A DNA stretch of 64,000 nt from Bradyrhizobium quebecense (lineage in GTDB: Bacteria > Pseudomonadota > Alphaproteobacteria > Rhizobiales > Xanthobacteraceae): the NCBI RefSeq assembly GCF_013373795.3, contig NZ_CP088022.1, forward strand, positions 3,596,001-3,660,000, read 5' to 3'. Below, piece after piece: positions 1 through 64,000 of the stretch. The notes under the pieces are model-generated. The model was not told where the DNA came from and did not search any database. It was given only the letters and a program-made list of their open reading frames with translations. Numbering within the stretch: the first letter of the stretch is position 1; the number at the start of each line of letters is the position of its first letter. The position numbers and the translations under genes were made by a program.

Positions 1-518
1 TCTGGCCCCATCATCAGGAGGCCGGCCGCCCGCGCCTGCTGCTTGAGCGACAATTCATCCTCGAGGGACACGTTGTCGCTGAACATCAGGACATGCAGGC
101 CGCGATTGAGCGCCTTGCGGGCCTCCGCGGCGGCGAACTCGCCGGGAACGGAAATCAGCGCAAGATTGATCTCCGGCCTGACCTTCACGGCCGCGGCGAT
201 CGAGTGCGGCCGCCAGGCAGCCTGCGTCTCGCCCTGGGTCTTCGGCTTGTCGAGCGACTTGATCGCATTGTCGAGGGCTTCGCGGGCAGCGGGCTCCGAC
301 TCGGCCTTGACCGCGATCACGAGGTCATTGCCCTTCACGGCAGTGCCCTCCTCCAGAAGCCCCGCATTGCGCATGATCGCAGCGTTCGACGGGGTTCCCA
401 TCATCAACGCCGCCTCGATCACGCCGGGCGAGCCGGCCACCTCGCGCGACAGCCGCATCAGCGCGACCGAGTCGAGATAGAATCCCTTGCGGACCTCGTT
501 CAGGACAACGACGTTCAT
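1..518 (-). CDS. fdrA: FdrA-family protein, N-terminal part (runs off the left edge)
   Basis: The frame opens at an ATG at 518-516 and stays open for 172 codons to the window edge, so only the N-terminal third is visible. It begins MNVVVLNEVRKGFYLDSVAL, the typical start of FdrA proteins, which have a succinyl-CoA-synthetase-like fold with acylated-CoA or phosphohistidine chemistry. FdrA with DUF1116 (YlbE-like) and DUF2877 (YlbF-like) proteins has been assigned as oxamate carbamoyltransferase (AllFGH) in enteric bacteria. All three families occur in this 3-kb stretch. The start codon overlaps the stop of the DUF1116 gene (ATGA), which implies translational coupling. The family call is firm; the substrate is inferred from that precedent. 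Confidence 0.85.
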   Translation of the reverse strand, partial: MNVVVLNEVRKGFYLDSVALMRLSREVAGSPGVIEAALMMGTPSNAAIMRNAGLLEEGTAVKGNDLVIAVKAESEPAAREALDNAIKSLDKPKTQGETQAAWRPHSIAAAVKVRPEINLALISVPGEFAAAEARKALNRGLHVLMFSDNVSLEDELSLKQQARAAGLLMMGP

Positions 519-1783
519 GACACACTCAAATCCTTGGCGATCGCGACGATCGCCTGCTGGAAGCACGCCAACGGCGCCTTGACCACGCCGGCACCGACCT
601 GGCCGATGCCGGGCTCGCGATGCGCGATGCCCGTGTTGATGACGGGCACCACACCGGAATCGACGACCAGGCGGATATCGATGCCGGTCGGCACGCCCGC
701 GAAGTCCATTGCGGCGATGGTCCATTCCGGATTCTGCGCAACCGTGATCTCGCCCATCGAACGGGTGAAGTTGCCGGCCTCGGACGGCGCGCCGGCCCCG
801 ACGAAGCCTGCGACGGCCGGCGCCGCCGCCATCGCGAATCCGCCCAGACCGATCGTCTCGACGATGGCGGAATCGCCCATGTCCGGATTGGCGTCCTTCT
901 CGGAATAGCCAGCGAAATACAGCCCTTCCGGCATTTCGACCGGCGCGGTGAACCATTGCTCGCCGAGCCCGCTGACGCGGATCCCGAAATCGGTGCCGTT
1001 GCGGCACATGGTGGTGACGATGGTCGAACCCCGGATGCCGTTGGCGGGATCGGTGATCGCCTTGCCCATCGCCATCGCGATGTTGAGGAAGAACTGATCG
1101 TTCTGCCCGATGAATGCGAGGCATTCGGCGAGAACGGCGTTGTCGGTCGAGGTTCGCGCCATCCAGGGCGCGATTTCGCGAAGGAAGACGCTCGAGCATG
1201 CCAGATTGCGCTGATGCAGCTCGTCGCCCATCGACAGGCCCCGCGCGACGATCGATTTCAGGTCGATGCCGCCGGCGGCACGGATCGCCTTGCCGAGCGT
1301 CGGCCCGAACACGTCGCGCAGCCAGGCGAGCCGCTTCAGCACGCTCGCGTCGTTGCCGCCGAAGCGCATCACCTTGCCGAGCCCCTCATTGATCGCGCAA
1401 TAGGCCCGGTTGGAGAAGCGTGCGTTCTCGACCACGAACAACGGCATCGACATCGTCGTCATGCCGGTCATCGGGCCGACTGCGCCGAAGTGGTGGTTCG
1501 GGTGAAATTCGATTTCGCCACTGGCGGCGAGCTTGGTCGCGGTCGGCAGATCCCGCGCCCATCCCTCGAACACGATGGCGCCTGCGACCGCGCCGCGCAT
1601 CGGGCCACACATCCTGTCCCAGGAGATCGGCGGTCCGGCGTGGAGGATCATCCGTTCGCGCAGGCCCGGGATCAATTCGCGGGCGGGAACGATGTCGATC
1701 AGCCGCGGCTCTCCTTCGAGGATCCGGGCGAGCGCCTGCTGGTTTGCGTCTTCGATCAGCTTCATCGGTGCGCCCTCACACAC
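515..1783 (-). CDS. DUF1116 (YlbE-like) protein, probable oxamate carbamoyltransferase subunit
   Basis: A 422-residue protein with the DUF1116 hallmarks: an ILHAGPPISWDRMCGPMRGA block near residue 50, a glycine-rich FGIRVSGLG segment, and a TGIDIRLVV / INTGIAH C-terminal region. Cytosolic, with no signal peptide. It sits between a 62-residue ORF (8-bp overlap) and fdrA (4-bp overlap), so the three are surely co-translated. In E. coli the homologue (YlbE, renamed AllG) works with FdrA and YlbF to convert oxalurate plus phosphate to oxamate and carbamoyl phosphate. An alternative start is the Met seven codons in (MKLIED). The family assignment is strong; the reaction is carried over from the enteric system. 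Confidence 0.85.
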   Translation of the reverse strand: MCEGAPMKLIEDANQQALARILEGEPRLIDIVPARELIPGLRERMILHAGPPISWDRMCGPMRGAVAGAIVFEGWARDLPTATKLAASGEIEFHPNHHFGAVGPMTGMTTMSMPLFVVENARFSNRAYCAINEGLGKVMRFGGNDASVLKRLAWLRDVFGPTLGKAIRAAGGIDLKSIVARGLSMGDELHQRNLACSSVFLREIAPWMARTSTDNAVLAECLAFIGQNDQFFLNIAMAMGKAITDPANGIRGSTIVTTMCRNGTDFGIRVSGLGEQWFTAPVEMPEGLYFAGYSEKDANPDMGDSAIVETIGLGGFAMAAAPAVAGFVGAGAPSEAGNFTRSMGEITVAQNPEWTIAAMDFAGVPTGIDIRLVVDSGVVPVINTGIAHREPGIGQVGAGVVKAPLACFQQAIVAIAKDLSVS

Positions 1784-1964
1784 CGAGCTTCGCGAGCAGG
1801 GCCGCCATCTGCGGATCTCCGCCCGCCGACGGCTTCCAGTCGACGTGAACGACGTCGATGCCGCAGTCGCGGAGGTCCTTCACGAACCCCTCAAGCCCGA
1901 CATTCACGACTTCGACCTTGCGCGCCAGCAACTGCTGATACTGCGGCCTATCCTGATCCGTCAT
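1776..1964 (-). CDS. Small stand-alone FdrA-system domain protein (62 aa)
   Basis: Encodes 62 residues with a conserved-looking VEVVNVGLEGFVKDLRDCGI / VVHVDWKPSAGGDP core. From memory, a segment of this form occurs at the end of longer FdrA-family or DUF1116-family proteins. Here it is a separate gene placed immediately before DUF1116 with an 8-bp overlap. It would be a small cytosolic subunit or a detached domain. It is the first gene of its transcript: a terminator for the upstream unit lies at 2103-2132 and a candidate promoter/operator at 2003-2030. I am fairly sure the gene is real; the domain origin needs an alignment. Confidence 0.75.
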   Translation of the reverse strand: MTDQDRPQYQQLLARKVEVVNVGLEGFVKDLRDCGIDVVHVDWKPSAGGDPQMAALLAKLGV

Positions 1965-2002
1965 CGTCTCCGCCCTAACAAAGTTCGTTTTGGTTGTGTC
2001 GA

Positions 2003-2030
2003 GTTAATAAGACAACACTTACTTCGTCAA
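2003..2030 (-). promoter_or_regulatory. Candidate promoter with palindromic operator ahead of the FdrA unit
   Basis: On the minus strand TTGACG (2030-2025) is followed by the 20-mer GTAAGTGTTGTCTTATTAAC (2022-2003), a GTAA...TTAAC imperfect dyad, about 40 bp before the start at 1964. A closely similar arrangement (TTGAC, three bases, GTAAGT, then an AT-rich right half ending in AC) lies before the Ggt-family gene at 12694-12721, and a looser one at 7847-7870. The shared layout suggests one regulator, perhaps the TetR protein at 10286. The -10 element is not clear-cut. Confidence 0.4.
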
Positions 2031-2102
2031 GATCGGATTCTCGGAAAGTGCGAATTTCCTCAACCCTCGAACAGCGGACCGGCCGAAGCGCAATCGCGCC
2101 TC

Positions 2103-2132
2103 AAAAAAAGAGCTCCGAACTTCGTTCGGAGC
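2103..2132 (-). terminator. Rho-independent terminator after the DUF2877 gene
   Basis: On the minus strand a perfect 9-bp stem (GCTCCGAAC / GTTCGGAGC, 2132-2112) with a 3-nt loop is followed by a T-rich run (seven T opposite A 2103-2109). It lies 37 bp past the stop of the DUF2877 gene and before the small FdrA-system gene, so the ABC transporter/DUF2877 unit and the FdrA unit are probably separate transcripts. Confidence 0.8.
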
Positions 2133-2168
2133 AGTCTGGGAGAACTCGAAATCTGAGCTGCAACGGCG

Positions 2169-3113
2169 TCACCGCTCGCGCAGGGCGGCGCGCCGCAGGA
2201 CGATCAGACTGCCGGCAAATGCGTCCAGTCCGGATGTATGCCCGATCGCCGTCAGGGCCGTGAGGGCGCGACGAAATCCGGCGGCCTCGCCGCTCATCGT
2301 TGCATGGATGGCAGCGTGCAGTGCCGCCGCCCCGTAGCCCAGCGCCGCCGCGCGCAGATGGATTCGGCTGATGTCGTTGGTGCCATCGAGCAGCGCGCGG
2401 CAATGTTCCCACAATGCGTCGCGACATTCGATGCGTCCCAGCGCTGCCAGCGCAATCAGCGCACCGCCGATCAGGTCGTCGCCGGATGGCGTAAGCCCCG
2501 GCCCGAGACCGAGCAGGCTGGCAAGCCCGGACTCTCGATCCGCATCGTCATCCGAGCCTGCGAGGATGAGCTCCAACGCAGCGAGACCGGGCATGGCAGC
2601 CCGAACCAGCGCGGAGGCGTCGCCCGGAGCATGTCCGGCCCCGACCACGGCGAGGCCCTCCGAAGTCAGATCACCGCCCCACACCTCGTCGACGGTATCA
2701 AGGCCGCGTCGCAGGCTGGCCGTCGACCAGTGTGGTGCAGCGGGCGGCGCCCAGACCGACCGCGCGGCCAGATTCGCGAGCGGCGTCGCTCCGATCCACA
2801 GAATGGAGTCCGCGACCCGCACGGGATCGCCGACCACAAGGCCCGGCCATCGGAAGTCGCCGACCACATGCAACGGACCCGATCCGATGCCGATCCGTCC
2901 AACGCAGATCCAGATCCCGTCGATCACGGCGTAGAACGAACGTTCGAACACGGCGACGACCTGGCCCGCGGCGCGATCGCGAAGCGCCCTGTCGGCGAGG
3001 AGCCCCACTTCCACATCGGCACAGACCGTCGCTGCGGATTCGGGACGCCGCTCGTCCGGCGCGCCCGCGCGACCCGACTGCCTTCCGTCCGTTTCGCGGC
3101 CTTCGACCAACAT
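2169..3113 (-). CDS. DUF2877 (YlbF-like) protein, probable oxamate carbamoyltransferase subunit
   Basis: A 314-residue protein whose centre carries the family signature LGLGPGLTPSGDDLIGGALI, followed by RIHLRAAALGYGA and an ALTAIGHTSG..AGSLIV C-terminus. This is the DUF2877 family, whose E. coli member (YlbF, renamed AllH) completes the FdrA-YlbE-YlbF oxamate carbamoyltransferase. It starts 16 bp past the stop of the fused ABC transporter gene, so it is probably in the importer operon rather than with FdrA. The first 25 residues are rich in Arg and Glu and look unlike the family, so the true start may be further in. The family call is confident. Confidence 0.82.
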   Translation of the reverse strand: MLVEGRETDGRQSGRAGAPDERRPESAATVCADVEVGLLADRALRDRAAGQVVAVFERSFYAVIDGIWICVGRIGIGSGPLHVVGDFRWPGLVVGDPVRVADSILWIGATPLANLAARSVWAPPAAPHWSTASLRRGLDTVDEVWGGDLTSEGLAVVGAGHAPGDASALVRAAMPGLAALELILAGSDDDADRESGLASLLGLGPGLTPSGDDLIGGALIALAALGRIECRDALWEHCRALLDGTNDISRIHLRAAALGYGAAALHAAIHATMSGEAAGFRRALTALTAIGHTSGLDAFAGSLIVLRRAALRER

Positions 3114-3128
3114 CCGCCCTCGCCTCCC

Positions 3129-5663
3129 TCAGCGTGCCTGTGCCGCGAGCCGTTGTGGCGCGCCGGCCTGGGCCTCGCCACCCAGATAGGCCGCCTCGAG
3201 CAGCGGATCCTCGGCGATGATGTCGGCGGCGCCGCTCTTCAGGATCGCACCGGTCTCCAGGAGATAGGCCCGGTCGGCCAGCGCGAGCGCGTGGCCTGCC
3301 ATCTGATCGACCACGATGATGGTGATGCCCTCGCTGCGCAGCCGCTCGAAGGACGCAAACAGTTCATCGACCACGAGCGGCGCCAATCCGAGCGACGGCT
3401 CGTCCAGCATGAAGATCTTCGGCCCGGTCAGAAGTCCGCGCGCCACCGCGAGCATCTGCTGCTCGCCTCCGGACAGCAGGCCGGCGCGCTGGTCGATGCG
3501 CTCCTTCAGCCGCGGGAAGCGCACGAACATCGCCTCGATCTCGGCATCGAGGTCTATTCCCTTGCGCGCATAGGCGCCGAGTTGCAGGTTCTGCCTCACC
3601 GTCAGCTCCGGAAACACCTGCCGCCCTTCCGGCACCAGCACGACGCCGTAGCGGGCACGAACATGCGCGGGCATCCTGTCGATGCGCGTCTCGGCGAGCC
3701 GCACTTCACCCGTGGAGCGCGGCGGTTCGAGACCGGCGATCGACCGCATCAGGGTGGTCTTGCCGGCGCCGTTCGCGCCGAGCACGGCGACCGCCTCGCC
3801 GGGAGCGACCACCAGATCGATCCCGTTCAAGGCGCGTGACAGGCCATAGAACGAATCGAGCGTCTTGACCTCGAGTGCGGTGCCCTGCCGCGCCGGCCGC
3901 GGCGCGCGGCTCTTCTCACCGGCCGTCGCGTCGCCGAGATAGGCCTTGCGGACCAGCGGGTCGTTGCGGATCGCCGCCGCATCGCCGATCGCGATGCGCT
4001 TGCCGCCGTCGAGCACGACGATGAGATCGCTCAGCGACATGATCATCGGCATGTCGTGCTCGACGATGATGACGGCGATCCCGAGATCGGCGATCCGGCG
4101 CAACAGCGCGGTCAGGCGCTGCTTGTCGCCCTTGGAGAGGCCGGCCGCGGGCTCGTCGAGCAGCAGGATGCGGGGCCGCAAAGCGAGCGCGCGCGCGATC
4201 TCGACCAGGCGCTTCTCGCCATGGGACAGCGAATCCGCAAGACGATCGACATCGCCGTCGACACCGGCAAAGCGCAGCAGGAACCGGGCGAAACTCTCGG
4301 TCTCCGCGTTGCGCAGCGCGGAGACAACGCCGCCGAGACGGCCGACCCGCTCGGCCAGCAGGATGTTTTCCAGGATCGTGAGCGACCCGAACAGCTGCGT
4401 GGTCTGGAACGTGCGCGCCACGCCGACCCGCGCCAGCAAATGCGACGTCATGCCCGTGACATCGCGATCGCCGAGCTTCACCGTCCCCGCCTGCGGCCGG
4501 TAGAAGCCGCAGAGCAGATTGAGCGCGCTTGTCTTGCCCGCGCCGTTGGGACCGATGATGCTGGTGACGGCACCGGGCGCCGCCTTGAACGATACGCCCT
4601 GGACCGCGCGCACGCCGCCGAACGAGATCGAGAGATCCGTCACGTCGAGCCCCGCCGCGTTGTGGGTCTCGAGGATCGCCGCATCGGTTTCCGCCGCGGC
4701 GATCGCGGGCCCGGCCACCGGCTTGCGTGCCGGCAGGACTCTTGCCGCGAGTTGCTCCGCGAGGCCGACGATGCCGGAGGGCGCAGCGCGCAGCACGACG
4801 AACAGCAGCACGCCGAAGGCCAGTAGGCGATACTCGGCGAGATCCGACAGCGCTTCCGGCAGCAGCACCACCAGCGCGGCGCCGATCACCGGGCCGAGCA
4901 CCGAGCCGGCGCCGCCGACCATCACGGCGAACAACAGCAGCACCGATTGCAGGAACGGGAACGAGCTCGGACTGATATAGCCCTGCAGCGGCGCGAACAG
5001 CGCGCCGGCCAGCGCCATCGCGGCCGCCGAGATCACGAAGGCCACGGCGCGGACCTGCACCAGATCGATGCCGAGCGAACGCGTCGCGACCTCGGTATCG
5101 CGGGCGGCTCGCATGGCATAGCCCCAGCCGCTGCGCTTCAGCCGCTCGAACAGGATGAGACCGGCAAACACCAGCACGACGCCCGCGATGGCAAGCGAAC
5201 GCTCGGACAGCGTATAGCCGAACACGCTCGGCGGCGCACTCAGCATCAGACCGTTGCCGCCGCCGGTGAGATCGCGCCACTCGATCGTGACGTGCTCGAC
5301 GATGAAGCCAAAGGCAATCGTCACCATCGCCAGATACGGCCCGCGCACGCGCAGCGCCGGCATCGCGAGCAGCCCGCCGACGATGCTGACCAGCACGATG
5401 GCCCCCGCCGTCGCGGCGAGGTAGGGCCAGCCGGCCTTCTCCATCAGCAGCACGGTGGTGTACGCACCGATCGCCATGAAGCCGATATGGCCGAGCGAGA
5501 TCTGGCCCGCGAGGCCGAGCAGGACGTTGAGGCCGATGCAGCCGATCGCCGTCAGCGAAATCGTCGCGATCAGGAACACCGAATAGCTGTCCGCGACCGC
5601 GGCATAGCCGATGGCAATGGCGAACGCCGCGAACGCGACGAGAAGGGAGGCGCGCGAGGTCAT
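3129..5663 (-). CDS. Triple-fusion branched-chain-type ABC importer: LivM permease + LivG ATPase + LivF ATPase
   Basis: An 844-residue single chain. Residues 1-310 form a LivM-type permease with about nine hydrophobic segments and the LAGQISLGHIGFMAIGAY block near 51-68. Residues 336-580 are a LivG-type ATPase with Walker A GPNGAGKT at 371-378, a degenerate signature SHGEKR at 480-485, and Walker B LLLDEP at 500-505. Residues 597-830 are a LivF-type ATPase with Walker A GANGAGKT at 629-636, LSGGEQQ at 730-736, and FMLDEP at 751-756. LivM-LivG fusions are familiar; having both ATPases and the permease in one chain is uncommon. It overlaps the LivH permease gene by 4 bp. The importer probably brings in the amide or ureide substrate of the neighbouring hydrolases (inference). 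Confidence 0.92.
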   Translation of the reverse strand: MTSRASLLVAFAAFAIAIGYAAVADSYSVFLIATISLTAIGCIGLNVLLGLAGQISLGHIGFMAIGAYTTVLLMEKAGWPYLAATAGAIVLVSIVGGLLAMPALRVRGPYLAMVTIAFGFIVEHVTIEWRDLTGGGNGLMLSAPPSVFGYTLSERSLAIAGVVLVFAGLILFERLKRSGWGYAMRAARDTEVATRSLGIDLVQVRAVAFVISAAAMALAGALFAPLQGYISPSSFPFLQSVLLLFAVMVGGAGSVLGPVIGAALVVLLPEALSDLAEYRLLAFGVLLFVVLRAAPSGIVGLAEQLAARVLPARKPVAGPAIAAAETDAAILETHNAAGLDVTDLSISFGGVRAVQGVSFKAAPGAVTSIIGPNGAGKTSALNLLCGFYRPQAGTVKLGDRDVTGMTSHLLARVGVARTFQTTQLFGSLTILENILLAERVGRLGGVVSALRNAETESFARFLLRFAGVDGDVDRLADSLSHGEKRLVEIARALALRPRILLLDEPAAGLSKGDKQRLTALLRRIADLGIAVIIVEHDMPMIMSLSDLIVVLDGGKRIAIGDAAAIRNDPLVRKAYLGDATAGEKSRAPRPARQGTALEVKTLDSFYGLSRALNGIDLVVAPGEAVAVLGANGAGKTTLMRSIAGLEPPRSTGEVRLAETRIDRMPAHVRARYGVVLVPEGRQVFPELTVRQNLQLGAYARKGIDLDAEIEAMFVRFPRLKERIDQRAGLLSGGEQQMLAVARGLLTGPKIFMLDEPSLGLAPLVVDELFASFERLRSEGITIIVVDQMAGHALALADRAYLLETGAILKSGAADIIAEDPLLEAAYLGGEAQAGAPQRLAAQAR

Positions 5664-6535
5664 ACCTTCTTAACTCCAGCTCGGCCGAGCAGCCCGTGCG
5701 GCATGACGACGAGGATGACGATGACGGAAGCGAACGTGATGATCTGGGTGTAGACCGACCCGAGATAGTTGGTCGCGAACACCTCGATCAGGCCAAGGCA
5801 CAATCCAGCCAGCATGACGCCCCAGGCGCTGGCGAGACCGCCGATGATCGCGGCGGCGAACGCCTTGATGCCGAACAGCGTGCCCATCTCGGACGAGACG
5901 TTGAACAGCGGTGCGATCAGCAGCGCGGCGACGCCTGCCAGCATGGCCGACACCGCATAGCTCGCGGCAATGGCGCCGCTGACATTGATGCCCATCAGCC
6001 GCGCGGCATTGGGATTCTGCACCACCGCAAGCATCGCGACGCCATGCCGCGTGCGGCGGGTGATCAGATGCAGCGCCAGCGCAAGCAACAGCCCGACCAC
6101 GGGAATCAGGAGCTGCAGCGGATAGACCCCTGCCCCCTCCACGATCTGGATCGGCTTGGCCGCGAGCATCGACGGGAAGCTGCGCGGCTCCTTGCCGAAC
6201 ACGAACAGCATCACATTGTCGACGATGATGCCGACCGCAACGGTCGCCATCAGCCAGTTGTCCGACCCGCGCAGCACGAACGGACGAACCGCGAAGCGTT
6301 CAATCAGAACGCCGTAAACCGCGCAGACCAGCAGCACCGCGGGGATGCCGATCGCGGCCGGCCAGCCCCACACGATGAGGAAGAAGTATCCGGCAACGGC
6401 TCCCAGGGTCATCGAGCTGCCCTGCGAGAAGTTGACCGTGCCGGATACGGCGTACGTGACGTGAAAGCCCAGCGCGAGCAGACCGTACATGCTCCCCAGC
6501 GCCATTCCGGTTATTATCGCCGAAAGAAACGACAT
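5660..6535 (-). CDS. Branched-chain-type ABC transporter permease (LivH-like)
   Basis: A 291-residue inner-membrane protein with about eight hydrophobic stretches and the LivH pattern (SMYGLLALGFHVTYAVSGTVNFSQG at the N-terminus, FGIKAFAAAIIGGLASAWG near residue 220). It pairs with the LivM half of the downstream fusion to form the translocation channel. Its stop overlaps the fusion's start, and the substrate-binding protein gene lies 40 bp upstream, so the order is binding protein, LivH, LivM-G-F, DUF2877. The substrate cannot be read from the permease itself. Confidence 0.92.
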   Translation of the reverse strand: MSFLSAIITGMALGSMYGLLALGFHVTYAVSGTVNFSQGSSMTLGAVAGYFFLIVWGWPAAIGIPAVLLVCAVYGVLIERFAVRPFVLRGSDNWLMATVAVGIIVDNVMLFVFGKEPRSFPSMLAAKPIQIVEGAGVYPLQLLIPVVGLLLALALHLITRRTRHGVAMLAVVQNPNAARLMGINVSGAIAASYAVSAMLAGVAALLIAPLFNVSSEMGTLFGIKAFAAAIIGGLASAWGVMLAGLCLGLIEVFATNYLGSVYTQIITFASVIVILVVMPHGLLGRAGVKKV

Positions 6536-6575
6536 CGATGATCACCCCGATCTGCTTGCTGGACGACCGCTGCCG

Positions 6576-7778
6576 TCAGTTCTTGAACGGCAGGATGTGG
6601 TTGTCTTCGAAGTGGGCCCAGATGTAGTCCTGCGCCGTCAGCGCATCGTGCTTGTCCTTGGCGAACGGCTTTTCATAGGTCTTGATCAGGCCTTCCAGCC
6701 GGTCGATTCCGTAAAAGCCGTCACGAATGGCGGTCGGATCCGTGCCACCGGCCTTCTGGATCGCGCCGGCGATCACCAGGACGCTGTCATAGGCGTTGGC
6801 GAAGCCGACCGCCGGCGTCACGTCCGCCGGGCCCTTGATGTCCGGATACTTCGCCTGCAACTCGGCGAGCACGCGCTTGCCGACCGGCGAGAGGTTGCCG
6901 AAGAAGCTGTAGGTCTGGACGAAGACGACGCTCTCGGCGCTCGGCCCGGCGAGCTCGGTGAAGCGGCCGCCGGCCGGCCCCCAATGCGACACGATCGGCG
7001 GTGCCCAACCCATCCGGTCGAGCGATTTCACGACCTGCGAGGATGGACCGACATTGCCGACCAGGAACAGGGAGTCGGCGCCCGCCTGCTTGAGCCGGGA
7101 CAATTGCGCGACCACGTCGACATCGTTCGCCTCGAACTTCTCGACACCCGCCGCTTCGATGCCGGCCGCCTTCAGCGCCGCGCGCAGGCCATGCTCGTTC
7201 GATTCGCCCCAGGGATTGTTGACGAGGATGAGGCCCGGCTTCTTGGCTGCGAAGGTCTTGCCGGCGAACGCAACGATCGCCTTGTCGACCTCGTCGTCCA
7301 TCGCCGAGACGCGGAATACATAGTTGGACGCGGCGCCGTTCTGCGTGATGTTGGTGCCGGCGGCCCACGGCACCACGAACGGCATCTTGACGTTGTTGAC
7401 GAACGGCACGATCGCGAGCTGGACGGGCGTATCGAGACCGCCGAGCAGCACCGCGACCTTCTCGCGCTGGATCAGTTCGCGCGCGGCGGTCAGCCCCTTC
7501 GCAGGATTGCTTTCATCGTCACGGCGCACCAGCTCCAGCGGACGGCCGAGCACGCCCCCTTTCGCGTTGATCTCCTCGATCGCGATCGTGGCACCACGGG
7601 TCAATGCTTCGCCGGCGCGCGCCGACTGGCCCGACAGCGCCGTGACCAGGCCGATCTTGATCGGCTCAGCTGCCCGCGCCCGCTCCGCAAGCGGCACGGA
7701 GCCGATGAGAATGGCGAGCGCGCCCTGCAAGACAACGCGGCGGCACAACCCGGTGATGGGGGTACAAGCGTAGCTCAT
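6576..7778 (-). CDS. ABC transporter periplasmic substrate-binding protein (Leu/amide type)
   Basis: A 400-residue type I periplasmic binding protein. The N-terminus has an arginine pair and a hydrophobic stretch ending in an ARA-like cleavage site (about residues 12-36), consistent with a Tat- or Sec-exported protein. The mature part begins PIKIGLVTALSGQSARAGEA and has the ATIAIEEINAKGG and LVRRDDESNP blocks of the LivJ / amide-binding family. It is the first gene of the importer operon and diverges from the PuuE-like hydrolase gene at 7921. In this context an amide, ureide or related nitrogen compound is a better guess than an amino acid, but no ligand residues were assigned. Confidence 0.9.
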   Translation of the reverse strand: MSYACTPITGLCRRVVLQGALAILIGSVPLAERARAAEPIKIGLVTALSGQSARAGEALTRGATIAIEEINAKGGVLGRPLELVRRDDESNPAKGLTAARELIQREKVAVLLGGLDTPVQLAIVPFVNNVKMPFVVPWAAGTNITQNGAASNYVFRVSAMDDEVDKAIVAFAGKTFAAKKPGLILVNNPWGESNEHGLRAALKAAGIEAAGVEKFEANDVDVVAQLSRLKQAGADSLFLVGNVGPSSQVVKSLDRMGWAPPIVSHWGPAGGRFTELAGPSAESVVFVQTYSFFGNLSPVGKRVLAELQAKYPDIKGPADVTPAVGFANAYDSVLVIAGAIQKAGGTDPTAIRDGFYGIDRLEGLIKTYEKPFAKDKHDALTAQDYIWAHFEDNHILPFKN

Positions 7779-7846
7779 TTCTGCAATTCCTCCCGCTCCG
7801 ACGGCTCCCGAGCCGCCTCTGGTCCGCTGCCGCCGTCTCCGCGGCC

Positions 7847-7870
7847 TTGACGGAAGTAAAAACTTTCTTC
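7847..7870 (+). promoter_or_regulatory. Candidate promoter/operator in the divergent intergenic region
   Basis: TTGACG at 7847-7852 runs into the dyad GAAGTAAAAACTTTCTTC (7853-7870; GAAG and CTTC arms), 50 bp before the PuuE-like gene and 69 bp from the divergent binding-protein gene. The TTGAC, short spacer, GTAA layout resembles the sites at 2003-2030 and 12694-12721, although the right half differs. It could serve one or both divergent genes. Confidence 0.35.
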
Positions 7871-7920
7871 ACAAATTGACGAATGTCAAGCGGCTGATCG
7901 CGCGCCGAATGGAGATTGCA

Positions 7921-8904
7921 ATGCAACGGGAGACTGGAGCAGAACCGGAGCGGGCCACCTCACGTGGCGTTCTTGGCGGTGCAACATCCGCACAAGCGGC
8001 GGATCCAGCGCGGGGTCTCATCTCTCATGACCGCTACAGCTACAGCGCGATCACGCGCCGCCCCGACTTCGTATGGCCACACGGAAAGCGGCTCGCGGTC
8101 TACATCGCGCTCAACCTCGAGCATTTCGCTTTCGGCGACGGACTCGGTGCCGAACTCTGTCCGGGCGGTCCGCATCCGGACGTCCTCAATTACGCCTGGC
8201 GCGACTATGGCAACCGGGTCGGCGTGTGGCGGCTCATCGATCTATTCGACGAACTGAAACTGCCCGTCTCCGTGCTCGTGAACAGCAGCATCTATCATTA
8301 CTGCCCGGAAGTCATGGACGCATTTCGCGCGCGCGGCGACGAGGTCGTCGGCCATGGACGGACCAATTCCGAACGGCAAGGCGTACTCTCACCGGCCGAG
8401 GAGCAGCGACTGATCGAGGAGGCGACCGATGTCATCGCGCGTGCCGAGGGACGGCGGCCGCTCGGCTGGCTCGGTCCGTGGATCTCGCAATCCGCGGTAA
8501 CGCCGGACCTTCTCGCCGAAGCGGGCTACCAATATCTGCTCGACTGGTGCATGGACGACCAGCCGGTGTGGTTCGCGACGAGGGCTGGCGGGCGGATCCT
8601 GTCCGTCCCCTATCCACAGGAACTGAACGACATCCCCTCGATTGTCGGGCGCAAGGACAGCGGCGAACAGTTTGCGACCATGATCACGGACACATTCGAG
8701 GAGATGCTTACCCAATCCGCCAAGCAGTCGCTGGTGATGGGCATCGCGCTGCATCCATACCTGGTCGGCCAGCCGCACCGGCTGCGGCCGCTGCGACGCG
8801 CCCTGCAGGCGATCGTCGCAAGGCGCGAGGACATCTGGATCACCACCGCCGGCGAGATCGCGGCATTTTCGCGTGCCCTGCCCGACGGCATCGTTCCGAC
8901 ATAA
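7921..8904 (+). CDS. Polysaccharide-deacetylase-fold hydrolase (PuuE allantoinase-like)
   Basis: With the start at 7921 (GGAG nine bases upstream) the protein has 327 residues; the frame is open back to a TTG at 7876. It belongs to the NodB/polysaccharide deacetylase fold. The pattern RRPDFVWPHGKRLAVYIALNLEHF, the VGHGRTNSERQ metal-region loop and the ALHPYLVGQPHR C-terminal motif are those of the PuuE branch, which includes cofactor-independent allantoinases and related cyclic-amide hydrolases. The downstream amidohydrolase gene is 18 bp away and co-transcribed. A ring-opening step on a ureide or similar compound is plausible; peptidoglycan or chitin deacetylation is unlikely because there is no signal peptide. 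Confidence 0.8.
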   Translation: MQRETGAEPERATSRGVLGGATSAQAADPARGLISHDRYSYSAITRRPDFVWPHGKRLAVYIALNLEHFAFGDGLGAELCPGGPHPDVLNYAWRDYGNRVGVWRLIDLFDELKLPVSVLVNSSIYHYCPEVMDAFRARGDEVVGHGRTNSERQGVLSPAEEQRLIEEATDVIARAEGRRPLGWLGPWISQSAVTPDLLAEAGYQYLLDWCMDDQPVWFATRAGGRILSVPYPQELNDIPSIVGRKDSGEQFATMITDTFEEMLTQSAKQSLVMGIALHPYLVGQPHRLRPLRRALQAIVARREDIWITTAGEIAAFSRALPDGIVPT

Positions 8905-8922
8905 GAAAACTGGAGACTCGAA

Positions 8923-10143
8923 TTGACTGCCATCGACACACTCTTTCAGAACGCGCGGCTGACCGACGGCCAACTGGTCGAAATCGCCGTCCGCGGCGGC
9001 AAGATCGTGGCGATCGCGTCGTCCCCGCAAAGCTACGGCGCAGTCGGCGAAAGGCGCGACCTTGGCCGACGCCTGGTGCTGCCCGGCATGGTCGAAGGTC
9101 ACATCCACCTCGACAAATGCTTCATCGGCGACGACTGGAAGCCGCATCGGCCCTGCACCGCCGGCTTCAGCGTGCGCGAGCGCGTCAAATTCGAGAAGGA
9201 AGCGCTCGCCGGCGCCAAGCCGATCCCGGTTCGGGCTGCGGCCCTGATCGACCTTTGCGTCTCGCAGGGCACGACTCAGATGCGCAGCCATGTGGATGTC
9301 GACGCCAAGGTCGGCCTGCGACATTTCGAGCCCATCGCCGCCGCGCGGGAGGCGCACCGGGAGAAGCTTTCGATCCAGATCGTCGCGTTTCCCCAGAGCG
9401 GCATCCTGACATCGCCCGGAACGGCCCAATTGCTCGAGGAAGCCGTTCGCGCCGGCGCCGATCTGGTCGGCGGGCTTGATCCCGCAGGCCATGATGGTGA
9501 CGTCGCCGGGCATCTCGACGTCGTCTTCGGGATCGCCGAACGGCATGGCGTCGGCATCGACATTCACTTGCATGACGGCGGTTTGCAGGGCATCTCGGAG
9601 ATCGAGGAGATCGCGCGACGCACCAAAGCGTCGGGTCTTGGCGGCAAGGTCACGATCAGCCATGCCTACGCGCTCGGCGAAGTGGCTAGCGACGTGGCTC
9701 AGCGTACCGCGCAGCAGCTTGCCGAGGCCGGCGTCGCCATTTTAACCAATGCTCCGGGCGCACACGCATTTCCGCCCGTGTTGCTGCTTCGCGATGCCGG
9801 TGTCACCGTGTTCTCCGGCAACGACAACATCCGCGATTCCTGGTGGCCCTACGGCGACGGCGATCTGCTCGAGCGCGCAATGATGGTCGGCTATCGCTCC
9901 GGCTTCAACACTGACGATCAATTGGCCGCGGCCTTTGACATGGTGACGACCAACGCAGCGCGCGCGCTTGGCCTCAAGGACTACGGCCTCACGATCGGCG
10001 GGACGGCGGATTTCGTCGTGCTGGACGCCCGGCATGTCCAGGAAGCCGTGGTCGCTCGTCCCAAGCCGCGCGATGTCTACAAGGCTGGCCGACTCGTCGG
10101 GCACAACGGCGTGATGGTGGCGGCCGGCGCCCGGAAGCAGTAA
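8923..10143 (+). CDS. Cytosine-deaminase-like amidohydrolase
   Basis: Starts at a TTG (8923) with GGAG ten bases upstream; no nearby ATG fits. The 406 residues form a metal-dependent amidohydrolase of the cytosine deaminase / AtzC group: HIHLDKCF (first metal-binding pair, near residue 62), HVDVDAKVGLRHFE, DIHLHDGG, a SHAYALGE histidine, and the SGNDNIRDSWWPYGDGDLLERA block near residue 300, where the family binds metal and substrate through the Asp. Cytosolic. It follows the PuuE-like gene by 18 bp. The substrate is unknown; hydrolytic deamination or ring opening of an N-heterocycle or ureide fits the surroundings. Confidence 0.88.
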   Translation: MTAIDTLFQNARLTDGQLVEIAVRGGKIVAIASSPQSYGAVGERRDLGRRLVLPGMVEGHIHLDKCFIGDDWKPHRPCTAGFSVRERVKFEKEALAGAKPIPVRAAALIDLCVSQGTTQMRSHVDVDAKVGLRHFEPIAAAREAHREKLSIQIVAFPQSGILTSPGTAQLLEEAVRAGADLVGGLDPAGHDGDVAGHLDVVFGIAERHGVGIDIHLHDGGLQGISEIEEIARRTKASGLGGKVTISHAYALGEVASDVAQRTAQQLAEAGVAILTNAPGAHAFPPVLLLRDAGVTVFSGNDNIRDSWWPYGDGDLLERAMMVGYRSGFNTDDQLAAAFDMVTTNAARALGLKDYGLTIGGTADFVVLDARHVQEAVVARPKPRDVYKAGRLVGHNGVMVAAGARKQ

Positions 10144-10285
10144 ACATGGAGGAATCGCACTTGACGAACAGTCGTAATGCCGATCTCAATCCCAGCTGCT
10201 TGCGCCGGGAACCGGTCCGCTGCCCGATGTGGCCTGATGCGGACGTGCCCTGCGTGAATACCCGAGCCCAGGCAAGGTTGACGCC

Positions 10286-11023
10286 GTGACAGAGACGACA
10301 GCACCGACCAGCCCCACCCGCACCACCACACGCGGAAAGCGGCCTCGCGACTCCGCGCTCACCAAGGAAGCGATCCTGCGCGCCGCGACCTTCGAGTTCT
10401 GTCACAATGGCCTCGGCGGCGCTCGTGTCGAGGCCATTGCGCAGCGCGCCAAGGCCAACATGCGCCTGCTCTACGCCTATTTCGGCGACAAGAACGGGCT
10501 CTACATTGCCGTCCTCGAGGACGTCTACACCGAAATTCGCGCGGCCGAACAGCGGCTGAAACTGGATGATCTCGAGCCGATCGCCGCAATGAGTGGGTTG
10601 ATCGATTTCACGTTCACTTTCTTCGGGCAGCACCAGAACTACATCGCCCTGATCAACACCGAGAACCTTCAACGCGGACGCAATATGCGCAAGTCGCGCA
10701 AGATTGCCGAGCTTACTTTGCCGCTGGTTGCAAGCATCGAAAGCATTCTGCGGCGAGGCGTGGCGGCGGGCCTGTTTCGCGATGACGTCGATCCCATCCA
10801 GCTCTATGTCTCAATCACCGCGATGAGCTATTTCCACGTTTCCAACCGGTACACATTGTCGGCGATGTTCGACAAGGATCTCGGCGCGTCGGACTGGCTA
10901 GAGCTGCGCCGCAAGCATGCGCAGGACATGATCTTGACCTGGCTGACGGCCCCTGTCGCGGATCGCAAGGACAAGTCGGCAGGATCGAAGGCGACGGCGC
11001 GCCTCAGCAAGCCGTCCCGCTAG
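10286..11023 (+). CDS. TetR-family transcriptional regulator
   Basis: A GTG start at 10286 gives 245 residues. Residues 20-70 hold a TetR helix-turn-helix (AILRAATFEFCHNGLGGARV / AIAQRAKANMRLLYAYFGDK). The C-terminal ligand domain resembles the TetR_C subgroup often found beside pyrimidine or amide catabolic genes. It lies 142 bp after the amidohydrolase gene and converges on the Ggt-family gene. It is the best local candidate to bind the similar dyads at 2003-2030, 7847-7870 and 12694-12721. Confidence 0.88.
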   Translation: MTETTAPTSPTRTTTRGKRPRDSALTKEAILRAATFEFCHNGLGGARVEAIAQRAKANMRLLYAYFGDKNGLYIAVLEDVYTEIRAAEQRLKLDDLEPIAAMSGLIDFTFTFFGQHQNYIALINTENLQRGRNMRKSRKIAELTLPLVASIESILRRGVAAGLFRDDVDPIQLYVSITAMSYFHVSNRYTLSAMFDKDLGASDWLELRRKHAQDMILTWLTAPVADRKDKSAGSKATARLSKPSR

Positions 11024-11075
11024 CGGGGCAAGCCGCACGACGCAATACGTGCGGATCGAGAGCAGCGAATGCCCC

Positions 11076-12668
11076 TCAGCGGGTCGCAACGACGCCGTCG
11101 CTGCGCGGATCGCTGGCCCCTTCCATCAGGCCGTCCGGATGCCAGACGATTGCGCCGGCATGTCCCATGACCTCCTCGAACGGGCCAGTCACCTGAATGT
11201 CGTGGCCGAGCGCGCGCAGCCGATCGATGATCGCGGGATCGAAGCGGGATTCGATCTTCAAATTGTTGTTTTCCTCGCCCCAGGTGCGACCGAGCAGCCA
11301 GCGCGGCGCCGTAATCGCCGACTGCAGCTCCCGGCCGTGCATGGCGTAGCGGGAGAAGATGGCGGCCTGGGTCTGCGGCTGCCCTTCTCCGCCCATCGTG
11401 CCGAAGGATATCAGTCGCCCGTCGCCGAGTTCGGCCATCGCCGGCTGGATCGTGTGGAACGGCAGGCGTCCCGGATCCAACCGATTGGTATCGGTCTCGT
11501 TTAAGCTGAAGCTCGTTCCGCGATTTTGCCAGGTGACTCCGCTCTCGGGGAGGATGACGCCCGAGCCAAACTCCCAATAGACGCTTTGAATGAAGCTGAC
11601 GCTGAGCCCGCTGCGATCGGTCGCAGCGAGCCACACCGTATCGCCCTGCTTGGACGGATCGGGCCACGGCGCGGCGCGGCGGTCGGATACGGTTTCGTGA
11701 AGCGCGGCGAGCGATTGCTCGGACAGGAATTCGGCGGCCGGGCGCTTCATGTAGTCGGGATCGGTCACGTGGCCGTTGCGGATACGGAACGCAGCTTTCG
11801 TGCATTCGACGAGCCTGTGCAGATGATCGACGCTATCGGCTTCGCCAGCGATGCGCCGGGCATAAAGCGCCAGGATCAGGAGCGAGGCCAGCCCCTGCGT
11901 CGGCGGAGGCATGTTGAAGACCTTGTGTCCGGACACCTCGACCGACAGCGGCGTCACCAGCGATGCCTGATGCCGCTCCAGATCAGCCAATCGCAGCGGG
12001 CTCCCTACCCGCTCGAGGTCGACCGCCAACGAGCGCGCCAGTTCGCCGCGATAGAAATCAGCCAGCCCGGCCTTGGCCAGACGCCCCAGCGTCGCGGCGA
12101 CACGCGGCTGCCGCAGCCGCGCACCGAGCGCGAGTGGGGTGCCTTGCGGCAGATAAACCTCGGCATAGCCGGGCACGTTTTCGAGCTCATGCCGCTTCTT
12201 GCGGATGTTCTCGTGCAGCGTGCTGGTGACGGCCACGCCCTCCTCGGCATGCCGGATTGCGGGCTCGAGCAGCCGCGCCATCGGCAGCCGACCGTCATGA
12301 CGATCGCGGCTGAGCTCATAGGCCTTCTGCCAACCGTCGACGGTCCCGGCGACGGTCAGCGCGGCCAGCGGGCCGCGGCCAGGAATGCTGCTGCAGCCAC
12401 GCTCGCGATACCAGCTGCGATCCGCTGCAATCGCGGCGCGTCCGCAAGCCTGAATCCCGACCGGCATCGAACCGGCGCGGCCGACCAGCCAGAAGCTGTC
12501 GCCACCGAGGCCGTTCATATGCGGATAGACCACGGCAATCGTCGCGGCCGCGGCGATCATCGCCTCGATCGCATTGCCACCTTCCGACAGGACCGCGAGC
12601 CCAGCCTGCGCCGCGAGGTGGTGCGGCGCGGTCACCATGCCGCCATAGCTTCGTTTTGTCTGCAACAT
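11076..12668 (-). CDS. Gamma-glutamyltransferase-family Ntn hydrolase (HpxW-like)
   Basis: The 530-residue protein starts MLQTKRSYGGMVTAPHHLAA. It is a Ggt-family Ntn hydrolase: the N-terminal GGNAIEAMIAAAATIAVVYPHMNGLGGDSF block, the self-processing Thr in KQGDTVWLAATD (about residue 350), and the C-terminal GTMGGEGQPQTQ loop. There is no signal peptide, so it acts in the cytosol, unlike classic glutathione-cleaving Ggt. The purine-degradation oxamate amidohydrolase HpxW belongs to this family. Neighbouring FdrA-system genes make oxamate chemistry a reasonable guess, but family membership alone does not prove it. The frame is open upstream of this Met; that extension lies antisense to or over glxR and is not used. 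Confidence 0.82.
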   Translation of the reverse strand: MLQTKRSYGGMVTAPHHLAAQAGLAVLSEGGNAIEAMIAAAATIAVVYPHMNGLGGDSFWLVGRAGSMPVGIQACGRAAIAADRSWYRERGCSSIPGRGPLAALTVAGTVDGWQKAYELSRDRHDGRLPMARLLEPAIRHAEEGVAVTSTLHENIRKKRHELENVPGYAEVYLPQGTPLALGARLRQPRVAATLGRLAKAGLADFYRGELARSLAVDLERVGSPLRLADLERHQASLVTPLSVEVSGHKVFNMPPPTQGLASLLILALYARRIAGEADSVDHLHRLVECTKAAFRIRNGHVTDPDYMKRPAAEFLSEQSLAALHETVSDRRAAPWPDPSKQGDTVWLAATDRSGLSVSFIQSVYWEFGSGVILPESGVTWQNRGTSFSLNETDTNRLDPGRLPFHTIQPAMAELGDGRLISFGTMGGEGQPQTQAAIFSRYAMHGRELQSAITAPRWLLGRTWGEENNNLKIESRFDPAIIDRLRALGHDIQVTGPFEEVMGHAGAIVWHPDGLMEGASDPRSDGVVATR

Positions 12669-12693
12669 CAGCCGTCTCTCCCAAGCACGGCTT

Positions 12694-12721
12694 GTAATAA
12701 TATTTTTACTTACCGTGTCAA
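12694..12721 (-). promoter_or_regulatory. Candidate promoter/operator upstream of the Ggt-family gene
   Basis: On the minus strand a TTGACA (12721-12716) is followed three bases on by the 20-mer GTAAGTAAAAATATTATTAC (12713-12694), whose ends GTAA and TTAC are inverted. The start codon is 25 bp further. It shares TTGAC, N3, GTAAGT and a final AC with the site at 2003-2030 at identical spacing. Confidence 0.4.
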
Positions 12722-12820
12722 GGCGCCAGAGACCGGTCTTTTGAGATACGGGTGCCGGGCCGTCGATCTCGTCATCAGGACCGGCCATTGCAGTTCGGCA
12801 CCGTGATCCTTGCATGAAGC

Positions 12821-13708
12821 TCAGGCAGCCGCCACCTCGTGGCCCGCCATGACTTCCAGCGCCCGCAGAATTGCGGAATGGTCCCAGGCCTTGCCGCCGA
12901 GCGCGGTGCAGGCGTTGAATAGCTGTTGGGCTGCCGCGGTGCCCGGCAGCGACAAGCCGAGCGCCCGCGCACCTTCCAGCGCGAGGTTGAGATCCTTCTG
13001 ATGCAGTTCGATGCGAAAGCCCGGATCGAAATTGCGCTTCAGCATGCGCTCGCCGTGCACCTCGAGGATCCGGGACGAGGCAAAGCCGCCCATCAGCGCC
13101 TTGCGCACCAGCGCAGGATCGGCGCCCGCCTTGGACGCGAACAGCAGGGCCTCGCTCACCGCCTCGATGGTCAGCGCCACGATGATCTGGTTCGCAACCT
13201 TGGTGGTCTGGCCGTCGCCATTGCCGCCGACATGCGTAACATTCTTTCCCATCGCGTCGAACAGGGGCTTCATCGCGTTGAACGCCCGCTCCCGCCCGCC
13301 GACCATGATGGTCAGGCTTGCCGCCTTTGCGCCAACCTCGCCGCCGGAAACCGGCGCGTCGAGATAGTCGGCTCCGAGCGCATCGATCTTGCGCGCAAAC
13401 TCCTTCGTCGCCAGCGGCGAGATCGAGCTCATATCGACCACGATCATGCCTTTGGAGACCCCCTCCGCAACGCCGCCCTGACCGAACAGCACGGCTTCCA
13501 CATGCGGCGTGTCCGGCACCATGATGATCACGGCGTCTGCTTCCTGCGCCACCTGCCTGGCGGACTCGCAAGCGATACCGCCGGCCGCAATCAGCTCTGG
13601 CGAAATGGGTGCGACGTCGTGCAGGAACAGGCGATAGCCGGCAGCCAGGAGGTGGCTCGCCATCGGACGTCCCATAGTGCCGAGCCCGATGAATCCTATG
13701 TCTTTCAT
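12821..13708 (-). CDS. glxR: 2-hydroxy-3-oxopropionate (tartronate semialdehyde) reductase
   Basis: A 295-residue beta-hydroxyacid dehydrogenase. The Rossmann glycine motif is IGFIGLGTMGRPMA at residues 4-17, the substrate-binding DAPVSGGEVGA block is near 116-126, and the catalytic Lys lies in GQTTKVANQ near 170. It reduces tartronate semialdehyde, the Gcl product, to D-glycerate with NAD(P)H. Gcl and Hyi genes lie directly upstream on the same strand, matching the usual glyoxylate cluster. About 150 bp separates it from the Ggt-family gene, which has its own candidate promoter. Confidence 0.92.
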   Translation of the reverse strand: MKDIGFIGLGTMGRPMASHLLAAGYRLFLHDVAPISPELIAAGGIACESARQVAQEADAVIIMVPDTPHVEAVLFGQGGVAEGVSKGMIVVDMSSISPLATKEFARKIDALGADYLDAPVSGGEVGAKAASLTIMVGGRERAFNAMKPLFDAMGKNVTHVGGNGDGQTTKVANQIIVALTIEAVSEALLFASKAGADPALVRKALMGGFASSRILEVHGERMLKRNFDPGFRIELHQKDLNLALEGARALGLSLPGTAAAQQLFNACTALGGKAWDHSAILRALEVMAGHEVAAA

Positions 13709-13796
13709 TTGTCGTCGCTCCTGTCAGCCGGATTGGGATGTTTTCCTGCGAAGCGGATACCGTTCGCGTGAAGAAAACGCGTCAAAGCAAAAATCC

Positions 13797-13832
13797 AGAG
13801 CTCCGTTCCGATTCGAACGGAACGCAAAAGCT

Positions 13833-13834
<2 letters not shown>
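13797..13834 (-). terminator. Long hairpin at the end of hyi
   Basis: Nested inverted repeats: an outer AGAGCT/AGCTCT (13797-13802, 13829-13834) and an inner CGTTCCG/CGGAACG (13804-13810, 13818-13824) around a 7-nt loop. On the minus strand it is followed by GGATTTTTG. It overlaps the hyi stop codon and could end or attenuate the gcl-hyi transcript before glxR. Confidence 0.5.
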
Positions 13835-14618
<784 letters not shown>

Positions 14619-14657
14619 GGGTGGTATCTCCGCTTGGGGCAGCGCTGAATGAGGTCG

Positions 14658-16445
14658 TCAAGCCGGCAATAACGTGCCGGATCGTTGTGCGCTCGGCACG
14701 TCATCGAGCGGGAGATCGAGCACCTCCTCGAATTCGACGATGTTGTCGATCTCCGTTCCCATCGCGATGTTGGTGACCCGCTCGAGAATGAACTCCACCA
14801 CCACGGGCACCCGGTGCTTCGCCATCAGCTCGCGCGCGGTCGCGAACGCGGCCTGTGCCTCGTTCGGATCCGTCACCCGGATCGCCTTGCAGCCCAGTCC
14901 CTCCGCGACGGTCACGTGGTCGACGCCGTAGGCGCCGATCTCGGGTGCGTTGATGTTCTCGAACGAGAGCTGGACGTGATAGTCCATATCGAAGCCGCGC
15001 TGCGCCTGCCGGATCAGCCCGAGATATGAATTGTTCACGACGACGTGGATGTAGGGCAGATTGAACTGCGCCCCGACCGCGAGCTCCTCGATCAGGAACT
15101 GGAAGTCGTAATCACCCGACAGCGCAACGATGTCGCGGTCGGGATCGGCGGCGCGCACGCCGAGCGCGGCGGGCAGTGTCCAGCCGAGCGGGCCGGCCTG
15201 CCCGGCGTTGATCCAGTTGCGCGGCTGATAGACGTTGAGGAACTGGGCACCCGCGATCTGCGACAATCCGATCACCGTCACGTAGCAGGTATCGCGGCCG
15301 AACGCCTTGTTCATCTCCTCGTAGACGCGCTGCGGCTTGATCGGGATGTTATCGAAATGGCTCTTGCGCAGCATCGAGCGCTTGCGATCGCGACAGGCTG
15401 CGGGCCAGGCCTGCCGATCGCGCAGCTTGCCGGACTTCCGCCACTCCCGGGCGATGGTCACGAACATTTCCAGCGCGGCCTTGGCGTCCGACACGATGCC
15501 GAGGTCCGGATTGAAAACCCGTCCGATCTGTGTCGGCTCGATGTCGACATGGACGAATTTGCGACCTTTGGTGTAGGTCTCGATCGAACCGGTATGCCGG
15601 TTGGCCCAGCGGTTTCCGATGCCGAGCACGAAATCGGATTCGAGCATCGTGGCGTTGGCGTAGCGATGGCTGGTCTGCAGGCCGACCATACCGGCCATCA
15701 GCGCGTGATCGTCCGGAATGGCGCCCCACGCCATCAGCGTCGGGACGACCGGAACGTTGACCGCTTCGGCGAAGGCGACCAGGAGCTCGGACGCATCGGC
15801 GTTGATCACGCCGCCGCCGGCCACGATCAGCGGCCGATCCGCGGCGTTGAGCATTTCGAGCGCCTTCTCGATCTGCTTGCGCGTCGCCGTCGGCTTGTAG
15901 ACCGGCAGCGGCGAATAGGTCTCGTCGTCGAACTCGATCTCGGCCAGTTGCACATCGAGAGGAAGATCGATCAGCACCGGTCCCGGCCGCCCCGACCGCA
16001 TGACATGGAAGGCCTGGCTCAGCACGCGCGGCACCAGCGCCGGCTCGCGCACGGTGACGGCCCATTTCGTCACGGGCTTTGCGATCGCCTCGATGTCGAC
16101 GGCCTGGAAATCTTCCTTGTAGAGCCGCGCCCGCGGCGCCTGACCGGTGATACAGAGGATCGGAATCGAATCCGCGATCGCCGAATAGAGGCCGGTGATC
16201 ATGTCGGTTCCGGCGGGGCCCGATGTGCCGATGCAAACGCCGATATTGCCTGCTTTCGCCCTGGTATAACCTTCCGCCATATGCGAGGCGCCTTCGACGT
16301 GGCGCGCCAGAATGTGCCGGATCGAGCCGTTGCGCTTCAGCGCGGAGTAAAGCGGGTTGATCGCGGCGCCGGGAACGCCGAACGCGCAGGTGATCCCCTC
16401 GCGTTCGAGAATGCGCACTGCTGCATCCACTGCTCGCATTTTCAT
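14658..16445 (-). CDS. gcl: Glyoxylate carboligase
   Basis: A 595-residue thiamine-diphosphate enzyme very close to E. coli Gcl from the first residues ([26 protein letters not shown]). Val50 in [11 protein letters not shown] occupies the place of the conserved Glu of other ThDP enzymes, which is diagnostic of glyoxylate carboligase. The FAD-site relic and the C-terminal ThDP/Mg region ([25 protein letters not shown]) are intact. It joins two glyoxylate molecules into tartronate semialdehyde with loss of CO2. It is first in the gcl-hyi-glxR order, next to an IclR regulator on the same strand. Confidence 0.95.
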
Positions 16446-16637
16446 CTGATGATCCCGCTTCGCTATGAGTTGGCCTGAGCATGATCATCAGGCCCGCGAT
16501 CATCGATCTCAACGCAATCGATTGGATTTTCCGCGCTATGGCAACGCTCGCGATTTCTTGCATGTCTCCAAATGATTAGCGCCTGCGAAAGAATGGAAAC
16601 CGGCGAGGACGAGATCAGCCGCAGGCCTTGCGCCCTG

Positions 16638-17483
16638 CTACGGTTGCGTGCGGCTGTTGCCGCGAAGCTCTGCGGAGAGCTCGGCTGCGATCTGCTGGAC
16701 GATGGCGCCGATCTCTGGCAGGCGCTCGTCGGTCAGCCGATCCGCCATCCCCGATACCGAAACCGCGGCGAACGGCTCGCTGCAATCGTTGAAGACGACT
16801 GCGGCCACGCAGCGCAGGCCGAGCCGCGCCTCTTCATCGTCCACCGCATAGCCCTGGCGTCGCACGGTCTCCAATTCTCGAAACAGCTCGCCCGGCCGAA
16901 TGATCGACTTTTCCGTCAGGCGCGGCATGCCGCGGCGACGGATGATCGCGTTGATATCGGCATCGGAATACGCGGCCAGCACCGCCTTCCCCACGCCCGA
17001 GGCAATCAACGCCACGCGTCCGCCGACCTTGGTCAGCGAACGCATGATCTCCCGGCTTTCGATGCGGGATACGACGATGATGGAATCATCATCGACCACT
17101 GCAAGATTGGCGGTTTCCCTGGTCTGGTCGCGCAGCTTGCGCAGATAGGGCAATGCCCGCGCGGAAAAATTGCGCCGACGCATGAAGGTCGAACCGACCA
17201 CGAAGCTTTGCGCGCCGATGTGCCATTTGGACTCCTCGCGGTCGAATTGCACGAACCTGCGGTTCTCCAGCGTCGTCAGCAGCCGGTGAGCCGTCGACGG
17301 CGGCAAGCCGATGCGGATCGCAAGATCGGTCAGCCGATAGCCTTCGTCATCCTCTGCAAGCGCTTCCATGATTTGCAGCGCGCGATCGACCGATTGAACG
17401 CCGCCGTCTCGCGCGTCCTGATCCGGTTGCGCGCGAAAATCGGGATCGGACGGCTTGCGCCGGATCGGCTCTCTTTTCATCAC
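16638..17483 (-). CDS. IclR-family transcriptional regulator
   Basis: A 281-residue IclR protein: winged helix near residues 28-90 (VDRALQIMEAL, LTDLAIRIGLPPSTAHRLLTTL) and a C-terminal effector domain ending in FAAVSVSGMADRLT. IclR relatives such as AllR control gcl and allantoin genes and sense glyoxylate in enterics. Its place directly upstream of gcl on the same strand, with a palindrome at 17545-17563 in its promoter region, suggests it governs the glyoxylate genes and itself. Confidence 0.92.
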   Translation of the reverse strand: MMKREPIRRKPSDPDFRAQPDQDARDGGVQSVDRALQIMEALAEDDEGYRLTDLAIRIGLPPSTAHRLLTTLENRRFVQFDREESKWHIGAQSFVVGSTFMRRRNFSARALPYLRKLRDQTRETANLAVVDDDSIIVVSRIESREIMRSLTKVGGRVALIASGVGKAVLAAYSDADINAIIRRRGMPRLTEKSIIRPGELFRELETVRRQGYAVDDEEARLGLRCVAAVVFNDCSEPFAAVSVSGMADRLTDERLPEIGAIVQQIAAELSAELRGNSRTQP

Positions 17484-17544
17484 GACCTGCCCCTAACCGG
17501 TTGCGGTTCAGAACGAAATTGCTCGCCGATAACGAGCGTCACAA

Positions 17545-17563
17545 TTGGCATATGGCATACCAA
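17545..17563. promoter_or_regulatory. 19-bp palindrome, likely IclR/AllR-type operator
   Basis: TTGGCATATGGCATACCAA, with arms TTGGnAT and ATnCCAA, lies 61 bp upstream of the iclR-type gene and 155 bp upstream of the plus-strand CBS gene. TTGG...CCAA dyads are typical of AllR-like IclR regulators. It is probably an autoregulatory site; no experimental support can be seen. Confidence 0.5.
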
Positions 17564-17717
17564 AAGACGTTTGAGTCAAGGTCGCGGAATTTGAGAATGG
17601 GTCAGTATTTTTGCCATTTTCTTACGTAACGCGGCGATTCTTTTGTTTGACTTCTGGGATAATGTATACCACGATTGCTTCTTAACGACCCAATGATGCA
17701 ACCGGGAGGACCAAGCC

Positions 17718-18131
17718 ATGTATGTCGGGGACATCCTTCGCACTAACAGTGCGCACGTGGTGACGATCGGCTCGAGCGAAACCGTGAGCATTGCAGCGAA
17801 CCTGATGTACGCGAGCAATGTCGGCGCACTCGTGGTCAGAAACGCCTCGCGCAGCGTCGACGCCGCCGTGGTCGGAATGTTCAGCGAGCGCGACATCGTC
17901 GCTGTGATCGCCGAGCGCGGCACGGGTGGTCTTGCCGCGAAAGTCGCGCAGTTCATTTCGCCGCGGCCGCTGGTGTCCTGCAATTCGCAAGACGCGCTCA
18001 CCGATGTCGAGCGACTGATGGTCCGTCACGACATCCGCCATATTCCCGTCATCGACAACGGCCGGCTCGTCGGCGTCGTGAGCATGCGGGACATCGGCTT
18101 TGCCTTGGAGGAAGCCGCCTGCGCGGCCTGA
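17718..18131 (+). CDS. CBS-domain-pair protein
   Basis: A 137-residue protein made almost wholly of two CBS motifs (residues about 8-60 and 72-128; e.g. VGMFSERDIVAVIAERG and RHIPVIDNGRLVGVVSMRDI). Such stand-alone CBS pairs bind adenine nucleotides or S-adenosylmethionine and modulate partner proteins. An AGGAGG-like site (GGGAGGACC) precedes the ATG. It begins the plus-strand run through the pyruvate kinase gene, but its partner cannot be told. Confidence 0.88.
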   Translation: MYVGDILRTNSAHVVTIGSSETVSIAANLMYASNVGALVVRNASRSVDAAVVGMFSERDIVAVIAERGTGGLAAKVAQFISPRPLVSCNSQDALTDVERLMVRHDIRHIPVIDNGRLVGVVSMRDIGFALEEAACAA

Positions 18132-18216
18132 CGGACTTTTCCGAGGCCATTGCCACGCAACCCGGTTCGAGCCGTTGCGGCTCATGCTGTGTCCCCACTC
18201 TGCTCGAGAGGATTTC

Positions 18217-19233
18217 ATGAAGGTCTGCATCTACGGCGCCGGTGCCATCGGCGGCTATCTCGGTGTCGAATTTATGCGCGCTGGCGCCGATGTCAGCCTG
18301 GTCGCGCGGGGCGCGCATCTCGCCGCGATGCGGCAGAACGGCCTGAAGCTCCTGATCGGCGACGAGGAGCGCGTGGTGCATCCTCGCTGTACCGATAACC
18401 CCGCCGAACTTGGCGAGCAAGATTTCGTCATCATCTGCCTCAAGGCGCATTCGATCACCGGCGTTATCGAACCGATGCGCCCCCTGCTGGGTGAGCGGAC
18501 CCGCATCGTCACCGCCGTCAACGGCATTCCCTATTGGTATTTCTACAAGCACGGCGGAAGGCACGAAGGATCGGCGCTTGAGAGCATCGATCCCGGCGGA
18601 CGGCAGTGGAACGAACTCGACCCCGCGCGCGCCATCGGCTGCGTGGTCTATCCCGCCACCGAAATCGAGGCGCCCGGCGTGATCCGCCACGTCTACGGCA
18701 ACAGCTTTCCGCTCGGCGAACCCTCCGGTGAGATCACACCTGATGTCGAGCGGCTTGCCGCCCTGTTCGCGGCGGCGGGCATGAAGGCACCGGTGCTCGA
18801 CCGCATCCGCGACGAGATCTGGCTCAAGCTGTGGGGCAATGTCTGCTTCAACCCGATCAGCGCGCTCACCCACGCGACCCTCGACGTGATCTGCACCAAT
18901 CCCGGCACGCGGGCGCTGTCCAGGGCGATCATGCTGGAGGCGCAGGCGATCGCGGAAAGCCTCGGCGTCAAGTTCCGGGTCGATGTCGAACGCCGCATCG
19001 AGGGCGCACGCAAGGTCGGCGCGCACAAGACCTCGATGCTGCAGGACCTCGAGCGCGGACGCCCCGTCGAGATCGATCCGCTGATCACCGTGGTGCAGGA
19101 GATGGGCCGGATGACGGGGATTGCGACGCCCGCACTCGACGCGGTGCTGGCGCTGGTCGCGCAGCGCAGCAGACTGGCGGGCCTCTATGACGGGGCAGCC
19201 GGCGTCGACGCCCAATCGCTTGCGGTGGCGTGA
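18217..19233 (+). CDS. Ketopantoate-reductase-family oxidoreductase
   Basis: The 338-residue protein starts MKVCIYGAGAIGGYLGVEF, an ideal GxGxxG Rossmann start, and has the ApbA/PanE layout including the Lys-containing IRDEIWLKLWGNVCFNPISALT block near residue 205 and the HKTSMLQDLERGRPVEID motif near 268. Family members reduce 2-dehydropantoate or related 2-keto acids. In this catabolic run a non-pantoate 2-keto or tartronate-type substrate is likely, so I give no gene symbol. The frame extends upstream of this Met, but the glycine motif fixes the start. Confidence 0.85.
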   Translation: MKVCIYGAGAIGGYLGVEFMRAGADVSLVARGAHLAAMRQNGLKLLIGDEERVVHPRCTDNPAELGEQDFVIICLKAHSITGVIEPMRPLLGERTRIVTAVNGIPYWYFYKHGGRHEGSALESIDPGGRQWNELDPARAIGCVVYPATEIEAPGVIRHVYGNSFPLGEPSGEITPDVERLAALFAAAGMKAPVLDRIRDEIWLKLWGNVCFNPISALTHATLDVICTNPGTRALSRAIMLEAQAIAESLGVKFRVDVERRIEGARKVGAHKTSMLQDLERGRPVEIDPLITVVQEMGRMTGIATPALDAVLALVAQRSRLAGLYDGAAGVDAQSLAVA

Positions 19234-19238
19234 TCGCG

Positions 19239-20021
19239 ATGGCCAATGTGACGCGCTGGGTCCGCTTCCGCCACCGTGCCGAAACCGGCTTCGGGCAACT
19301 CACCCCGTCCGGCATCTCCGTGCATGCAGGAGAGATGTTCGGCGACACACGACCGACCGGACAGACGCTGGCGCTTGACGACGTCGAACTGCTCGCGCCA
19401 ACCGAGCCGAGCAAGATCATCGCGCTCTGGAACAATTTCCACGCGCTGGCGGAGAAGCTGAAATCACCTGAGCCTGCCGAACCGCTCTACCTGTTGAAAG
19501 CGCAAACCAGCGTGACCGCGCCTGGGGCCATCATCACGCGCCCCCCGGGCTACGACGGCAAGACAACCTACGAAGGCGAGCTCGGCATTGTCATCGGCAA
19601 GAGCTGCACCGCCGTCGCCCCCGAACAGGCCGACAGCTTCATCTTCGGCTACACCTGCACCAACGACGTCACTGCCGCCGACATTCTCAATCGCGACCCG
19701 ACCTTCCCGCAATGGGCGCGGGCCAAGGGCTTCGACGGATATGGCCCCTTCGGTCCCGTGATTGCCTCGGGCCTCGACCCCGCACGCCTTGTGGTGCGCA
19801 CCATCCTCAACGGGGTGGAGCGCCAGAACTACCCGATCGCCGACATGATCTTCAGCGCGCAGGCGCTGGTCAGCAAGATCTCACACGACATGACGCTGTT
19901 GCCGGGCGACCTGATCTGCTGCGGGACATCGATCGGCGTCGGGGTGATGAAGGAGTCCGTCAATACGGTCACCGTCGCGATCGACGGAATCGGCGAGTTG
20001 ACCAACGAATTTCGTCAGTAG
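19239..20021 (+). CDS. Fumarylacetoacetate-hydrolase-fold protein
   Basis: A 260-residue FAH-family protein: small N-terminal lid domain, then the catalytic metal region (YEGELGIVIGKSC, GYTCTNDVTAADI, GFDGYGPFGPVI) and the CGTSIGVGVM end. Members hydrolyse or decarboxylate acylpyruvates and related diacids with Mg. A GTG nine bases earlier would overlap the upstream stop by 4 bp and is an alternative start. It lies between the ketopantoate-reductase-like gene and the OxlT-like transporter gene. The substrate is unknown; oxaloacetate or acylpyruvate are possible. Confidence 0.85.
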   Translation: MANVTRWVRFRHRAETGFGQLTPSGISVHAGEMFGDTRPTGQTLALDDVELLAPTEPSKIIALWNNFHALAEKLKSPEPAEPLYLLKAQTSVTAPGAIITRPPGYDGKTTYEGELGIVIGKSCTAVAPEQADSFIFGYTCTNDVTAADILNRDPTFPQWARAKGFDGYGPFGPVIASGLDPARLVVRTILNGVERQNYPIADMIFSAQALVSKISHDMTLLPGDLICCGTSIGVGVMKESVNTVTVAIDGIGELTNEFRQ

Positions 20022-20086
20022 GCGGCGGCAGGACGACAGCCCGACGCAGCCGGACCCAACGACCACCACCTCTTTTGGGAGCGCAC

Positions 20087-21406
20087 ATGATCTCCAGCAC
20101 GAAAGCGGCATCGTCGCCCGGCGGCTTCCGCTGGCTCCAGCTCGCGATCGGCATCGTCTGCATGGCAATGATCGCCAACCTGCAATACGGGTGGACGCTG
20201 TTCGTTGATCCGATCGACGCCAAGTTTCACTGGGGCCGTCCGGCCATCCAGCTCGCCTTCACGATTTTCGTGATGACGGAGACATGGCTGGTGCCGGTGG
20301 AAGCTTGGTTCGTGGACAAATACGGCCCCCGCATCGTCATCATGTTCGGCGGGCTGATGATCGGATTGGCCTGGGTGCTGAACTCCTACGCCTCTTCCCT
20401 CGTCATGCTCTATGCGGCGGCTATTGTCGCGGGCATCGGCGCCGGCGCCGTCTACGGCACTTGCGTCGGCAACGCGCTGAAATGGTTTCCGGACCGGCGC
20501 GGCCTGGCCGCAGGCGCGACCGCCGCAGGCTTTGGCGCCGGCGCAGCCCTCACCGTCGTGCCGATCGCCAACATGATTGCCGCCAGCGGTTATCAAAGCA
20601 CCTTCCTGACCTTCGGAATCGGGCAAGGCCTGATCGTTCTCCTGCTAGCCTGGTTCGTCCGCCCGCCGCATGGCGTCGAGGCGCCGAGGAAAAAGCGCCT
20701 CAATCTGCCGCAGAGCGCAATCGACTACACGCCGCCGCAGGTCCTGCGCACGCCGATCTTCTGGGTCATGTACCTGGTGTTCGTCATGGTGGCTTCCGGC
20801 GGGTTGATGACCGCGGCGCAAATCGGGCCGATTGCCCATGACTTCAAGATCGCGGACACGCCGGTCACCCTGGCGGGCTTCCAGATGGCGGCGCTGACCT
20901 TTGCCATCTCGCTCGATCGTGTGTTCGACGGGTTCGGCCGTCCGTTCTTTGGCTGGGTCTCCGACACGATCGGCCGCGAGCACACGATGTTCATCGCGTT
21001 CGCGACTGCGGCGCTGATGTTGCTGACGCTGTCCACCTACGGCCACATTCCGGTTGTCTTCGTGCTGGCCACGGCGATCTATTTCGGCGTCTTCGGCGAA
21101 ATCTACAGCCTGTTTCCGGCGACGTCGGGCGACACGTTCGGCGCCAAGTACGCAACCACCAACAACGGCATGCTCTACACGGCGAAGGGCACCGCGGCAC
21201 TGCTCGTACCGCTCGCAAGCATCATCTCCTCGCAGCTCGGCTGGCAGGCCGTGTTCATCGTCGCGGTTGCGCTCAATGCCACCGCGGCCCTCACGGCCTT
21301 GCTGGTGATCAAGCCGATGCGGCGCGCCTTCATTCTCGGCAGTGAGACGACGGCAAAGGCCGCGATCGCGCCTGCACCTGGCCGGAGTACGGCGATTGAA
21401 CACTGA
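20087..21406 (+). CDS. oxlT: MFS transporter, oxalate/formate antiporter (OxlT-like)
   Basis: A 439-residue, 12-segment MFS protein with a GGGAG site before the ATG. The motifs LQYGWTLFVDPIDAKFHWGRPAIQLAFTIFV and TCVGNALKWFPDRRGLAAGATAAGFGAG are those of the OxlT oxalate:formate antiporter group. In Oxalobacter, OxlT exchanges oxalate for formate; in other bacteria homologues carry oxalate or other small dicarboxylates. The link to neighbouring oxamate and glyoxylate genes makes oxalate a fair guess. The next gene overlaps its end by 11 bp. Confidence 0.85.
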   Translation: MISSTKAASSPGGFRWLQLAIGIVCMAMIANLQYGWTLFVDPIDAKFHWGRPAIQLAFTIFVMTETWLVPVEAWFVDKYGPRIVIMFGGLMIGLAWVLNSYASSLVMLYAAAIVAGIGAGAVYGTCVGNALKWFPDRRGLAAGATAAGFGAGAALTVVPIANMIAASGYQSTFLTFGIGQGLIVLLLAWFVRPPHGVEAPRKKRLNLPQSAIDYTPPQVLRTPIFWVMYLVFVMVASGGLMTAAQIGPIAHDFKIADTPVTLAGFQMAALTFAISLDRVFDGFGRPFFGWVSDTIGREHTMFIAFATAALMLLTLSTYGHIPVVFVLATAIYFGVFGEIYSLFPATSGDTFGAKYATTNNGMLYTAKGTAALLVPLASIISSQLGWQAVFIVAVALNATAALTALLVIKPMRRAFILGSETTAKAAIAPAPGRSTAIEH

Positions 21407-22691
21407 TTGGACGGACTTGCGGGCTCGGACGGCGCTCCGGAGGATCTTCGATACTGCCATCGCCAGTTGCGATCCAAGGATAACCGTCGCACGCGCCCTG
21501 CCGGCAAAGCCGAAGGGCAGATGCATCGTCGTCGGCGCGGGCAAGGCTTCGGCGGCGATGGCCGCAGGCCTCGACGCGGCCTGGCCTGATGTCGACCTTT
21601 CAGGTGTCGTGGTGACGCGCCACGGCCATTCCGTTCCCGCCGGCCGCATCGCAGTGCTCGAGGCGTCTCACCCCGTGCCTGACGACACGAGCAAGGCCGC
21701 CGCCCTTCGCATGCTCAGCGCCGTTCAGGGACTTTCAGCTGACGATCTCGTCATCGCCCTGATGTCCGGCGGAGGCTCGGCCCTGATGACCCTTCCTGCG
21801 TCCCCGATGACCCTCGCCGACAAGCAGGCGGTCAACCGTACCCTGCTTGCAAGCGGCGCAACGATTGTCGAGATGAACGTCGTCCGCAAGCATTTGTCCG
21901 CGATCAAGGGCGGACGGCTGGCGCTCGCCGCCCGCCCCGCCCGCGTCACGACCCTCGTGATCTCAGATATTCCCGGCGACGATCCCACAGCGATTGGCTC
22001 CGGTCCCTCGCTGCCGGACAGCAGCACAAAAGCCGATGCGCAGGAGATCGTGCGCCGGTTTGCGATCGACCTGCCGGACGCGGCGCGGCTCGTGCTCGCG
22101 CGAGCCGACGAGACCCCGAAACCTGGCGAGATCGAGGCCGATGCCCGCATCCTTGCCGCGCCGTTCCACGCGCTTGATGCTGCGGCGAGGGCCGCACGGG
22201 ATGAAGGCTTGACCCCGATCATCCTTGGAGACGCGATCGAAGGCGAGGCGCGCGAACTCGGAACCGTGATGGCGGGCATCGCCCGGTCGGTCGGGAGACA
22301 TGCGCAGCCCGGCCCTGCCCCTGCCGTGCTGCTGTCCGGCGGCGAGACGACGGTGACGATCGGACGCGGGCCGGCGGGCCGCGGCGGCCGCAACACCGAA
22401 TTCCTGCTCGGGCTTGTCATCGCCTTGTCCGGTACGTCCGATATCTGGGCGATTGCGGGAGACAGCGATGGTATTGATGGAACGGAAGATGCGGCTGGAG
22501 CTTTGATCAGTCCGGATACGCTGCGGCGCGCCGCCTCCAATCGCCTCGACGCACGGGCCTATCTGGCAGCCCATGACAGCTACACGTTCTTCGACCGCCT
22601 TGGAGACCTCGTGCGCACCGGCCCAACGCTTACCAATGTCAACGATATCCGCGCTGTGCTGATTGCAGCCGGCAAGCCAGCAATGAGGTGA
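21396..22691 (+). CDS. ttuD: Glycerate 2-kinase (DUF4147/MOFRL family)
   Basis: 431 residues from a TTG start at 21396 (LNTDWTDLRARTALRRIFDTAI), overlapping the transporter gene by 11 bp. The N-terminal DUF4147 domain has VVGAGKASAAMAAGLD (ATP-binding) and LMSGGGSALMTLP; the C-terminal MOFRL domain has LLSGGETTVTI and GDSDGIDGTEDAAGA. It phosphorylates D-glycerate, the GlxR product, to 2-phosphoglycerate. It is followed 3 bp later by pyruvate kinase, so the two would drain glycerate to pyruvate through the chromosomal enolase. Confidence 0.92.
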   Translation: MNTDWTDLRARTALRRIFDTAIASCDPRITVARALPAKPKGRCIVVGAGKASAAMAAGLDAAWPDVDLSGVVVTRHGHSVPAGRIAVLEASHPVPDDTSKAAALRMLSAVQGLSADDLVIALMSGGGSALMTLPASPMTLADKQAVNRTLLASGATIVEMNVVRKHLSAIKGGRLALAARPARVTTLVISDIPGDDPTAIGSGPSLPDSSTKADAQEIVRRFAIDLPDAARLVLARADETPKPGEIEADARILAAPFHALDAAARAARDEGLTPIILGDAIEGEARELGTVMAGIARSVGRHAQPGPAPAVLLSGGETTVTIGRGPAGRGGRNTEFLLGLVIALSGTSDIWAIAGDSDGIDGTEDAAGALISPDTLRRAASNRLDARAYLAAHDSYTFFDRLGDLVRTGPTLTNVNDIRAVLIAAGKPAMR

Positions 22692-22694
22692 CCC

Positions 22695-24110
22695 ATGCGT
22701 CGTCATCGACGGGCCAAGATCGTCGCAACCGTCGGCCCCGCCAGCAGTTCCCCCGAGATGCTCAAGGCGCTGCTGCTGGCTGGCGTCGATACCTTCCGTC
22801 TGAACTTTAGCCACGGAACCCAGAGCGACCACGCAAGCATCCACGCCGCGATCCGAAAGCTGGAACAGGAAGTCAACCGGCCGATCGGCATTCTGATGGA
22901 CCTCCAGGGTCCCAAGATCCGCGTCGGCACCTTGCGCGATGGCAAGATTACGGTGGCGGCCGGCGAGACCATCCGGTTCGTGCTGTCCGGATCGGACGGC
23001 GACCGATCCTCGATTCCGCTCCCGCACCGGGAAATCTTTGCCGCCGTGGCCCCGGGCCACGACCTTCTGATCGACGACGGCAGGGTCCGGGTACGCGTCG
23101 CCGGCCTCGGTGACGATTTCATCGAAGCCAGGGTGATCGTCGGTGGCACGATCTCGAACCACAAGGGCGTCAATCTGCCGGGGACGGTGCTCGACCTTTC
23201 GCCGCTCACCGCCAAGGACCGCCTCGATCTGGAGTTCGGTCTGAACCTCGGCGTCGACTGGGTCGCCCTGTCATTCGTGCAAAAGCCCTCCGACGTCATC
23301 GAGGCGAGAGGCCTGGTCGGCGACCGCGCCGGCCTGATGGCCAAGATCGAGAAGCCGGCAGCACTCGAGCGGATCGACGACATCATCCAGCTGTGCGACG
23401 CCATCATGGTTGCGCGGGGTGATCTCGGCGTCGAAATTCCACATGAGGACGTGCCCGGGCGCCAGAAGGAGCTGGTGCGAGCTTGCCGTCTCGCGGTGAA
23501 GCCCGTGATCGTCGCCACGCAAATGCTGGACTCCATGGTCGCCGCGCCGACACCGACGCGCGCGGAAGTCTCCGACGTTGCGACGGCGATCTATGACGGC
23601 GCAGATGCTGTGATGCTGTCGGCGGAATCCGCGACGGGCCGCTATCCGCGCGAGGCCGTTGAGATGATGGATCGCATCATCCGCAGCACAGAACAGCACA
23701 AGATGTACCGCTCGATCGTCGAGGCGACCCAGCCCGGCGAAGAGCAGACGCCGCCGCATGCCGTTGCAACAGCCGCCGCCGACCTCGCCTCCGTCATTCA
23801 CGCCGCGGCCATCGTGGCCTACACGTCGAGCGGCACCACGGCCGCACGCGTCGCGCGCAAGCGGCCGAGCCTGCCGATCCTCGCCATCACCCCAAGCCGC
23901 GAAGTGTCGCGCCGCTTGTGCCTACTCTGGGGTGCGCACAGCGTTCTTTCCGACGACGTTCAGAGCTATGAGGAGATGGTCGAGCGCGCGACGGCTCTCG
24001 CGCATGCAGAGCAGTTTGCATCAAGCCGGGACCTGCTGGTCGTTGTCGCCGGCATTCCCTTCGGGCAGGCGGGAAGCACGAACAACCTGCGAGTCGTTTC
24101 GCTCCCCTGA
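22695..24110 (+). CDS. pyk: Pyruvate kinase
   Basis: A 471-residue type II-like pyruvate kinase. Visible motifs: RRAKIVATVGPASS at the N-terminus, FRLNFSHGT, the active-site signature with catalytic Lys in LMAKIEKPAALE (near residue 219), MVARGDLGVEIP, and the SAESATGRYP loop. The C-terminal allosteric domain is present. It converts PEP and ADP to pyruvate and ATP. It starts 3 bp after the glycerate kinase stop, as in other glycerate or tartrate clusters. It is probably a second, pathway-specific isozyme rather than the housekeeping enzyme. Confidence 0.95.
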   Translation: MRRHRRAKIVATVGPASSSPEMLKALLLAGVDTFRLNFSHGTQSDHASIHAAIRKLEQEVNRPIGILMDLQGPKIRVGTLRDGKITVAAGETIRFVLSGSDGDRSSIPLPHREIFAAVAPGHDLLIDDGRVRVRVAGLGDDFIEARVIVGGTISNHKGVNLPGTVLDLSPLTAKDRLDLEFGLNLGVDWVALSFVQKPSDVIEARGLVGDRAGLMAKIEKPAALERIDDIIQLCDAIMVARGDLGVEIPHEDVPGRQKELVRACRLAVKPVIVATQMLDSMVAAPTPTRAEVSDVATAIYDGADAVMLSAESATGRYPREAVEMMDRIIRSTEQHKMYRSIVEATQPGEEQTPPHAVATAAADLASVIHAAAIVAYTSSGTTAARVARKRPSLPILAITPSREVSRRLCLLWGAHSVLSDDVQSYEEMVERATALAHAEQFASSRDLLVVVAGIPFGQAGSTNNLRVVSLP

Positions 24111-24173
24111 CGGAGCCATCGCCCAGCCCCGCGATCCGGATTTTCTCGGGCTCGTTGCGCGGGCGCCCTAGTC

Positions 24174-24263
24174 TCACGGCATGGCGCCAAACCAGATCAC
24201 GAGCGCGAACATCACCAACAAGGCGACGGTGATGATCGCTTCGCTCGTGGGTATTCGCTTCAT
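24174..24263 (-). CDS. Tiny predicted membrane protein (29 aa)
   Basis: ATG at 24263 preceded by GGAGG at ideal spacing. The product MKRIPTSEAIITVALLVMFA... is one hydrophobic segment with a positively charged N-terminus and 29 residues in all. Function unknown. The good ribosome binding site and the clean transmembrane profile make it more likely real than chance. Confidence 0.45.
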   Translation of the reverse strand: MKRIPTSEAIITVALLVMFALVIWFGAMP

Positions 24264-24581
24264 GGGCCGCCTCCGCGTGCGGGAGCGGGATGCTGCGACG
24301 GGGCGGTGGTTCACGTCAGCACCAACACCGCCCGCTTAAAATACATGCGGACGGCGTCGGCTCCAGCCCCAGGAAGGAAATGCAAAATCCCGGTAGCCAT
24401 TAGGTCTACACACCTGGGCAGAAGGTTCACGTGACGATCGGCATACTCCAAAGGGTGTAGGATCGCCGACCGCAACGGACGCCATTGACCCCCAACGCTG
24501 GCACCCTCGGCCGCATGACGATCTCACCACGAGCATGGGTCACGCAAGTGTGCCGGCAGCACCTGTCGTTCGACGCCGCCC
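24264..24581. other. Intergenic stretch without a recognised gene
   Basis: 318 bp between two tiny minus-strand genes. I see no convincing start with a ribosome binding site, no tRNA and no clear terminator. A short open frame on the minus strand (24336-24536) lacks recognisable protein character. Confidence 0.5.
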
Positions 24582-24731
24582 TCAGCGCCACGACCCGTCC
24601 GGCCCAAGCGGCAAAGTCGGGTGGTCGCGGTTGTTCTCGTCCGGCTTGACCCTGAAACCCTGTCGAAACGCGAACCAGATAAAGCCGCCCAGTGCGACCA
24701 CACAGATCGGCGCGAGAATCCAGTCGGGCAT
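24582..24731 (-). CDS. Small predicted membrane protein (49 aa)
   Basis: ATG at 24731 with GGAGG about eight bases upstream, stop TGA at 24584-24582. The product begins MPDWILAPICVVALGGFIWF, one transmembrane segment, then a hydrophilic tail RVKPDENNRDHP. I recall similar short hypotheticals in Bradyrhizobium. Function unknown. It lies on the chromosomal side of the tRNA fragment. Confidence 0.6.
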   Translation of the reverse strand: MPDWILAPICVVALGGFIWFAFRQGFRVKPDENNRDHPTLPLGPDGSWR

Positions 24732-24949
24732 GTCGTGGTCCTCCAGTCTACCGACAATTGGTCGCCGCTATCTTGGGCCGAGTTCAATACGGATGCCGCG
24801 CGCCGTTGCAGCGCGCTCGCTCCAGCGCTCGGCGTGATCCTACCGGCACGAGGAAACGCCGCGCGAACAAAAGCGCGGATTTTTTCGAAGGAGCAGCTGT
24901 GCCCTTGTCCGAATGGAGTCGAGGCAGTGCCGCAAGTGATTGAAAACAT

Positions 24950-24993
24950 TGGAGCGGGTGAAGGGAATCGAACCCTCGTATTCAGCTTGGAAG
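24950..24993 (-). repeat. tRNA-Gly 3' half (attachment-site copy)
   Basis: Reading the minus strand from 24993 to 24950: an anticodon loop CTTCCAA (anticodon TCC), a GCTGA 3' anticodon arm, a T-arm GAGGGTTCGATTCCCTT, an acceptor 3' strand CACCCGC, discriminator T and CCA. The 5' half is missing: no GCGGGTG acceptor strand and no D-arm precede the loop, and the bases 5' of the loop do not pair with GCTGA. Site-specific integrases of islands and ICEs recombine in tRNA 3' halves and leave such a copy at the far end. Its orientation puts the element to the right, with the intact tRNA expected beyond 64 kb. Confidence 0.75.
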
Positions 24994-25713
24994 TCAAATT
25001 GCGCTACTATGCGCGGGCTTCACTGAGCGTCATTTTCGTTCACATTTCAACACTTTAGACCAAAAACAGACTTCACTCAGAATCACGCAAAAACACCCCC
25101 AATCTGGGAATTCTGCGCCCAATGAGCGTCCGAGAATCTGGGTACAAAGACACATCCGTACGCTCGATCCTGCCGCATTCGCGACGTCGGCCCTGACTCG
25201 CTTTCAAGCAAAGCCCTCATTGGCCCCAGAGCTATTGGGATATGCTAGAGAACACCCATGGAACGTGAGGACTTCCTTGATCATTTGCTCCGCGCGAGTT
25301 CTGCCGTGAGTTCACAACGGAGGTTGTCGTTGACGCCCTTCCAGCGACATATGCTTTTTGGGTCATGTTAAATTGTTCATATGATCTGAATCCCCCTAGC
25401 AGATGGCCTGGTCGTTCTTCCCGATGATGTACTTGCGCCCCGACGGCGTCCTTATCGGTGAAGAGTCGGGGAGTTCGTGGACCGGAAGTGGGCGATCACC
25501 AACAATCGGCTCTGCATGACGATGCCGAGCAGTACATCGGCTGACTGCAATGAAGTCTGGATGTCGGGAACGTTCATCAGACTTCGGGCGAACCAAAATC
25601 AAGAGACGCTCGATGCCACCGTCATGGCGCATCGCGCAAAACGATGAGACTGCTTTTCCAGTAGTAGTTCGAGCCACTCTTCCCGTCGATCGACGTCAGG
25701 GGCCGCTTCAACA
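24994..25713. other. 720-bp stretch next to the attachment-site copy, no gene recognised
   Basis: The region from the tRNA fragment to the LysR gene has lower GC than its surroundings and no frame with convincing protein character. Short open frames (minus 25396-25677; plus from 25258) lack recognisable domains. It is compatible with the end of an integrated element, including degraded genes. No integrase is visible. Confidence 0.5.
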
Positions 25714-26640
25714 TCACTCTCGCTTGGGTGCGCCGAGCTTCTTGAGCCGGCTTAGGTCGCTTGCGGCCTCCGAGAGCAACCAGTCGCGAAACGTCACGAT
25801 CTTCGGCAGGTTCGCAGTCGCCTTCGGGCAGATGATCCAGTAGGTCTTTGACAACGGCAGCGACAGCGGAAAGGGCCGGACCAGATGGCCGTTAATGATG
25901 TCCCATGCTGCCAGAGTGGTGCGAGCCAACGCGATCCCCTGCCCGTTGATTGCGGCGTCAATCACCATGCTGGCGCGGTTCAGTAGCGGACCATGCGTAA
26001 CTCCGACTTCGTCGAGACCAGCCTCCAACAGCCAGTTGCTCCAGTCAGTGCGGTTGTCCATGTGGATCAGCGGAAATTTCAGGATGTCAGCGGGCTTGCT
26101 CGGGCGTCGCTTGCCAGAAAACAGCTTCGGGCTGCACACCGCAAACAGTTGTTCCGGGCTCAGCCGCACCGCGTCCATTCCCGGCCAGTTGCCGTCGCCA
26201 TGGCGCACCGCGAGATCTACTTCCTCGCGCGCGAAGTCGACGTGGTGCAACGTCGCGGAGACGCGCAGGTCGATGCCGCTACGCGCCTCGGCGAAATGGC
26301 CAAGCCGGTGCACCAGCCATTTGGCGGCGAAGTCGGGCGAGGTCGAGACCGTGAGCACACCGGCATTCTGCCGCTGCAACAACCGCTCGGTGCCGATGGC
26401 GATGCGGTCCAGCGCGTCGCGCACGACCGCAAGATAATCGCGCCCGGCCTCGGTGATGATCAGACGCTGCCGCTCACGGTTAAACAGCTTTAGCGCAAGC
26501 TCCGTCTCCAGCGCTTTCACCTGATGGCTCACCGCGCCTTGGGTGACACAAAGCTCTTCGGCTGCACGCGTAAAACTCTCGTGGCGCGCAGCGGCCTCGA
26601 AGGCCTTCAGGGCATTGAGCGGAGGCAGACGTGGGCGCAT
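25714..26640 (-). CDS. LysR-family transcriptional regulator (GcvA-like)
   Basis: 308 residues starting MRPRLPPLNALKAFEAAARH. Residues 8-65 form the LysR winged helix (SFTRAAEELCVTQGAVSHQVKALE), followed by a PBP2-type effector domain with the GcvA-group pattern (LLEAGLDEVG, NRASMVIDAAINGQGIALAR). It diverges from the DUF1127 and GST genes, which it may control; GcvA-like regulators are often found beside GST genes. The product is cytosolic. Confidence 0.92.
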   Translation of the reverse strand: MRPRLPPLNALKAFEAAARHESFTRAAEELCVTQGAVSHQVKALETELALKLFNRERQRLIITEAGRDYLAVVRDALDRIAIGTERLLQRQNAGVLTVSTSPDFAAKWLVHRLGHFAEARSGIDLRVSATLHHVDFAREEVDLAVRHGDGNWPGMDAVRLSPEQLFAVCSPKLFSGKRRPSKPADILKFPLIHMDNRTDWSNWLLEAGLDEVGVTHGPLLNRASMVIDAAINGQGIALARTTLAAWDIINGHLVRPFPLSLPLSKTYWIICPKATANLPKIVTFRDWLLSEAASDLSRLKKLGAPKRE

Positions 26641-26760
26641 CGGACCGACTTCATGAGAAAAACTATGGCAGGCACGAGAAACGATGCTTTGCGAGGACGC
26701 ATCCTCGCATCATTATTGAACAGCTCCAGCACAGAATTTCAAGCCATTTTGGAGCCGTCC

Positions 26761-27021
26761 ATGTCCATCCTGCTAGCCGACGCCCTGTCGATCTCGCCCG
26801 TGCAGGCCGCTGATCCGGCCATTCCACTTCATCAATCCAGCTCAGGGCTCTCACCCCCCGTTCGCCGGAACGGATGGTGGAGTTGGCTCGACCGGCAGCA
26901 CGAACGCAAGGCCCTGCGCGAAATTGCGGATGACCCGCATCTGCTCAAGGACCTCGGGCTAACTCGAGAACAGGCGCTACGCGAGGCGGCCAAGCCGTTC
27001 TGGCTCTGGTTCTTGCTCTGA
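26761..27021 (+). CDS. DUF1127 (YjiS-like) small protein
   Basis: ATG at 26761 with GGAG nine bases upstream gives 86 residues. The C-terminal part (WWSWLDRQHERKALREIADD / LLKDLGLTREQALREAAKPFW) is the DUF1127 motif, an arginine-rich helical module. Some alphaproteobacterial DUF1127 proteins bind RNA or act in phosphate and carbon metabolism. It lies 26 bp before the GST gene, and the pair may be regulated by the divergent LysR. The open frame upstream of this Met would overlap the LysR gene and is not used. Confidence 0.75.
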   Translation: MSILLADALSISPVQAADPAIPLHQSSSGLSPPVRRNGWWSWLDRQHERKALREIADDPHLLKDLGLTREQALREAAKPFWLWFLL

Positions 27022-27047
27022 TCGACAAGCGCAAAAGGAGAAAACGG

Positions 27048-27737
27048 ATGTCCGGTCCGATCGTCTACGGTTTTCCACGCAGCACTTTTGTCAACATCGT
27101 CCGACTGATCCTGACGCACAAGGACGTGGCCTACCAATTCCATGACCTTGAACCGGTCATGGGCAAGCCCGATCACCTGGCGCTGCACCCGTTCAACCGC
27201 GTGCCGATCCTTAGCCACGGCGATCTCACGATCTATGAAACGAGCGCCATCGCCGCCTATGTCGATGAGGCCTTTGGCGGCGTGGCGCTGACGCCGAAAG
27301 ACATCAAGGCGCGGGCCCGCATGAACCAGTGGATCAGCGCGGTCAATTCCTACTATTACCCCTACATGATCTACCACGTGACGCATGAGCGTCTGGTATT
27401 CCCGGAGCTCGGCATCGCCTCTGACGAGAAGGTCGTCGCGCATGCGCTGCCCAAGGTCGAAACGGGGCTCGCGGTGGCCGAGCGCCAGCTCGCGCATGGC
27501 AAGGACTTCCTGTTAGGGGACGAACTCTCGATGGCGGATTTCTATCTGCTGCCAAGCACGTTCGCCTTCAGCCTGACCGCCGAGGGGCAGTCAATGTATC
27601 CAAAGTACCCGGCATTCTGCCGCTGGCGGGAACGTATGGACAATCTGCCTGCAACGCAAAAGGTTCGCGCAGCCGTACAGCGCCTGCCGATCGAACACGC
27701 GCGCGAATGGGCCAATACGCACAGGCCGAAATATTGA
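27048..27737 (+). CDS. Glutathione S-transferase family protein
   Basis: 229 residues: an N-terminal thioredoxin-fold domain (YGFPRSTFVNIVRLILTHKDVAYQ; HPFNRVPILSHGDLTIYETSAIAAYVDE with the conserved cis-Pro and Glu-Thr-Ser glutathione-binding turn) and an all-helical C-terminal domain (LSMADFYLLPSTFAF). Cytosolic; conjugates or reduces electrophiles with glutathione. The Ser in PRSTFV is the probable catalytic residue. It follows the DUF1127 gene by 26 bp. Confidence 0.9.
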   Translation: MSGPIVYGFPRSTFVNIVRLILTHKDVAYQFHDLEPVMGKPDHLALHPFNRVPILSHGDLTIYETSAIAAYVDEAFGGVALTPKDIKARARMNQWISAVNSYYYPYMIYHVTHERLVFPELGIASDEKVVAHALPKVETGLAVAERQLAHGKDFLLGDELSMADFYLLPSTFAFSLTAEGQSMYPKYPAFCRWRERMDNLPATQKVRAAVQRLPIEHAREWANTHRPKY

Positions 27738-27945
27738 CCAACAGGAACCTTGCCGCGGCGATTGTCCCTGGCCAGGCTTCCTTCACGCGAAACATGGGCT
27801 CCCCGACGGACGGCTGCACCGTCCAAGCCTTCGCAAGAGCTCGTATTTCCCGGCCCCATCGCGGCGTAGATGAAAACCTGCTCGTTTACGAACAATGCGC
27901 GTTCCGGCGAGTTAGTACGCAGTTCTGATAAGGAAGGGAGCCACC

Positions 27946-28236
27946 ATGAAAAGCTCTACATCGCTTGCTGCGTTATCCGTTTTCGCGCTGATCTTCGCAT
28001 TCGGCGAAGCCGGCGCGCAAGCGCAGTCCACCCCTGTCCAAGAGGCACAGCCGCCCCAGCAGTCGGACCATTCGCGCGAGCAGGATCGCAGCCGCGCTGA
28101 GGACGTCAAGATCGGACGCGACTGGAAGGCCCTAAGCGGCGAGAACGACCACGCCGGTCAGGCAACGCCCGACGACAACCATCAGACGGTTGGCCGAGAC
28201 TGGCGAGCCCATCCAGAGAACCAGGATCGCCAGTAG
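27946..28236 (+). CDS. Secreted hypothetical protein (96 aa)
   Basis: Starts MKSSTSLAALSVFALIFAFG with a typical signal peptide ending at AQA. The mature part is hydrophilic and rich in Gln, Asp and Arg and carries two similar units, VKIGRDWKALSGEN and QTVGRDWRAHPENQ. GGAAGGGAG lies a few bases before the ATG. Function unknown; a periplasmic role is inferred from the signal peptide. It converges tail to tail with the next gene with no gap. Confidence 0.7.
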   Translation: MKSSTSLAALSVFALIFAFGEAGAQAQSTPVQEAQPPQQSDHSREQDRSRAEDVKIGRDWKALSGENDHAGQATPDDNHQTVGRDWRAHPENQDRQ

Positions 28237-29049
28237 CTATCGAGGCGGAATTGGCGACGCCGCGCGCGCGGCGTGGCCTTCGAAGAAGGACAGCGGAAAG
28301 CCGAAGGTCAAGCCGGCGCGGATCTCGTTCACCGGGTGCCTGCCGGTGAGTGCATGACGGACTGCGACGTCGAAGCTCAGATCGTCTCGCACCCGGTAGA
28401 TCAAGCCGACCAAACCGGAAAACGTTTCCTCCTTCCCAAACTCGTTCTCGTAGAAGATTTCTGCGACGGGGCGCGCTGTCCAGGTCGACGGCCCCTCGAT
28501 AATCGCGCCAAGAAAGACATCGCCGTGATGGTCGCGGGTAAGGGCCGTCTCAGCGTTCAGATGGATGGCGCCCCAATCCCAGCGCTGCGAAATAATGCCG
28601 GCCAGGCTTAGGCCGACGCCTGAATTGCCGGTGCTGTCCGGGAGAAGAACGCCAAATTCGGTCGCAATGCTCGGGCCCGTCTTGTCCTGCAGGCTCCCGG
28701 GCACAACCACATGCTTGAGAAAGGCTCCGGCTGCGGTCAGGCTGGTTGGTCCGGCTGGAGAAAGCGGTGTTTGTCCCTGCCCCTCGAAGACGGCTTCCCA
28801 ATCTTCACTTAAACCATAGTTGATGACCCAGGCTGGCGCGATCAGGCTTGTCCCGCTCTCATCGCGCAAACGCCCCGCCGGCTGCAGTTCGATCTCCATC
28901 TCGCCCTTCTTTGCGACGGCGGCATCGGTGCCGTCGAATGGGCGATAGGCGGAAGCTGGAACAGACCAGGCGACCAGCGCCAAAGTGACCGCAACCCGTG
29001 GCACAAAGTATCTCGGGGAGCTGCGAAAGCCTCGGCTACGTCTGCACAT
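28237..29049 (-). CDS. Putative outer-membrane beta-barrel protein
   Basis: 270 residues from ATG 29049 (GGGAGG upstream). Residues 1-35 are a signal peptide ending PASA. The rest consists of alternating amphipathic strands (WVINYGLSEDWEAVFEGQGQ, TEFGVLLPDSTGNSGVGLSLAG, FSGLVGLIYRVRDDLSFDVAVRH), as in small outer-membrane barrels annotated as transporters. It is the last gene of the chromate-resistance operon, 25 bp after the propeller fusion. A role in metal stress is only inferred from position. Confidence 0.72.
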   Translation of the reverse strand: MCRRSRGFRSSPRYFVPRVAVTLALVAWSVPASAYRPFDGTDAAVAKKGEMEIELQPAGRLRDESGTSLIAPAWVINYGLSEDWEAVFEGQGQTPLSPAGPTSLTAAGAFLKHVVVPGSLQDKTGPSIATEFGVLLPDSTGNSGVGLSLAGIISQRWDWGAIHLNAETALTRDHHGDVFLGAIIEGPSTWTARPVAEIFYENEFGKEETFSGLVGLIYRVRDDLSFDVAVRHALTGRHPVNEIRAGLTFGFPLSFFEGHAARAASPIPPR

Positions 29050-29074
29050 GCGCCGCCTCCCTACGAAATCGATC

Positions 29075-30493
29075 TCAGGGCATTGGTTTGAACACCCAGA
29101 TCGTGGCCGGCCCAGCCGGCCCCGCCCGGACGGCCACAAGCAAACGGTCCATCTCCGGCACAAAGAGGGACGTTCGCGCCCCCGTTGCCGTCGGCAGGCG
29201 TGTGATCCGGCGGTAGACCGATCCATCGATTTCAAATACGTCGACGTATCCTGCGCCGCAGCTCACATAGACACGGTTGCGCTTCCCGTCGATGAAGACG
29301 TCATCGACGTCGCCACAGGTTTCCGCATTCGCGATCGGCTTTCCATCCGTCGAGAAGACGGCAAGTTCGGCGGGACTGCGGTACGCCAGAACGATGCGGC
29401 CACGGTCGCGATCGATCGCCATCGCGAAATTGCCGCCCTTGTTCAAGGGCCAGGTGGCGAGCTGTTTCCCGGAAGTTCCGTCAACCACCACGACCGCGCG
29501 CGCATCCGGTAGGTTGACGAAGATACGTCCACCGTCCGGCTCAAGTTGGAAGCTTTCCGGATGCGCCTTCAGCGGCGCGCTGCGAACCTTGGCGCGGGTG
29601 GCCGGGTCAAGGACCGCCAGACCACCATCACCATAGCCGACGATAACGCGCTTGGCCGCAGCATCAATCCGGATGTTGTCCGCATCGCTGCTGAGCTCAA
29701 TCCGTCCGGTCGCCTTATACTCATTGGCCTCGAACAGTCGCACCGATCCATCGCGGGCATTGGCAACATAGAGGGTATCGGTCGATGGCTCATAGCCGAC
29801 ACCCTGGGGCTCGTTCAGCCCGGTGAGGGTCCGGAGCAGGCTGTGAGCAGCCAGATCAACGACGCCGACACTGTCGTTGCCGAGCTCGGCCACGAACAAT
29901 CGCTGTCGTTTCAGATCGACGGCCAGATGATCGATGCGCCCGCGCACATCGCCGAGCAGGATTTTCGCTTCGAGCTCGAGTGGGGCCTTGTTTTCTGCCG
30001 GTTGAGCTGCCGCCGCCAACGTCGGAATAAGCGCGTCGATACGCTGGACGATCTGGTCGCGGGTCGCCTCGTAGTCGTCGATGCCCAAGGGAATGCCAGA
30101 CCAATAGGTTACATCGGCGCCCCCTCGCCGCTCCGCCGGAATCTGATCGAATGCCACCACCCGGCGCGCCGCGGTGATGTCATTCACACTCAGTTGCTGC
30201 GGCGTGTTGGCCGCTTCCAGTCCATCGAGCGCAAGGCCGTCCTGGACCCGCACCGGGACCGATCGATAAAGATCGATGCCCCGCGAGACGGCCCTGAACG
30301 GCAGCCGGCGCTCCTGCGCGGCTCTGTTGAAATAGGCCGCGGCCATCTGACCGTTCACTACGCCGTGCTGGCAGACGAAGACGATCGTCCCGGCCTCGTC
30401 TGCCGACGTGGGCGCGGCCGCTGCCATCACGATCGCGAGGGCAATGGCCGCAAGGCGCAACCACAGCCGAGTCACCTTGCTCTGTGTCCACAT
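29075..30493 (-). CDS. Exported fusion: LMW-phosphatase-like domain + YVTN-type beta-propeller
   Basis: 472 residues. Residues 1-32 are a signal peptide. Residues 36-150 resemble the low-molecular-weight phosphatase / arsenate reductase fold, with the P-loop region VFVCQHGVVNGQMAAAYFN. The C-x5-R motif is broken: Asn stands in for the catalytic Arg. Residues about 165-472 form a beta-propeller with YVTN/SMP-30-like repeats (GVVDLAAHSLLRTLTGLNEP, DTLYVANARDGSVRLFE). Being periplasmic and lacking the Arg, it is unlikely to be an active phosphatase; binding or scaffolding is more plausible. It lies 10 bp after chrA in the same operon. Confidence 0.75.
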   Translation of the reverse strand: MWTQSKVTRLWLRLAAIALAIVMAAAAPTSADEAGTIVFVCQHGVVNGQMAAAYFNRAAQERRLPFRAVSRGIDLYRSVPVRVQDGLALDGLEAANTPQQLSVNDITAARRVVAFDQIPAERRGGADVTYWSGIPLGIDDYEATRDQIVQRIDALIPTLAAAAQPAENKAPLELEAKILLGDVRGRIDHLAVDLKRQRLFVAELGNDSVGVVDLAAHSLLRTLTGLNEPQGVGYEPSTDTLYVANARDGSVRLFEANEYKATGRIELSSDADNIRIDAAAKRVIVGYGDGGLAVLDPATRAKVRSAPLKAHPESFQLEPDGGRIFVNLPDARAVVVVDGTSGKQLATWPLNKGGNFAMAIDRDRGRIVLAYRSPAELAVFSTDGKPIANAETCGDVDDVFIDGKRNRVYVSCGAGYVDVFEIDGSVYRRITRLPTATGARTSLFVPEMDRLLVAVRAGPAGPATIWVFKPMP

Positions 30494-30503
30494 CGTCAGC
30501 CTC

Positions 30504-31688
30504 TCATTTCAGCCCGGTCAGCACCCATGCAGGCTGCAGGATCGGATAGGCGGCAAGCCCGACCACGGCGGTGACGACGATGAGCAAGGGATTGCTGACC
30601 TTCCAGCGGAACAGCACGGCGAGCGAGACGACGCCGATCAGCGCTGTCAGCCAGTCACCGATCGCGATCTTGCCGAGCAGGAAGCACGCGCCAAGAATCG
30701 TTCCGATTGCCGCTGCATAGGCGCCTTTCACAAAACCTTGCACGTTCGGATTCTTGCGGTGCCGCGCCAGCAACGGCGCCACGATCAGAACGAGCAGGAA
30801 TGACGGCAGGAAGATGCCGATGGTGGAGACCAGCGAGCCCCAGAATCCCGCGACGAGATAGCCGACGAAGGTTGCCGTGATCACGACCGGCCCCGGGCTC
30901 ATCATGCCGATCGCGACAGCCACCAGGAACTCGCGCTCGTTGAGCCAGCCATATTGCTGCACCAACCCTTGCTCCAGAAAGGGAACTATCACGAGGCCGC
31001 TGCCGAAGGTCAGCGAACCCGCCTTGAGGAAGAACAGCAACAGCTTGCCCAGCGTCGAGCCGGTCGCGACCGGCGCGGCTGCGGGCGCGGCCGCCGGGAT
31101 CACCGCGAGTTGCAGGGCGACCGGAGGTCGCCTGATGTTGCCGTAGTAGATGATGCCGACGATACCAGCGCCGATGAACAGCAACGCGACTTCGGCTTGC
31201 AGGATCACGGTGACGGCCAGACAGACCGCGGCGATCGCCCATTGCAGCCAGTCTTCCATGCCGAGCTTGGCGAGCCGGTAGCAGGAATGCAGGATCAGGG
31301 CGATCACCGCGGGGCTGACCCCATAGAAGATCGCGGTTACCGGCTGCAGGTCGCCGAGATGGACGTAAAGCGCGCCTAGCGCAGCCACGATGACGAAGTT
31401 CGGCAAGATGAAGGCCCAGCCGCCAGCCCACGCGCCCCAGAAGCCGCAGCGCAAATAGGCGATGAAGATGCCGACCTGGATCGCGAGCGGCCCGGGCAGC
31501 GATTGACAAATGGCGATGGTCTCGCGCATCTGCTCCTTGGTGAGCCACTTCTTTTCGTCGACCAGTTCGCGCTCCATCTGGCCGACCAACGCCACCGGTC
31601 CGCCGAAGCCGAGAAAGCCCAGGCGCAGGAAATAGCGTACCATCTCGCCCATTTGTCCTCGCCCGGTGCTCGTTGTTGTCGTCGTCAT
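30504..31688 (-). CDS. chrA: Chromate transporter ChrA
   Basis: 394 residues from MTTTTTSTGRGQMGEM. Two homologous CHR halves: GFLGFGGPVALVGQMERELV near residue 23 and GSLTFGSGLVIVPFLEQGLV near 213, each followed by five or six transmembrane segments, giving the long bidomain form. It exports chromate from the cytoplasm, driven by the membrane potential. The ATG overlaps the stop of the upstream small gene (TGATG). Together with the rhodanese-ChrB gene at 33949 it defines a chromate-resistance operon. Confidence 0.93.
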   Translation of the reverse strand: MTTTTTSTGRGQMGEMVRYFLRLGFLGFGGPVALVGQMERELVDEKKWLTKEQMRETIAICQSLPGPLAIQVGIFIAYLRCGFWGAWAGGWAFILPNFVIVAALGALYVHLGDLQPVTAIFYGVSPAVIALILHSCYRLAKLGMEDWLQWAIAAVCLAVTVILQAEVALLFIGAGIVGIIYYGNIRRPPVALQLAVIPAAAPAAAPVATGSTLGKLLLFFLKAGSLTFGSGLVIVPFLEQGLVQQYGWLNEREFLVAVAIGMMSPGPVVITATFVGYLVAGFWGSLVSTIGIFLPSFLLVLIVAPLLARHRKNPNVQGFVKGAYAAAIGTILGACFLLGKIAIGDWLTALIGVVSLAVLFRWKVSNPLLIVVTAVVGLAAYPILQPAWVLTGLK

Positions 31689-32101
31689 CACTTGTCCCCG
31701 TTGCCGTGACACGCCGGCTGCAAAATCCCATCGAGCGCGCCGCCGAGCTCCACCGGCGTCAATTCGATCTGCTCGCCGTTCCTGGTCACCTGGAAGCAAC
31801 CGTCGTCCGTCTCTCCGAGATACAGGCAAAGCTCGTCCCTCTCGACGATCCATTTGCCGACCTTCTTCACGCCCATCGAGAAGCTTCGCAGCGTGCCGTC
31901 CGGCTCATAGACAAGACGATAGTGAACCTCGTCTGTGAGCTGTTTCCCGGCAAAGCCAGCTCTAATCTGCGTACCGTTCAGCTTCCGAGCGCCTGCGGCC
32001 GCGAAACAGCTGGCATCGAGGACAACCGAGCCCCCGACGCCGGTTGGCGAGTGCCGCGATGAGACATCTCGCAAGTAGGCTTTTCGGTACCCCGTTCTCA
32101 C
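31688..32101 (-). CDS. Hypothetical protein in the chromate operon (137 aa)
   Basis: A GTG start overlapping the preceding stop by 4 bp gives 137 residues. The core KLNGTQIRAGFAGKQLTDEVHYRLVY..GTLRSFSMGVKKVGKW / ELCLYLGETDDGCFQV looks like a small beta-rich domain with two cysteines near the end. I recall such proteins in rhizobial genomes without a function. There is no clear signal peptide with this start. It is coupled to chrA by a 1-bp overlap. Confidence 0.65.
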   Translation of the reverse strand: MRTGYRKAYLRDVSSRHSPTGVGGSVVLDASCFAAAGARKLNGTQIRAGFAGKQLTDEVHYRLVYEPDGTLRSFSMGVKKVGKWIVERDELCLYLGETDDGCFQVTRNGEQIELTPVELGGALDGILQPACHGNGDK

Positions 32102-32277
32102 TTTTTACAGGACTTCATGCACATCTGATACTCGGACTTGCAGGTCGGTCCGGCATAATTCTTCATGCACGCCTTCTGTTGATCGGCGCAGACCTTGCAA
32201 CTGATCTCGCCGACCGCAACGTCCATGCTCGCCAGAACTCCGACTGCAATCATGAACGAAATCGTGAACGTTCGCAT
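32098..32277 (-). CDS. Cysteine-rich exported small protein (59 aa)
   Basis: Starts MRTFTISFMIAVGVLASMDV, a signal peptide. The mature part has five or six cysteines (ISCKVCADQQKACMKNYAG, CKSEYQMCMKSCKK) with C-x2-C and C-x3-C spacing, likely forming disulfides or binding metal. Its stop overlaps the GTG of the next gene. The in-frame extension upstream is Arg-rich and not used. Function unknown; a periplasmic metal-binding or redox role is a guess from context. Confidence 0.62.
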   Translation of the reverse strand: MRTFTISFMIAVGVLASMDVAVGEISCKVCADQQKACMKNYAGPTCKSEYQMCMKSCKK

Positions 32278-32299
32278 CGTCTGATCCCCCTTTATCGCA

Positions 32300-33247
32300 T
32301 CAGGTTTTTGCGCTTGCCGCCTTGTCGAGCGCAGCACGCAGGCCCTTGGCGAGCTTGATGGCATCGTCATTGGCCCAGAAGTGCATGAAGAACAGCCGCG
32401 GCTGCTCGTCGAGCATGTGGCTATGCAGCGCGGTCACCTCGATGCCATGCGTGCGAAGCGCCGTGATCACCGGGTTGACCTCGTCGCCGGTCAGCACGAA
32501 ATCACCAGTGATGGCTGCCTTGCCACCACCGGTCGGCTGGAAGTTGATGCCGGTCGCGACGCCCATCGCACCAACCGGGGTGAGCGGCATGCCGTTTTCC
32601 GAGATCGGGTCGCGCCGCTTTACGCCGAACTGATAGACGCCGCCATTGGCTTGCCCCTTGGCACCGATGATCTGATCGAGCTGCGCCGTATCCAGATCAA
32701 CCGCGGGAGGCGGGCTTGCGGGAGGCGCACTCGTCAACGGCGTCTTGCTTTCGGCGAGTGCGTCACGGATTGTGGCGGCAATCTTGGCGGGATCGCCATG
32801 GCCGGCGACATGCATGTAGAAGGTTGCTGGACTCGCGCGCAGCAGGTGATTGTGGACCGCCGTGATCTCGAGTCCTCCCGCGATCATCTTGGCCATCACC
32901 GGATTGATCTCGGTCTCCAGCAGCACCAGATCGCCCATCACCATGACACCACCATGCGCCGGCTTGAACGCTACCCACCCGCCAAGAGCCAAAGCCGGCT
33001 TGATGGTGACGCCATCCAGGGTCACCGTGAGGTCAGAGCGCGCAAACCCATAGCGATGCACGTCGTCCGAGACGGCCGGCTTGCGGCCCAACGTTTCGTC
33101 GATCTTCCGCCAATCGACACTTTGAGCCCGTGCCGACGTGATGAAAGGCTCGCTGAATACTTTCCAGTCGAAGGTCTGCCCGATGGCAGTCGAAGCAAAC
33201 AGGCAGCAGCCGGCGCCAATAAAAGCCGAGATCGTGTTTCTTCGCAT
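32300..33247 (-). CDS. DUF1259 (LpqO-like) double-domain exported protein
   Basis: 315 residues with a signal peptide (MRRNTISAFIGAGCCLFAST..). Two DUF1259 repeats, each with VTIKPALALGGWVAFKPA or TPVGAMGVATGINFQPTG and an H-N/S-H motif (ITAVHNHLL; VTALHSHMLDEQPRLFFMHFWA), separated by a proline-rich linker near residue 170. The histidine motifs suggest metal binding. The family is common in metal or stress loci without an assigned activity. Here it lies inside the chromate operon. Confidence 0.85.
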   Translation of the reverse strand: MRRNTISAFIGAGCCLFASTAIGQTFDWKVFSEPFITSARAQSVDWRKIDETLGRKPAVSDDVHRYGFARSDLTVTLDGVTIKPALALGGWVAFKPAHGGVMVMGDLVLLETEINPVMAKMIAGGLEITAVHNHLLRASPATFYMHVAGHGDPAKIAATIRDALAESKTPLTSAPPASPPPAVDLDTAQLDQIIGAKGQANGGVYQFGVKRRDPISENGMPLTPVGAMGVATGINFQPTGGGKAAITGDFVLTGDEVNPVITALRTHGIEVTALHSHMLDEQPRLFFMHFWANDDAIKLAKGLRAALDKAASAKT

Positions 33248-33317
33248 TGAATTGCTCCTTGCAGGTGGTTCGGGAGCCGCGGCGCGTTCTCCGCGGCGGC
33301 GAAAAGCCCCCGCCTTC

Positions 33318-33659
33318 CTATTGCTCCGAGAGGCGCACGATGGTTCGTGCGCCGGAGATGGTCTGCACGGAAATCTCGACGGGGTCGCCAAAGCGGACCG
33401 CGTCGAAGATCAGGCCGTCCTGCACCTTGAAGAACTCCTCCCTGTCTTGAGACAGCCGTATCTCGATCGTGTTGCGGCCCTGGTCGATGCCGTCGACCAC
33501 ACCACGCAACGTTTCGGTCGCGGGCGGCCGAGTGATGGCTGCACCGAGGGTCAGGGTGGCAATCGAGTCGTGCTCCACCAGCGGTTCGTTGGCCGGTGCC
33601 GACATAGCTGCTCCCGGCAGCAGGATAGCCGCACAGACGATCGTTCTCAGTTTCATCAT
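33318..33659 (-). CDS. Exported hypothetical protein (about 113 aa)
   Basis: Starts MMKLRTIVCAAILLPGAAMSA (signal peptide). The mature part has a small OB- or SH3-like look (TLRGVVDGIDQGRNTIEIRL...QDGLIFDAVRFGDPVEISVQ), as in short copper- or metal-locus proteins of the DUF1344 type. It lies 7 bp after the PepSY gene. No firm family call. Confidence 0.6.
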   Translation of the reverse strand: MMKLRTIVCAAILLPGAAMSAPANEPLVEHDSIATLTLGAAITRPPATETLRGVVDGIDQGRNTIEIRLSQDREEFFKVQDGLIFDAVRFGDPVEISVQTISGARTIVRLSEQ

Positions 33660-33666
33660 TGTGAAC

Positions 33667-33900
33667 TCAATCCCGCTGCTTGATCTGGCCGCTGCTGTCG
33701 ATGACGAGATGAACCTGCCTGCCATCCTTGATCGCCGTCGCAGTCATGCCCTCGGCGGTCGACTTGATGTCGCTGACCTTCGAGTAGCCCGCCGCCTCGA
33801 TCTTGGCGACGAGCTCATCCTGGGTGAGCGCATGGGCGGGCGCGCTGCCGCTGGCGATGGTCAGCAGCAGCGCTGCAGACAAGACTGCTCGATTCCGCAT
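33667..33900 (-). CDS. Exported PepSY-like small protein (77 aa)
   Basis: Starts MRNRAVLSAALLLTIASGSAPAHA (signal peptide), then LTQDELVAKIEAAGYSKVSDIKSTAEGMTATAIKDGRQVHLVID, the pattern of a single PepSY-like domain. Such proteins are periplasmic and often accompany metal or envelope-stress genes. 48 bp separate it from the rhodanese-ChrB gene on the same strand. Confidence 0.75.
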   Translation of the reverse strand: MRNRAVLSAALLLTIASGSAPAHALTQDELVAKIEAAGYSKVSDIKSTAEGMTATAIKDGRQVHLVIDSSGQIKQRD

Positions 33901-33948
33901 GATCGTTCTCCTGGTTGTCCCTGCCCCAGTCGAAGTGATCGGCACCGG

Positions 33949-34767
33949 TCACGACCGCGCCTTGTTGGTCGGCAAGTTGTGCGTCTCCTTGGTCGCGTCG
34001 CGACCCCAGCGGTAGAACGCATCGTACAGCAGCATGCCAGCGCTCAACTGCTCGAGATCGTCGTCGAACATGCGCGACAGTCCGAGCGAAGCGGCGAGCA
34101 AACCGGGCGCTTCTGGAGAAAGTTCGAGCCGCGCCGTATCGGCGGCGCGCACCATCGTCGTCAGTCGTTCGAGTGCTGGCGTCGAAAGCCCGAACTCCTG
34201 AACCATCACATCGAAGGTGCAGAGATCACCGCGATGGCTCCAGAACACGTTCTCGATGTCGAACGGGGTCGCGCCGAAACGCTCGGCGACAGCCTCGACC
34301 TCCGACGCCGTCACATAGAGGAACTGGGCCGTTGGATCGACGAAGCGGCGAATAAGCCAAGGACAGGCGATGCGATCGATTTTGGGGCGCGACCGCGTGA
34401 CCCAGAACGTACGGCCCCGCCCGTCGCGCTTCGGAATCTTGTCGGCCGGGACTGCGGGCAATTCCGCGGCAGCCCAGCCGAGGTGTCCGCCTTCGAGAAC
34501 TTCGGCAGCCACGCTGCCACAACGCAGCCAGGCGGCCGTCCCTTCGCTGAGCTTCTGGCCCTTGTTGCAGACGACGACCACGGATTGGCCAGTCATCCGA
34601 GAGGCCCAATGCTGCACATCGACGTGCGAATGGCGAACCGCGCCGGGGATCAGCCGCGGATCGGCGGCAAAATCTTCATCGATGCGCACATCGATCAGCG
34701 TCGGCGCGTTCGCCGTGCCGATCAGCCGTGCCAATTTTTCAGAAGAGATTGAGGTATAAGATGACAT
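33949..34767 (-). CDS. Rhodanese-ChrB fusion, chromate resistance protein
   Basis: 272 residues from MSSYTSISSEKLARLI. Residues 10-110 are a rhodanese domain with the active-site loop VVVVCNKGQKLSEG (Cys67). Residues about 118-272 are the ChrB C-terminal domain (TFWVTRSRPKIDRIACPWLIRRFVDPTAQFLYV..). ChrB domains are linked to chromate sensing or reduction; the rhodanese may handle sulfur or act as a redox sensor. It is the first gene of the minus-strand chromate operon. The longer in-frame extension upstream has no domain character. Confidence 0.88.
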   Translation of the reverse strand: MSSYTSISSEKLARLIGTANAPTLIDVRIDEDFAADPRLIPGAVRHSHVDVQHWASRMTGQSVVVVCNKGQKLSEGTAAWLRCGSVAAEVLEGGHLGWAAAELPAVPADKIPKRDGRGRTFWVTRSRPKIDRIACPWLIRRFVDPTAQFLYVTASEVEAVAERFGATPFDIENVFWSHRGDLCTFDVMVQEFGLSTPALERLTTMVRAADTARLELSPEAPGLLAASLGLSRMFDDDLEQLSAGMLLYDAFYRWGRDATKETHNLPTNKARS

Positions 34768-35014
34768 GCTGCGCCCTTGGTGATCCAGGACGCGATTCTT
34801 GGGCATATCGCCTCGCGGGGAGATCGCACATCCCCGAACCTCGAATAAAAACCCTGACGGCGAGGCTGTCAACGGGGGGCTTTGTCAGGCTCGATCAAGC
34901 CCCTCGTCCAAGTGCGTCACAAAGAATTCATTCTGCCTTAGGAACCACCCCGAGAGCGGTCGCGCGTCATACGAACGCGCTCAATCTGAACCGTGGTGCG
35001 ATTACGGCGCGGGC

Positions 35015-35158
35015 TCATTGGAGGTGCTGACGGAGCTTTTTAATGATCTCTCTAAGGTCCTTCGCGTACTCCTCGATAATCTTAAGAGCTTCCTCCAGCC
35101 GCGAAGGCTTAGGCTCGGGAATCTCGTTTTCTTGTCCTGGTTCGCCAGCCTTTTTCAT
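35015..35158 (-). CDS. Small helical protein (47 aa)
   Basis: ATG at 35158, TGA at 35017-35015. The product begins MKKAGEPGQENEIPEPKPSR and continues LEEALKIIEEYAKDLREIIKK, a clear amphipathic helix. I recall closely similar short hypotheticals in Bradyrhizobium. The ribosome binding site is weak. Function unknown. Confidence 0.55.
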   Translation of the reverse strand: MKKAGEPGQENEIPEPKPSRLEEALKIIEEYAKDLREIIKKLRQHLQ

Positions 35159-35362
35159 GGCTCACGATCCGACGGGGGCCGACGAAGTCCTTTTGCGCTG
35201 GATCAAGGGTCGACGGCACAGCAGCAGACATGGAATGAGCACCATTACCGCCGGCTTGAACCGTTAGAAGGATTTCCGTAGGATGTTTTAGAGGGGACAA
35301 GCAGACTCCCCGTGAGACTTCGGTCCAAGCTCTGCGCAGCACGCAACACGTGGAGCTTGCGC

Positions 35363-36394
35363 ATGGACCCCGAACGACAGCCTTTTTCACCTTCAATAGC
35401 CATTCTCTCGCGAGGCGACGCCGCCGCGCGGCGGGATACGACCCCGCAGAACAGCCGCTTTGTCCACGTCTTCGAAGCGCTCGCCGCTGTGGGCATCGAA
35501 GCACGCCCGGCGATCTACGATGAAACTTTCGCCGAGGAGGTCCGCGAGCAGTTGCTCGCGGTGGACGGCGTACTCGTCTGGGTAAACCCAATTCAAGACG
35601 GTCGAAATCGCGCCGGCCTCGACGCCCTGCTGCGCGACGTCGCCGCCCGCGGCGTGTGGGTCAGCGCTCATCCGGACGTCATCCTCAAGATGGGTACCAA
35701 GGAGGTACTCTATCGTACCCGCCCGATGGGGTGGGGATGCGACACGGCGCTATATCAAACCGCCGAGGCGATGCGCGCCGAGTTGCCGACACGGCTCGCC
35801 GCCGGTCCACGCGTGATCAAGCGCAACCGGGGCAACGGTGGTCAAGGCGTCTGGAAGGTCGAGAGACTGCCGACCGCCCCCTTGATCAGAGTGCTGGACG
35901 CGACCAAGGACGCGCCCGAGGAACTGACGCTGGATGATTTTCTCCGCCGCTGCGCTGAGTATTTCGAAAACGGCAGCGTGATCGATCAACCGTTCCAGCC
36001 GCGCCTGAGCGAAGGCGTGGTGCGCTGCTACATGGCAGGCGATCGCTGCGCCGGCTTCGGCCATCACAAAGTCAAAGCCCTGGTCGACTCGCCGGCCGCG
36101 CGTTCCGAGGCCGGAGCGCGGCTCTACACGTCGAACGCAGATCCCCGCTTCCAGCGGCTGCGTCGGTTGATGGAGGACGAGTGGACGCCACAGTTAACCT
36201 CGCTGCTGGACATCGCGCGAGGTGACCTGCCCGCGATCTGGGACGCCGACTTCATGCTCGGCCCCGTCCAGGCAGACGGGAGCGACAGCTACGTGCTCGG
36301 CGAGATCAATGTCAGCTCGGTGTATCCCTACCCGGACGAGGCGCCGGCGGAGATCGCCAGGCGCGCTGCCGATCGGCTACAGCTTAAGCTTTGA
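35363..36394 (+). CDS. Cj0069-family ATP-grasp-like protein
   Basis: 343 residues from MDPERQPFSPSIAILSRGDA. The layout resembles an ATP-grasp ligase: an N-terminal VLVWVNPIQDGRNRAGLDALLRD region, RVIKRNRGNGGQGVWKVE (nucleotide-binding Lys and glycine loop), and an end VLGEINVSSVYPYPDEAP with the Glu-x-Asn metal ligands. Family members are annotated Cj0069-like; the reaction is unknown, probably ATP-dependent ligation of a carboxylate. It stands 3 bp before the FetA-like gene, so the three genes are one operon. Confidence 0.8.
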   Translation: MDPERQPFSPSIAILSRGDAAARRDTTPQNSRFVHVFEALAAVGIEARPAIYDETFAEEVREQLLAVDGVLVWVNPIQDGRNRAGLDALLRDVAARGVWVSAHPDVILKMGTKEVLYRTRPMGWGCDTALYQTAEAMRAELPTRLAAGPRVIKRNRGNGGQGVWKVERLPTAPLIRVLDATKDAPEELTLDDFLRRCAEYFENGSVIDQPFQPRLSEGVVRCYMAGDRCAGFGHHKVKALVDSPAARSEAGARLYTSNADPRFQRLRRLMEDEWTPQLTSLLDIARGDLPAIWDADFMLGPVQADGSDSYVLGEINVSSVYPYPDEAPAEIARRAADRLQLKL

Positions 36395-36397
36395 CGC

Positions 36398-36994
36398 ATG
36401 CTGACGGTCAACGGACTCAAGCGCTTGCACATCTCCGTGTCCTTCGACTTGCAGGACGGCGAATGCGTCGCCTTGCAAGGGCCTTCTGGGGTCGGGAAGA
36501 CTTTGCTGCTTCGCTCCATCGCAGACCTCGATCCCAACGAAGGGACGGTCAAGCTTGACGGAACGCTGAGAGAGGCGATGCCCGGCCCCGCCTGGCGAAA
36601 GCGAGTGACCTACCTCGCCGCCGACCCCGGCTGGTGGTCCGACACCGTACAAGAGCACTTCACGGGCTGGGGTGATGCCCTACCGCTGGTCACGCGCCTG
36701 GGGCTTCCGGACGACTGCGGACCATGGCCGATCCAAAGACTTTCGACCGGCGAGAGACAACGTTTGGGGCTTGTGCGGGCGCTCATGCTGCGATCGCGGG
36801 TGCTTCTGCTGGACGAGCCAACTTCGGCGCTCGACCCGGCATCCGCCGCCACCGTCGAATCCCTGATCGCCGAACGCATTTCGAATGGAACGAGCGTCAT
36901 CTGGAGCACCCACGACAACGCTCAAGCCCGCCGCGTCGGGTCAAGGATATTCGCGATGGGCCCCGACGGTAGCATCGAGGAAAGCCGGCCGTGA
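36398..36994 (+). CDS. fetA: ABC transporter ATP-binding protein (FetA-like)
   Basis: 198 residues: Walker A GPSGVGKT at 28-35, signature LSTGERQRLGL near 118, Walker B VLLLDEPTSALDPAS near 135. The small size and the partner permease match FetA (YbbL), the ATPase of the FetAB iron exporter implicated in oxidative-stress resistance. Its end overlaps the permease start by 4 bp. Confidence 0.85.
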   Translation: MLTVNGLKRLHISVSFDLQDGECVALQGPSGVGKTLLLRSIADLDPNEGTVKLDGTLREAMPGPAWRKRVTYLAADPGWWSDTVQEHFTGWGDALPLVTRLGLPDDCGPWPIQRLSTGERQRLGLVRALMLRSRVLLLDEPTSALDPASAATVESLIAERISNGTSVIWSTHDNAQARRVGSRIFAMGPDGSIEESRP

Positions 36995-37797
36995 CCTACA
37001 TCCAGCTTTCGTACAGTGATCTGGCCCTACCCGCGCTCCTTGTCGCCATGGACGGCGTTCTCTCGCTTGTTCTCCGCCTCAAGCTTGAGAAACAACTGGC
37101 CATCGCGGCTGTGCGCATGGTGGTTCAGCTCGTCCTCGTTGGATACGTGCTGACGTTCCTGTTTGCCGCGGTGTCGCCTCTTTGGACAGCCCTTGCAGCC
37201 ATCATCATGGTTCTCTTCGCCTCGCGGGAAATCGTCGCGCGGCAGAAGCGGCGCCTTCCGGGCGTTTGGAAGTACGGTTTGGGCGCCGGATGCACACTTC
37301 TCGCCGCCGGTACCGTCACGATGTTCGCGCTCCTGACGGAACTACGCCCCGATCCTTGGTATCATCCGCGCTACGCGTTGCCTTTGCTGGGCATGATCCT
37401 GGGTAACACCATGACCGGAATAAGCCTGGGCTTGGACGTGCTGACAAATAGCCTCGTGCGGGAGCGAGCCGCCGTAGAATCTTGTCTTGCACTCGGCGGC
37501 ACTCGATACCAAGCCCTGCTGCCAATCATACGGGACGCGTTGAGAAGCGGTTTCATGCCGATCATGAACAGCATGGCGGCGATCGGCCTCGTTTCCTTGC
37601 CGGGGATGATGACTGGCCAGATTCTCGCGGGCGTCGAACCGGTTGATGCGGTAAAATATCAATTGCTAATCATGTTCCTGATCGCCGGCGGGACCGGGCT
37701 GGGAACGCTGGCCGCCGTCCTGGGTGGGGCGCACCTGATGACCGATCATCGGCACCGGCTACGTCTCGATCGAATTGCAGCAGAAAGGTCAGAATAA
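36991..37797 (+). CDS. fetB: Iron-export-type ABC permease (FetB-like)
   Basis: 268 residues with a GTG start overlapping fetA. About seven hydrophobic segments and the FetB (UPF0014/YbbM) signatures: ASREIVARQKRRLPGV, LPLLGMILGNTMTGISLGLD, ESCLALGGTRYQALLPIIRDALRSGFMPIMNSMAAIGLVSLPGMMTGQIL. It forms the membrane part of an exporter of iron or related metals. It fits the metal-resistance theme of this stretch. Confidence 0.88.
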   Translation: MTYIQLSYSDLALPALLVAMDGVLSLVLRLKLEKQLAIAAVRMVVQLVLVGYVLTFLFAAVSPLWTALAAIIMVLFASREIVARQKRRLPGVWKYGLGAGCTLLAAGTVTMFALLTELRPDPWYHPRYALPLLGMILGNTMTGISLGLDVLTNSLVRERAAVESCLALGGTRYQALLPIIRDALRSGFMPIMNSMAAIGLVSLPGMMTGQILAGVEPVDAVKYQLLIMFLIAGGTGLGTLAAVLGGAHLMTDHRHRLRLDRIAAERSE

Positions 37798-37809
37798 CCA
37801 AGCTACCAA

Positions 37810-38954
<1,145 letters not shown>

Positions 38955-39050
38955 ACTGTGTTTCGGCATGGAATAAGGACCCCCGTTTCGGGGTGATCGG
39001 CATCCAATCGGGACCCCGGGATAAGGGTCCACAGTGGCTTCCATCGAGTC

Positions 39051-40568
39051 ATGGAAGCCGAGGTTGGGATGCTGGTGGTGGAGACGATTGGTAAGATCCG
39101 TCGCGCCTACTTTGTTGATGGTCGTCCGATCAAGGCGATCTGCCGAGAACTTGGCGTATCGCGGAAGGTGGTTCGCAAGGTCATTCGTTCTCAAGCGACG
39201 GAGTTCCGGTACGAGCGCGAGACGCAGCCGCTCCCGAAGATGGGTGCCTGGAGTGCCGAGCTTGATCGGTTGCTGGCAGGGAATGAGAGCAAGGCGGCGC
39301 GGGAACGGCTGACGCTGATCCGGCTATTCGAGGAACTCCGCGGCCTGGGTTATGCCGGCGGCTATGATGCGGTTCGTCGATACGCCCGACGGTGGACCAA
39401 GGAACGCGGCACCTCGACAGCGTCGGCTTATGTGCCGCTGAGCTTTGCACCAGGCGAAGCCTACCAGTTCGACTGGAGCCACGAGGTGGTCCTGCTGAGC
39501 GGCACCACGGTGATGGTGAAGGCTGCTCATGTTCGGCTCTGTCACAGTCGCATGCTGTTCGTGCGGGCCTATCCGCGGGAGACGCAGGAGATGGTGTTCG
39601 ACGCCCACGACCGGGCATTCGCCCTGTTCAAAGGCACCTGCACCCGCGGCATCTACGACAACATGAAGACCGCGGTGGAGACGATCTTTGTCGGTAAAGG
39701 CCGTCTCTACAATCGCCGCTTCCTGCAGATGTGCAGCCACTATCTGGTCGATCCGGTCGCCTGTACGCCAGCGTCGGGCTGGGAGAAGGGGCAGGTCGAG
39801 AACCAGGTCGGGCTGGTCCGGGAGCGCTTCTTCACGCCGCGGCTGCGGTTCAAAAACCTCGACGAGTTAAACGCCTGGCTGCTCGACAAGTGCATCGCCT
39901 ACGCCAAGGCTCATCGCCATCCGGAGCTGGTCGATCAGACGATCTGGGACGTGTTCGAAGCCGAACGCCCCAAACTCGTTCCCTATGCCGGCCGCTTCGA
40001 CGGCTTCCATGCGGTGACAGCATCGGTCTCGAAGACCTGCCTGGTGCGCTTCGACAACAACAAGTACTCGGTCGCAGCCAGTGCAGTCGGACGACCGGTC
40101 GAGGTTCAAGCCTATGCCGATCGCATCGTGATCCGTCAGGATGGACGTATCGTTGCCGAGCACCCGCGATCCTTTGGCCGCGGCGATACCGTCTACGACC
40201 CCTGGCATTATGTGCCGGTGCTCGCCCGCAAACCCGGCGCCTTGCGCAACGGTGCTCCCTTCAAAGACTGGGTGCTGCCGGCCGCGATCGAGCGGATCCG
40301 GCGCAAGCTGGCCAGCACCGACGATGGCAATCGGCAGATGGTCGACATCCTCACCGCGGTGCTGACTGACGGTCTGTCCGCGGTGGAAGCGGCTTGTGCC
40401 GAAGCGCTCAGTCACAGCGTCCATTCCGCCGATGTCGTTCTCAATATCCTGGCCCGTCAACGTGAACCCGCCCCACCGGCCAACATCATGACGCCGGCCG
40501 CACTGACGCTCCGTCATGCACCGATCGCCGATTGTGCCCGCTACGACAACCTCCGGAGGACCATCTGA
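39051..40568 (+). CDS. istA: IS21-family transposase IstA
   Basis: 505 residues: N-terminal helix-turn-helix ([19 protein letters not shown]), rve-type DDE core ([39 protein letters not shown] with the catalytic Glu), and a C-terminal Mu-transposase-like beta-barrel ([26 protein letters not shown]). Its stop overlaps the istB ATG (TGATG). Intact. Confidence 0.95.
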
Positions 40569-41431
40569 TGGAACGAACCCAAATCTTCGACCTCATGGGC
40601 GAACTTAAGCTCTACGGCATGAAGGCTGCCTTCGACGAGATCATGGCAACTGCCGTCAAGCGCCAGCACGAGCCTCAACGCATTGTCGGCGACCTGCTCA
40701 ACGCCGAGATCAACGAGAAGCAAGCCAGGTCGATCAAATACCAGCTCACCATTGCCAAGCTGCCGCTCGCCAAGGACATCGCCGACTTCCAGTTCGACGG
40801 CACGCCGATCAATCAGACTCTCGTCAATGATCTCGCTGGCGGCGGCTTCATCGCCCAACAACGCAACGTCGTGCTGGTTGGCGGCACCGGTACAGGCAAA
40901 ACCCACCTGGCCATTGCCATCGCCAGAAGTTGCATCCGCGATGGCGCCAGAGGACGCTTCTACAACGTAGTCGACCTCGTCAACCGGCTCGAGACCGAGA
41001 CCCGCAACGGTCGGCAGGGACGGCTCGCCGAGCATCTGACCCGCATGGACTTCATCGTTCTCGACGAGCTGGGCTATCTGCCGTTCGCGCAATCCGGCGG
41101 TCAGCTCCTGTTCCATCTCATCAGCCGGCTCTACGAGCGCACCTCCATCATTGTCACCACCAATCTTGCGTTCGGCGAATGGCCCAGTGTGTTCGGTGAT
41201 GCCAAAATGACCACCGCGCTACTCGACCGATTGACCCATCACTGCGACATCGTCGAGACCGGCAACGACAGCTGGCGATTCAAAAGCCGCGACGATGTTC
41301 AAACAACCCGCGCTCGCGCCGTCTCCGCAACCCCGACCAGCTCCGACGACCCGAGCGCTACCAGCAGAGCACGCCGATCAAAGGGGTCCCTTTTGGATGC
41401 CGATAGGGGGTCCCAGTCGAACGCCGATTGA
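40568..41431 (+). CDS. istB: IS21-family helper ATPase IstB
   Basis: 287 residues, DnaC-like AAA+ ATPase with Walker [17 protein letters not shown] and Walker [13 protein letters not shown]. It selects target DNA and stimulates IstA. The end of the gene runs into the right terminal repeat, as is usual for IS21. Intact. Confidence 0.95.
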
Positions 41432-41433
41432 CA

Positions 41434-42009
41434 ACCTTAGCTATCTGGAGCTTTGACCCCGGCCGGCAGTTCGCGCACCAATGCTGGTTGCCGACTTCGG
41501 CGGCCGGCGCGCGAACGGAACCTCTGACAGCACGTCAGCAGTCTCGGCCGAACGATGCTTCTAGCGTTGGGAGAAATGTGCGCCGGCGCGTTGCGACGGG
41601 ATCTCCATTTCTAAGGGCTGCCGGGATCTTTCAAGGCTTAGACTGGATTTCGCGCCTGTTGGTCCCTTTCGGGCAGACCAACGTCGCGAGCCTGCATTCG
41701 AAGTAGCGCGTCAGGATCCGCCGGCCGGAGTTTCTCCGGATGCCCGCGGCCGTCGTGATTGCCGAGGACCTAGACTCGATCGGAGACACATGCGCTGAGC
41801 GTCCGCCCGGGAAACTCGCCTAACGTTGCAACGGATCGATCGCAAACCGCGACAATCTACTTGTATCAAGGCTTGCACTGTAACTTAAGATTGAGCACAA
41901 TCCGCCGGTAAATTGGGTGGGGTAAATACTGCATCGATTGTCGGCGTTTGCCGGCGCGGTTATACTTCATTTGTTCTCACTCTACAGGGGCCGTTGCATC
42001 GGAGATGCA
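41434..42009. other. 576-bp stretch between the IS21 element and the caspase gene
   Basis: I see no convincing gene. A short open frame at 41428-41706 starts inside IS21 and has no protein character. The final about 130 bp drop in GC (TTGCACTGTAACTTAAGATTG.. region near 41870-41930) and should contain the promoter of the caspase-led operon, but no well-spaced -35/-10 pair stands out. Confidence 0.5.
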
Positions 42010-42328
42010 ATGCACGTGGAAACGGGAGACGTCGGATTGGCAAACAGTCCGGAGCAAAATGGAAGCGCGGGCACGTCGAACGCAGCCCAGAATACAAAAA
42101 TACCACACGCTGTCGACGGAGTAGTTTTCGAGGATAGCCAGCCTGGCCCAAAGACTCATGTTCTGATCGTCGGGGTGGGACACTATCCATGTTTCCGTAA
42201 CGGCGGCCCCGGATGCCATGAGAGCGCTCCACTTGGTCAACTGACCTCGTCGACCGTCTCGGCGCGCTTATTGGCACGATGGTTTCTTGAGGAGTATCGG
42301 TATCCGCCGGCACCTTTGGGCAGCCTAG
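42010..42328 (+). pseudogene. Caspase-like protease gene, 5' part (interrupted by IS1380)
   Basis: ATG at 42010 with CGGAG nine bases upstream. The 106 codons include a disordered N-terminus, then PKTHVLIVGVGHYPCF and LTSSTVSARLLARWFLEE, the first strand and helix of a caspase fold. The frame is broken at the target duplication CTAG (42325-42328). Beyond it the reading frame runs into the IS1380 end. Joined to 43954-44867 it gives one uninterrupted 410-codon frame (42010-42328 plus 43954-44867). Confidence 0.8.
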
Positions 42329-43949
42329 CCCGTCTTATTCATGATTGCCGGGCGGGGCAGCTGGAACATTTCCGGTCGGGGTGAAGGCGCGCGCGAACGC
42401 TTCGGCTTTTTCGCCGCTTTTCGACCCGACTTCGTGAACGCGTTGGAGGACGGCAGCGGGGTGACCGGGGGCTCATGCCCCGCGCGTCAGGGTGCTTGCG
42501 GGACCAGAGCGTTTACCAAGCCGCGGAACAGGTCGGCGTCGGGGCACGCCGCAGCGAAGGCGAGACGGACGCGGGTGGCGGTCTCGATGACGCGGGCTGC
42601 GATCTTGAGAAGCCTGAGCCTGATCGTGTTGAACTCGGCCGTTGCCAGATCGCGCGGCTTTGGGATGGCATCGCGCACGGCGAGGATGAGCCAATAGGCG
42701 GCGGTGTGGAAGACGAGGCGGACCTGGTTGGCGAGCGCCGAGCGGCAACTGGTGCGATCGGAGGCGAGCTGGGTCTTGTGCAGCTTGATCAGGTTCTCGG
42801 CCTGTCCGCGAGCGCAATAGAGGCTGTCATAGATCCACTCAGCCGAGCCGATATCCAGGCTGGTGACGACGTAGCGGACGTCGAGCCCTTGTTGGGTTGC
42901 CTCGATGCGGGCGACGACGCGGCGCTCACGATGCCAGGAGCCGGCCGCGTGGCAGGTCTCGGTGTAGCCGCGAACCACGATCTTGTTCTCGATCGCACGT
43001 TCGGTTCGAAATGCATCACAGACCTCGTCGACCTTTCTGGCGAGCGGCTTCGTGCCGGCTAGCGCGAAGATGTAATCGACGCCGTTTTGCTCGCAAAAAG
43101 TCATCGCCTCGGGGCCGGCGTAATGGCTGTCGCCGCGGAAGGTGATACGCGTATCGGGCCAGCGCCGGCGAATGCGCCGAACCAGGCGGCGCAGGTGTGC
43201 CCGCACCTCGCGGCCGCTCGGCGTCTTGCCGGGGCGCAGGATGACCGCAACAGGCCGGCTGTGCTCGGTGTCGTAGACGTGGATCGGCAGGAAGCAGTGT
43301 TCATCATAATGGGCGTTGAACAGCGAGAGTTGCTGACGGCCATGCACCACGTCGACCGTGTCGTCGATGTCGAGCGTGATTGCGCTCGGCGCTCGCGCGT
43401 AGCTGTCCATCCATAGGTCAACCAGCACAGAGCTCAGCCGGATCACCTCGCGCAGGTGTGGTGCATTCTCCAGGCGCGATAGGGTCGGCTGCGAACACAG
43501 ATCCCGGCCAGTGTCCGGCAGTCGGCCGCAAGCCAGCTTGAACGCCGGATCGCCGCGTAAACGATCGAGATCATTGCCATCCTCGTAGCCACACGCGATG
43601 GCGAAGATGCGGGCGCGGATCATATCCGCAAGGCTGTGCACGATGCGTCCCGGATCGCGCCGCTCGGGGAATACGCAGGACAACTTCGCGGCCAAGCCGA
43701 GGCGCCGGTCCGCCATGGCCAGAAGCATGACGCCGCCATCCGACGTCAGCTTGCCGCCGTCGAACGAGGCTGTGATCTTCTTGTGGGAAACGGCTGGAAA
43801 TGAGAACGGCAGACTCGTATCGTCGGTCATGGCGAGTGTGGCGGCCCGGATGCGCGGAGGGTGGGTGTCAGCAACCGAATCCTACGCCATCTCAGCGGCT
43901 TACGCCACGCTCGCCAGCCTCTCAACAAGCCGCTGATGAATAAGACGGG
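42329..43949 (-). mobile_element. IS1380-family insertion sequence
   Basis: 1621 bp bounded by perfect 14-bp inverted repeats CCCGTCTTATTCAT (42329-42342) and its complement (43936-43949), with the 4-bp target duplication CTAG at 42325-42328 and 43950-43953. It carries one intact transposase gene on the minus strand. Size and duplication length are typical for IS1380. It lies inside the caspase-like gene. Confidence 0.95.
42487..43830 (-). CDS. IS1380-family transposase
   Basis: 447 residues. N-terminal KITASFDGGKLTSDGGVMLLA is the IS1380 family hallmark; DDE region LDIDDTVDVVHGRQQLSLFNAHY, TFRGDSHYAG, and an acidic residue in RGQAENLIKLHK. Full length and uninterrupted, so the element may still be mobile. 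Confidence 0.95.
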   Translation of the reverse strand: MTDDTSLPFSFPAVSHKKITASFDGGKLTSDGGVMLLAMADRRLGLAAKLSCVFPERRDPGRIVHSLADMIRARIFAIACGYEDGNDLDRLRGDPAFKLACGRLPDTGRDLCSQPTLSRLENAPHLREVIRLSSVLVDLWMDSYARAPSAITLDIDDTVDVVHGRQQLSLFNAHYDEHCFLPIHVYDTEHSRPVAVILRPGKTPSGREVRAHLRRLVRRIRRRWPDTRITFRGDSHYAGPEAMTFCEQNGVDYIFALAGTKPLARKVDEVCDAFRTERAIENKIVVRGYTETCHAAGSWHRERRVVARIEATQQGLDVRYVVTSLDIGSAEWIYDSLYCARGQAENLIKLHKTQLASDRTSCRSALANQVRLVFHTAAYWLILAVRDAIPKPRDLATAEFNTIRLRLLKIAARVIETATRVRLAFAAACPDADLFRGLVNALVPQAP

Positions 43950-43953
43950 CTAG

Positions 43954-44867
43954 CAATATTATCCGCCGAGCCAACGGATGTGCCGTTCGACACGAGGTCC
44001 GGTAGTTGGCTTCCACCAATGTCGAACTACGACGTTTTCGCACGTGCAGCCCAGGCTTGGTATAGCCGTGGCAACAGCGATGAAGCGAACCGGCTAGTAT
44101 TCCTGTTTTGTGGTCATGGCTTTGGATACGGCGTACTGACGTCGTTGCTAATGTCCGACTTCGACTTCCGTAAGCAAGATGCCTGGGACAATGCACTCGA
44201 CCTCGGCAAGTTCGTGGCCGGCATGGAGAATTGCGCGGCAGCCGAGCAGATCTTCTTCATCGACGCATGCCGGCGACCACATGGAGATCTCCTTCCGCCG
44301 GGTGCTGCGATCGGACGCTCGCCGGTCCATGCTAAGTCAACACCGCGCAAGGACTTCTCCACCAATCGCAATGCGCCGCTGATCTTCTCGACCGGCGATG
44401 ACAAGCCAGCCCGTGGCCGCAGCGACGGCGCGAGCGTCTTCACTGACGCCTTTATGAAGTCTGTACGCGGCATGGGCGCACGTGATGATAACGGGGATTG
44501 GCGCATCAATAATTACTCGCTCCTCGAAGCCATGTCGCACGTTTCGCTCCGCCTTACCCAGCAGCATTTTCCGGAGCCACAACAGCCGCAGGGCGGCCAG
44601 ACGCGCGCTTTTGACTTTCATTATTTGGCGGCGGACCCTATATCGCCGATTTATCTCGATCGTAGCGGCCAGGCGTGCGGCCCCGGGGAGCTCCACTACG
44701 AAGTAGGCGGCCGAGCGATGGCCCGCCCCTGCGGCAACGACGAGTACGAAATTGAGCTTAGCCTCCCCTATGGCGGCTACACGTTTACTCTCAAGAACGG
44801 CGCCACCAACCTTGCGCACGCTCAGCAACGGTCCGCCCCCACCTTCAAGAAGGCGAGGCTTGAATAA
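43954..44867 (+). pseudogene. Caspase-like protease gene, 3' part with the His-Cys dyad
   Basis: Continues the caspase fold after the IS. Key sites in the restored 410-residue numbering: His161 in LVFLFCGHGFGYG and Cys212 in IFFIDACRRPH, the canonical peptidase C14 dyad. The stretch after residue 230 (NAPLIFSTGDDKPARGRSDGASVFTDAFMKS) is the usual caspase follow-on; a beta-rich tail of about 90 residues ends the protein. From the GTG at 43980 the fragment could be translated alone (295 residues), but it would lack the first strand. The TAA overlaps the next ATG (TAATG). Confidence 0.85.
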
Positions 44868-46351
44868 TGGTGCAGAAAGCCGCCATATTGGTTCGTGTCG
44901 ACAAGTACATCGATGGTGATCAGGTTCGCTTTGGGGTGCCGGTCCGCTTTCGTCCCGTCATCGACGATGCTAACAAGCACACTCGCCGCTCCGACCGCTC
45001 TCGCAAGTTGGTGACCACGATCGCGCCCGTGTCATCTTACGAATATGACGGCGTTCGCGTTTCTCTCGCCTTCGGCGCGTATGATGTCGAGGCGGTACTG
45101 CCATCAGGAGAGCCGCTGCTCAAGGAGCTCTTGGTCGGGCCAGAGGCTGAAGAATATGGCGACGCCGGCATGCCGGTTATCCTTCGGGGCGAGGCTTCAC
45201 CGAACGAATGGCGCAGCTGGGCGCATTTTTCCGGCGCAACGCTCGCGTCGGCACACCAGCAATCTGGCGAACTGCTGCGAGGTCCCTCTTACCCCACCAC
45301 ATCGTTCAGCGTGACGATCGGCAGCATTGCCGGGTCGAGCGACTTTGACGGATTTGACCCATCGAGCTGGACCGGCTGGTTCCATTACCTTGAGGAACGG
45401 TATCGCCGCGGCCCCGAGCACGCACTAGACATTCAACTTGCAGGGAGCGATGACGGGCTAAGCGTGACGACCGAGGGCGGGTACAATGGAACGCCGCTCC
45501 GGATCATGTTCACGCGGCAGGCTTCTGCGAGTTTCGACTTCCACACTACCGAGATCGGCGCGCGACGCACCTACGCTGCCATCGCCGGCAAGGCCGGCAC
45601 CCAATTGTTTGCCCTCCCCCTGCCGTGGGGTGACAGCTACTACTCCACACCATTTGAGATGCTGGCGTTCGAGGATGACCGACAGCTGCGTTGCGACCCG
45701 GTCCTAAGAGACGAGCGATGGGCGGGGCTCGTTGCCTATCTGAACAGGGGGCGCGTCGACCTCGCCTACGAAATTTTGAAAAGTGCCCAAGACGCCCTAT
45801 TCGAGAAATTCGAGAACCCGCTTGCCGCAGCGATCGGCGGGTACGTCCTCCTTTCGTCGCTGCAAGAAGGTGATCACGCGAATGATTGGCCGGAGTGGCT
45901 GGACAATCTTGCGCGCCGATTCCCACGGCTCCCCGATGGGCCGATTCTTCGGGCGAAGTGGCTATTGTCCCAGAATGTCGAAGAGCATCTCTACGAAGCT
46001 CATGAGCTTCTTTACGATTCGGTCATGCGAGGTCTTCCCTTCTTTACGACCGGTGTTGTCTGGTTGATCGAGGGTCTGGAGCAGACATCGATCGGCTGCC
46101 CGACTTGCACCGAACTCCTACGCAAGGTGCGAGGCGTGGCCAGATCCATGGATCTGAGCCAGGCCTTCACATCCTTCTCTATCGCCAAACCGCTGACTCG
46201 CGATGTCGAGGAAACGAAACCCGAACTCGATGCTCCAGCCGGCAATCTCGTGGAACCGGGGGCTCAAGGAGCATTGGGGCGGTTGGAGCAAAGCCAAACG
46301 CAACAATCTAGTCTGCCGCAACTCCAATATTTGACCCTGACGCAAAGCTGA
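44867..46351 (+). CDS. Unrecognised 494-residue protein of the caspase/E1 cluster
   Basis: I recognise no known domain. Residues 1-80 look like a beta-sandwich (AILVRVDKYIDGDQVRFGVPVRFRPV; GVRVSLAFGAYDVEAVLPSGE). Residues 150-290 contain more beta-type sequence with a PLRIMFTRQ..TQLFALPLPWG region. Residues 300-430 are helical and repeat-like (LVAYLNRGRVDLAYEILKSAQDALFEK; AAAIGGYVLLSSLQEGD; LYEAHELLYDSVMRGL), reminiscent of TPR-type scaffolds, with a C-x2-C (IGCPTCTELL). The tail is low complexity. Start and stop both overlap neighbours by one base, so it must belong to the same complex or pathway. Cytosolic. Confidence 0.8.
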   Translation: MVQKAAILVRVDKYIDGDQVRFGVPVRFRPVIDDANKHTRRSDRSRKLVTTIAPVSSYEYDGVRVSLAFGAYDVEAVLPSGEPLLKELLVGPEAEEYGDAGMPVILRGEASPNEWRSWAHFSGATLASAHQQSGELLRGPSYPTTSFSVTIGSIAGSSDFDGFDPSSWTGWFHYLEERYRRGPEHALDIQLAGSDDGLSVTTEGGYNGTPLRIMFTRQASASFDFHTTEIGARRTYAAIAGKAGTQLFALPLPWGDSYYSTPFEMLAFEDDRQLRCDPVLRDERWAGLVAYLNRGRVDLAYEILKSAQDALFEKFENPLAAAIGGYVLLSSLQEGDHANDWPEWLDNLARRFPRLPDGPILRAKWLLSQNVEEHLYEAHELLYDSVMRGLPFFTTGVVWLIEGLEQTSIGCPTCTELLRKVRGVARSMDLSQAFTSFSIAKPLTRDVEETKPELDAPAGNLVEPGAQGALGRLEQSQTQQSSLPQLQYLTLTQS

Positions 46352-47421
46352 TGTTCAGGCTAGAAATGCTACCCGCGCGGGAGGGGGACTGTCTGATCCT
46401 CAGCTGGGGTGAAGCCGATAGCCCTTATCGCCTGCTCATAGACGCCGGACGCGAGTCGACCTCCGAGGCGGTGCTTGCATACGTCGAAGAACATGGGGGC
46501 GCGAAGGACATGTTCGAGCTATTCATCGTGACCCATATCGATCGCGACCATATCGAAGGCGCGGTAGCCCTCCTGAGGTCGGAGCGCTTCCGGCCCCTCG
46601 TCAAGCAGATCTGGTTTAATGACCGCGGCGACCTTGATTACGCTCCGCCGGAACCGGGCTTCGAGACGTACGGCGCGCTCGACGGAGAACGTCTAGCCGC
46701 ACTCATCGCCGAGCACCAGATCGCCAATAATCTCGATTTCAGGCCAGCGCCGGTCGCAGTGCGGCAAGAGGAGCTGCCTGTTGTCGAACTTCCGGGCGGC
46801 CTGACCCTGACCGTCTTGTCGCCCGATCAGCAGCAATTGGCCGATCTCGCTAAGCCGTGGGAGGACACTCTGCGAGAGGCTCCGCCGGGCTGGGAAGAGT
46901 ACGGCGAGACCGAGCCAATCGACGTCGCCTTCCTCGCTAGTCGGCCATTCAAAAGCGACAAGGCGAAGCCCAACGGCTCGAGTATTGCGGTGGTCGCCGC
47001 CTACAAGAAGCGTACGATCTTGCTGACCGGCGATGCTCACGTTGGCCGGCTGCTGGCATCGCTCGCGCTCTACAAGGAAATGCATCCCGAACACGAGGGG
47101 TTCGCCTTGGTAAAGGCCTCGCACCACGGAAGCCGCGGCAATATCTCGAACGAATTGGTGGCAGCGGCCCAATGCAGTTGCTGGGCGATCTCTACAAATG
47201 GAGCTCAGTACAAGCATCCTGATCGCGAGGCCATCGCCCGGATCATCGCCGGCTCACCCGACATAGTGAAACTGTTCTTCAACTATGACACCCCGTTCAC
47301 CGCATGGTGGCGTAGACCCAACGTCGGAGCCTATGCCTTTACGTCGTCCTACGGCGACGGCGGCTATCTCGCGATCGATATTCCCGAGACCGCCCCTGCC
47401 GTTGCAATTTCAACTCGATAA
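46351..47421 (+). CDS. ComEC-like metallo-beta-lactamase-fold protein (first copy)
   Basis: 356 residues, MBL fold of the ComEC/Rec2 nuclease-like group. Metal ligands: H62-x-D64-x-D66-H67 in IVTHIDRDHIEGA, D228 in ILLTGDAH, H258-H259 in VKASHHGSRG. N-terminal LEMLPAREGDCLILSW is typical. There is no membrane segment, so it is a soluble enzyme, probably a nuclease or phosphodiesterase. The start overlaps the previous stop (TGATG). Stand-alone MBL proteins of this group occur in bacterial conflict systems; the exact substrate is unknown. Confidence 0.88.
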   Translation: MFRLEMLPAREGDCLILSWGEADSPYRLLIDAGRESTSEAVLAYVEEHGGAKDMFELFIVTHIDRDHIEGAVALLRSERFRPLVKQIWFNDRGDLDYAPPEPGFETYGALDGERLAALIAEHQIANNLDFRPAPVAVRQEELPVVELPGGLTLTVLSPDQQQLADLAKPWEDTLREAPPGWEEYGETEPIDVAFLASRPFKSDKAKPNGSSIAVVAAYKKRTILLTGDAHVGRLLASLALYKEMHPEHEGFALVKASHHGSRGNISNELVAAAQCSCWAISTNGAQYKHPDREAIARIIAGSPDIVKLFFNYDTPFTAWWRRPNVGAYAFTSSYGDGGYLAIDIPETAPAVAISTR

Positions 47422-47788
47422 CGTAAGCCGCAACAGACCGACATTGGCTAGAAAGCGGGCCATCATTAGCGATGTAGTCGCTTGCGCATTCGGTGGCGGG
47501 CATCCGTAACAACCGACCTCGGGTAAAGGCGTCTCGATCAGTTGACCGTCGGAACATGCACCGCCGTCAGGCCACCGCTGGCGATCGAGGGCCCGAAGCT
47601 GGAAACCCACCGAATCTTCAAGTTCAACCCTAGATTCTGGCGCTTCCGGCTCCACTCGCTTGGCTTGCAGACCCGAATCAACATACTATTTCCGGCTAGC
47701 TTGCAGCATGGTCATTCAGGAAATGCCCTTTTGCGCGGCCGTTTTACTTAAAGGCATGGTGTAAGGCCTGACCGGCCGAGGAGGCGCG
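47422..47788. other. 367-bp gap inside the caspase/E1 cluster
   Basis: No open frame of note. TTGGCT (47660-47665) and TACTAT (47684-47689) at 18-bp spacing could be a promoter for the second half of the cluster (MBL2, E2-E1-JAB, patatin). A strong GAGGAGG site precedes the ATG at 47789. Two transcripts are therefore possible. Confidence 0.4.
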
Positions 47789-48949
47789 ATGTTCGCAGAT
47801 GTAAAGGGACCGTCTTTTATTTTCTGGCCTGTCGGCTGCGGCGATAGCACGACCATCGTCGTCGGCGAAACTGAACTCATGCAGATTGATCTGAACGACA
47901 AAGTGATGGCTGAGGAGGACGATAACGAGCACATTCCGCTGGTTGATGAACTCGTGGCCAAGCTGCCGCAGCGCGATGGCAAGCCCTACCTGTCCTGCTT
48001 TGTCCTGACACATCCTGACCAGGATCATTGCCGCGGCTTCGAGGATCTTCTCAAGCGAGTTGTGATCGGCGAGCTCTGGCACAGCCCGCATATCTTCCGG
48101 GAGTACGAGGACGAAAAGGTCCTGTGCAAGGATGCCGAGGTGTTTCGCGAGGAGGCGCGTCGCCGGGCAACGAAGACCATCAAGGCCGGAGGTGATCCCG
48201 GCGCCGGCAATCGCGTTCGGGTTATCGGCTACAGCTCGCTGTTTCAACCCGGCGAACGCTATCATAACCTTCCCGAGGAGTTCCGCACCCGCCCGGGTGC
48301 GGAGATCACCATTCTCGACGGTGCAGACGTCAGCGACCGCTTTCATGCCTTCATCCACGGGCCTTTCAAGGAGGGTGAAGCTGACGCTCGCAACGAGACC
48401 AGCGTGGCCATGCGGGTGATCATCGGCAACCAAGATCATCCGATGTACGGACTCTTCCTCGGCGATGTCTCCTACCCGACCCTGATGCAGATCTTCGAGC
48501 AGACGCACGCTCACAACAATGACGCCATGCTAAACTGGAACGTGCTTCTTGCCCCGCATCACTGCTCGAAGAAGGTCATGTATGAAGACAATGTTCTTCA
48601 GCAAGACGCCCTCGACGAGCTGCAGGCGCCGCAGCTCGATATCGGTTATATCGTCGCGAGCTCGCCGGAATTCCCGGCATCGAATTCGTCTGGCGACAAT
48701 CCGCCCCACGTCAAGGCGAGGAACCGTTATGAGGAAATCGTCAACACGGCGTTCCTCTGCACCGGCGAATACAGCACGCCCGAGAACCTCCGGCCGATCA
48801 TCTTCAGCGTCAACGAAGACGGCGTCTTCCTCGACGGTGACGACTACGAGGTCTCCGATAGCGCGCGCAAGACGTTGGCCGCCGCAGTCGAGGCGGCCCG
48901 CGGACGTGCGGCACCTCCAACCGCCAAAGTTGGTTTCGGCCACGAATGA
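47789..48949 (+). CDS. ComEC-like metallo-beta-lactamase-fold protein (second copy)
   Basis: 386 residues, MBL fold. Ligands H75-x-D77-x-D79-H80 (VLTHPDQDHCRGF), D226 (GLFLGDVSY), H257-H258 (LLAPHHCSKK). It shares the group but little obvious sequence with the first MBL protein, and has an insertion around residues 95-175 after the first metal motif. The N-terminus FIFWPVGCGDSTTIVVGE is characteristic of MBL proteins that accompany E1/E2/JAB genes. The E2-E1-JAB gene overlaps its end by 4 bp, so they are translated together. Confidence 0.9.
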   Translation: MFADVKGPSFIFWPVGCGDSTTIVVGETELMQIDLNDKVMAEEDDNEHIPLVDELVAKLPQRDGKPYLSCFVLTHPDQDHCRGFEDLLKRVVIGELWHSPHIFREYEDEKVLCKDAEVFREEARRRATKTIKAGGDPGAGNRVRVIGYSSLFQPGERYHNLPEEFRTRPGAEITILDGADVSDRFHAFIHGPFKEGEADARNETSVAMRVIIGNQDHPMYGLFLGDVSYPTLMQIFEQTHAHNNDAMLNWNVLLAPHHCSKKVMYEDNVLQQDALDELQAPQLDIGYIVASSPEFPASNSSGDNPPHVKARNRYEEIVNTAFLCTGEYSTPENLRPIIFSVNEDGVFLDGDDYEVSDSARKTLAAAVEAARGRAAPPTAKVGFGHE

Positions 48950-51189
48950 AATCCGACGGGCAGGCCTGGGCGCTCGCACAACTTGCCGAAATCGTCCAAG
49001 CTTCCTCCGGTTCGCTCGAGGTCATAGACACCGTCGAGCCGACCGAAGATGGCGAAGCCGTAGTCGTTTCTCTTTCGGTGGACTGCTCCGGATACCCGCG
49101 TAAGCCAGGCGGGATTCCTTTCAGGACACGGGAGCGACTGCTTCTCAAGATTCCGGCTAATTTCCCTCTAGAGGTGCCGCGGCTTGACTTCGCGCACAAG
49201 CGCTACGGCGACTTCTCGCACGTACAATGGGGCAGCTACATCTGCCTTTATCAAGCGACCGACAGCGAATGGCAGCCGGAAGACGGCCTCTTCGGCTACA
49301 TGCAGCGCATCGACGACTGGCTTCGAGCCGCTGCCGCAGATGAACTCGATCCGGCAGGAATGCCGCTGCACCCGCCCGTCACCTACGCGGTCAGCAGCCT
49401 GAAAATTGTCCCAACGCAGAATACGCCGGTCGTCGAACCGCCATTCTGGGCAGGATACGCGAAGATCATACGCGAGAACGAGAACCGTATAGAACTCGGC
49501 GAATGGATTGAAAGCCAGGGTACCATCCCCGATGGTCGCCTGGCCGCCGCTGTGCTCCTTCCGACCGGGATGCCGCACGAGTATCCCAAGTCAGTCTCGG
49601 AACTTCTCGAAGAGTTGAAGGCCCGAGATCTCCCCATCAAGGTCATTCGGCTGATGATCCAGTTAGGCGTGCTCAGAGGTGAAAGCGGTCAGCCGCTCAT
49701 CTTCATACTGGGCGCCGCGATGCGCGGGATTGCCGGGGGCCCACGTCTTCAGCACTTGGCTGCTTGGCGCATTGATGCGCAGCGCGTCGATGAAATGCGC
49801 GAAGCAATCAGGGCTTCTACCAGCGACGATCCCAGTGACGTCACCGAATTCTATGAATGGGCTGCGAAGGCCACAATCGAATGGTGCAGCATCCTTGAGG
49901 ATCGACCGGAAATCGTCACCAGACGAGACGCCGAGAGTGCTTCAGCCTGGTGGGCGGGCCGCCATGTCGTCCTCCTCGGTTGTGGAGCTATCGGCAGCGC
50001 GGTCGCCATGCTGCTCGCCCGCGCGGGCGTGGCCAAGCTGCAGCTCTACGACAAGGACGTGGTCAAGCCGGGTGTTCTGGTCAGGCAGCTCTTCGACCGG
50101 TATCAGATTGGCGCCAACAAGGCGAAGGCAACCGCCCAGAACATCCGATATACCAATTATGGGGTCGAAGCGCTCTCGTCGCCCGCAGATATCGTGAGAT
50201 TGCTTGAAGTCCCGGAGCGCCGCGCGGACATCCTGGCCGCTGACGTGATCATCAACGCAACCGCTTCGACAATGGTCGCGACTTCGCTGGAGAAGCAGTT
50301 CAGGACCTGGCCAAAGGCCCATCCGCCTATCGTCTCAATGGCCCTGGGGCACAAGGCGGATCAGGGTTTGATGACGATGGCTGTGCAAGGGGTTCCTGGA
50401 ATAACGCTGGACCTCGACCGTCGCGCCAAGATAGCGCTGTCGAATCTTGAAAAGGGAAAGCACGTCCTCGACGAGTTCTGGCCGGTAAGCCCGGACAGGA
50501 CGCGCCTGTTTCAGCCCGAGCCCGGCTGTTCCAGCCCGACATTCCGGGGCTCCGCTGCCGACGTGATGGCGCTTTCGGCATTGATGACGAACGTCGCGAG
50601 CAGATGGTTGGCAAGTCCCTCGCTTGTTGCTGCGCGCGCCCGCTCGTTTGATCTGACCGGACAGCGCACAGGTGCCCTCAACGAGTTCGAGTTCGAGTGG
50701 CCCACCGATATTGTTCTCGTCGATGGCCGGAACGGTTACCAGATCCGTGTGACGCAGGCCGCTCTTGCAGGAATGCGGGCATGGATGCGCAGGTCAGAGC
50801 GGGTTAACGGCCGACGCGTCGAGACAGGTGGCATCCTGTTTGGTCACGCGGATGAGTTCCTGAAAATCCTTTGGGTCGATGAGATCAGCGGGCCACCGCC
50901 TGATAGCCTTCAATCTCCGACGGCATTCGTCTGCGGCACCGCGGGCGTTTCTGAAATGAACACCGAAAAGACCAGGAGGACGAGGAAATCCGTTGCCTTT
51001 GTCGGTATGTGGCACACGCACCCTGGAGGAATTCCGCTGCCCAGCAACACCGACTACGGCGCGATGGCGAATCTCCTGACGAGCAAGGAATTCCAGGCCA
51101 AGCGTTTCTTGATGATCATTATTGGGGCTGATTCATCACGCCCCCTCATTACGGGGACGGTCTTTGAGCGAGCCGATTACCAACAGTAG
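48946..51189 (+). CDS. E2-E1-JAB triple fusion (ubiquitin-like conjugation and deconjugation enzyme)
   Basis: 747 residues with three enzymes of a ubiquitin-like cycle in one chain. Residues 1-150: E2-like fold with catalytic Cys100 (WGSYICLYQATDSEW) preceded by a Pro-rich strand pair. Residues 150-330: linker domain of unknown fold. Residues 335-580: ThiF/E1 adenylation domain with GCGAIGS at 345-351, YDKDVVKPG, and the candidate thioester Cys528 in PGCSSPTFRGS. Residues 595-745: JAB/JAMM isopeptidase with E627, H690-x-H692-P, S700, D703, all canonical. In type II CBASS the same activities are split between Cap2 (E1-E2) and Cap3 (JAB). It overlaps the MBL gene and, in its last bases, the patatin gene. 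Confidence 0.95.
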   Translation: MKSDGQAWALAQLAEIVQASSGSLEVIDTVEPTEDGEAVVVSLSVDCSGYPRKPGGIPFRTRERLLLKIPANFPLEVPRLDFAHKRYGDFSHVQWGSYICLYQATDSEWQPEDGLFGYMQRIDDWLRAAAADELDPAGMPLHPPVTYAVSSLKIVPTQNTPVVEPPFWAGYAKIIRENENRIELGEWIESQGTIPDGRLAAAVLLPTGMPHEYPKSVSELLEELKARDLPIKVIRLMIQLGVLRGESGQPLIFILGAAMRGIAGGPRLQHLAAWRIDAQRVDEMREAIRASTSDDPSDVTEFYEWAAKATIEWCSILEDRPEIVTRRDAESASAWWAGRHVVLLGCGAIGSAVAMLLARAGVAKLQLYDKDVVKPGVLVRQLFDRYQIGANKAKATAQNIRYTNYGVEALSSPADIVRLLEVPERRADILAADVIINATASTMVATSLEKQFRTWPKAHPPIVSMALGHKADQGLMTMAVQGVPGITLDLDRRAKIALSNLEKGKHVLDEFWPVSPDRTRLFQPEPGCSSPTFRGSAADVMALSALMTNVASRWLASPSLVAARARSFDLTGQRTGALNEFEFEWPTDIVLVDGRNGYQIRVTQAALAGMRAWMRRSERVNGRRVETGGILFGHADEFLKILWVDEISGPPPDSLQSPTAFVCGTAGVSEMNTEKTRRTRKSVAFVGMWHTHPGGIPLPSNTDYGAMANLLTSKEFQAKRFLMIIIGADSSRPLITGTVFERADYQQ

Positions 51190-52366
51190 TCCGCTGCCGA
51201 AGCAGCCGTTTATCGGACTCGCCATGTCCGGCGGCGGCGCACGGGCGATGGCGTTCCATCTCGGCTGTTTGCGGGCGCTCCATGACAGAGGCCTGTTGGA
51301 AAAGGTGAAGGTCCTGTCCACCGTTTCGGGAGGCAGCGTCATCGGCGCATGTTACGCCTACAGCTCGGATGACTTCGTTTCGTTCGACCGAAAACTCGTC
51401 GAGCTGCTCCGGAATGGCATCCAGCGGATGATCTTGAAAGAGCTGCTGACCAGCACACAATGGGTGAAGATCCTTCTCACACTGATCTTAAGTGGACTGC
51501 CCACAGCTGTCCTTTGGTCCCTTTCGTCAATCCTCGCTGCCTGTCGACTCCTCACCGGACTCCCGACACGACGCATCGAGCGCGCGCTTGCGGTGTTTCG
51601 ACAGTCGCTGCTGGTTTGGGCTAGCCTCACGACAGCGTTCGAGCAGGCCCTGACCAGCCTCTTTCGATCGAAGACTGTCTGTGATGTCACGCGTCCGGAT
51701 TTGCAAGTGGTCATAAACGCCTGTGACCTGAAGACCGGAACCGCATTCCGTTTTGGCTCGCAACGGTCGGGAGGTTGGCGTTACGGGAAAATCGTTGGAC
51801 CGGCCCCAACCGTTGCGAAGGCCGTGGCGGCATCGGCCGCCTTCCCCATCATCCTGCCGCCGCTTATCGAAACTTTCCAGTTCAGCAAAGGCGGCAGCAC
51901 TCGAACCCAGACAGTCGTCTTGACCGACGGCGGCGTGTTCGACAATCTGGGAGTGTCCGTCCTGGAGCCCGGAAGAGACGGCGATATCACCGACACATAC
52001 CCGGTGACGCATATTATCAGTCTCAACGCCGGACCAGGCCAGCTCAACGGTGGCGATCATCCCTTCTGGTGGATCAGCCGCGTCGCAAAGGCCTTCGAAG
52101 CGGTGCACCGCAAATCGCAAGACCACGTCTACTCCAGACTACATCGTCATGTAGAAGCAGGCGACTTGGACGGCTTCGGGATGGTCTACCTCGGCCAACA
52201 GGATCACCAGCTTCCGTGCCATCCCCCCGACCTTGTAACGCGCGACAAAGTTCGCGACTATCCAACAGATTTCGCGCCCGTCTCCGCAAAAGACCTTACG
52301 CTGTTGACCAGCCGAGGTGAACAGCTCACGCACATTATCATCGATCGATATCTACCGCAGTTGTAG
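51164..52366 (+). CDS. Patatin-like phospholipase
   Basis: 400 residues from a TTG at 51164 with GGGGA six bases upstream; a TTG at 51122 is an alternative. Oxyanion loop AMSGGGARAMAFHLG (21-34), nucleophile Ser55 in STVSGGSVIG, catalytic Asp255 in LTDGGVFDNLG. Residues about 100-132 form a strongly hydrophobic hairpin that may insert into membrane. Patatin phospholipases are common membrane-damaging effectors of CBASS and related systems. It overlaps the E2-E1-JAB gene by 26 bp, so it is translated from the same message. Confidence 0.9.
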   Translation: MSEPITNSSPLPKQPFIGLAMSGGGARAMAFHLGCLRALHDRGLLEKVKVLSTVSGGSVIGACYAYSSDDFVSFDRKLVELLRNGIQRMILKELLTSTQWVKILLTLILSGLPTAVLWSLSSILAACRLLTGLPTRRIERALAVFRQSLLVWASLTTAFEQALTSLFRSKTVCDVTRPDLQVVINACDLKTGTAFRFGSQRSGGWRYGKIVGPAPTVAKAVAASAAFPIILPPLIETFQFSKGGSTRTQTVVLTDGGVFDNLGVSVLEPGRDGDITDTYPVTHIISLNAGPGQLNGGDHPFWWISRVAKAFEAVHRKSQDHVYSRLHRHVEAGDLDGFGMVYLGQQDHQLPCHPPDLVTRDKVRDYPTDFAPVSAKDLTLLTSRGEQLTHIIIDRYLPQL

Positions 52367-52649
52367 TCCTTTCTGGATGCTCAGTAGATGAAAACAAAGG
52401 CCTTAGCTTACGGACAAGTGCGCTTTCAGTCGATCCGATCGCTCAATCAGCCTCGCTGCTTTATCTTCCAGTGCACCAACCCGCACCGGTCAAAAGGTTG
52501 GTCCATATATTCGACAAACTTTGGATCTTGCACGTGGCCGTCTTCGGGATCGGCCGTCTTCCGTAGGGGAAACGTGATCCAACGTGGTCCAACTGAATAA
52601 GGCCACTCGCTCTAGCTGAACCGAACACCAAGACGGCAAGGTGTGTGCC

Positions 52650-52883
52650 TCAATCGTCCTTCAGAAGCCGCCATGGCTCAACTCCAAGCCCTACCGCAAT
52701 TCGGGCGATATTATCGATGGACACGTTCCGCTCTGAACGCTCGACTCCGCTGAGATAGGTTCGGTTAATGCCGCATTCATAGGCAAGCGCCTCCTGGCTA
52801 AGCCCACGCGCGGCCCGCAGGCGTCGCATGTTCTTTGCCAAAACGTCTCGCAGCGGTCCTTTGTGTGTCAGCTTCACCAACAC
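52650..52883 (-). CDS. XRE-family helix-turn-helix regulator (77 aa)
   Basis: Almost entirely a Cro/CI-type HTH (LAKNMRRLRAARGLSQEALAYECGINRTYLSGVERSERNVSIDNIARIAVGLGV). Probably a DNA-binding repressor. It converges on the patatin gene (283 bp apart, nothing seen in between) and diverges from the gene at 52965. It may regulate the nearby cluster or the island; small XRE proteins of this type are common on rhizobial islands. Confidence 0.85.
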   Translation of the reverse strand: MLVKLTHKGPLRDVLAKNMRRLRAARGLSQEALAYECGINRTYLSGVERSERNVSIDNIARIAVGLGVEPWRLLKDD

Positions 52884-52964
52884 ACATCCTGCGTATTGAC
52901 GCCTTTAAGGCGACCGCTTTTAAGTTACATAAAGAGGGAGACCGAAGAATTTGGAGCTACCGTC

Positions 52965-53378
52965 ATGGGTAACTACGAGGCAATCATCTTAGAGCCGTTC
53001 CTGGAATCCTGCGGCCATTCTCCCGGAAGCTTGGGAGCGATAGGCTATCTAGCCGGCTACAGGTGTAGAGAAACTGGAGCTGTCATATGCTCGATTAATC
53101 TGCCCACTGAGCTAGTGGAAGCTGTTGTCATGGGCAGCGTGATCACATCCGCTGTCGTAACTCCGAGCGGCCAAGTCGAATCCTCGTTCGAATTCGTGAG
53201 GACCAAGTCTCCGGTCCAGGTTCTTACGTCTGAGCCGATCGATGCTCTAGTGAGGCGTGCGCTTGCCCGAGATAGCCTTCGGCTTGAAGGCGCCACGAAG
53301 CATGAACTGGAGCAGTTGCACGATCGACTCGGACGTTCGCTGCACCTAGTCGCCGAGTGCCTTCAGGTGTTTCGCTAG
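52965..53378 (+). CDS. Hypothetical protein (137 aa)
   Basis: ATG at 52965 (MGNYEAIILEPFLESCGHSPGSLGAIGYLAGYRCRETGAV). No recognised domain; the C-terminal third is helical (DALVRRALARDSLRLEGATKHELEQLHDRLGRSLHLVAECL). The frame is open further upstream (to 52863), but that part overlaps the divergent XRE gene. Base composition is lower in GC than the trb operon. Function unknown. Confidence 0.55.
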   Translation: MGNYEAIILEPFLESCGHSPGSLGAIGYLAGYRCRETGAVICSINLPTELVEAVVMGSVITSAVVTPSGQVESSFEFVRTKSPVQVLTSEPIDALVRRALARDSLRLEGATKHELEQLHDRLGRSLHLVAECLQVFR

Positions 53379-53431
53379 GTCGATTCGTGACATCCCGTCG
53401 AGCGATCATTTCAATCATCGGAAAGGGGACA

Positions 53432-53686
53432 CTAGCTCGAAGTAGAGTCATCCCCATCCGTAAACATTTGGTCGCGATTGCTTGATCTCTGCTTTGCTCT
53501 CCTAAAAGCAACATCGCCGTCAATAAATGCCTCGAGCATGAACGGTATCAGCTCAGCCACTTCCTCCTTGTTGCCGTAGGTCTCTGCATAGAACGCAGCA
53601 TACTCGCGCAGTCTCTGCGCCAGGCCTGGCGTAAACACAACGTTCACTTTCACCGGCGTCCGATCAGGCAGCTTCGCAAGCTTCAT
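53432..53686 (-). CDS. DUF2274 protein at the end of the trb operon
   Basis: 84 residues, KLAKLPDRTPVKVNVVFTPGLAQRLREYAAFYAETYGN..EVAELIPFMLEAFIDGDVAFRRAK, the DUF2274 pattern. This family almost always sits directly after trbI in Trb-type conjugation operons, as here (3 bp gap). It resembles a small ribbon-helix-helix-type or accessory protein. Exact role unknown. Confidence 0.8.
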   Translation of the reverse strand: MKLAKLPDRTPVKVNVVFTPGLAQRLREYAAFYAETYGNKEEVAELIPFMLEAFIDGDVAFRRAKQRSSNRDQMFTDGDDSTSS

Positions 53687-53689
53687 CCC

Positions 53690-54964
53690 TTACCTGCCCT
53701 TCGCCATTGCCTGAACGTCCTGGTACGGCTTCAGCACCAGATCCTTCGAAACAATCACCCGCAGCGGCCAACCCGGCCGCACCGTGATCGTCGGCTGCAC
53801 GTCGAGCTCGCGTTCCACCAGGCGCTGGCCGGCACGATTGGTCGTTTGCTGCGTGCTCTCCCGCAACGCCTTCACGAGATCGCTCTCGTCGTTACCGATC
53901 GATAGCTGTGTCCCCACCCCGATCAGGGTCGCCAGAGCGACACCTTTGAGTAACTGCCAGGTATGGAAGTCCACCTCGTCCTCGAGGCCGGCGTAGCCCG
54001 CAACGTCGGTGGCCGGGAGGTTCTCGATCACGATCGAATTGCCGTTCGGCAGGATAAGCCGGCTCCAGACGACCAACGCCCGCTTCTGGCCAAAAGCGAC
54101 GACACTGTCGTATTTTCCTATAATCCGAGTCCCTTGCGGGATCAGGAGGTGCTCGCCCGTCACCGTGTCATAGACGTTCTCGGTGACTTGGCCGATGGTG
54201 GTGCCTGGCAAGTCCGAATTCAGCCCCGTGACGAGACTCGCCGGGATGATCGACCCCGCCATCAGGGCATAGGTCGACGGCGCCGGCTTGAGCGCGTGTT
54301 GATTGGTGGTTTCCGTGTCGGCTTTCGCGTCCACAAAGGCCAGCTTTCGCGCCTGCGACGAGGGAATGATTTCGCTGGAGCGGTCGATCATCGCCTGCGC
54401 CGTCTTTGCGAGCTCCGCAGCTGATGGGCCTGTATCGGGCGTTGAAGGCCGGAATTCGGATGGAGCGGCAGTTGGGGCCTCCGTCGTACTCGCCTGCTTG
54501 CGCTTGTCCTGCTTCTCCGACAGGCGGACGAACAAGCCCGACTCCTTTGCCTGTTGAGCGACCCGCGTCTGGCGGATCCGCTCAGCCCGTTCGGCGTCTT
54601 CCTCCGGATTGGTTCGGAAGCCAGCGTCCGGAGCGACGCCAGCCTTCTTCTCATTTTCGGCAAAGGCCCTGCCAATGTCCCCTGGCGACGGCGGTCCAAG
54701 CCGCGGCGTCGCTGGCGGCAGGTCTTCATAGGACTTTGGCAGCTTGCTCAGGCCTTCGGCCGTCTGCTTGCGGTCGGTATTGTACAGCTCCGTTCGCTCA
54801 GACTGCTTGAAGGAGCTCGGCTTGAGCGCAATAAGTATCGCTCCGCCCACGAACAGCGCCGCGACCGCGCAGCCGATCATAAGGGCGCGCTTGTTGAGGC
54901 GCCGAACGGGTCGCGGCCGCGCCCGCAGCTCCAGCGGCTCGGGACCCGGATCCAAGCTCGTCAT
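53690..54964 (-). CDS. trbI: Conjugal transfer protein TrbI (VirB10 family)
   Basis: 424 residues. A short cytosolic N-terminus (LNKRALMIGC..), one transmembrane helix near residues 26-46, a charged periplasmic linker, and the C-terminal VirB10 barrel (AGSIIPASLVTGLNSDLPG, TIGQVTENVYDTVTGEHLLIPQGTRIIGKYDS, FGQKRALVVWSRLILPNG). It spans inner and outer membranes in the type IV secretion core complex. The ATG overlaps the trbG stop (ATGA). Confidence 0.95.
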   Translation of the reverse strand: MTSLDPGPEPLELRARPRPVRRLNKRALMIGCAVAALFVGGAILIALKPSSFKQSERTELYNTDRKQTAEGLSKLPKSYEDLPPATPRLGPPSPGDIGRAFAENEKKAGVAPDAGFRTNPEEDAERAERIRQTRVAQQAKESGLFVRLSEKQDKRKQASTTEAPTAAPSEFRPSTPDTGPSAAELAKTAQAMIDRSSEIIPSSQARKLAFVDAKADTETTNQHALKPAPSTYALMAGSIIPASLVTGLNSDLPGTTIGQVTENVYDTVTGEHLLIPQGTRIIGKYDSVVAFGQKRALVVWSRLILPNGNSIVIENLPATDVAGYAGLEDEVDFHTWQLLKGVALATLIGVGTQLSIGNDESDLVKALRESTQQTTNRAGQRLVERELDVQPTITVRPGWPLRVIVSKDLVLKPYQDVQAMAKGR

Positions 54965-55986
54965 GATGCGCTCCCGGCGCTGAAGATCTGCGAGACCGGC
55001 CGAGCGTCGATACGGATGATCCGGACGATGCGCTGCGGATCTTCGCCAAGCCGAAGCTCGGCAGCACCGAACATCCGATCGACGATGTAGTAGGAACCGC
55101 GGACCCGGTAGTTGACGAGGTTCGGCCGGCCATCGGCGCCGGCGACGAACAAAGGCGGCGCTTCGCCTTGCGACAGGCCGGACGGCATCTGGATATAGAC
55201 CTTGCGGCCGTCGTCGAAGGCGCGCACCGGCCGCCAAGGCGGATCGTCGCCCTCGATGCGATAGCGGAAATTAAGACTGTCGAGCCGCACCCCGCGATCG
55301 GCGATCCGCTCTTCGTTCTGCTGTACGGCGGCATTCTGCTTATGAAGAGCGACGAGCGTATCGGTCGGATACGTCCATGAGATGGACGCCATGTAGGTCT
55401 GCTTGGTCGAGACGAGCTCGAGGTGATAGGCCCGCCGGTCCGTCAGCACCACGAGGTTAGTCTGAATGTCCGGAAGCGTCGGCTTGACCAGGATATGCAC
55501 CCGGCGGCCGCTCCCCTGCCCGCTTGAGGTATCGCCGACCACCCAGCGAACCGTATCGCCTGTGGAGACGTCGATCAGTTCCTCGCCCGGCTGAAGCGCG
55601 ATGGTCGAGACCTTCTCTGGGCTTGCATAGAGCCGGTAGAGCGCACCTTCCGTCCAGGGGTAGACCTGGATGGCGTTGATATAACCGGCGCGCGTCGGCT
55701 CCATCCTTGCCGCCTTGTTCGCCTTCGCGATCGCCTGCTCCGGCGGCAGCTTTTCTTCCTTGCCTCCCTTTGTCGGAAATGGCTTCAACTGGCCCGGCAA
55801 CGGCAGGACCTTGGGCGTTTCGACGACTTGCACCGGCGCTGGCGGATCGCTCTCTGGCAGCGCCTTCTCAAATGTCATCTCATCATAGGGCGCTTCGAGA
55901 TTGAGCTTGGTGGCGCATCCCGCAAGCCCAACCGACAAGGCAAGTACGCTGGCCGACCCGAGCTTGGTGAGGGCTTTGGAATTCAT
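54961..55986 (-). CDS. trbG: Conjugal transfer lipoprotein TrbG (VirB9 family)
   Basis: 341 residues with a lipoprotein signal, LAGC lipobox (Cys24). The N-terminal VirB9 domain has VQVYPWTEGALYRLYASPEKVSTIALQPGEEL; the C-terminal domain has PPWRPVRAFDDGRKVYIQMP, LVNYRVRGSYYIVDRMF. Part of the outer-membrane core of the secretion channel with TrbI and TrbF. Overlaps both neighbours by 4 bp. Confidence 0.95.
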   Translation of the reverse strand: MNSKALTKLGSASVLALSVGLAGCATKLNLEAPYDEMTFEKALPESDPPAPVQVVETPKVLPLPGQLKPFPTKGGKEEKLPPEQAIAKANKAARMEPTRAGYINAIQVYPWTEGALYRLYASPEKVSTIALQPGEELIDVSTGDTVRWVVGDTSSGQGSGRRVHILVKPTLPDIQTNLVVLTDRRAYHLELVSTKQTYMASISWTYPTDTLVALHKQNAAVQQNEERIADRGVRLDSLNFRYRIEGDDPPWRPVRAFDDGRKVYIQMPSGLSQGEAPPLFVAGADGRPNLVNYRVRGSYYIVDRMFGAAELRLGEDPQRIVRIIRIDARPVSQIFSAGSAS

Positions 55987-56687
55987 TTGGCGTCTCCGAT
56001 GAGGTCGCGCGACCAGTTGAGGGAATGGACGTAGAGGCCGAGAGGGTTCTTCCGCAGGGTTTCGGCATCCGTAGGCGGCTTGAGAACCGTGGTGACAAGA
56101 CCGGTGAAGCGCTCTGTCTTTGCGATCGCGCCGTTCTCGTAGGCGTCTTCTTTCCAGCGGATCTCGAAGCTGTCGCCGGAGGCGCGCACCACGGACGTGA
56201 CTTCGGCGGTCACGGTCTTAGAGCCGATCTTTGTGAACGGATCGGCTTCGCGCGCATAGTCGTTTAGGGCTTGTGCACCGCGGTCGGTGACGAAGTCATA
56301 GGCGTGCAGCCAGTTCGCCCGGACGATGACCGGATCGATGGACAGCGAGCGGACGTTCTCAATGAACCGCGCAAGGAAATGCGCGATCTGTGCGTCTGAC
56401 GGTTGGTAGGCCTCAAGCGCCGGCCCGACTGCTCGAACTTCACCGAGCCGATCGACCTCGACTACGTAAGGAACGACACCCGAGCGACCGATCTGGGTAA
56501 AGATCGTCAATCCGAGAACGCCTGACAGGCCGATGGCCGCCAGCGCTGCCAGCCGCCAGTTGCTGGCCTGAACACGGGCGGACCCTAGCCGCTCGTCCCA
56601 GACCTGGGCCGCCTTCTGATAGGGCGTGACCGGCTCAGGCGTCTCGCCATAGCGAACGGACCCGCGCTGAAAGGGGTGACCAGCCAT
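55983..56687 (-). CDS. trbF: Conjugal transfer protein TrbF (VirB8 family)
   Basis: 234 residues: one N-terminal transmembrane segment (LAALAAIGLSGVLGLTIFTQIG) and a periplasmic NTF2-like VirB8 domain (FLARFIENVRSLSIDPVIVRANWLHAYDFV; GDSFEIRWKEDAYENGAI). Bitopic inner-membrane assembly factor of the channel. Confidence 0.93.
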   Translation of the reverse strand: MAGHPFQRGSVRYGETPEPVTPYQKAAQVWDERLGSARVQASNWRLAALAAIGLSGVLGLTIFTQIGRSGVVPYVVEVDRLGEVRAVGPALEAYQPSDAQIAHFLARFIENVRSLSIDPVIVRANWLHAYDFVTDRGAQALNDYAREADPFTKIGSKTVTAEVTSVVRASGDSFEIRWKEDAYENGAIAKTERFTGLVTTVLKPPTDAETLRKNPLGLYVHSLNWSRDLIGDAK

Positions 56688-56690
56688 ATC

Positions 56691-57854
56691 CTACTCCTCC
56701 CCCAGCTTCGGACCTGACGAATGCCCGCCTTTGTCCCCCTCCTTCAGGGTGTGAGCAGCGACCTGAGCCGCTTCCCTCGCATGGCCGCGTCCTGACGAGC
56801 CTGTCGCACGACCCACGCCTGAGGCCGCCGCTCCGGTCGTTGCGCCGCCAGTGCTCGCGCTCGAGAGCTGATCCACGGTTGCGGCCCGGGCCGACGTGCC
56901 TGCCAACGAGGACGCACCGGTGAGCGATGCTGCGGAGCGAACCGCAGTAATTGAACCGCCTGCCGCGAGGCGCAGCCCGCCCGCGGCCGCCGCTCCGCCG
57001 CCGATCGCGACCGCCGCCGCACCCGCCACCGTTCCCGCGGCTGCGCCGGCGCCGAGCTGGGGTGCGCCCGAGACCAGTCCAGCCGCGATTCCAGGACCGA
57101 AGATGCCAAGGCCAAACAGCGAGAGGGCCGCAAGCAACAGGCTCATGGCCGACACGATATCGACGGGACGCGTCAACGTGCTTGCGAGCTGACCGAAGAT
57201 GGTCGAACCGATGTCGATGATGATCGCGAGGACCATCACCTTCACCCCCGACGCGACCACGTTGCCCAGGGTCTTTTCTGCGAGGAACGCGGTCTTTCCC
57301 CACAAGGCGAACGGCACGAGGATGAAGCTTGCAAGCGTCGTCAGCTTGAACTCGATCAGCGTGACGAAGAGCTGCACCGAGAGGACGAAGAAGGCGAGCA
57401 CGATCAGGATCCAGCAGAACAGCAGGATCAGGATCGTCGGCAGGTTGGTCAGGACATCAAAACCCGAGAACTGTCCGGTCTCCTCCAGAAGTGGATGAGC
57501 GGCCGTAAACCCAGCCGAGGCGACAAAGCCCGGCCGCGCCAGGTCGGCAGCACTTAAGCTTCCACCCGATGCCTTCAATCCGATGCTGGAGAACGAGGCA
57601 AAGACAATATCGGCGAGGCTCTTGAAGTTGCCGATGATGAACGCGAAGGCGCCGACATAGAGAACTTTCTTGGCGAGCGTCACCAGGATGTGGTCGTCGG
57701 CACGCATGCTCCAAGCAAGTCCGGCAAGCGTCAGGTCGATGCCGATCAACGTTGAACTCAGAAATGAGACATCGCCCGACAATAGACCGAAGCCGGAGTC
57801 TATGTAGCGCGAGAATGTCTCGGTAAAGCGGTCAATGACGGAGAGATCAGCCAT
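56691..57854 (-). CDS. trbL: Conjugal transfer protein TrbL (VirB6 family)
   Basis: 387 residues. N-terminal FTETFSRYIDSGFGLLSGDVSFLSSTLIGIDLTLAGLAWSM, then about six transmembrane segments, and a low-complexity Ala/Gly-rich C-terminal tail (after residue 265), all typical of TrbL. Polytopic inner-membrane channel component. Confidence 0.93.
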   Translation of the reverse strand: MADLSVIDRFTETFSRYIDSGFGLLSGDVSFLSSTLIGIDLTLAGLAWSMRADDHILVTLAKKVLYVGAFAFIIGNFKSLADIVFASFSSIGLKASGGSLSAADLARPGFVASAGFTAAHPLLEETGQFSGFDVLTNLPTILILLFCWILIVLAFFVLSVQLFVTLIEFKLTTLASFILVPFALWGKTAFLAEKTLGNVVASGVKVMVLAIIIDIGSTIFGQLASTLTRPVDIVSAMSLLLAALSLFGLGIFGPGIAAGLVSGAPQLGAGAAAGTVAGAAAVAIGGGAAAAGGLRLAAGGSITAVRSAASLTGASSLAGTSARAATVDQLSSASTGGATTGAAASGVGRATGSSGRGHAREAAQVAAHTLKEGDKGGHSSGPKLGEE

Positions 57855-57865
57855 GGCGCCTTCAC

Positions 57866-58618
57866 CTACTTGCCGCCGGTGTAGGCATGGCCATCGCCGA
57901 TGAAGCGGTTAAATCGCTCCTTCGCCGCGGCCGACGAGGCCTGCTGTTCGGCCGCACGCAACGTCTCCGCGCGTGCTTGGGTCGCCAGAAGTGCCTGGGT
58001 CTGCAACGACTGCTTGATCTGTAGGCCGAGCAGTTCGTTGCCGGATTGCTGGGCCTGCAGCGAGCCGACTGCCGTTGACGAATTTGCCATCAGCGTGCGA
58101 AGTGTTTGGCCATCCTGGCCCAGAGAACTGACGATGGCTGACTGAATGGTGAGCGACTGCTTCAGCCCATCGTAGCTATTGTCCCAACGCGAGATCGCGT
58201 CCTGGACCATCTTGTCCGACGAGACCACCGACGCGTACTGGCGAGGATAAAACCGCTCAAAATTCTGCTGGGTCTTCTGAACATCGAACGAAATGTTCTT
58301 CGCTTGACCAACCAGAGTGTTCATCTGATTGATCGTCGATGTAAGCTGACCGACCACGCTGGTGGGCAGGCTCGTAAGGTTCTTGGACTGATTGAGCAGC
58401 GATTGCGCTTGGTTTTGCAAGCTCCTGATCTGATTGTTGATCTGCTCCAGCGTTCTCGCAGCGGTCAGGAGGTTCTGACTGTAGTTCGAAGGGTCGAACA
58501 CGATGTCGAACGCTCCCAGCCGTCGCGACCCATTCACGGCGATGACGAATGATAGTATCGTTGTCACGATAACTCTTGAGGTTGTGCCCATGAACATGCG
58601 ACCGGTACTTTCGAGCAT
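57866..58618 (-). CDS. trbJ: Conjugal transfer protein TrbJ (VirB5 family)
   Basis: 250 residues, start at 58618 supported by TGGAG eight bases upstream. Exported by the N-terminal signal (VIVTTILSFVIAVNG..). The mature part is the helical TrbJ pattern FDPSNYSQNLLTAARTLEQINNQIRSLQNQAQSLLNQSKNLTSL. Minor pilus or tip component. It lies 27 bp after the displaced 3' end of trbE. Confidence 0.93.
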   Translation of the reverse strand: MLESTGRMFMGTTSRVIVTTILSFVIAVNGSRRLGAFDIVFDPSNYSQNLLTAARTLEQINNQIRSLQNQAQSLLNQSKNLTSLPTSVVGQLTSTINQMNTLVGQAKNISFDVQKTQQNFERFYPRQYASVVSSDKMVQDAISRWDNSYDGLKQSLTIQSAIVSSLGQDGQTLRTLMANSSTAVGSLQAQQSGNELLGLQIKQSLQTQALLATQARAETLRAAEQQASSAAAKERFNRFIGDGHAYTGGK

Positions 58619-58645
58619 GGAAAACTCCAGGGATTGAGGTTGAGG

Positions 58646-58827
58646 TCAGGCCTTATGGGCCTGTTCAAAGGTGCTGATGAGATTGGCGGCCCAGCTCAGA
58701 CCACGTTCGGCGAGGTAGCGCTCAGCGAAATGGTGAGGCCCGGTGCGGGCGAGGACGGCGTCAATGGCGCGCTGATCGTCTGATGAGGAGGCTCCGACGA
58801 GCGCGAGCGCGACCGGTCCAAGGCCTA
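58646..58827 (-). pseudogene. trbE: trbE, displaced 3' end
   Basis: Encodes the final 59 residues of TrbE (GLGPVALALVGASSSDDQRA...GLSWAANL) and its stop codon. It is separated from the rest of the gene by the IS630 element. From 58825 downwards the frame continues exactly from codon CTA at 59886-59884 once the IS and one TA are removed. Confidence 0.88.
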
Positions 58828-58918
58828 GAGCATTTTCTGACCTGGCGGAATCGGAAGGGATTCCCTTGTGAGGCAAATCGTGATTCACCCTGAGGGCTGG
58901 TGATGGAGGCCAGCCCCC

Positions 58919-59314
58919 ATGGCTAAGCCGCTCTCGCCGGACCTTCGCCTTCGCATTATTCGGGCTGTGGAAGAGGAAGGCATGAGCTGTCGGGGCGCCG
59001 CCGGCCGGTTCGGCGTAGCGCCATCGACAGCGATCGAACTGGTCAACGAATGGCGCAGCACCGGCGCTTGTGAGGCGGGAGCGCAGGGCGGAGACAGACG
59101 TTCAGCTCGGATCGAGGGTCATGCTGCGGAGATCCTCTCCCTGGTCAAGGCTACGCCTGACATGACGCTGGCCGAGATCGCTGACCATCTCCTCAAAGTC
59201 CACGGCGAGCGTTTCGTGCCGAGCGTGGTCTGGCGATTCTTCGATCGCCGCAACATCACGTTCAAAAAAAACATCGCACGCCAGCGAGCAGGATCGGCCG
59301 GACGTGGCCGCTGA
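58919..59314 (+). CDS. IS630 transposase, N-terminal ORF
   Basis: 131 residues; DNA-binding half with [45 protein letters not shown] and a second helix-turn-helix. An A8 run at 59264-59271 lies near its end, where IS630 elements shift frame to continue into the catalytic part; without the shift it stops at 59314. Confidence 0.88.
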
Positions 59315-59870
59315 ACGCGCGGCGTGGAAGGCATCTCAGCCTGAGATCGGCATCCATCGGTTGGTGTTTATCGACGAGACGGGAGCCTCGACCAAGATGG
59401 CGCGGCGCTATGGCCGCTCGCCGTACGGCCAGCGCTGTGTCGCAGCGCTCCCGCATGGTCATTGGAAGACGACGACCTTCGTCGGCGCGCTCAGAGCGAC
59501 CGGCATGACTGCGCCGATGGTCCTTGACGGTCCCATGGATGGTCTGGCGTTCGAGGCTTACGTGACGCAAGTCCTCGTGCCGACACTCAGGCCCGGCGAC
59601 ATCGTGGTGATGGACAATCTCGCAGCACACAAGCGCGCCGAGGTCGGCATCGCAATCGATGCCGTGGGCGCCCAGCTCCTCTATTTGCCGCCTTATTCGC
59701 CCGACCTCAATCCGATCGAAATGGCCTTCGCCAAGCTCAAAGCCGCACTTCGAAAGGCCGCCGCCAGATCAATCGAGGCTTTGGACAACGCTATTGCCAC
59801 CGCCCTGACCGCCTTCACCGCCCAAGAGTGCCTGAACTTCTTCGCCGCAGCCGGTTATGACCGTGTCTGA
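59304..59870 (+). CDS. IS630 transposase, C-terminal catalytic ORF
   Basis: 188 residues with the DDE core: [40 protein letters not shown]. It is read in the +1 frame relative to the N-terminal ORF and is probably expressed as a fusion by slippage on the A8 run. Intact. Confidence 0.9.
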
Positions 59871-59883
59871 TCAGAATCTGCTC

Positions 59884-62268
59884 TAGCTCGAACAGGCGAT
59901 TTCCCGCTCGGGACTGCAGATAGTAGTCGCGCTTGGGGAATGCTTCCGCGATCAGGCGCACCTGCGTGTCGTTCAAGCCAAACCGGCGATAGGTCTCGGT
60001 CTGCGTCGGCTCCAGCGCACGAGGGTTTGGCAAGAATATTCGACTTGGACAGGATTCGATGATCGCAGGCGCAATCTGGCTGTCGGCGATATCAGCGAGC
60101 GACTGGGTCGCGAAAATGACGGCCACGTTCTTCTTGCGCAGCGTCTTCAGCCATTCGCGAATCCGGCTTGCGAACAGCGGGTCGTCCAGAAACACCCAGG
60201 CCTCATCCAGCACCAGCAGCGTGGGACGGCCATCAAAGCGCTCTTCAAGGGTGTGGAACAGATAGGTCAGGACCGGTGCCACCAAGCCAGGCAACGCCAT
60301 CAATTCCTCCATCTCGAAGGTCAGCACGTCCGCGCCAGAAAGACGGTCCGAGTCTGCGTCAAGAAAGCGACCGTAAGGCCCTTCCAGCGTGTAAGGCTGC
60401 AGCGCCTGCCGCAGCGCATCGCGGGCAAGTAGCGCCACAAGGCCGGTCATCGTCCGCTGCGAGACGGGCGCAGACCCGAGGCTCCTGAGCGCCGACCAGA
60501 GCGTCTCCTTGACTTCGGGCGTTACGGTCACGTGCTCATGGGCGAGCACGCCGCAGAGCCAGTCGAGCGCCCAGAGCCGAGCTCCCTCTTCCGCGACATC
60601 CTTGAGCGGCTGAAAGGCGATGCCGCCCTTGGCGCCCAGTTCATACCAAGCCCCCGACAACGCGAGCGTTGTGGCCCGTGCCGATCGGCCCTTGTCAAAC
60701 GTGATCAGCTGCGCGTTCGGATAGCGACGAAATTGAAGTGCGAGCATCGACAGCAGGACCGACTTGCCCGCCCCTGTGGGGCCGACAACGATCGTATGCC
60801 CGACGTCGCCGGCGTGGAGCGACAGCCTGAACGGGGTCGCACCTTTGGTCTTGGCGATCAGAAGCGGCGGTCCATCAAGATGCTCGCACCGCTCAGGTCC
60901 AGCCCACACTGCCGACAACGGGCACATGTGGGCGAGGTTCAACGTATGAACGATTGGCTGGCGGATATTGGCATAGGCTTGGCCCGGCAGGCCGCCGAGC
61001 CAGGCCTCAACCGCATTGACGCTCTCGCGGATGGCCGTAAACCCACGGCTATTGATCACCCGCTCGACCGCGCGGATCTTCTCGTCCGCCTGATGCGAGT
61101 CCTCGTCACTGACAGTGACGGTCGTGGTGATATAACCGAAGGCAACCAGATCGTCGCCAAGCTCGGAAAGCGCCGCGTCGGCGTCGAGAGCTTTGTTGCT
61201 GGCGTCGGTGTCGAGCAGCGCCGCCTGCTCGTTAAACATGACCTCTTTAAGGATCGCGGCAAGCGATTTGCGCTTGGCAAACCATTGTCGCCGGTAACGC
61301 GACAGCGTCGCGTTGGCCTGTGTGCGATCGAGCGGAATGAACCGGGTTGCCCACCGGTAGGCAACGCCAAGCCGGTTCAATTCGTCGAGCAGGCCGGGAA
61401 AGGTGACGTGTGGAAACCCAAGGACGGTCAGTGCGCGCAGATGGCTCCGCCCGATCGCCGGAGACAATCCCCCGGTCAACGGCTCATCGCTCAAGAAGCA
61501 ATCGAGATAGGCCGGAATCTTGGGAACGTTGACCGGATGGCGCTTGGTCGAGACGCAGCTATGAAGATAGGTGAGCGTCTCCGCATCGTTCAGAGGCCAG
61601 ATCTCGGGCAAGACCGACGAGAGCAGATCGATCGCCCGGTCGGTTTCCTGAACGAATCTCTGAAGCTGATCGCGATAGCCTTTTTCGTTGCTGTCGAATC
61701 GCTGCTGGTCGTCAATCTCGTCGTCCTGGATGCCCTGCGCAGGACTTTCGACTGGTTGGCCGCGACGAATGCGCTTCCTCTTCCGCTCAACACCATGCCT
61801 CTCCTTAGGGCGCTCGAGAAACAGACCTTCGAGGCGCGAGACTGTCTCGGCAGGCGGCAGGTACATCAAGGTCAGATGCAACACACTTTCAAAATGCTGC
61901 CCGCCGGGGCGTGACGGATCCTCCCATGCCACCCCAGCGGCGCCTGAGAACGCAGCCCGCCGCTCTTCATCCACCAGCCAGGACACCGCATCAGGGAATT
62001 CCGAGCGGGGATATTCGCCAGTCGGAATGCGCGTGGCATCAAAGAACAGAGCCCAGCCTGAGCCAAAACGCTTCAAGACATTGTTGACGCGGGACGTGAC
62101 GCTCATCAGCTCGGCCTCGGTCGCACTGTCGAGGTCCGGCCCGCGGTAGCGTATCGTCCGTTGGAAGCTGCCATCCTTGTTCAGGATGACGCCTGGAGCG
62201 ACCAAGCATGCCCATGGCAGCCAATCCGCTAGCCGATAGGCATGGCCGCGGAATTCTCTCAGATTCAG
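59884..62268 (-). pseudogene. trbE: trbE, main part (VirB4 ATPase, C-terminus cut by IS630)
   Basis: 795 codons from a CTG at 62268, the position that best fits TrbE N-termini (LNLREFRGHAYRLADWLPWACLVAPGV); no ATG, GTG or TTG lies close by in frame and the CTG overlaps the trbD stop. Walker A VVGPTGAGKS is near residue 495, Walker B LLVLDEAW near 680, with YYLQSRAGNRLFEL at the break. It is the ATPase that energises pilus assembly and transfer. With the IS in place the frame runs on into IS sequence and ends at 59815 with about 20 foreign residues instead of the native 59. Restored length 854. Confidence 0.88.
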
Positions 62269-62522
62269 CGTGCGAGACGCCCTTTGTGCTTGGTGTGACG
62301 GATGGCGACTTCGACGAAGGCCGGGTCGCGCTTGGCGAGCCAAACGGCCGCGCTGTGGCCGACGACCCAGAGCACGAGGCCTGCGAGCCAAAGACGCAGA
62401 CCGAGTGCCAGCACGGCGGAGAGTGTCCCGATCAGGATGGCGGCGGCACGCGGGGCGCCGCCGATCAGGATGGGCTCGGTCAACGAGCGGTGGAGCACGA
62501 GTTCAAAACCTTCCGCGCGCAT
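62265..62522 (-). CDS. trbD: Conjugal transfer protein TrbD (VirB3 family)
   Basis: 85 residues, MRAEGFELVLHRSLTEPILIGGAPRAAAILIGTLSAVLAL.., the TrbD pattern with two close transmembrane segments and a C-terminal RDPAFVEVAIRHTKHK. Small inner-membrane partner of TrbE. The ATG overlaps the trbC stop (TGATG). Confidence 0.92.
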   Translation of the reverse strand: MRAEGFELVLHRSLTEPILIGGAPRAAAILIGTLSAVLALGLRLWLAGLVLWVVGHSAAVWLAKRDPAFVEVAIRHTKHKGRLAR

Positions 62523-62890
62523 CAGATCAGTGCTCCGCCACCGAACGAGAAGAACGAAAGAAAGAAGGAGCTCGCAGCAAAGGCGATGGACAGGCCGAAC
62601 ACGACCTGGACCATCTTGCGGAAGCCACCGGAGGTGTCGCCAAAGGCCAGCGAGATGCCGGTCACAGTGATGATGATGACGGCGACGATCTTGGCGACCG
62701 GTCCCTGGACGGATTCCAGGACGCGCTCGAGCGGGGCTTCCCATGGCATGCCCGAACCGGCAGCGTGCGCCGCCGAGGCGCTGAGAAGCATGCAGACCGA
62801 GACCGCGCCGAGCTCCATCAAGGGAAGCCCGCGGATCGAGCAGATGCCACGCAGGCGCGAACGCACGTTAAGAAGCAGTCGAATTGACAT
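62522..62890 (-). CDS. trbC: Conjugal transfer pilin TrbC (VirB2 family)
   Basis: 122 residues. A long signal ending SASAAHA near residue 43, then two hydrophobic helices (VAKIVAVIIITVTGISLAFG; MVQVVFGLSIAFAASSFFLSFF), as in cyclisable TrbC pilins. It lies 18 bp after trbB. Confidence 0.9.
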   Translation of the reverse strand: MSIRLLLNVRSRLRGICSIRGLPLMELGAVSVCMLLSASAAHAAGSGMPWEAPLERVLESVQGPVAKIVAVIIITVTGISLAFGDTSGGFRKMVQVVFGLSIAFAASSFFLSFFSFGGGALI

Positions 62891-62908
62891 ATAGCAGTCT
62901 CCTTCAGG

Positions 62909-63892
62909 TCAAGGGCGGTGGGCGGTGTTTGGAAGTCCAGGCGGGGTTTCGAGCAGATAGTCGCCTGACGGATCGAGGCCTTTGAGCTCGGCGACGGCCT
63001 CGATGCGCCGCGCGGGGCCCCGTCCCTTGATGAAGACGACCAGGTCGATCGCCTCGGCAATGAGCCGGCGCGGCACGGTCGCGACCGCTTCCTGGATGAG
63101 TTGTTCGATCCGGTAGAGCGCAGCTCGAGCCGAGTTGGCATGGACCGTGGCAATTCCGCCGGGATGACCCGTATTCCAGGCCTTCAGCATGTCCAGGGCC
63201 TCGGCGCCTCTGACCTCACCGACGATGATGCGGTCGGGCCGTAAGCGCAGTGTGGACCGCACAAGATCGGCGAGGCTCGCCACGCCCGGCTTGGTCCGGA
63301 GCGTCACGGCATCCTTCGCATCGCAGCGCAGCTCGCGGGTGTCCTCGATGATGACCACCCGCTCTTCGAGACCGGCAATCTCCGCAAGGAGAGCGTTGGC
63401 AAGCGTCGTCTTGCCCGAGCCAGTGCCGCCGGCGATCAGAATGCTGCGCGCGTCGGTCACTGCGGCCGTGAGCACTTTCGCCATCAGAGGCGAGGCGATC
63501 TGCGCCTTGACGTAGTCGGTTAGGCGGAACGTGGTCGTCGCGGGCTTGCGTATCGCAAAGCAAGGCGCAAGCGAGACGGGTGGCAAGACGCCTTCGAAGC
63601 GTTCGCCCGTTTCGGGCAACTCCGCTGAGATGATTGGAGACGAACCGCTCGCTTCCGCCCGCACATGGCTGGCAACAAGCCGGATGATCCGCTCCGACTC
63701 CTGCGGCGTCAGAACAACGCCGGTATCAGCGCGGCCCGTCCCGTGGCGATCAAGCCAAAGCCTCCCGTCGGGATTGACCATGACCTCGACGACATCGGGC
63801 TCCTCGAGAGCCAGCGCGATTGCAGGTCCCATCGCGGTCCGCAGCATGCCCCGGCGTCGTTCGCGAGTTTCTGGCGAGAGGAGATCAGACAT
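62909..63892 (-). CDS. trbB: Conjugal transfer ATPase TrbB (VirB11 family)
   Basis: 327 residues from MSDLLSPETRERRRGMLRTA. VirB11-type ATPase: N-terminal PDVVEVMVNPDGRLWLDRHG, Walker A IAGGTGSGKTT near residue 155, VVIIEDTRELRC, LRPDRIIVGEVRGAEALDMLKAWNTGHPGG (Walker B and His box). Hexameric traffic ATPase of the secretion system and first gene of the trbB-I operon. The start overlaps the end of the upstream partial gene. Confidence 0.95.
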   Translation of the reverse strand: MSDLLSPETRERRRGMLRTAMGPAIALALEEPDVVEVMVNPDGRLWLDRHGTGRADTGVVLTPQESERIIRLVASHVRAEASGSSPIISAELPETGERFEGVLPPVSLAPCFAIRKPATTTFRLTDYVKAQIASPLMAKVLTAAVTDARSILIAGGTGSGKTTLANALLAEIAGLEERVVIIEDTRELRCDAKDAVTLRTKPGVASLADLVRSTLRLRPDRIIVGEVRGAEALDMLKAWNTGHPGGIATVHANSARAALYRIEQLIQEAVATVPRRLIAEAIDLVVFIKGRGPARRIEAVAELKGLDPSGDYLLETPPGLPNTAHRP

Positions 63893-64000
63893 TGCCAACC
63901 TCCTCTCGCCCTGCCGGAGAATGCTCCGGCGGCTCACCCGTCGCGCTCTGCGCGCGGGATCCAGTATCGCCAGATTGGGCCGCGCCCAGAGGAGCACCCT
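63885..64000 (-). CDS. C-terminal end of a gene upstream of trbB
   Basis: A frame open from the window edge ends at TGA 63887-63885, overlapping the trbB start by 8 bp. The visible tail (GAPLGAAQSGDTGSRAQSAT..EEVGNV) is low-complexity and hydrophilic. In Trb operons of this type the gene before trbB is often a CopG-type ribbon-helix-helix protein after traG, which fits, but no domain is visible here. Confidence 0.5.
   Translation of the reverse strand, partial: GAPLGAAQSGDTGSRAQSATGEPPEHSPAGREEVGNV

Follow-up and report, generated by a model that had tools for sequence, protein, structure and literature searches.

Do six genes on one strand of a conjugative island, encoding a caspase-fold protease, a 494-residue protein (p494), two metallo-beta-lactamase (MBL)-fold proteins, a single-chain E2-E1-JAB enzyme and a patatin phospholipase, form a single conflict system, as an earlier note on this DNA proposed, or more than one? 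In the window, by which we mean the whole 64,000-nucleotide stretch that was analysed, we re-derived the open reading frames and their strands and obtained the same set (Table 1). We consider it quite probable that these genes are two separate, adjoining defence modules. Module A (42010-47421; caspase, p494 and MBL1) would be of the Canu type with a dead canA, and module B (47602-52366; MBL2, E2-E1-JAB and patatin) a 6A-MBL system in which MBL2 is conjugated via Gly384 and the patatin acts as effector. The gene order and protein kinds of Canu and the gene pair of 6A-MBL are already known from published sources.

Table 1. Features of the two modules, with coordinates in the window
Feature	Coordinates	Strand	Basis
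canA (caspase), N-terminal piece, to left end of IS	42010..42324	+	ORF; BLAST to six plasmid caspases, 3e-14 to 0.009
IS1380-like insertion within canA	42325..43953	.	transposase 42487-43830 on minus strand; 18-nt terminal inverted repeats
canA, C-terminal piece (listed ORF), His (FCGHG) and Cys (DACR) motifs	43980..44867	+	Pfam PF00656 3.9e-6
canB-like 494-aa protein	44867..46351	+	beta-rich first half; TPR-like helical part ~286-425
canC-like MBL (MBL1)	46351..47421	+	PADLOC LmuA 6e-63; Avs1a 182.5 bits vs cut-off 420
Conserved leader/promoter region of 6A cassette	47602..47788	+	alignment; DNA homology starts: L006 47602, L007 47623, L008 47760, L009 47779
MBL2 (6A-MBL enzyme)	47789..48949	+	NCBIfam NF058524 288 bits, cut-off 220
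MBL2 C-terminal tail KVGFG-HE, Gly384 = predicted conjugation residue	48926..48946	+	tail conservation
E2-E1-JAB single chain (6A-MBL cap2_3)	48946..51189	+	NCBIfam NF058523 428 bits, cut-off 320; E2 C100, E1 C528, JAB E626/H690/H692/D703
Patatin phospholipase, predicted effector	51164..52366	+	Pfam PF01734 4.8e-16; 26-bp overlap with E2-E1-JAB gene

Gene content and setting of module B

The four closest loci share DNA homology only within 47602-52366, one of them also over parts of 52671-57744, and by this measure module B is a discrete cassette. Its E2-E1-JAB chain (747 aa) has the catalytic residues, as the earlier note had stated: C100, C528, E626, H690, H692, S700 and D703 do not vary across 14 aligned sequences, the window's included, and we assume for them the catalytic roles familiar from their families. 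In MBL2, H75, D77, D79, H80, D226 and H257 are invariant among 59 aligned MBLs, ten of them from a sister clade, and are presumably the metal ligands of this fold. The patatin carries the expected GGGAR, SGGS and DGG motifs; its start is likely the TTG at 51164 and not the TTG at 51122 that heads the reading frame; the corresponding codon is the start in four relatives.

The MBL2 gene lies directly upstream of the E2-E1-JAB gene and overlaps it by 4 bp, and both proteins pass the NCBIfam cut-offs for 6A-MBL, which has the same MBL gene followed by a one-chain E2-E1-JAB (NF058523 cap2_3 and NF058524; operon type 6a of Iyer et al. 2006). Module B belongs to a divergent clade of this family, scoring 428 and 288 bits as against 602 and 445 for locus L054. 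Row 6a of Iyer et al. (2006) places the MBL beside ubiquitin-type enzymes and describes the first two genes of the cassette, in agreement with the link that the earlier note had cited. Our literature search returned neither the source of the name 6A-MBL nor any paper that explains the system or gives its MBL a role, and a published account of MBL conjugation may exist; the available portions of PMC11153139, PMC10952713 and PMC11354881 hold nothing on such MBL operons.

Every locus whose MBL has a [VI]GFG-type tail (23/23) contains a patatin, which is encoded downstream in 19, fused in two, and found also in L018 and L037; it is one gene away in L019 and split into two ORFs in L034. It is the likely effector of module B. 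In the sister clade its place is taken by a nearby protein with 2-4 hydrophobic segments (7/7 core loci, picked by eye).

The mobile setting previously noted is borne out by trb conjugation genes, which adjoin module B, and relatives lie on plasmids. Both observations would suit a module that targets plasmids or other mobile elements, not phages, or that the island carries as an inactive passenger, readings compatible with the conjugation mechanism proposed below. We nonetheless hold them to be unlikely, as the reading frames and conserved catalytic residues of module B are intact and NCBIfam names 6A-MBL as anti-phage. Phage records gave no relative of E2-E1-JAB at E 1e-20; among viral contigs there was one E2-E1-JAB relative and none of p494.

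The C-terminal glycine tail of MBL2

Newly recognised here is the end of MBL2, where a disordered and near-invariant VGFG is followed by 0-4 variable residues. A VGFG or AGFG tail closes 119 of 120 listed MBL2 homologues, the window's own included, the exception being truncated, whereas sister-clade MBLs end mostly in HG (119 of 120 listed, and HGS in one); the lists comprise the best 120 of 1815 and the best 120 of 3383, with distant members outside them. Entropy at V-G-F-G is 0.07, 0, 0 and 0 bits and then 3.0 past the Gly. Gly384 is invariant across the 59 aligned MBLs, sister clade included, and the structure model has pLDDT below 50 at residues 375-386. The Gly is not the last residue in 118 of the 119 tailed patatin-clade homologues; in locus L056 it is followed by six. 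The MBL ends exactly in Gly in four of seven sister-clade loci and is extended by 2-6 residues in three; in two loci other than the extended ones RAG replaces HG. Since residues follow the Gly in MBL2 and in some sister-clade loci, processing has to be assumed.

A translation signal as the cause of this conservation was rejected, because the V-G-F-G codons vary synonymously in a control of 22 loci and the next start, as called mechanically, lies at varying distances (-1, 2, 5 or 10 nt; in 20/22 it is 2 or 5). The FG end was found on 16/16 MBL2 proteins as against 0/15 patatins (two of which end in G) and 0/18 E2-E1-JABs, and on none of six printed CanC tails.

A very similar tail occurs on another enzyme. 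In a Frankia locus (L016) a CD-NTase (PADLOC 5e-74, SMODS) stands in the MBL's place before E2-E1-JAB, with a TIR-SAVED neighbour. Aligned with four chosen MBL2 tails, the CD-NTase tail, RGADDPPAAPVTFGAL, reaches 42-54, where the best of 198 background C-termini scores 34, and these scores were reached by 0, 0, 0 and 1 of 2000 shuffles. The E2-E1-JAB of this locus groups with the patatin-bearing clade at 100/100, the inner forks reaching only 88/86 and 87/85. It shares 31% identity with the enzyme of the window and scores 294 bits, under the 6A cut-off of 320. In L021 the partner is a STAND protein whose tail matches weakly, its score being reached by 14 to 388 of 2000 shuffles. Patatin is absent from both the L016 and L021 loci. 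Beside distant E1-E2 relatives, all eight CD-NTases matched end in GRAG (L058-L062, L064-L066).

CBASS CD-NTases that occur with Cap2 and Cap3 have a conserved C-terminal Gly or Ala, a feature that other types of operon lack (Jenson 2023, PMC10097602). By analogy, the best reading is that MBL2 itself would be the ubiquitin-like protein, an MBL-fold enzyme filling the place of the CD-NTase in type II CBASS. The JAB domain would trim the residues past Gly384 (here HE), the E1 domain would activate Gly384 and the E2 domain would transfer MBL2 onto a target lysine; JAB might also undo the conjugation. Conjugation would prime or place MBL2, and infection would then lead to membrane attack by the patatin or, in the sister clade, by the multi-TM protein. 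To our knowledge, no signal linking MBL to patatin has been described. The earlier suggestion of conjugation as a switch gains backing from sequence evidence and becomes sharper, the conjugated protein being most likely MBL2 itself.

The tail may instead be a docking or cleavage site only, at which JAB or E1 binds or trims MBL2 and so switches the activity of this enzyme, without an isopeptide conjugate being formed. This would account for the residues past the Gly, and proteolysis does switch on the MBL nucleases of Canu, AVAST and Hachiman (PMC12799240). However, the invariance of E2 C100 and E1 C528 suggests that a thioester or conjugation reaction is under selection, the listed sister-clade MBLs end almost always exactly in Gly, and the L016 CD-NTase bears a very similar tail, CD-NTases being what CBASS conjugates. 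We therefore give this alternative only a small chance. Lower still we place an unseen ubiquitin-like modifier encoded elsewhere, as in Bil or Bub, with MBL2 as target or effector. Ubiquitin-like proteins are frequent substrates of E2-E1-JAB enzymes, and ORFs shorter than 70 aa, which lie outside the comparison, leave room for one. Against it, MBL2 bears the conserved Gly tail, and a hidden gene of this kind next to E2-E1-JAB is unlikely since, among ORFs of at least 70 aa, every other family is limited to three of the 17 loci at most. Moreover, the closest solved structure to E2-E1-JAB by sequence is Cap2, which conjugates a CD-NTase without a beta-grasp fold (PMC10097602).

Returning to MBL2 as the conjugated protein, we lean slightly towards a wider view in which E2-E1-JAB is a sensor-neutral conjugation module. 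Whichever immune enzyme is encoded upstream, be it an MBL, a CD-NTase or perhaps a STAND NTPase, would become the 'ubiquitin' by virtue of a short Gly tail at its C-terminus. Here an MBL-fold hydrolase would itself be attached to proteins as a modifier, and a patatin or TM protein would kill.

Module A and its separation from module B

Module A shares with Canu (CanABC; Tuck et al. 2025, PMC12799240) the order of a caspase gene, a gene for a protein of unknown kind and an MBL nuclease gene; the comparison with the K. aerogenes system covered the order of the genes and the kinds of protein. Here, unlike in Canu, canA is split by an insertion and no intact caspase is present. The caspase fold is confirmed on the C-terminal piece by the Peptidase_C14 match and the FCGHG and IDACR motifs, and the interruption of the gene, already seen earlier, is due to an element that we take to be of the IS1380 family. 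Elsewhere in the genome, a 1531-bp stretch of this element recurs at full length four times; identity is printed as 100% for each copy, and one scores slightly lower. Because this element splits canA, module A is probably inactive in this strain.

The copy of p494 that was scanned has no Pfam match, but PF27295 is found on 44/44 listed relatives. MBL1, like MBL2, is ComEC-like as described, and matches the MBL genes of five plasmid caspase loci (BLAST, 4e-45 to 2e-59). It is predicted to be a protease-activated pro-nuclease (CanC), which the caspase and CanB would activate. MBL1 also matches models of AVAST type 1 (Avs1a) and Lamassu (LmuA); the former identity was rejected, its score lying under the NF041809 cut-off, and the latter is disfavoured, the LmuA match being accompanied by no LmuB (SMC protein) among the eight proteins scanned with PADLOC.

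The MBL1 and MBL2 genes are 367 bp apart. Caspase, p494 and MBL1 had no match at E <= 1e-3 in the flanks (up to 10 kb, shorter on some contigs) of 17 other E2-E1-JAB loci; most E2-E1-JAB loci were retrieved by searching with the enzyme of this clade itself, and they are not independent of one another (the tail is identical in L035 and L057). Matches to p494 were found in 0/17 of those genomes, an empty answer that by itself would carry no weight, yet the same query was positive in 5/249 genomes including the window's own. The 6A cassette is present without canABC in relatives. The caspase-CanB-MBL order recurs in five of six plasmid loci opened (eight were found), and no E1-type gene is among the annotated features of those opened. 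A patatin-like gene adjoins three caspase loci (L028, L067 and L068), and patatins thus occur outside module B as well. A single composite system of six genes, for which the common strand, the close spacing inside each half, an MBL in both halves and these patatin-like neighbours might speak, is thus highly improbable and was rejected on the flank search, the absence of p494, the gap and the cassette-sized DNA homology. The earlier assignment of the genes to defence or conflict stands, whereas their union in one set, and one unlike any described system, does not: they are not joint in the loci examined, and the halves match Canu (PMC12799240) and 6A-MBL as already described.

Comparison with CBASS, Bil and Bub

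The Gly tail offers a candidate role for the MBL of 6a operons, noted beside ubiquitin-type enzymes since 2006. If the proposal is true, ubiquitin-like conjugation takes in an unrelated enzyme fold as a third kind beside beta-grasp proteins and cyclases, and the effector, patatin or TM protein, goes with the clade.

Bil and Bub are bacterial defence systems that use E1, E2 and JAB conjugation. For Bil this is described in PMC11354881. Both employ beta-grasp ubiquitin-like proteins; none was seen here, the genes scanned giving no Pfam match of that kind. With type II CBASS (CD-NTase, Cap2, Cap3 and an effector such as CapV) the kinship seen earlier is upheld: module B shares the E1, E2 and JAB enzymes with conserved catalytic residues and, as predicted effector, a phospholipase, a kind also found among CBASS effectors. 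Its partner enzyme, here an MBL, has an invariant Gly (Gly384) close to the C-terminus. Module B differs in that, as the earlier note had remarked, no CD-NTase was detected (no PADLOC cyclase among eight proteins scanned; no tblastn match of two CD-NTases over the window at E 1e-3), an MBL-fold enzyme standing in its place. Moreover, E2, E1 and JAB are fused in one chain, and the Gly, which in CBASS, as Gly or Ala, is the last residue, is here followed by 0-4 more.

Two gene units in the window

The earlier note had described one candidate conflict system of six genes. The genes and their strands are borne out by an ORF check, and they form two units with 367 bp between them (see table). The single six-gene set does not hold, as matches to the caspase, the 494-residue protein (p494) and MBL1 were found in none of the fetched flanks of the 17 loci recovered from genome contigs with the window's E2-E1-JAB as query.

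Features of the window and their coordinates
Feature	Position	Strand	Content
Efflux gene	37810-38412		truncated-looking; named by eye
Transposase unit	39051-41431		two genes, like IS21 istA/istB (named by eye from translations), between efflux gene and canA
Module A	42010-47421		split caspase gene (canA), p494 gene (canB-like), MBL1 gene (canC-like), in this order
IS1380-like element	42325-42342 and 43936-43953 (ends)		18-nt inverted ends; interrupts the caspase gene
Module B	47602-52366		MBL2, E2-E1-JAB, patatin
Conjugation region	53690-63994	minus	trb-type genes (TrbI, CagE/TrbE/VirB, T2SSE ATPase)

In module A, a 1531-bp stretch of the IS1380-like element has four other full-length sites, printed as 100% identical. 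PF27295 is carried by all 44 p494 relatives listed, a count that includes the window's own entry or one nearly identical to it; two of the 44 are fused to a caspase. Two genomes from a different family within the order have a caspase-p494 fusion followed by an MBL; a third (L069; L-numbers denote homologous loci) has caspase and p494 matches and no CanC match. In the first two (L067:5574-10256 and L068:3421-8103) the MBL is CanC-like and a patatin-like gene lies directly upstream; a patatin also adjoins the caspase gene in L028. Eight plasmid records contain a p494 relative, and in the six examined a caspase lies directly upstream in 6/6 and, by BLAST, an MBL directly downstream in 5/6; the sixth has p494 fused to a trypsin. 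The six plasmid caspases have the His motif throughout and the Cys motif pattern in four. In a Bradyrhizobium barranii plasmid (L031:4057-10704) the caspase gene adjoins a 1788-aa trypsin-like protein carrying the p494 (CanB) domain, and no MBL is annotated beside this fusion. The structure predicted for p494 is rich in beta strands in its first half and also contains a TPR-like stretch; its Foldseek matches to TPR proteins are weak (best E 0.014).

In module B, MBL2 and E2-E1-JAB both score above the NCBIfam cut-offs for 'anti-phage 6A-MBL' and by these belong to operon type 6a, known since Iyer et al. 2006 (PMC1779556, accessible part). Among the 17 genome-contig loci the closest three are from Bradyrhizobium (best-segment identity 82-94%), and MBL2 and patatin stand beside E2-E1-JAB in 15. 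DNA homology was printed for four loci, the closest ones. It starts upstream of MBL2, by 187 bp in L006, 166 bp in L007, 29 bp in L008 and 10 bp in L009. In L006 and L007 it reaches the patatin stop codon, and in L008 and L009 it stops 7 and 15 bp short of it. The cassette therefore travels alone. L006 also has the downstream trb region in common with the window (87% DNA identity). Part of the conjugation region is common to a Bradyrhizobium archetypum locus (87% DNA), which has the 6A cassette and different upstream cargo.

The C-terminal tail of MBL2

MBL2 ends in PPTAKVGFGHE. Among the best 120 of its 1815 homologues (the window's own included), 118 have VGFG and one AGFG, followed by zero to four residues (exactly two in 97 of the 119 tailed homologues); the one lacking the tail is a truncated protein of 284 aa. 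Column entropy is 0.07 bits for V, 0 for G, F and G, and 3.0 for the residue after the Gly. For one MBL of the sister clade, the 6A-MBL loci outside the patatin clade, the best 120 of 3383 homologues were read: the C-terminus is HG in 119 and HGS in the remaining one. The MBLs of seven sister-clade loci are less uniform: four end exactly at Gly (HG in two, RAG in two), and the other three continue after HG for 2, 3 or 6 residues. In one sister-clade MBL, P0269, the Gly tail occurs twice in a row (LAHGSQPLAHG at the C-terminus). Across 59 aligned MBLs, of which 10 are sister-clade, Gly384 is invariant, as are the metal ligands.

Since residues 375-386 are disordered in the AlphaFold2 model of MBL2 (mean pLDDT 84.5), a structural origin of the conservation is unlikely. 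A translation signal is ruled out as its cause, because across 22 loci the V-G-F-G codons differ synonymously (TTC encodes Phe in 19) and the next start, called mechanically, lies at varying distances: 2 or 5 nt in 20 loci, −1 nt in one and 10 nt in one.

An FG end is found in 16/16 MBL2 proteins, 0/15 patatins (two end in G) and 0/18 E2-E1-JABs, and is absent from the six CanC tails printed. Among the 44 p494 proteins, nine have G as their last residue. FG lies within the last eight residues of 4/198 background C-termini, taken from mechanically called ORFs in the 17 loci with a minimum length of 150 aa.

Partners of E2-E1-JAB and candidate effectors

We compared 32 loci (the window, the 17 genome-contig loci, four of seven plasmid hits, one viral contig and nine from genome searches; the weaker E1-E2 matches L058-L066 were excluded). 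In 30 of them the gene upstream of E2-E1-JAB encodes an MBL; the exceptions are L016 (Frankia), with a CD-NTase, and L021, with an NB-ARC/STAND NTPase. The L016 CD-NTase ends RGADDPPAAPVTFGAL, and its tail scores 42-54 against four chosen MBL2 tails, compared with 34 for the best background C-terminus; 0, 0, 0 and 1 of 2000 shuffles reached these scores. A tree covering 29 of the 32 loci places the E2-E1-JAB of L016 within the patatin clade (100/100, with 88/86 and 87/85 at the inner forks), and the other clade (100/100) is made up of the seven sister-clade loci; a long-branch warning names L055, L075 and L079. The L016 enzyme scores 294 bits, below the 6A cut-off of 320. L016 is a CBASS-like operon with a one-chain E2-E1-JAB, bridging CBASS and 6A-MBL.

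The Frankia locus (L016:7057-12412) runs from a TIR-SAVED gene through the CD-NTase, with its VTFG-AL tail, to an E2-E1-JAB of the 6A patatin clade. The STAND protein of L021 (7473-12397), neither MBL nor cyclase, ends VTVFGNRAAS, a weak match to MBL2 tails. L019 (4934-14390) has two operons in direct succession: the first resembles CBASS type II (CapV-like patatin, CD-NTase ending QGFG, E1-E2), and the one downstream is a 6A-MBL operon, which includes a patatin and a second MBL gene as well.

A patatin accompanies the [VI]GFG-type MBL in 23/23 loci: downstream in 19, fused in two, plus L018, where it is cut by the contig end, and L037. That of L019 is only 28% identical, with the second MBL gene in between, and that of a Rhizobium leguminosarum plasmid (L034:10240-11428) spans two overlapping ORFs and is probably a broken gene. 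No patatin match was found in the seven sister-clade loci, L016 or L021. A protein with two to four hydrophobic segments, picked by eye, lies nearby in 7/7 sister-clade loci; five fall into two BLAST-alike groups, with L054 (a 15-residue match only) and L078 outside. Several sister-clade 6A operons have a second MBL-type gene close by (L075:7802-8866, L076:8600-9580, L077:8568-9467).

Comparison with CBASS and Canu

By sequence, the best solved-structure match of the window's E2-E1-JAB is Cap2. The fold of MBL2 most resembles the beta-lactamase-like domain of ComEC (9ic4). In type II CBASS, according to the accessible text of PMC10097602, Cap2 joins the CD-NTase C-terminal Gly/Ala to lysines and Cap3 removes it, and the conserved CD-NTase end is present where the operon encodes full-length Cap2 and Cap3 and absent from the other kinds of operon compared there. 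By analogy, JAB would trim MBL2 after Gly384, C528 of E1 would activate the trimmed protein and C100 of E2 would move it. The patatin may be switched on without a cyclase, either via an MBL-made signal or via conjugation to the patatin, both of which are possible. No explanation of 6A-MBL was found in the literature searched, the likely source papers lying beyond the reach of that search.

In Canu, as set out in the accessible part of PMC12799240, CanA-CanB switches on the MBL pro-nuclease CanC. The comparison with module A concerns gene order, and in this the two are the same.
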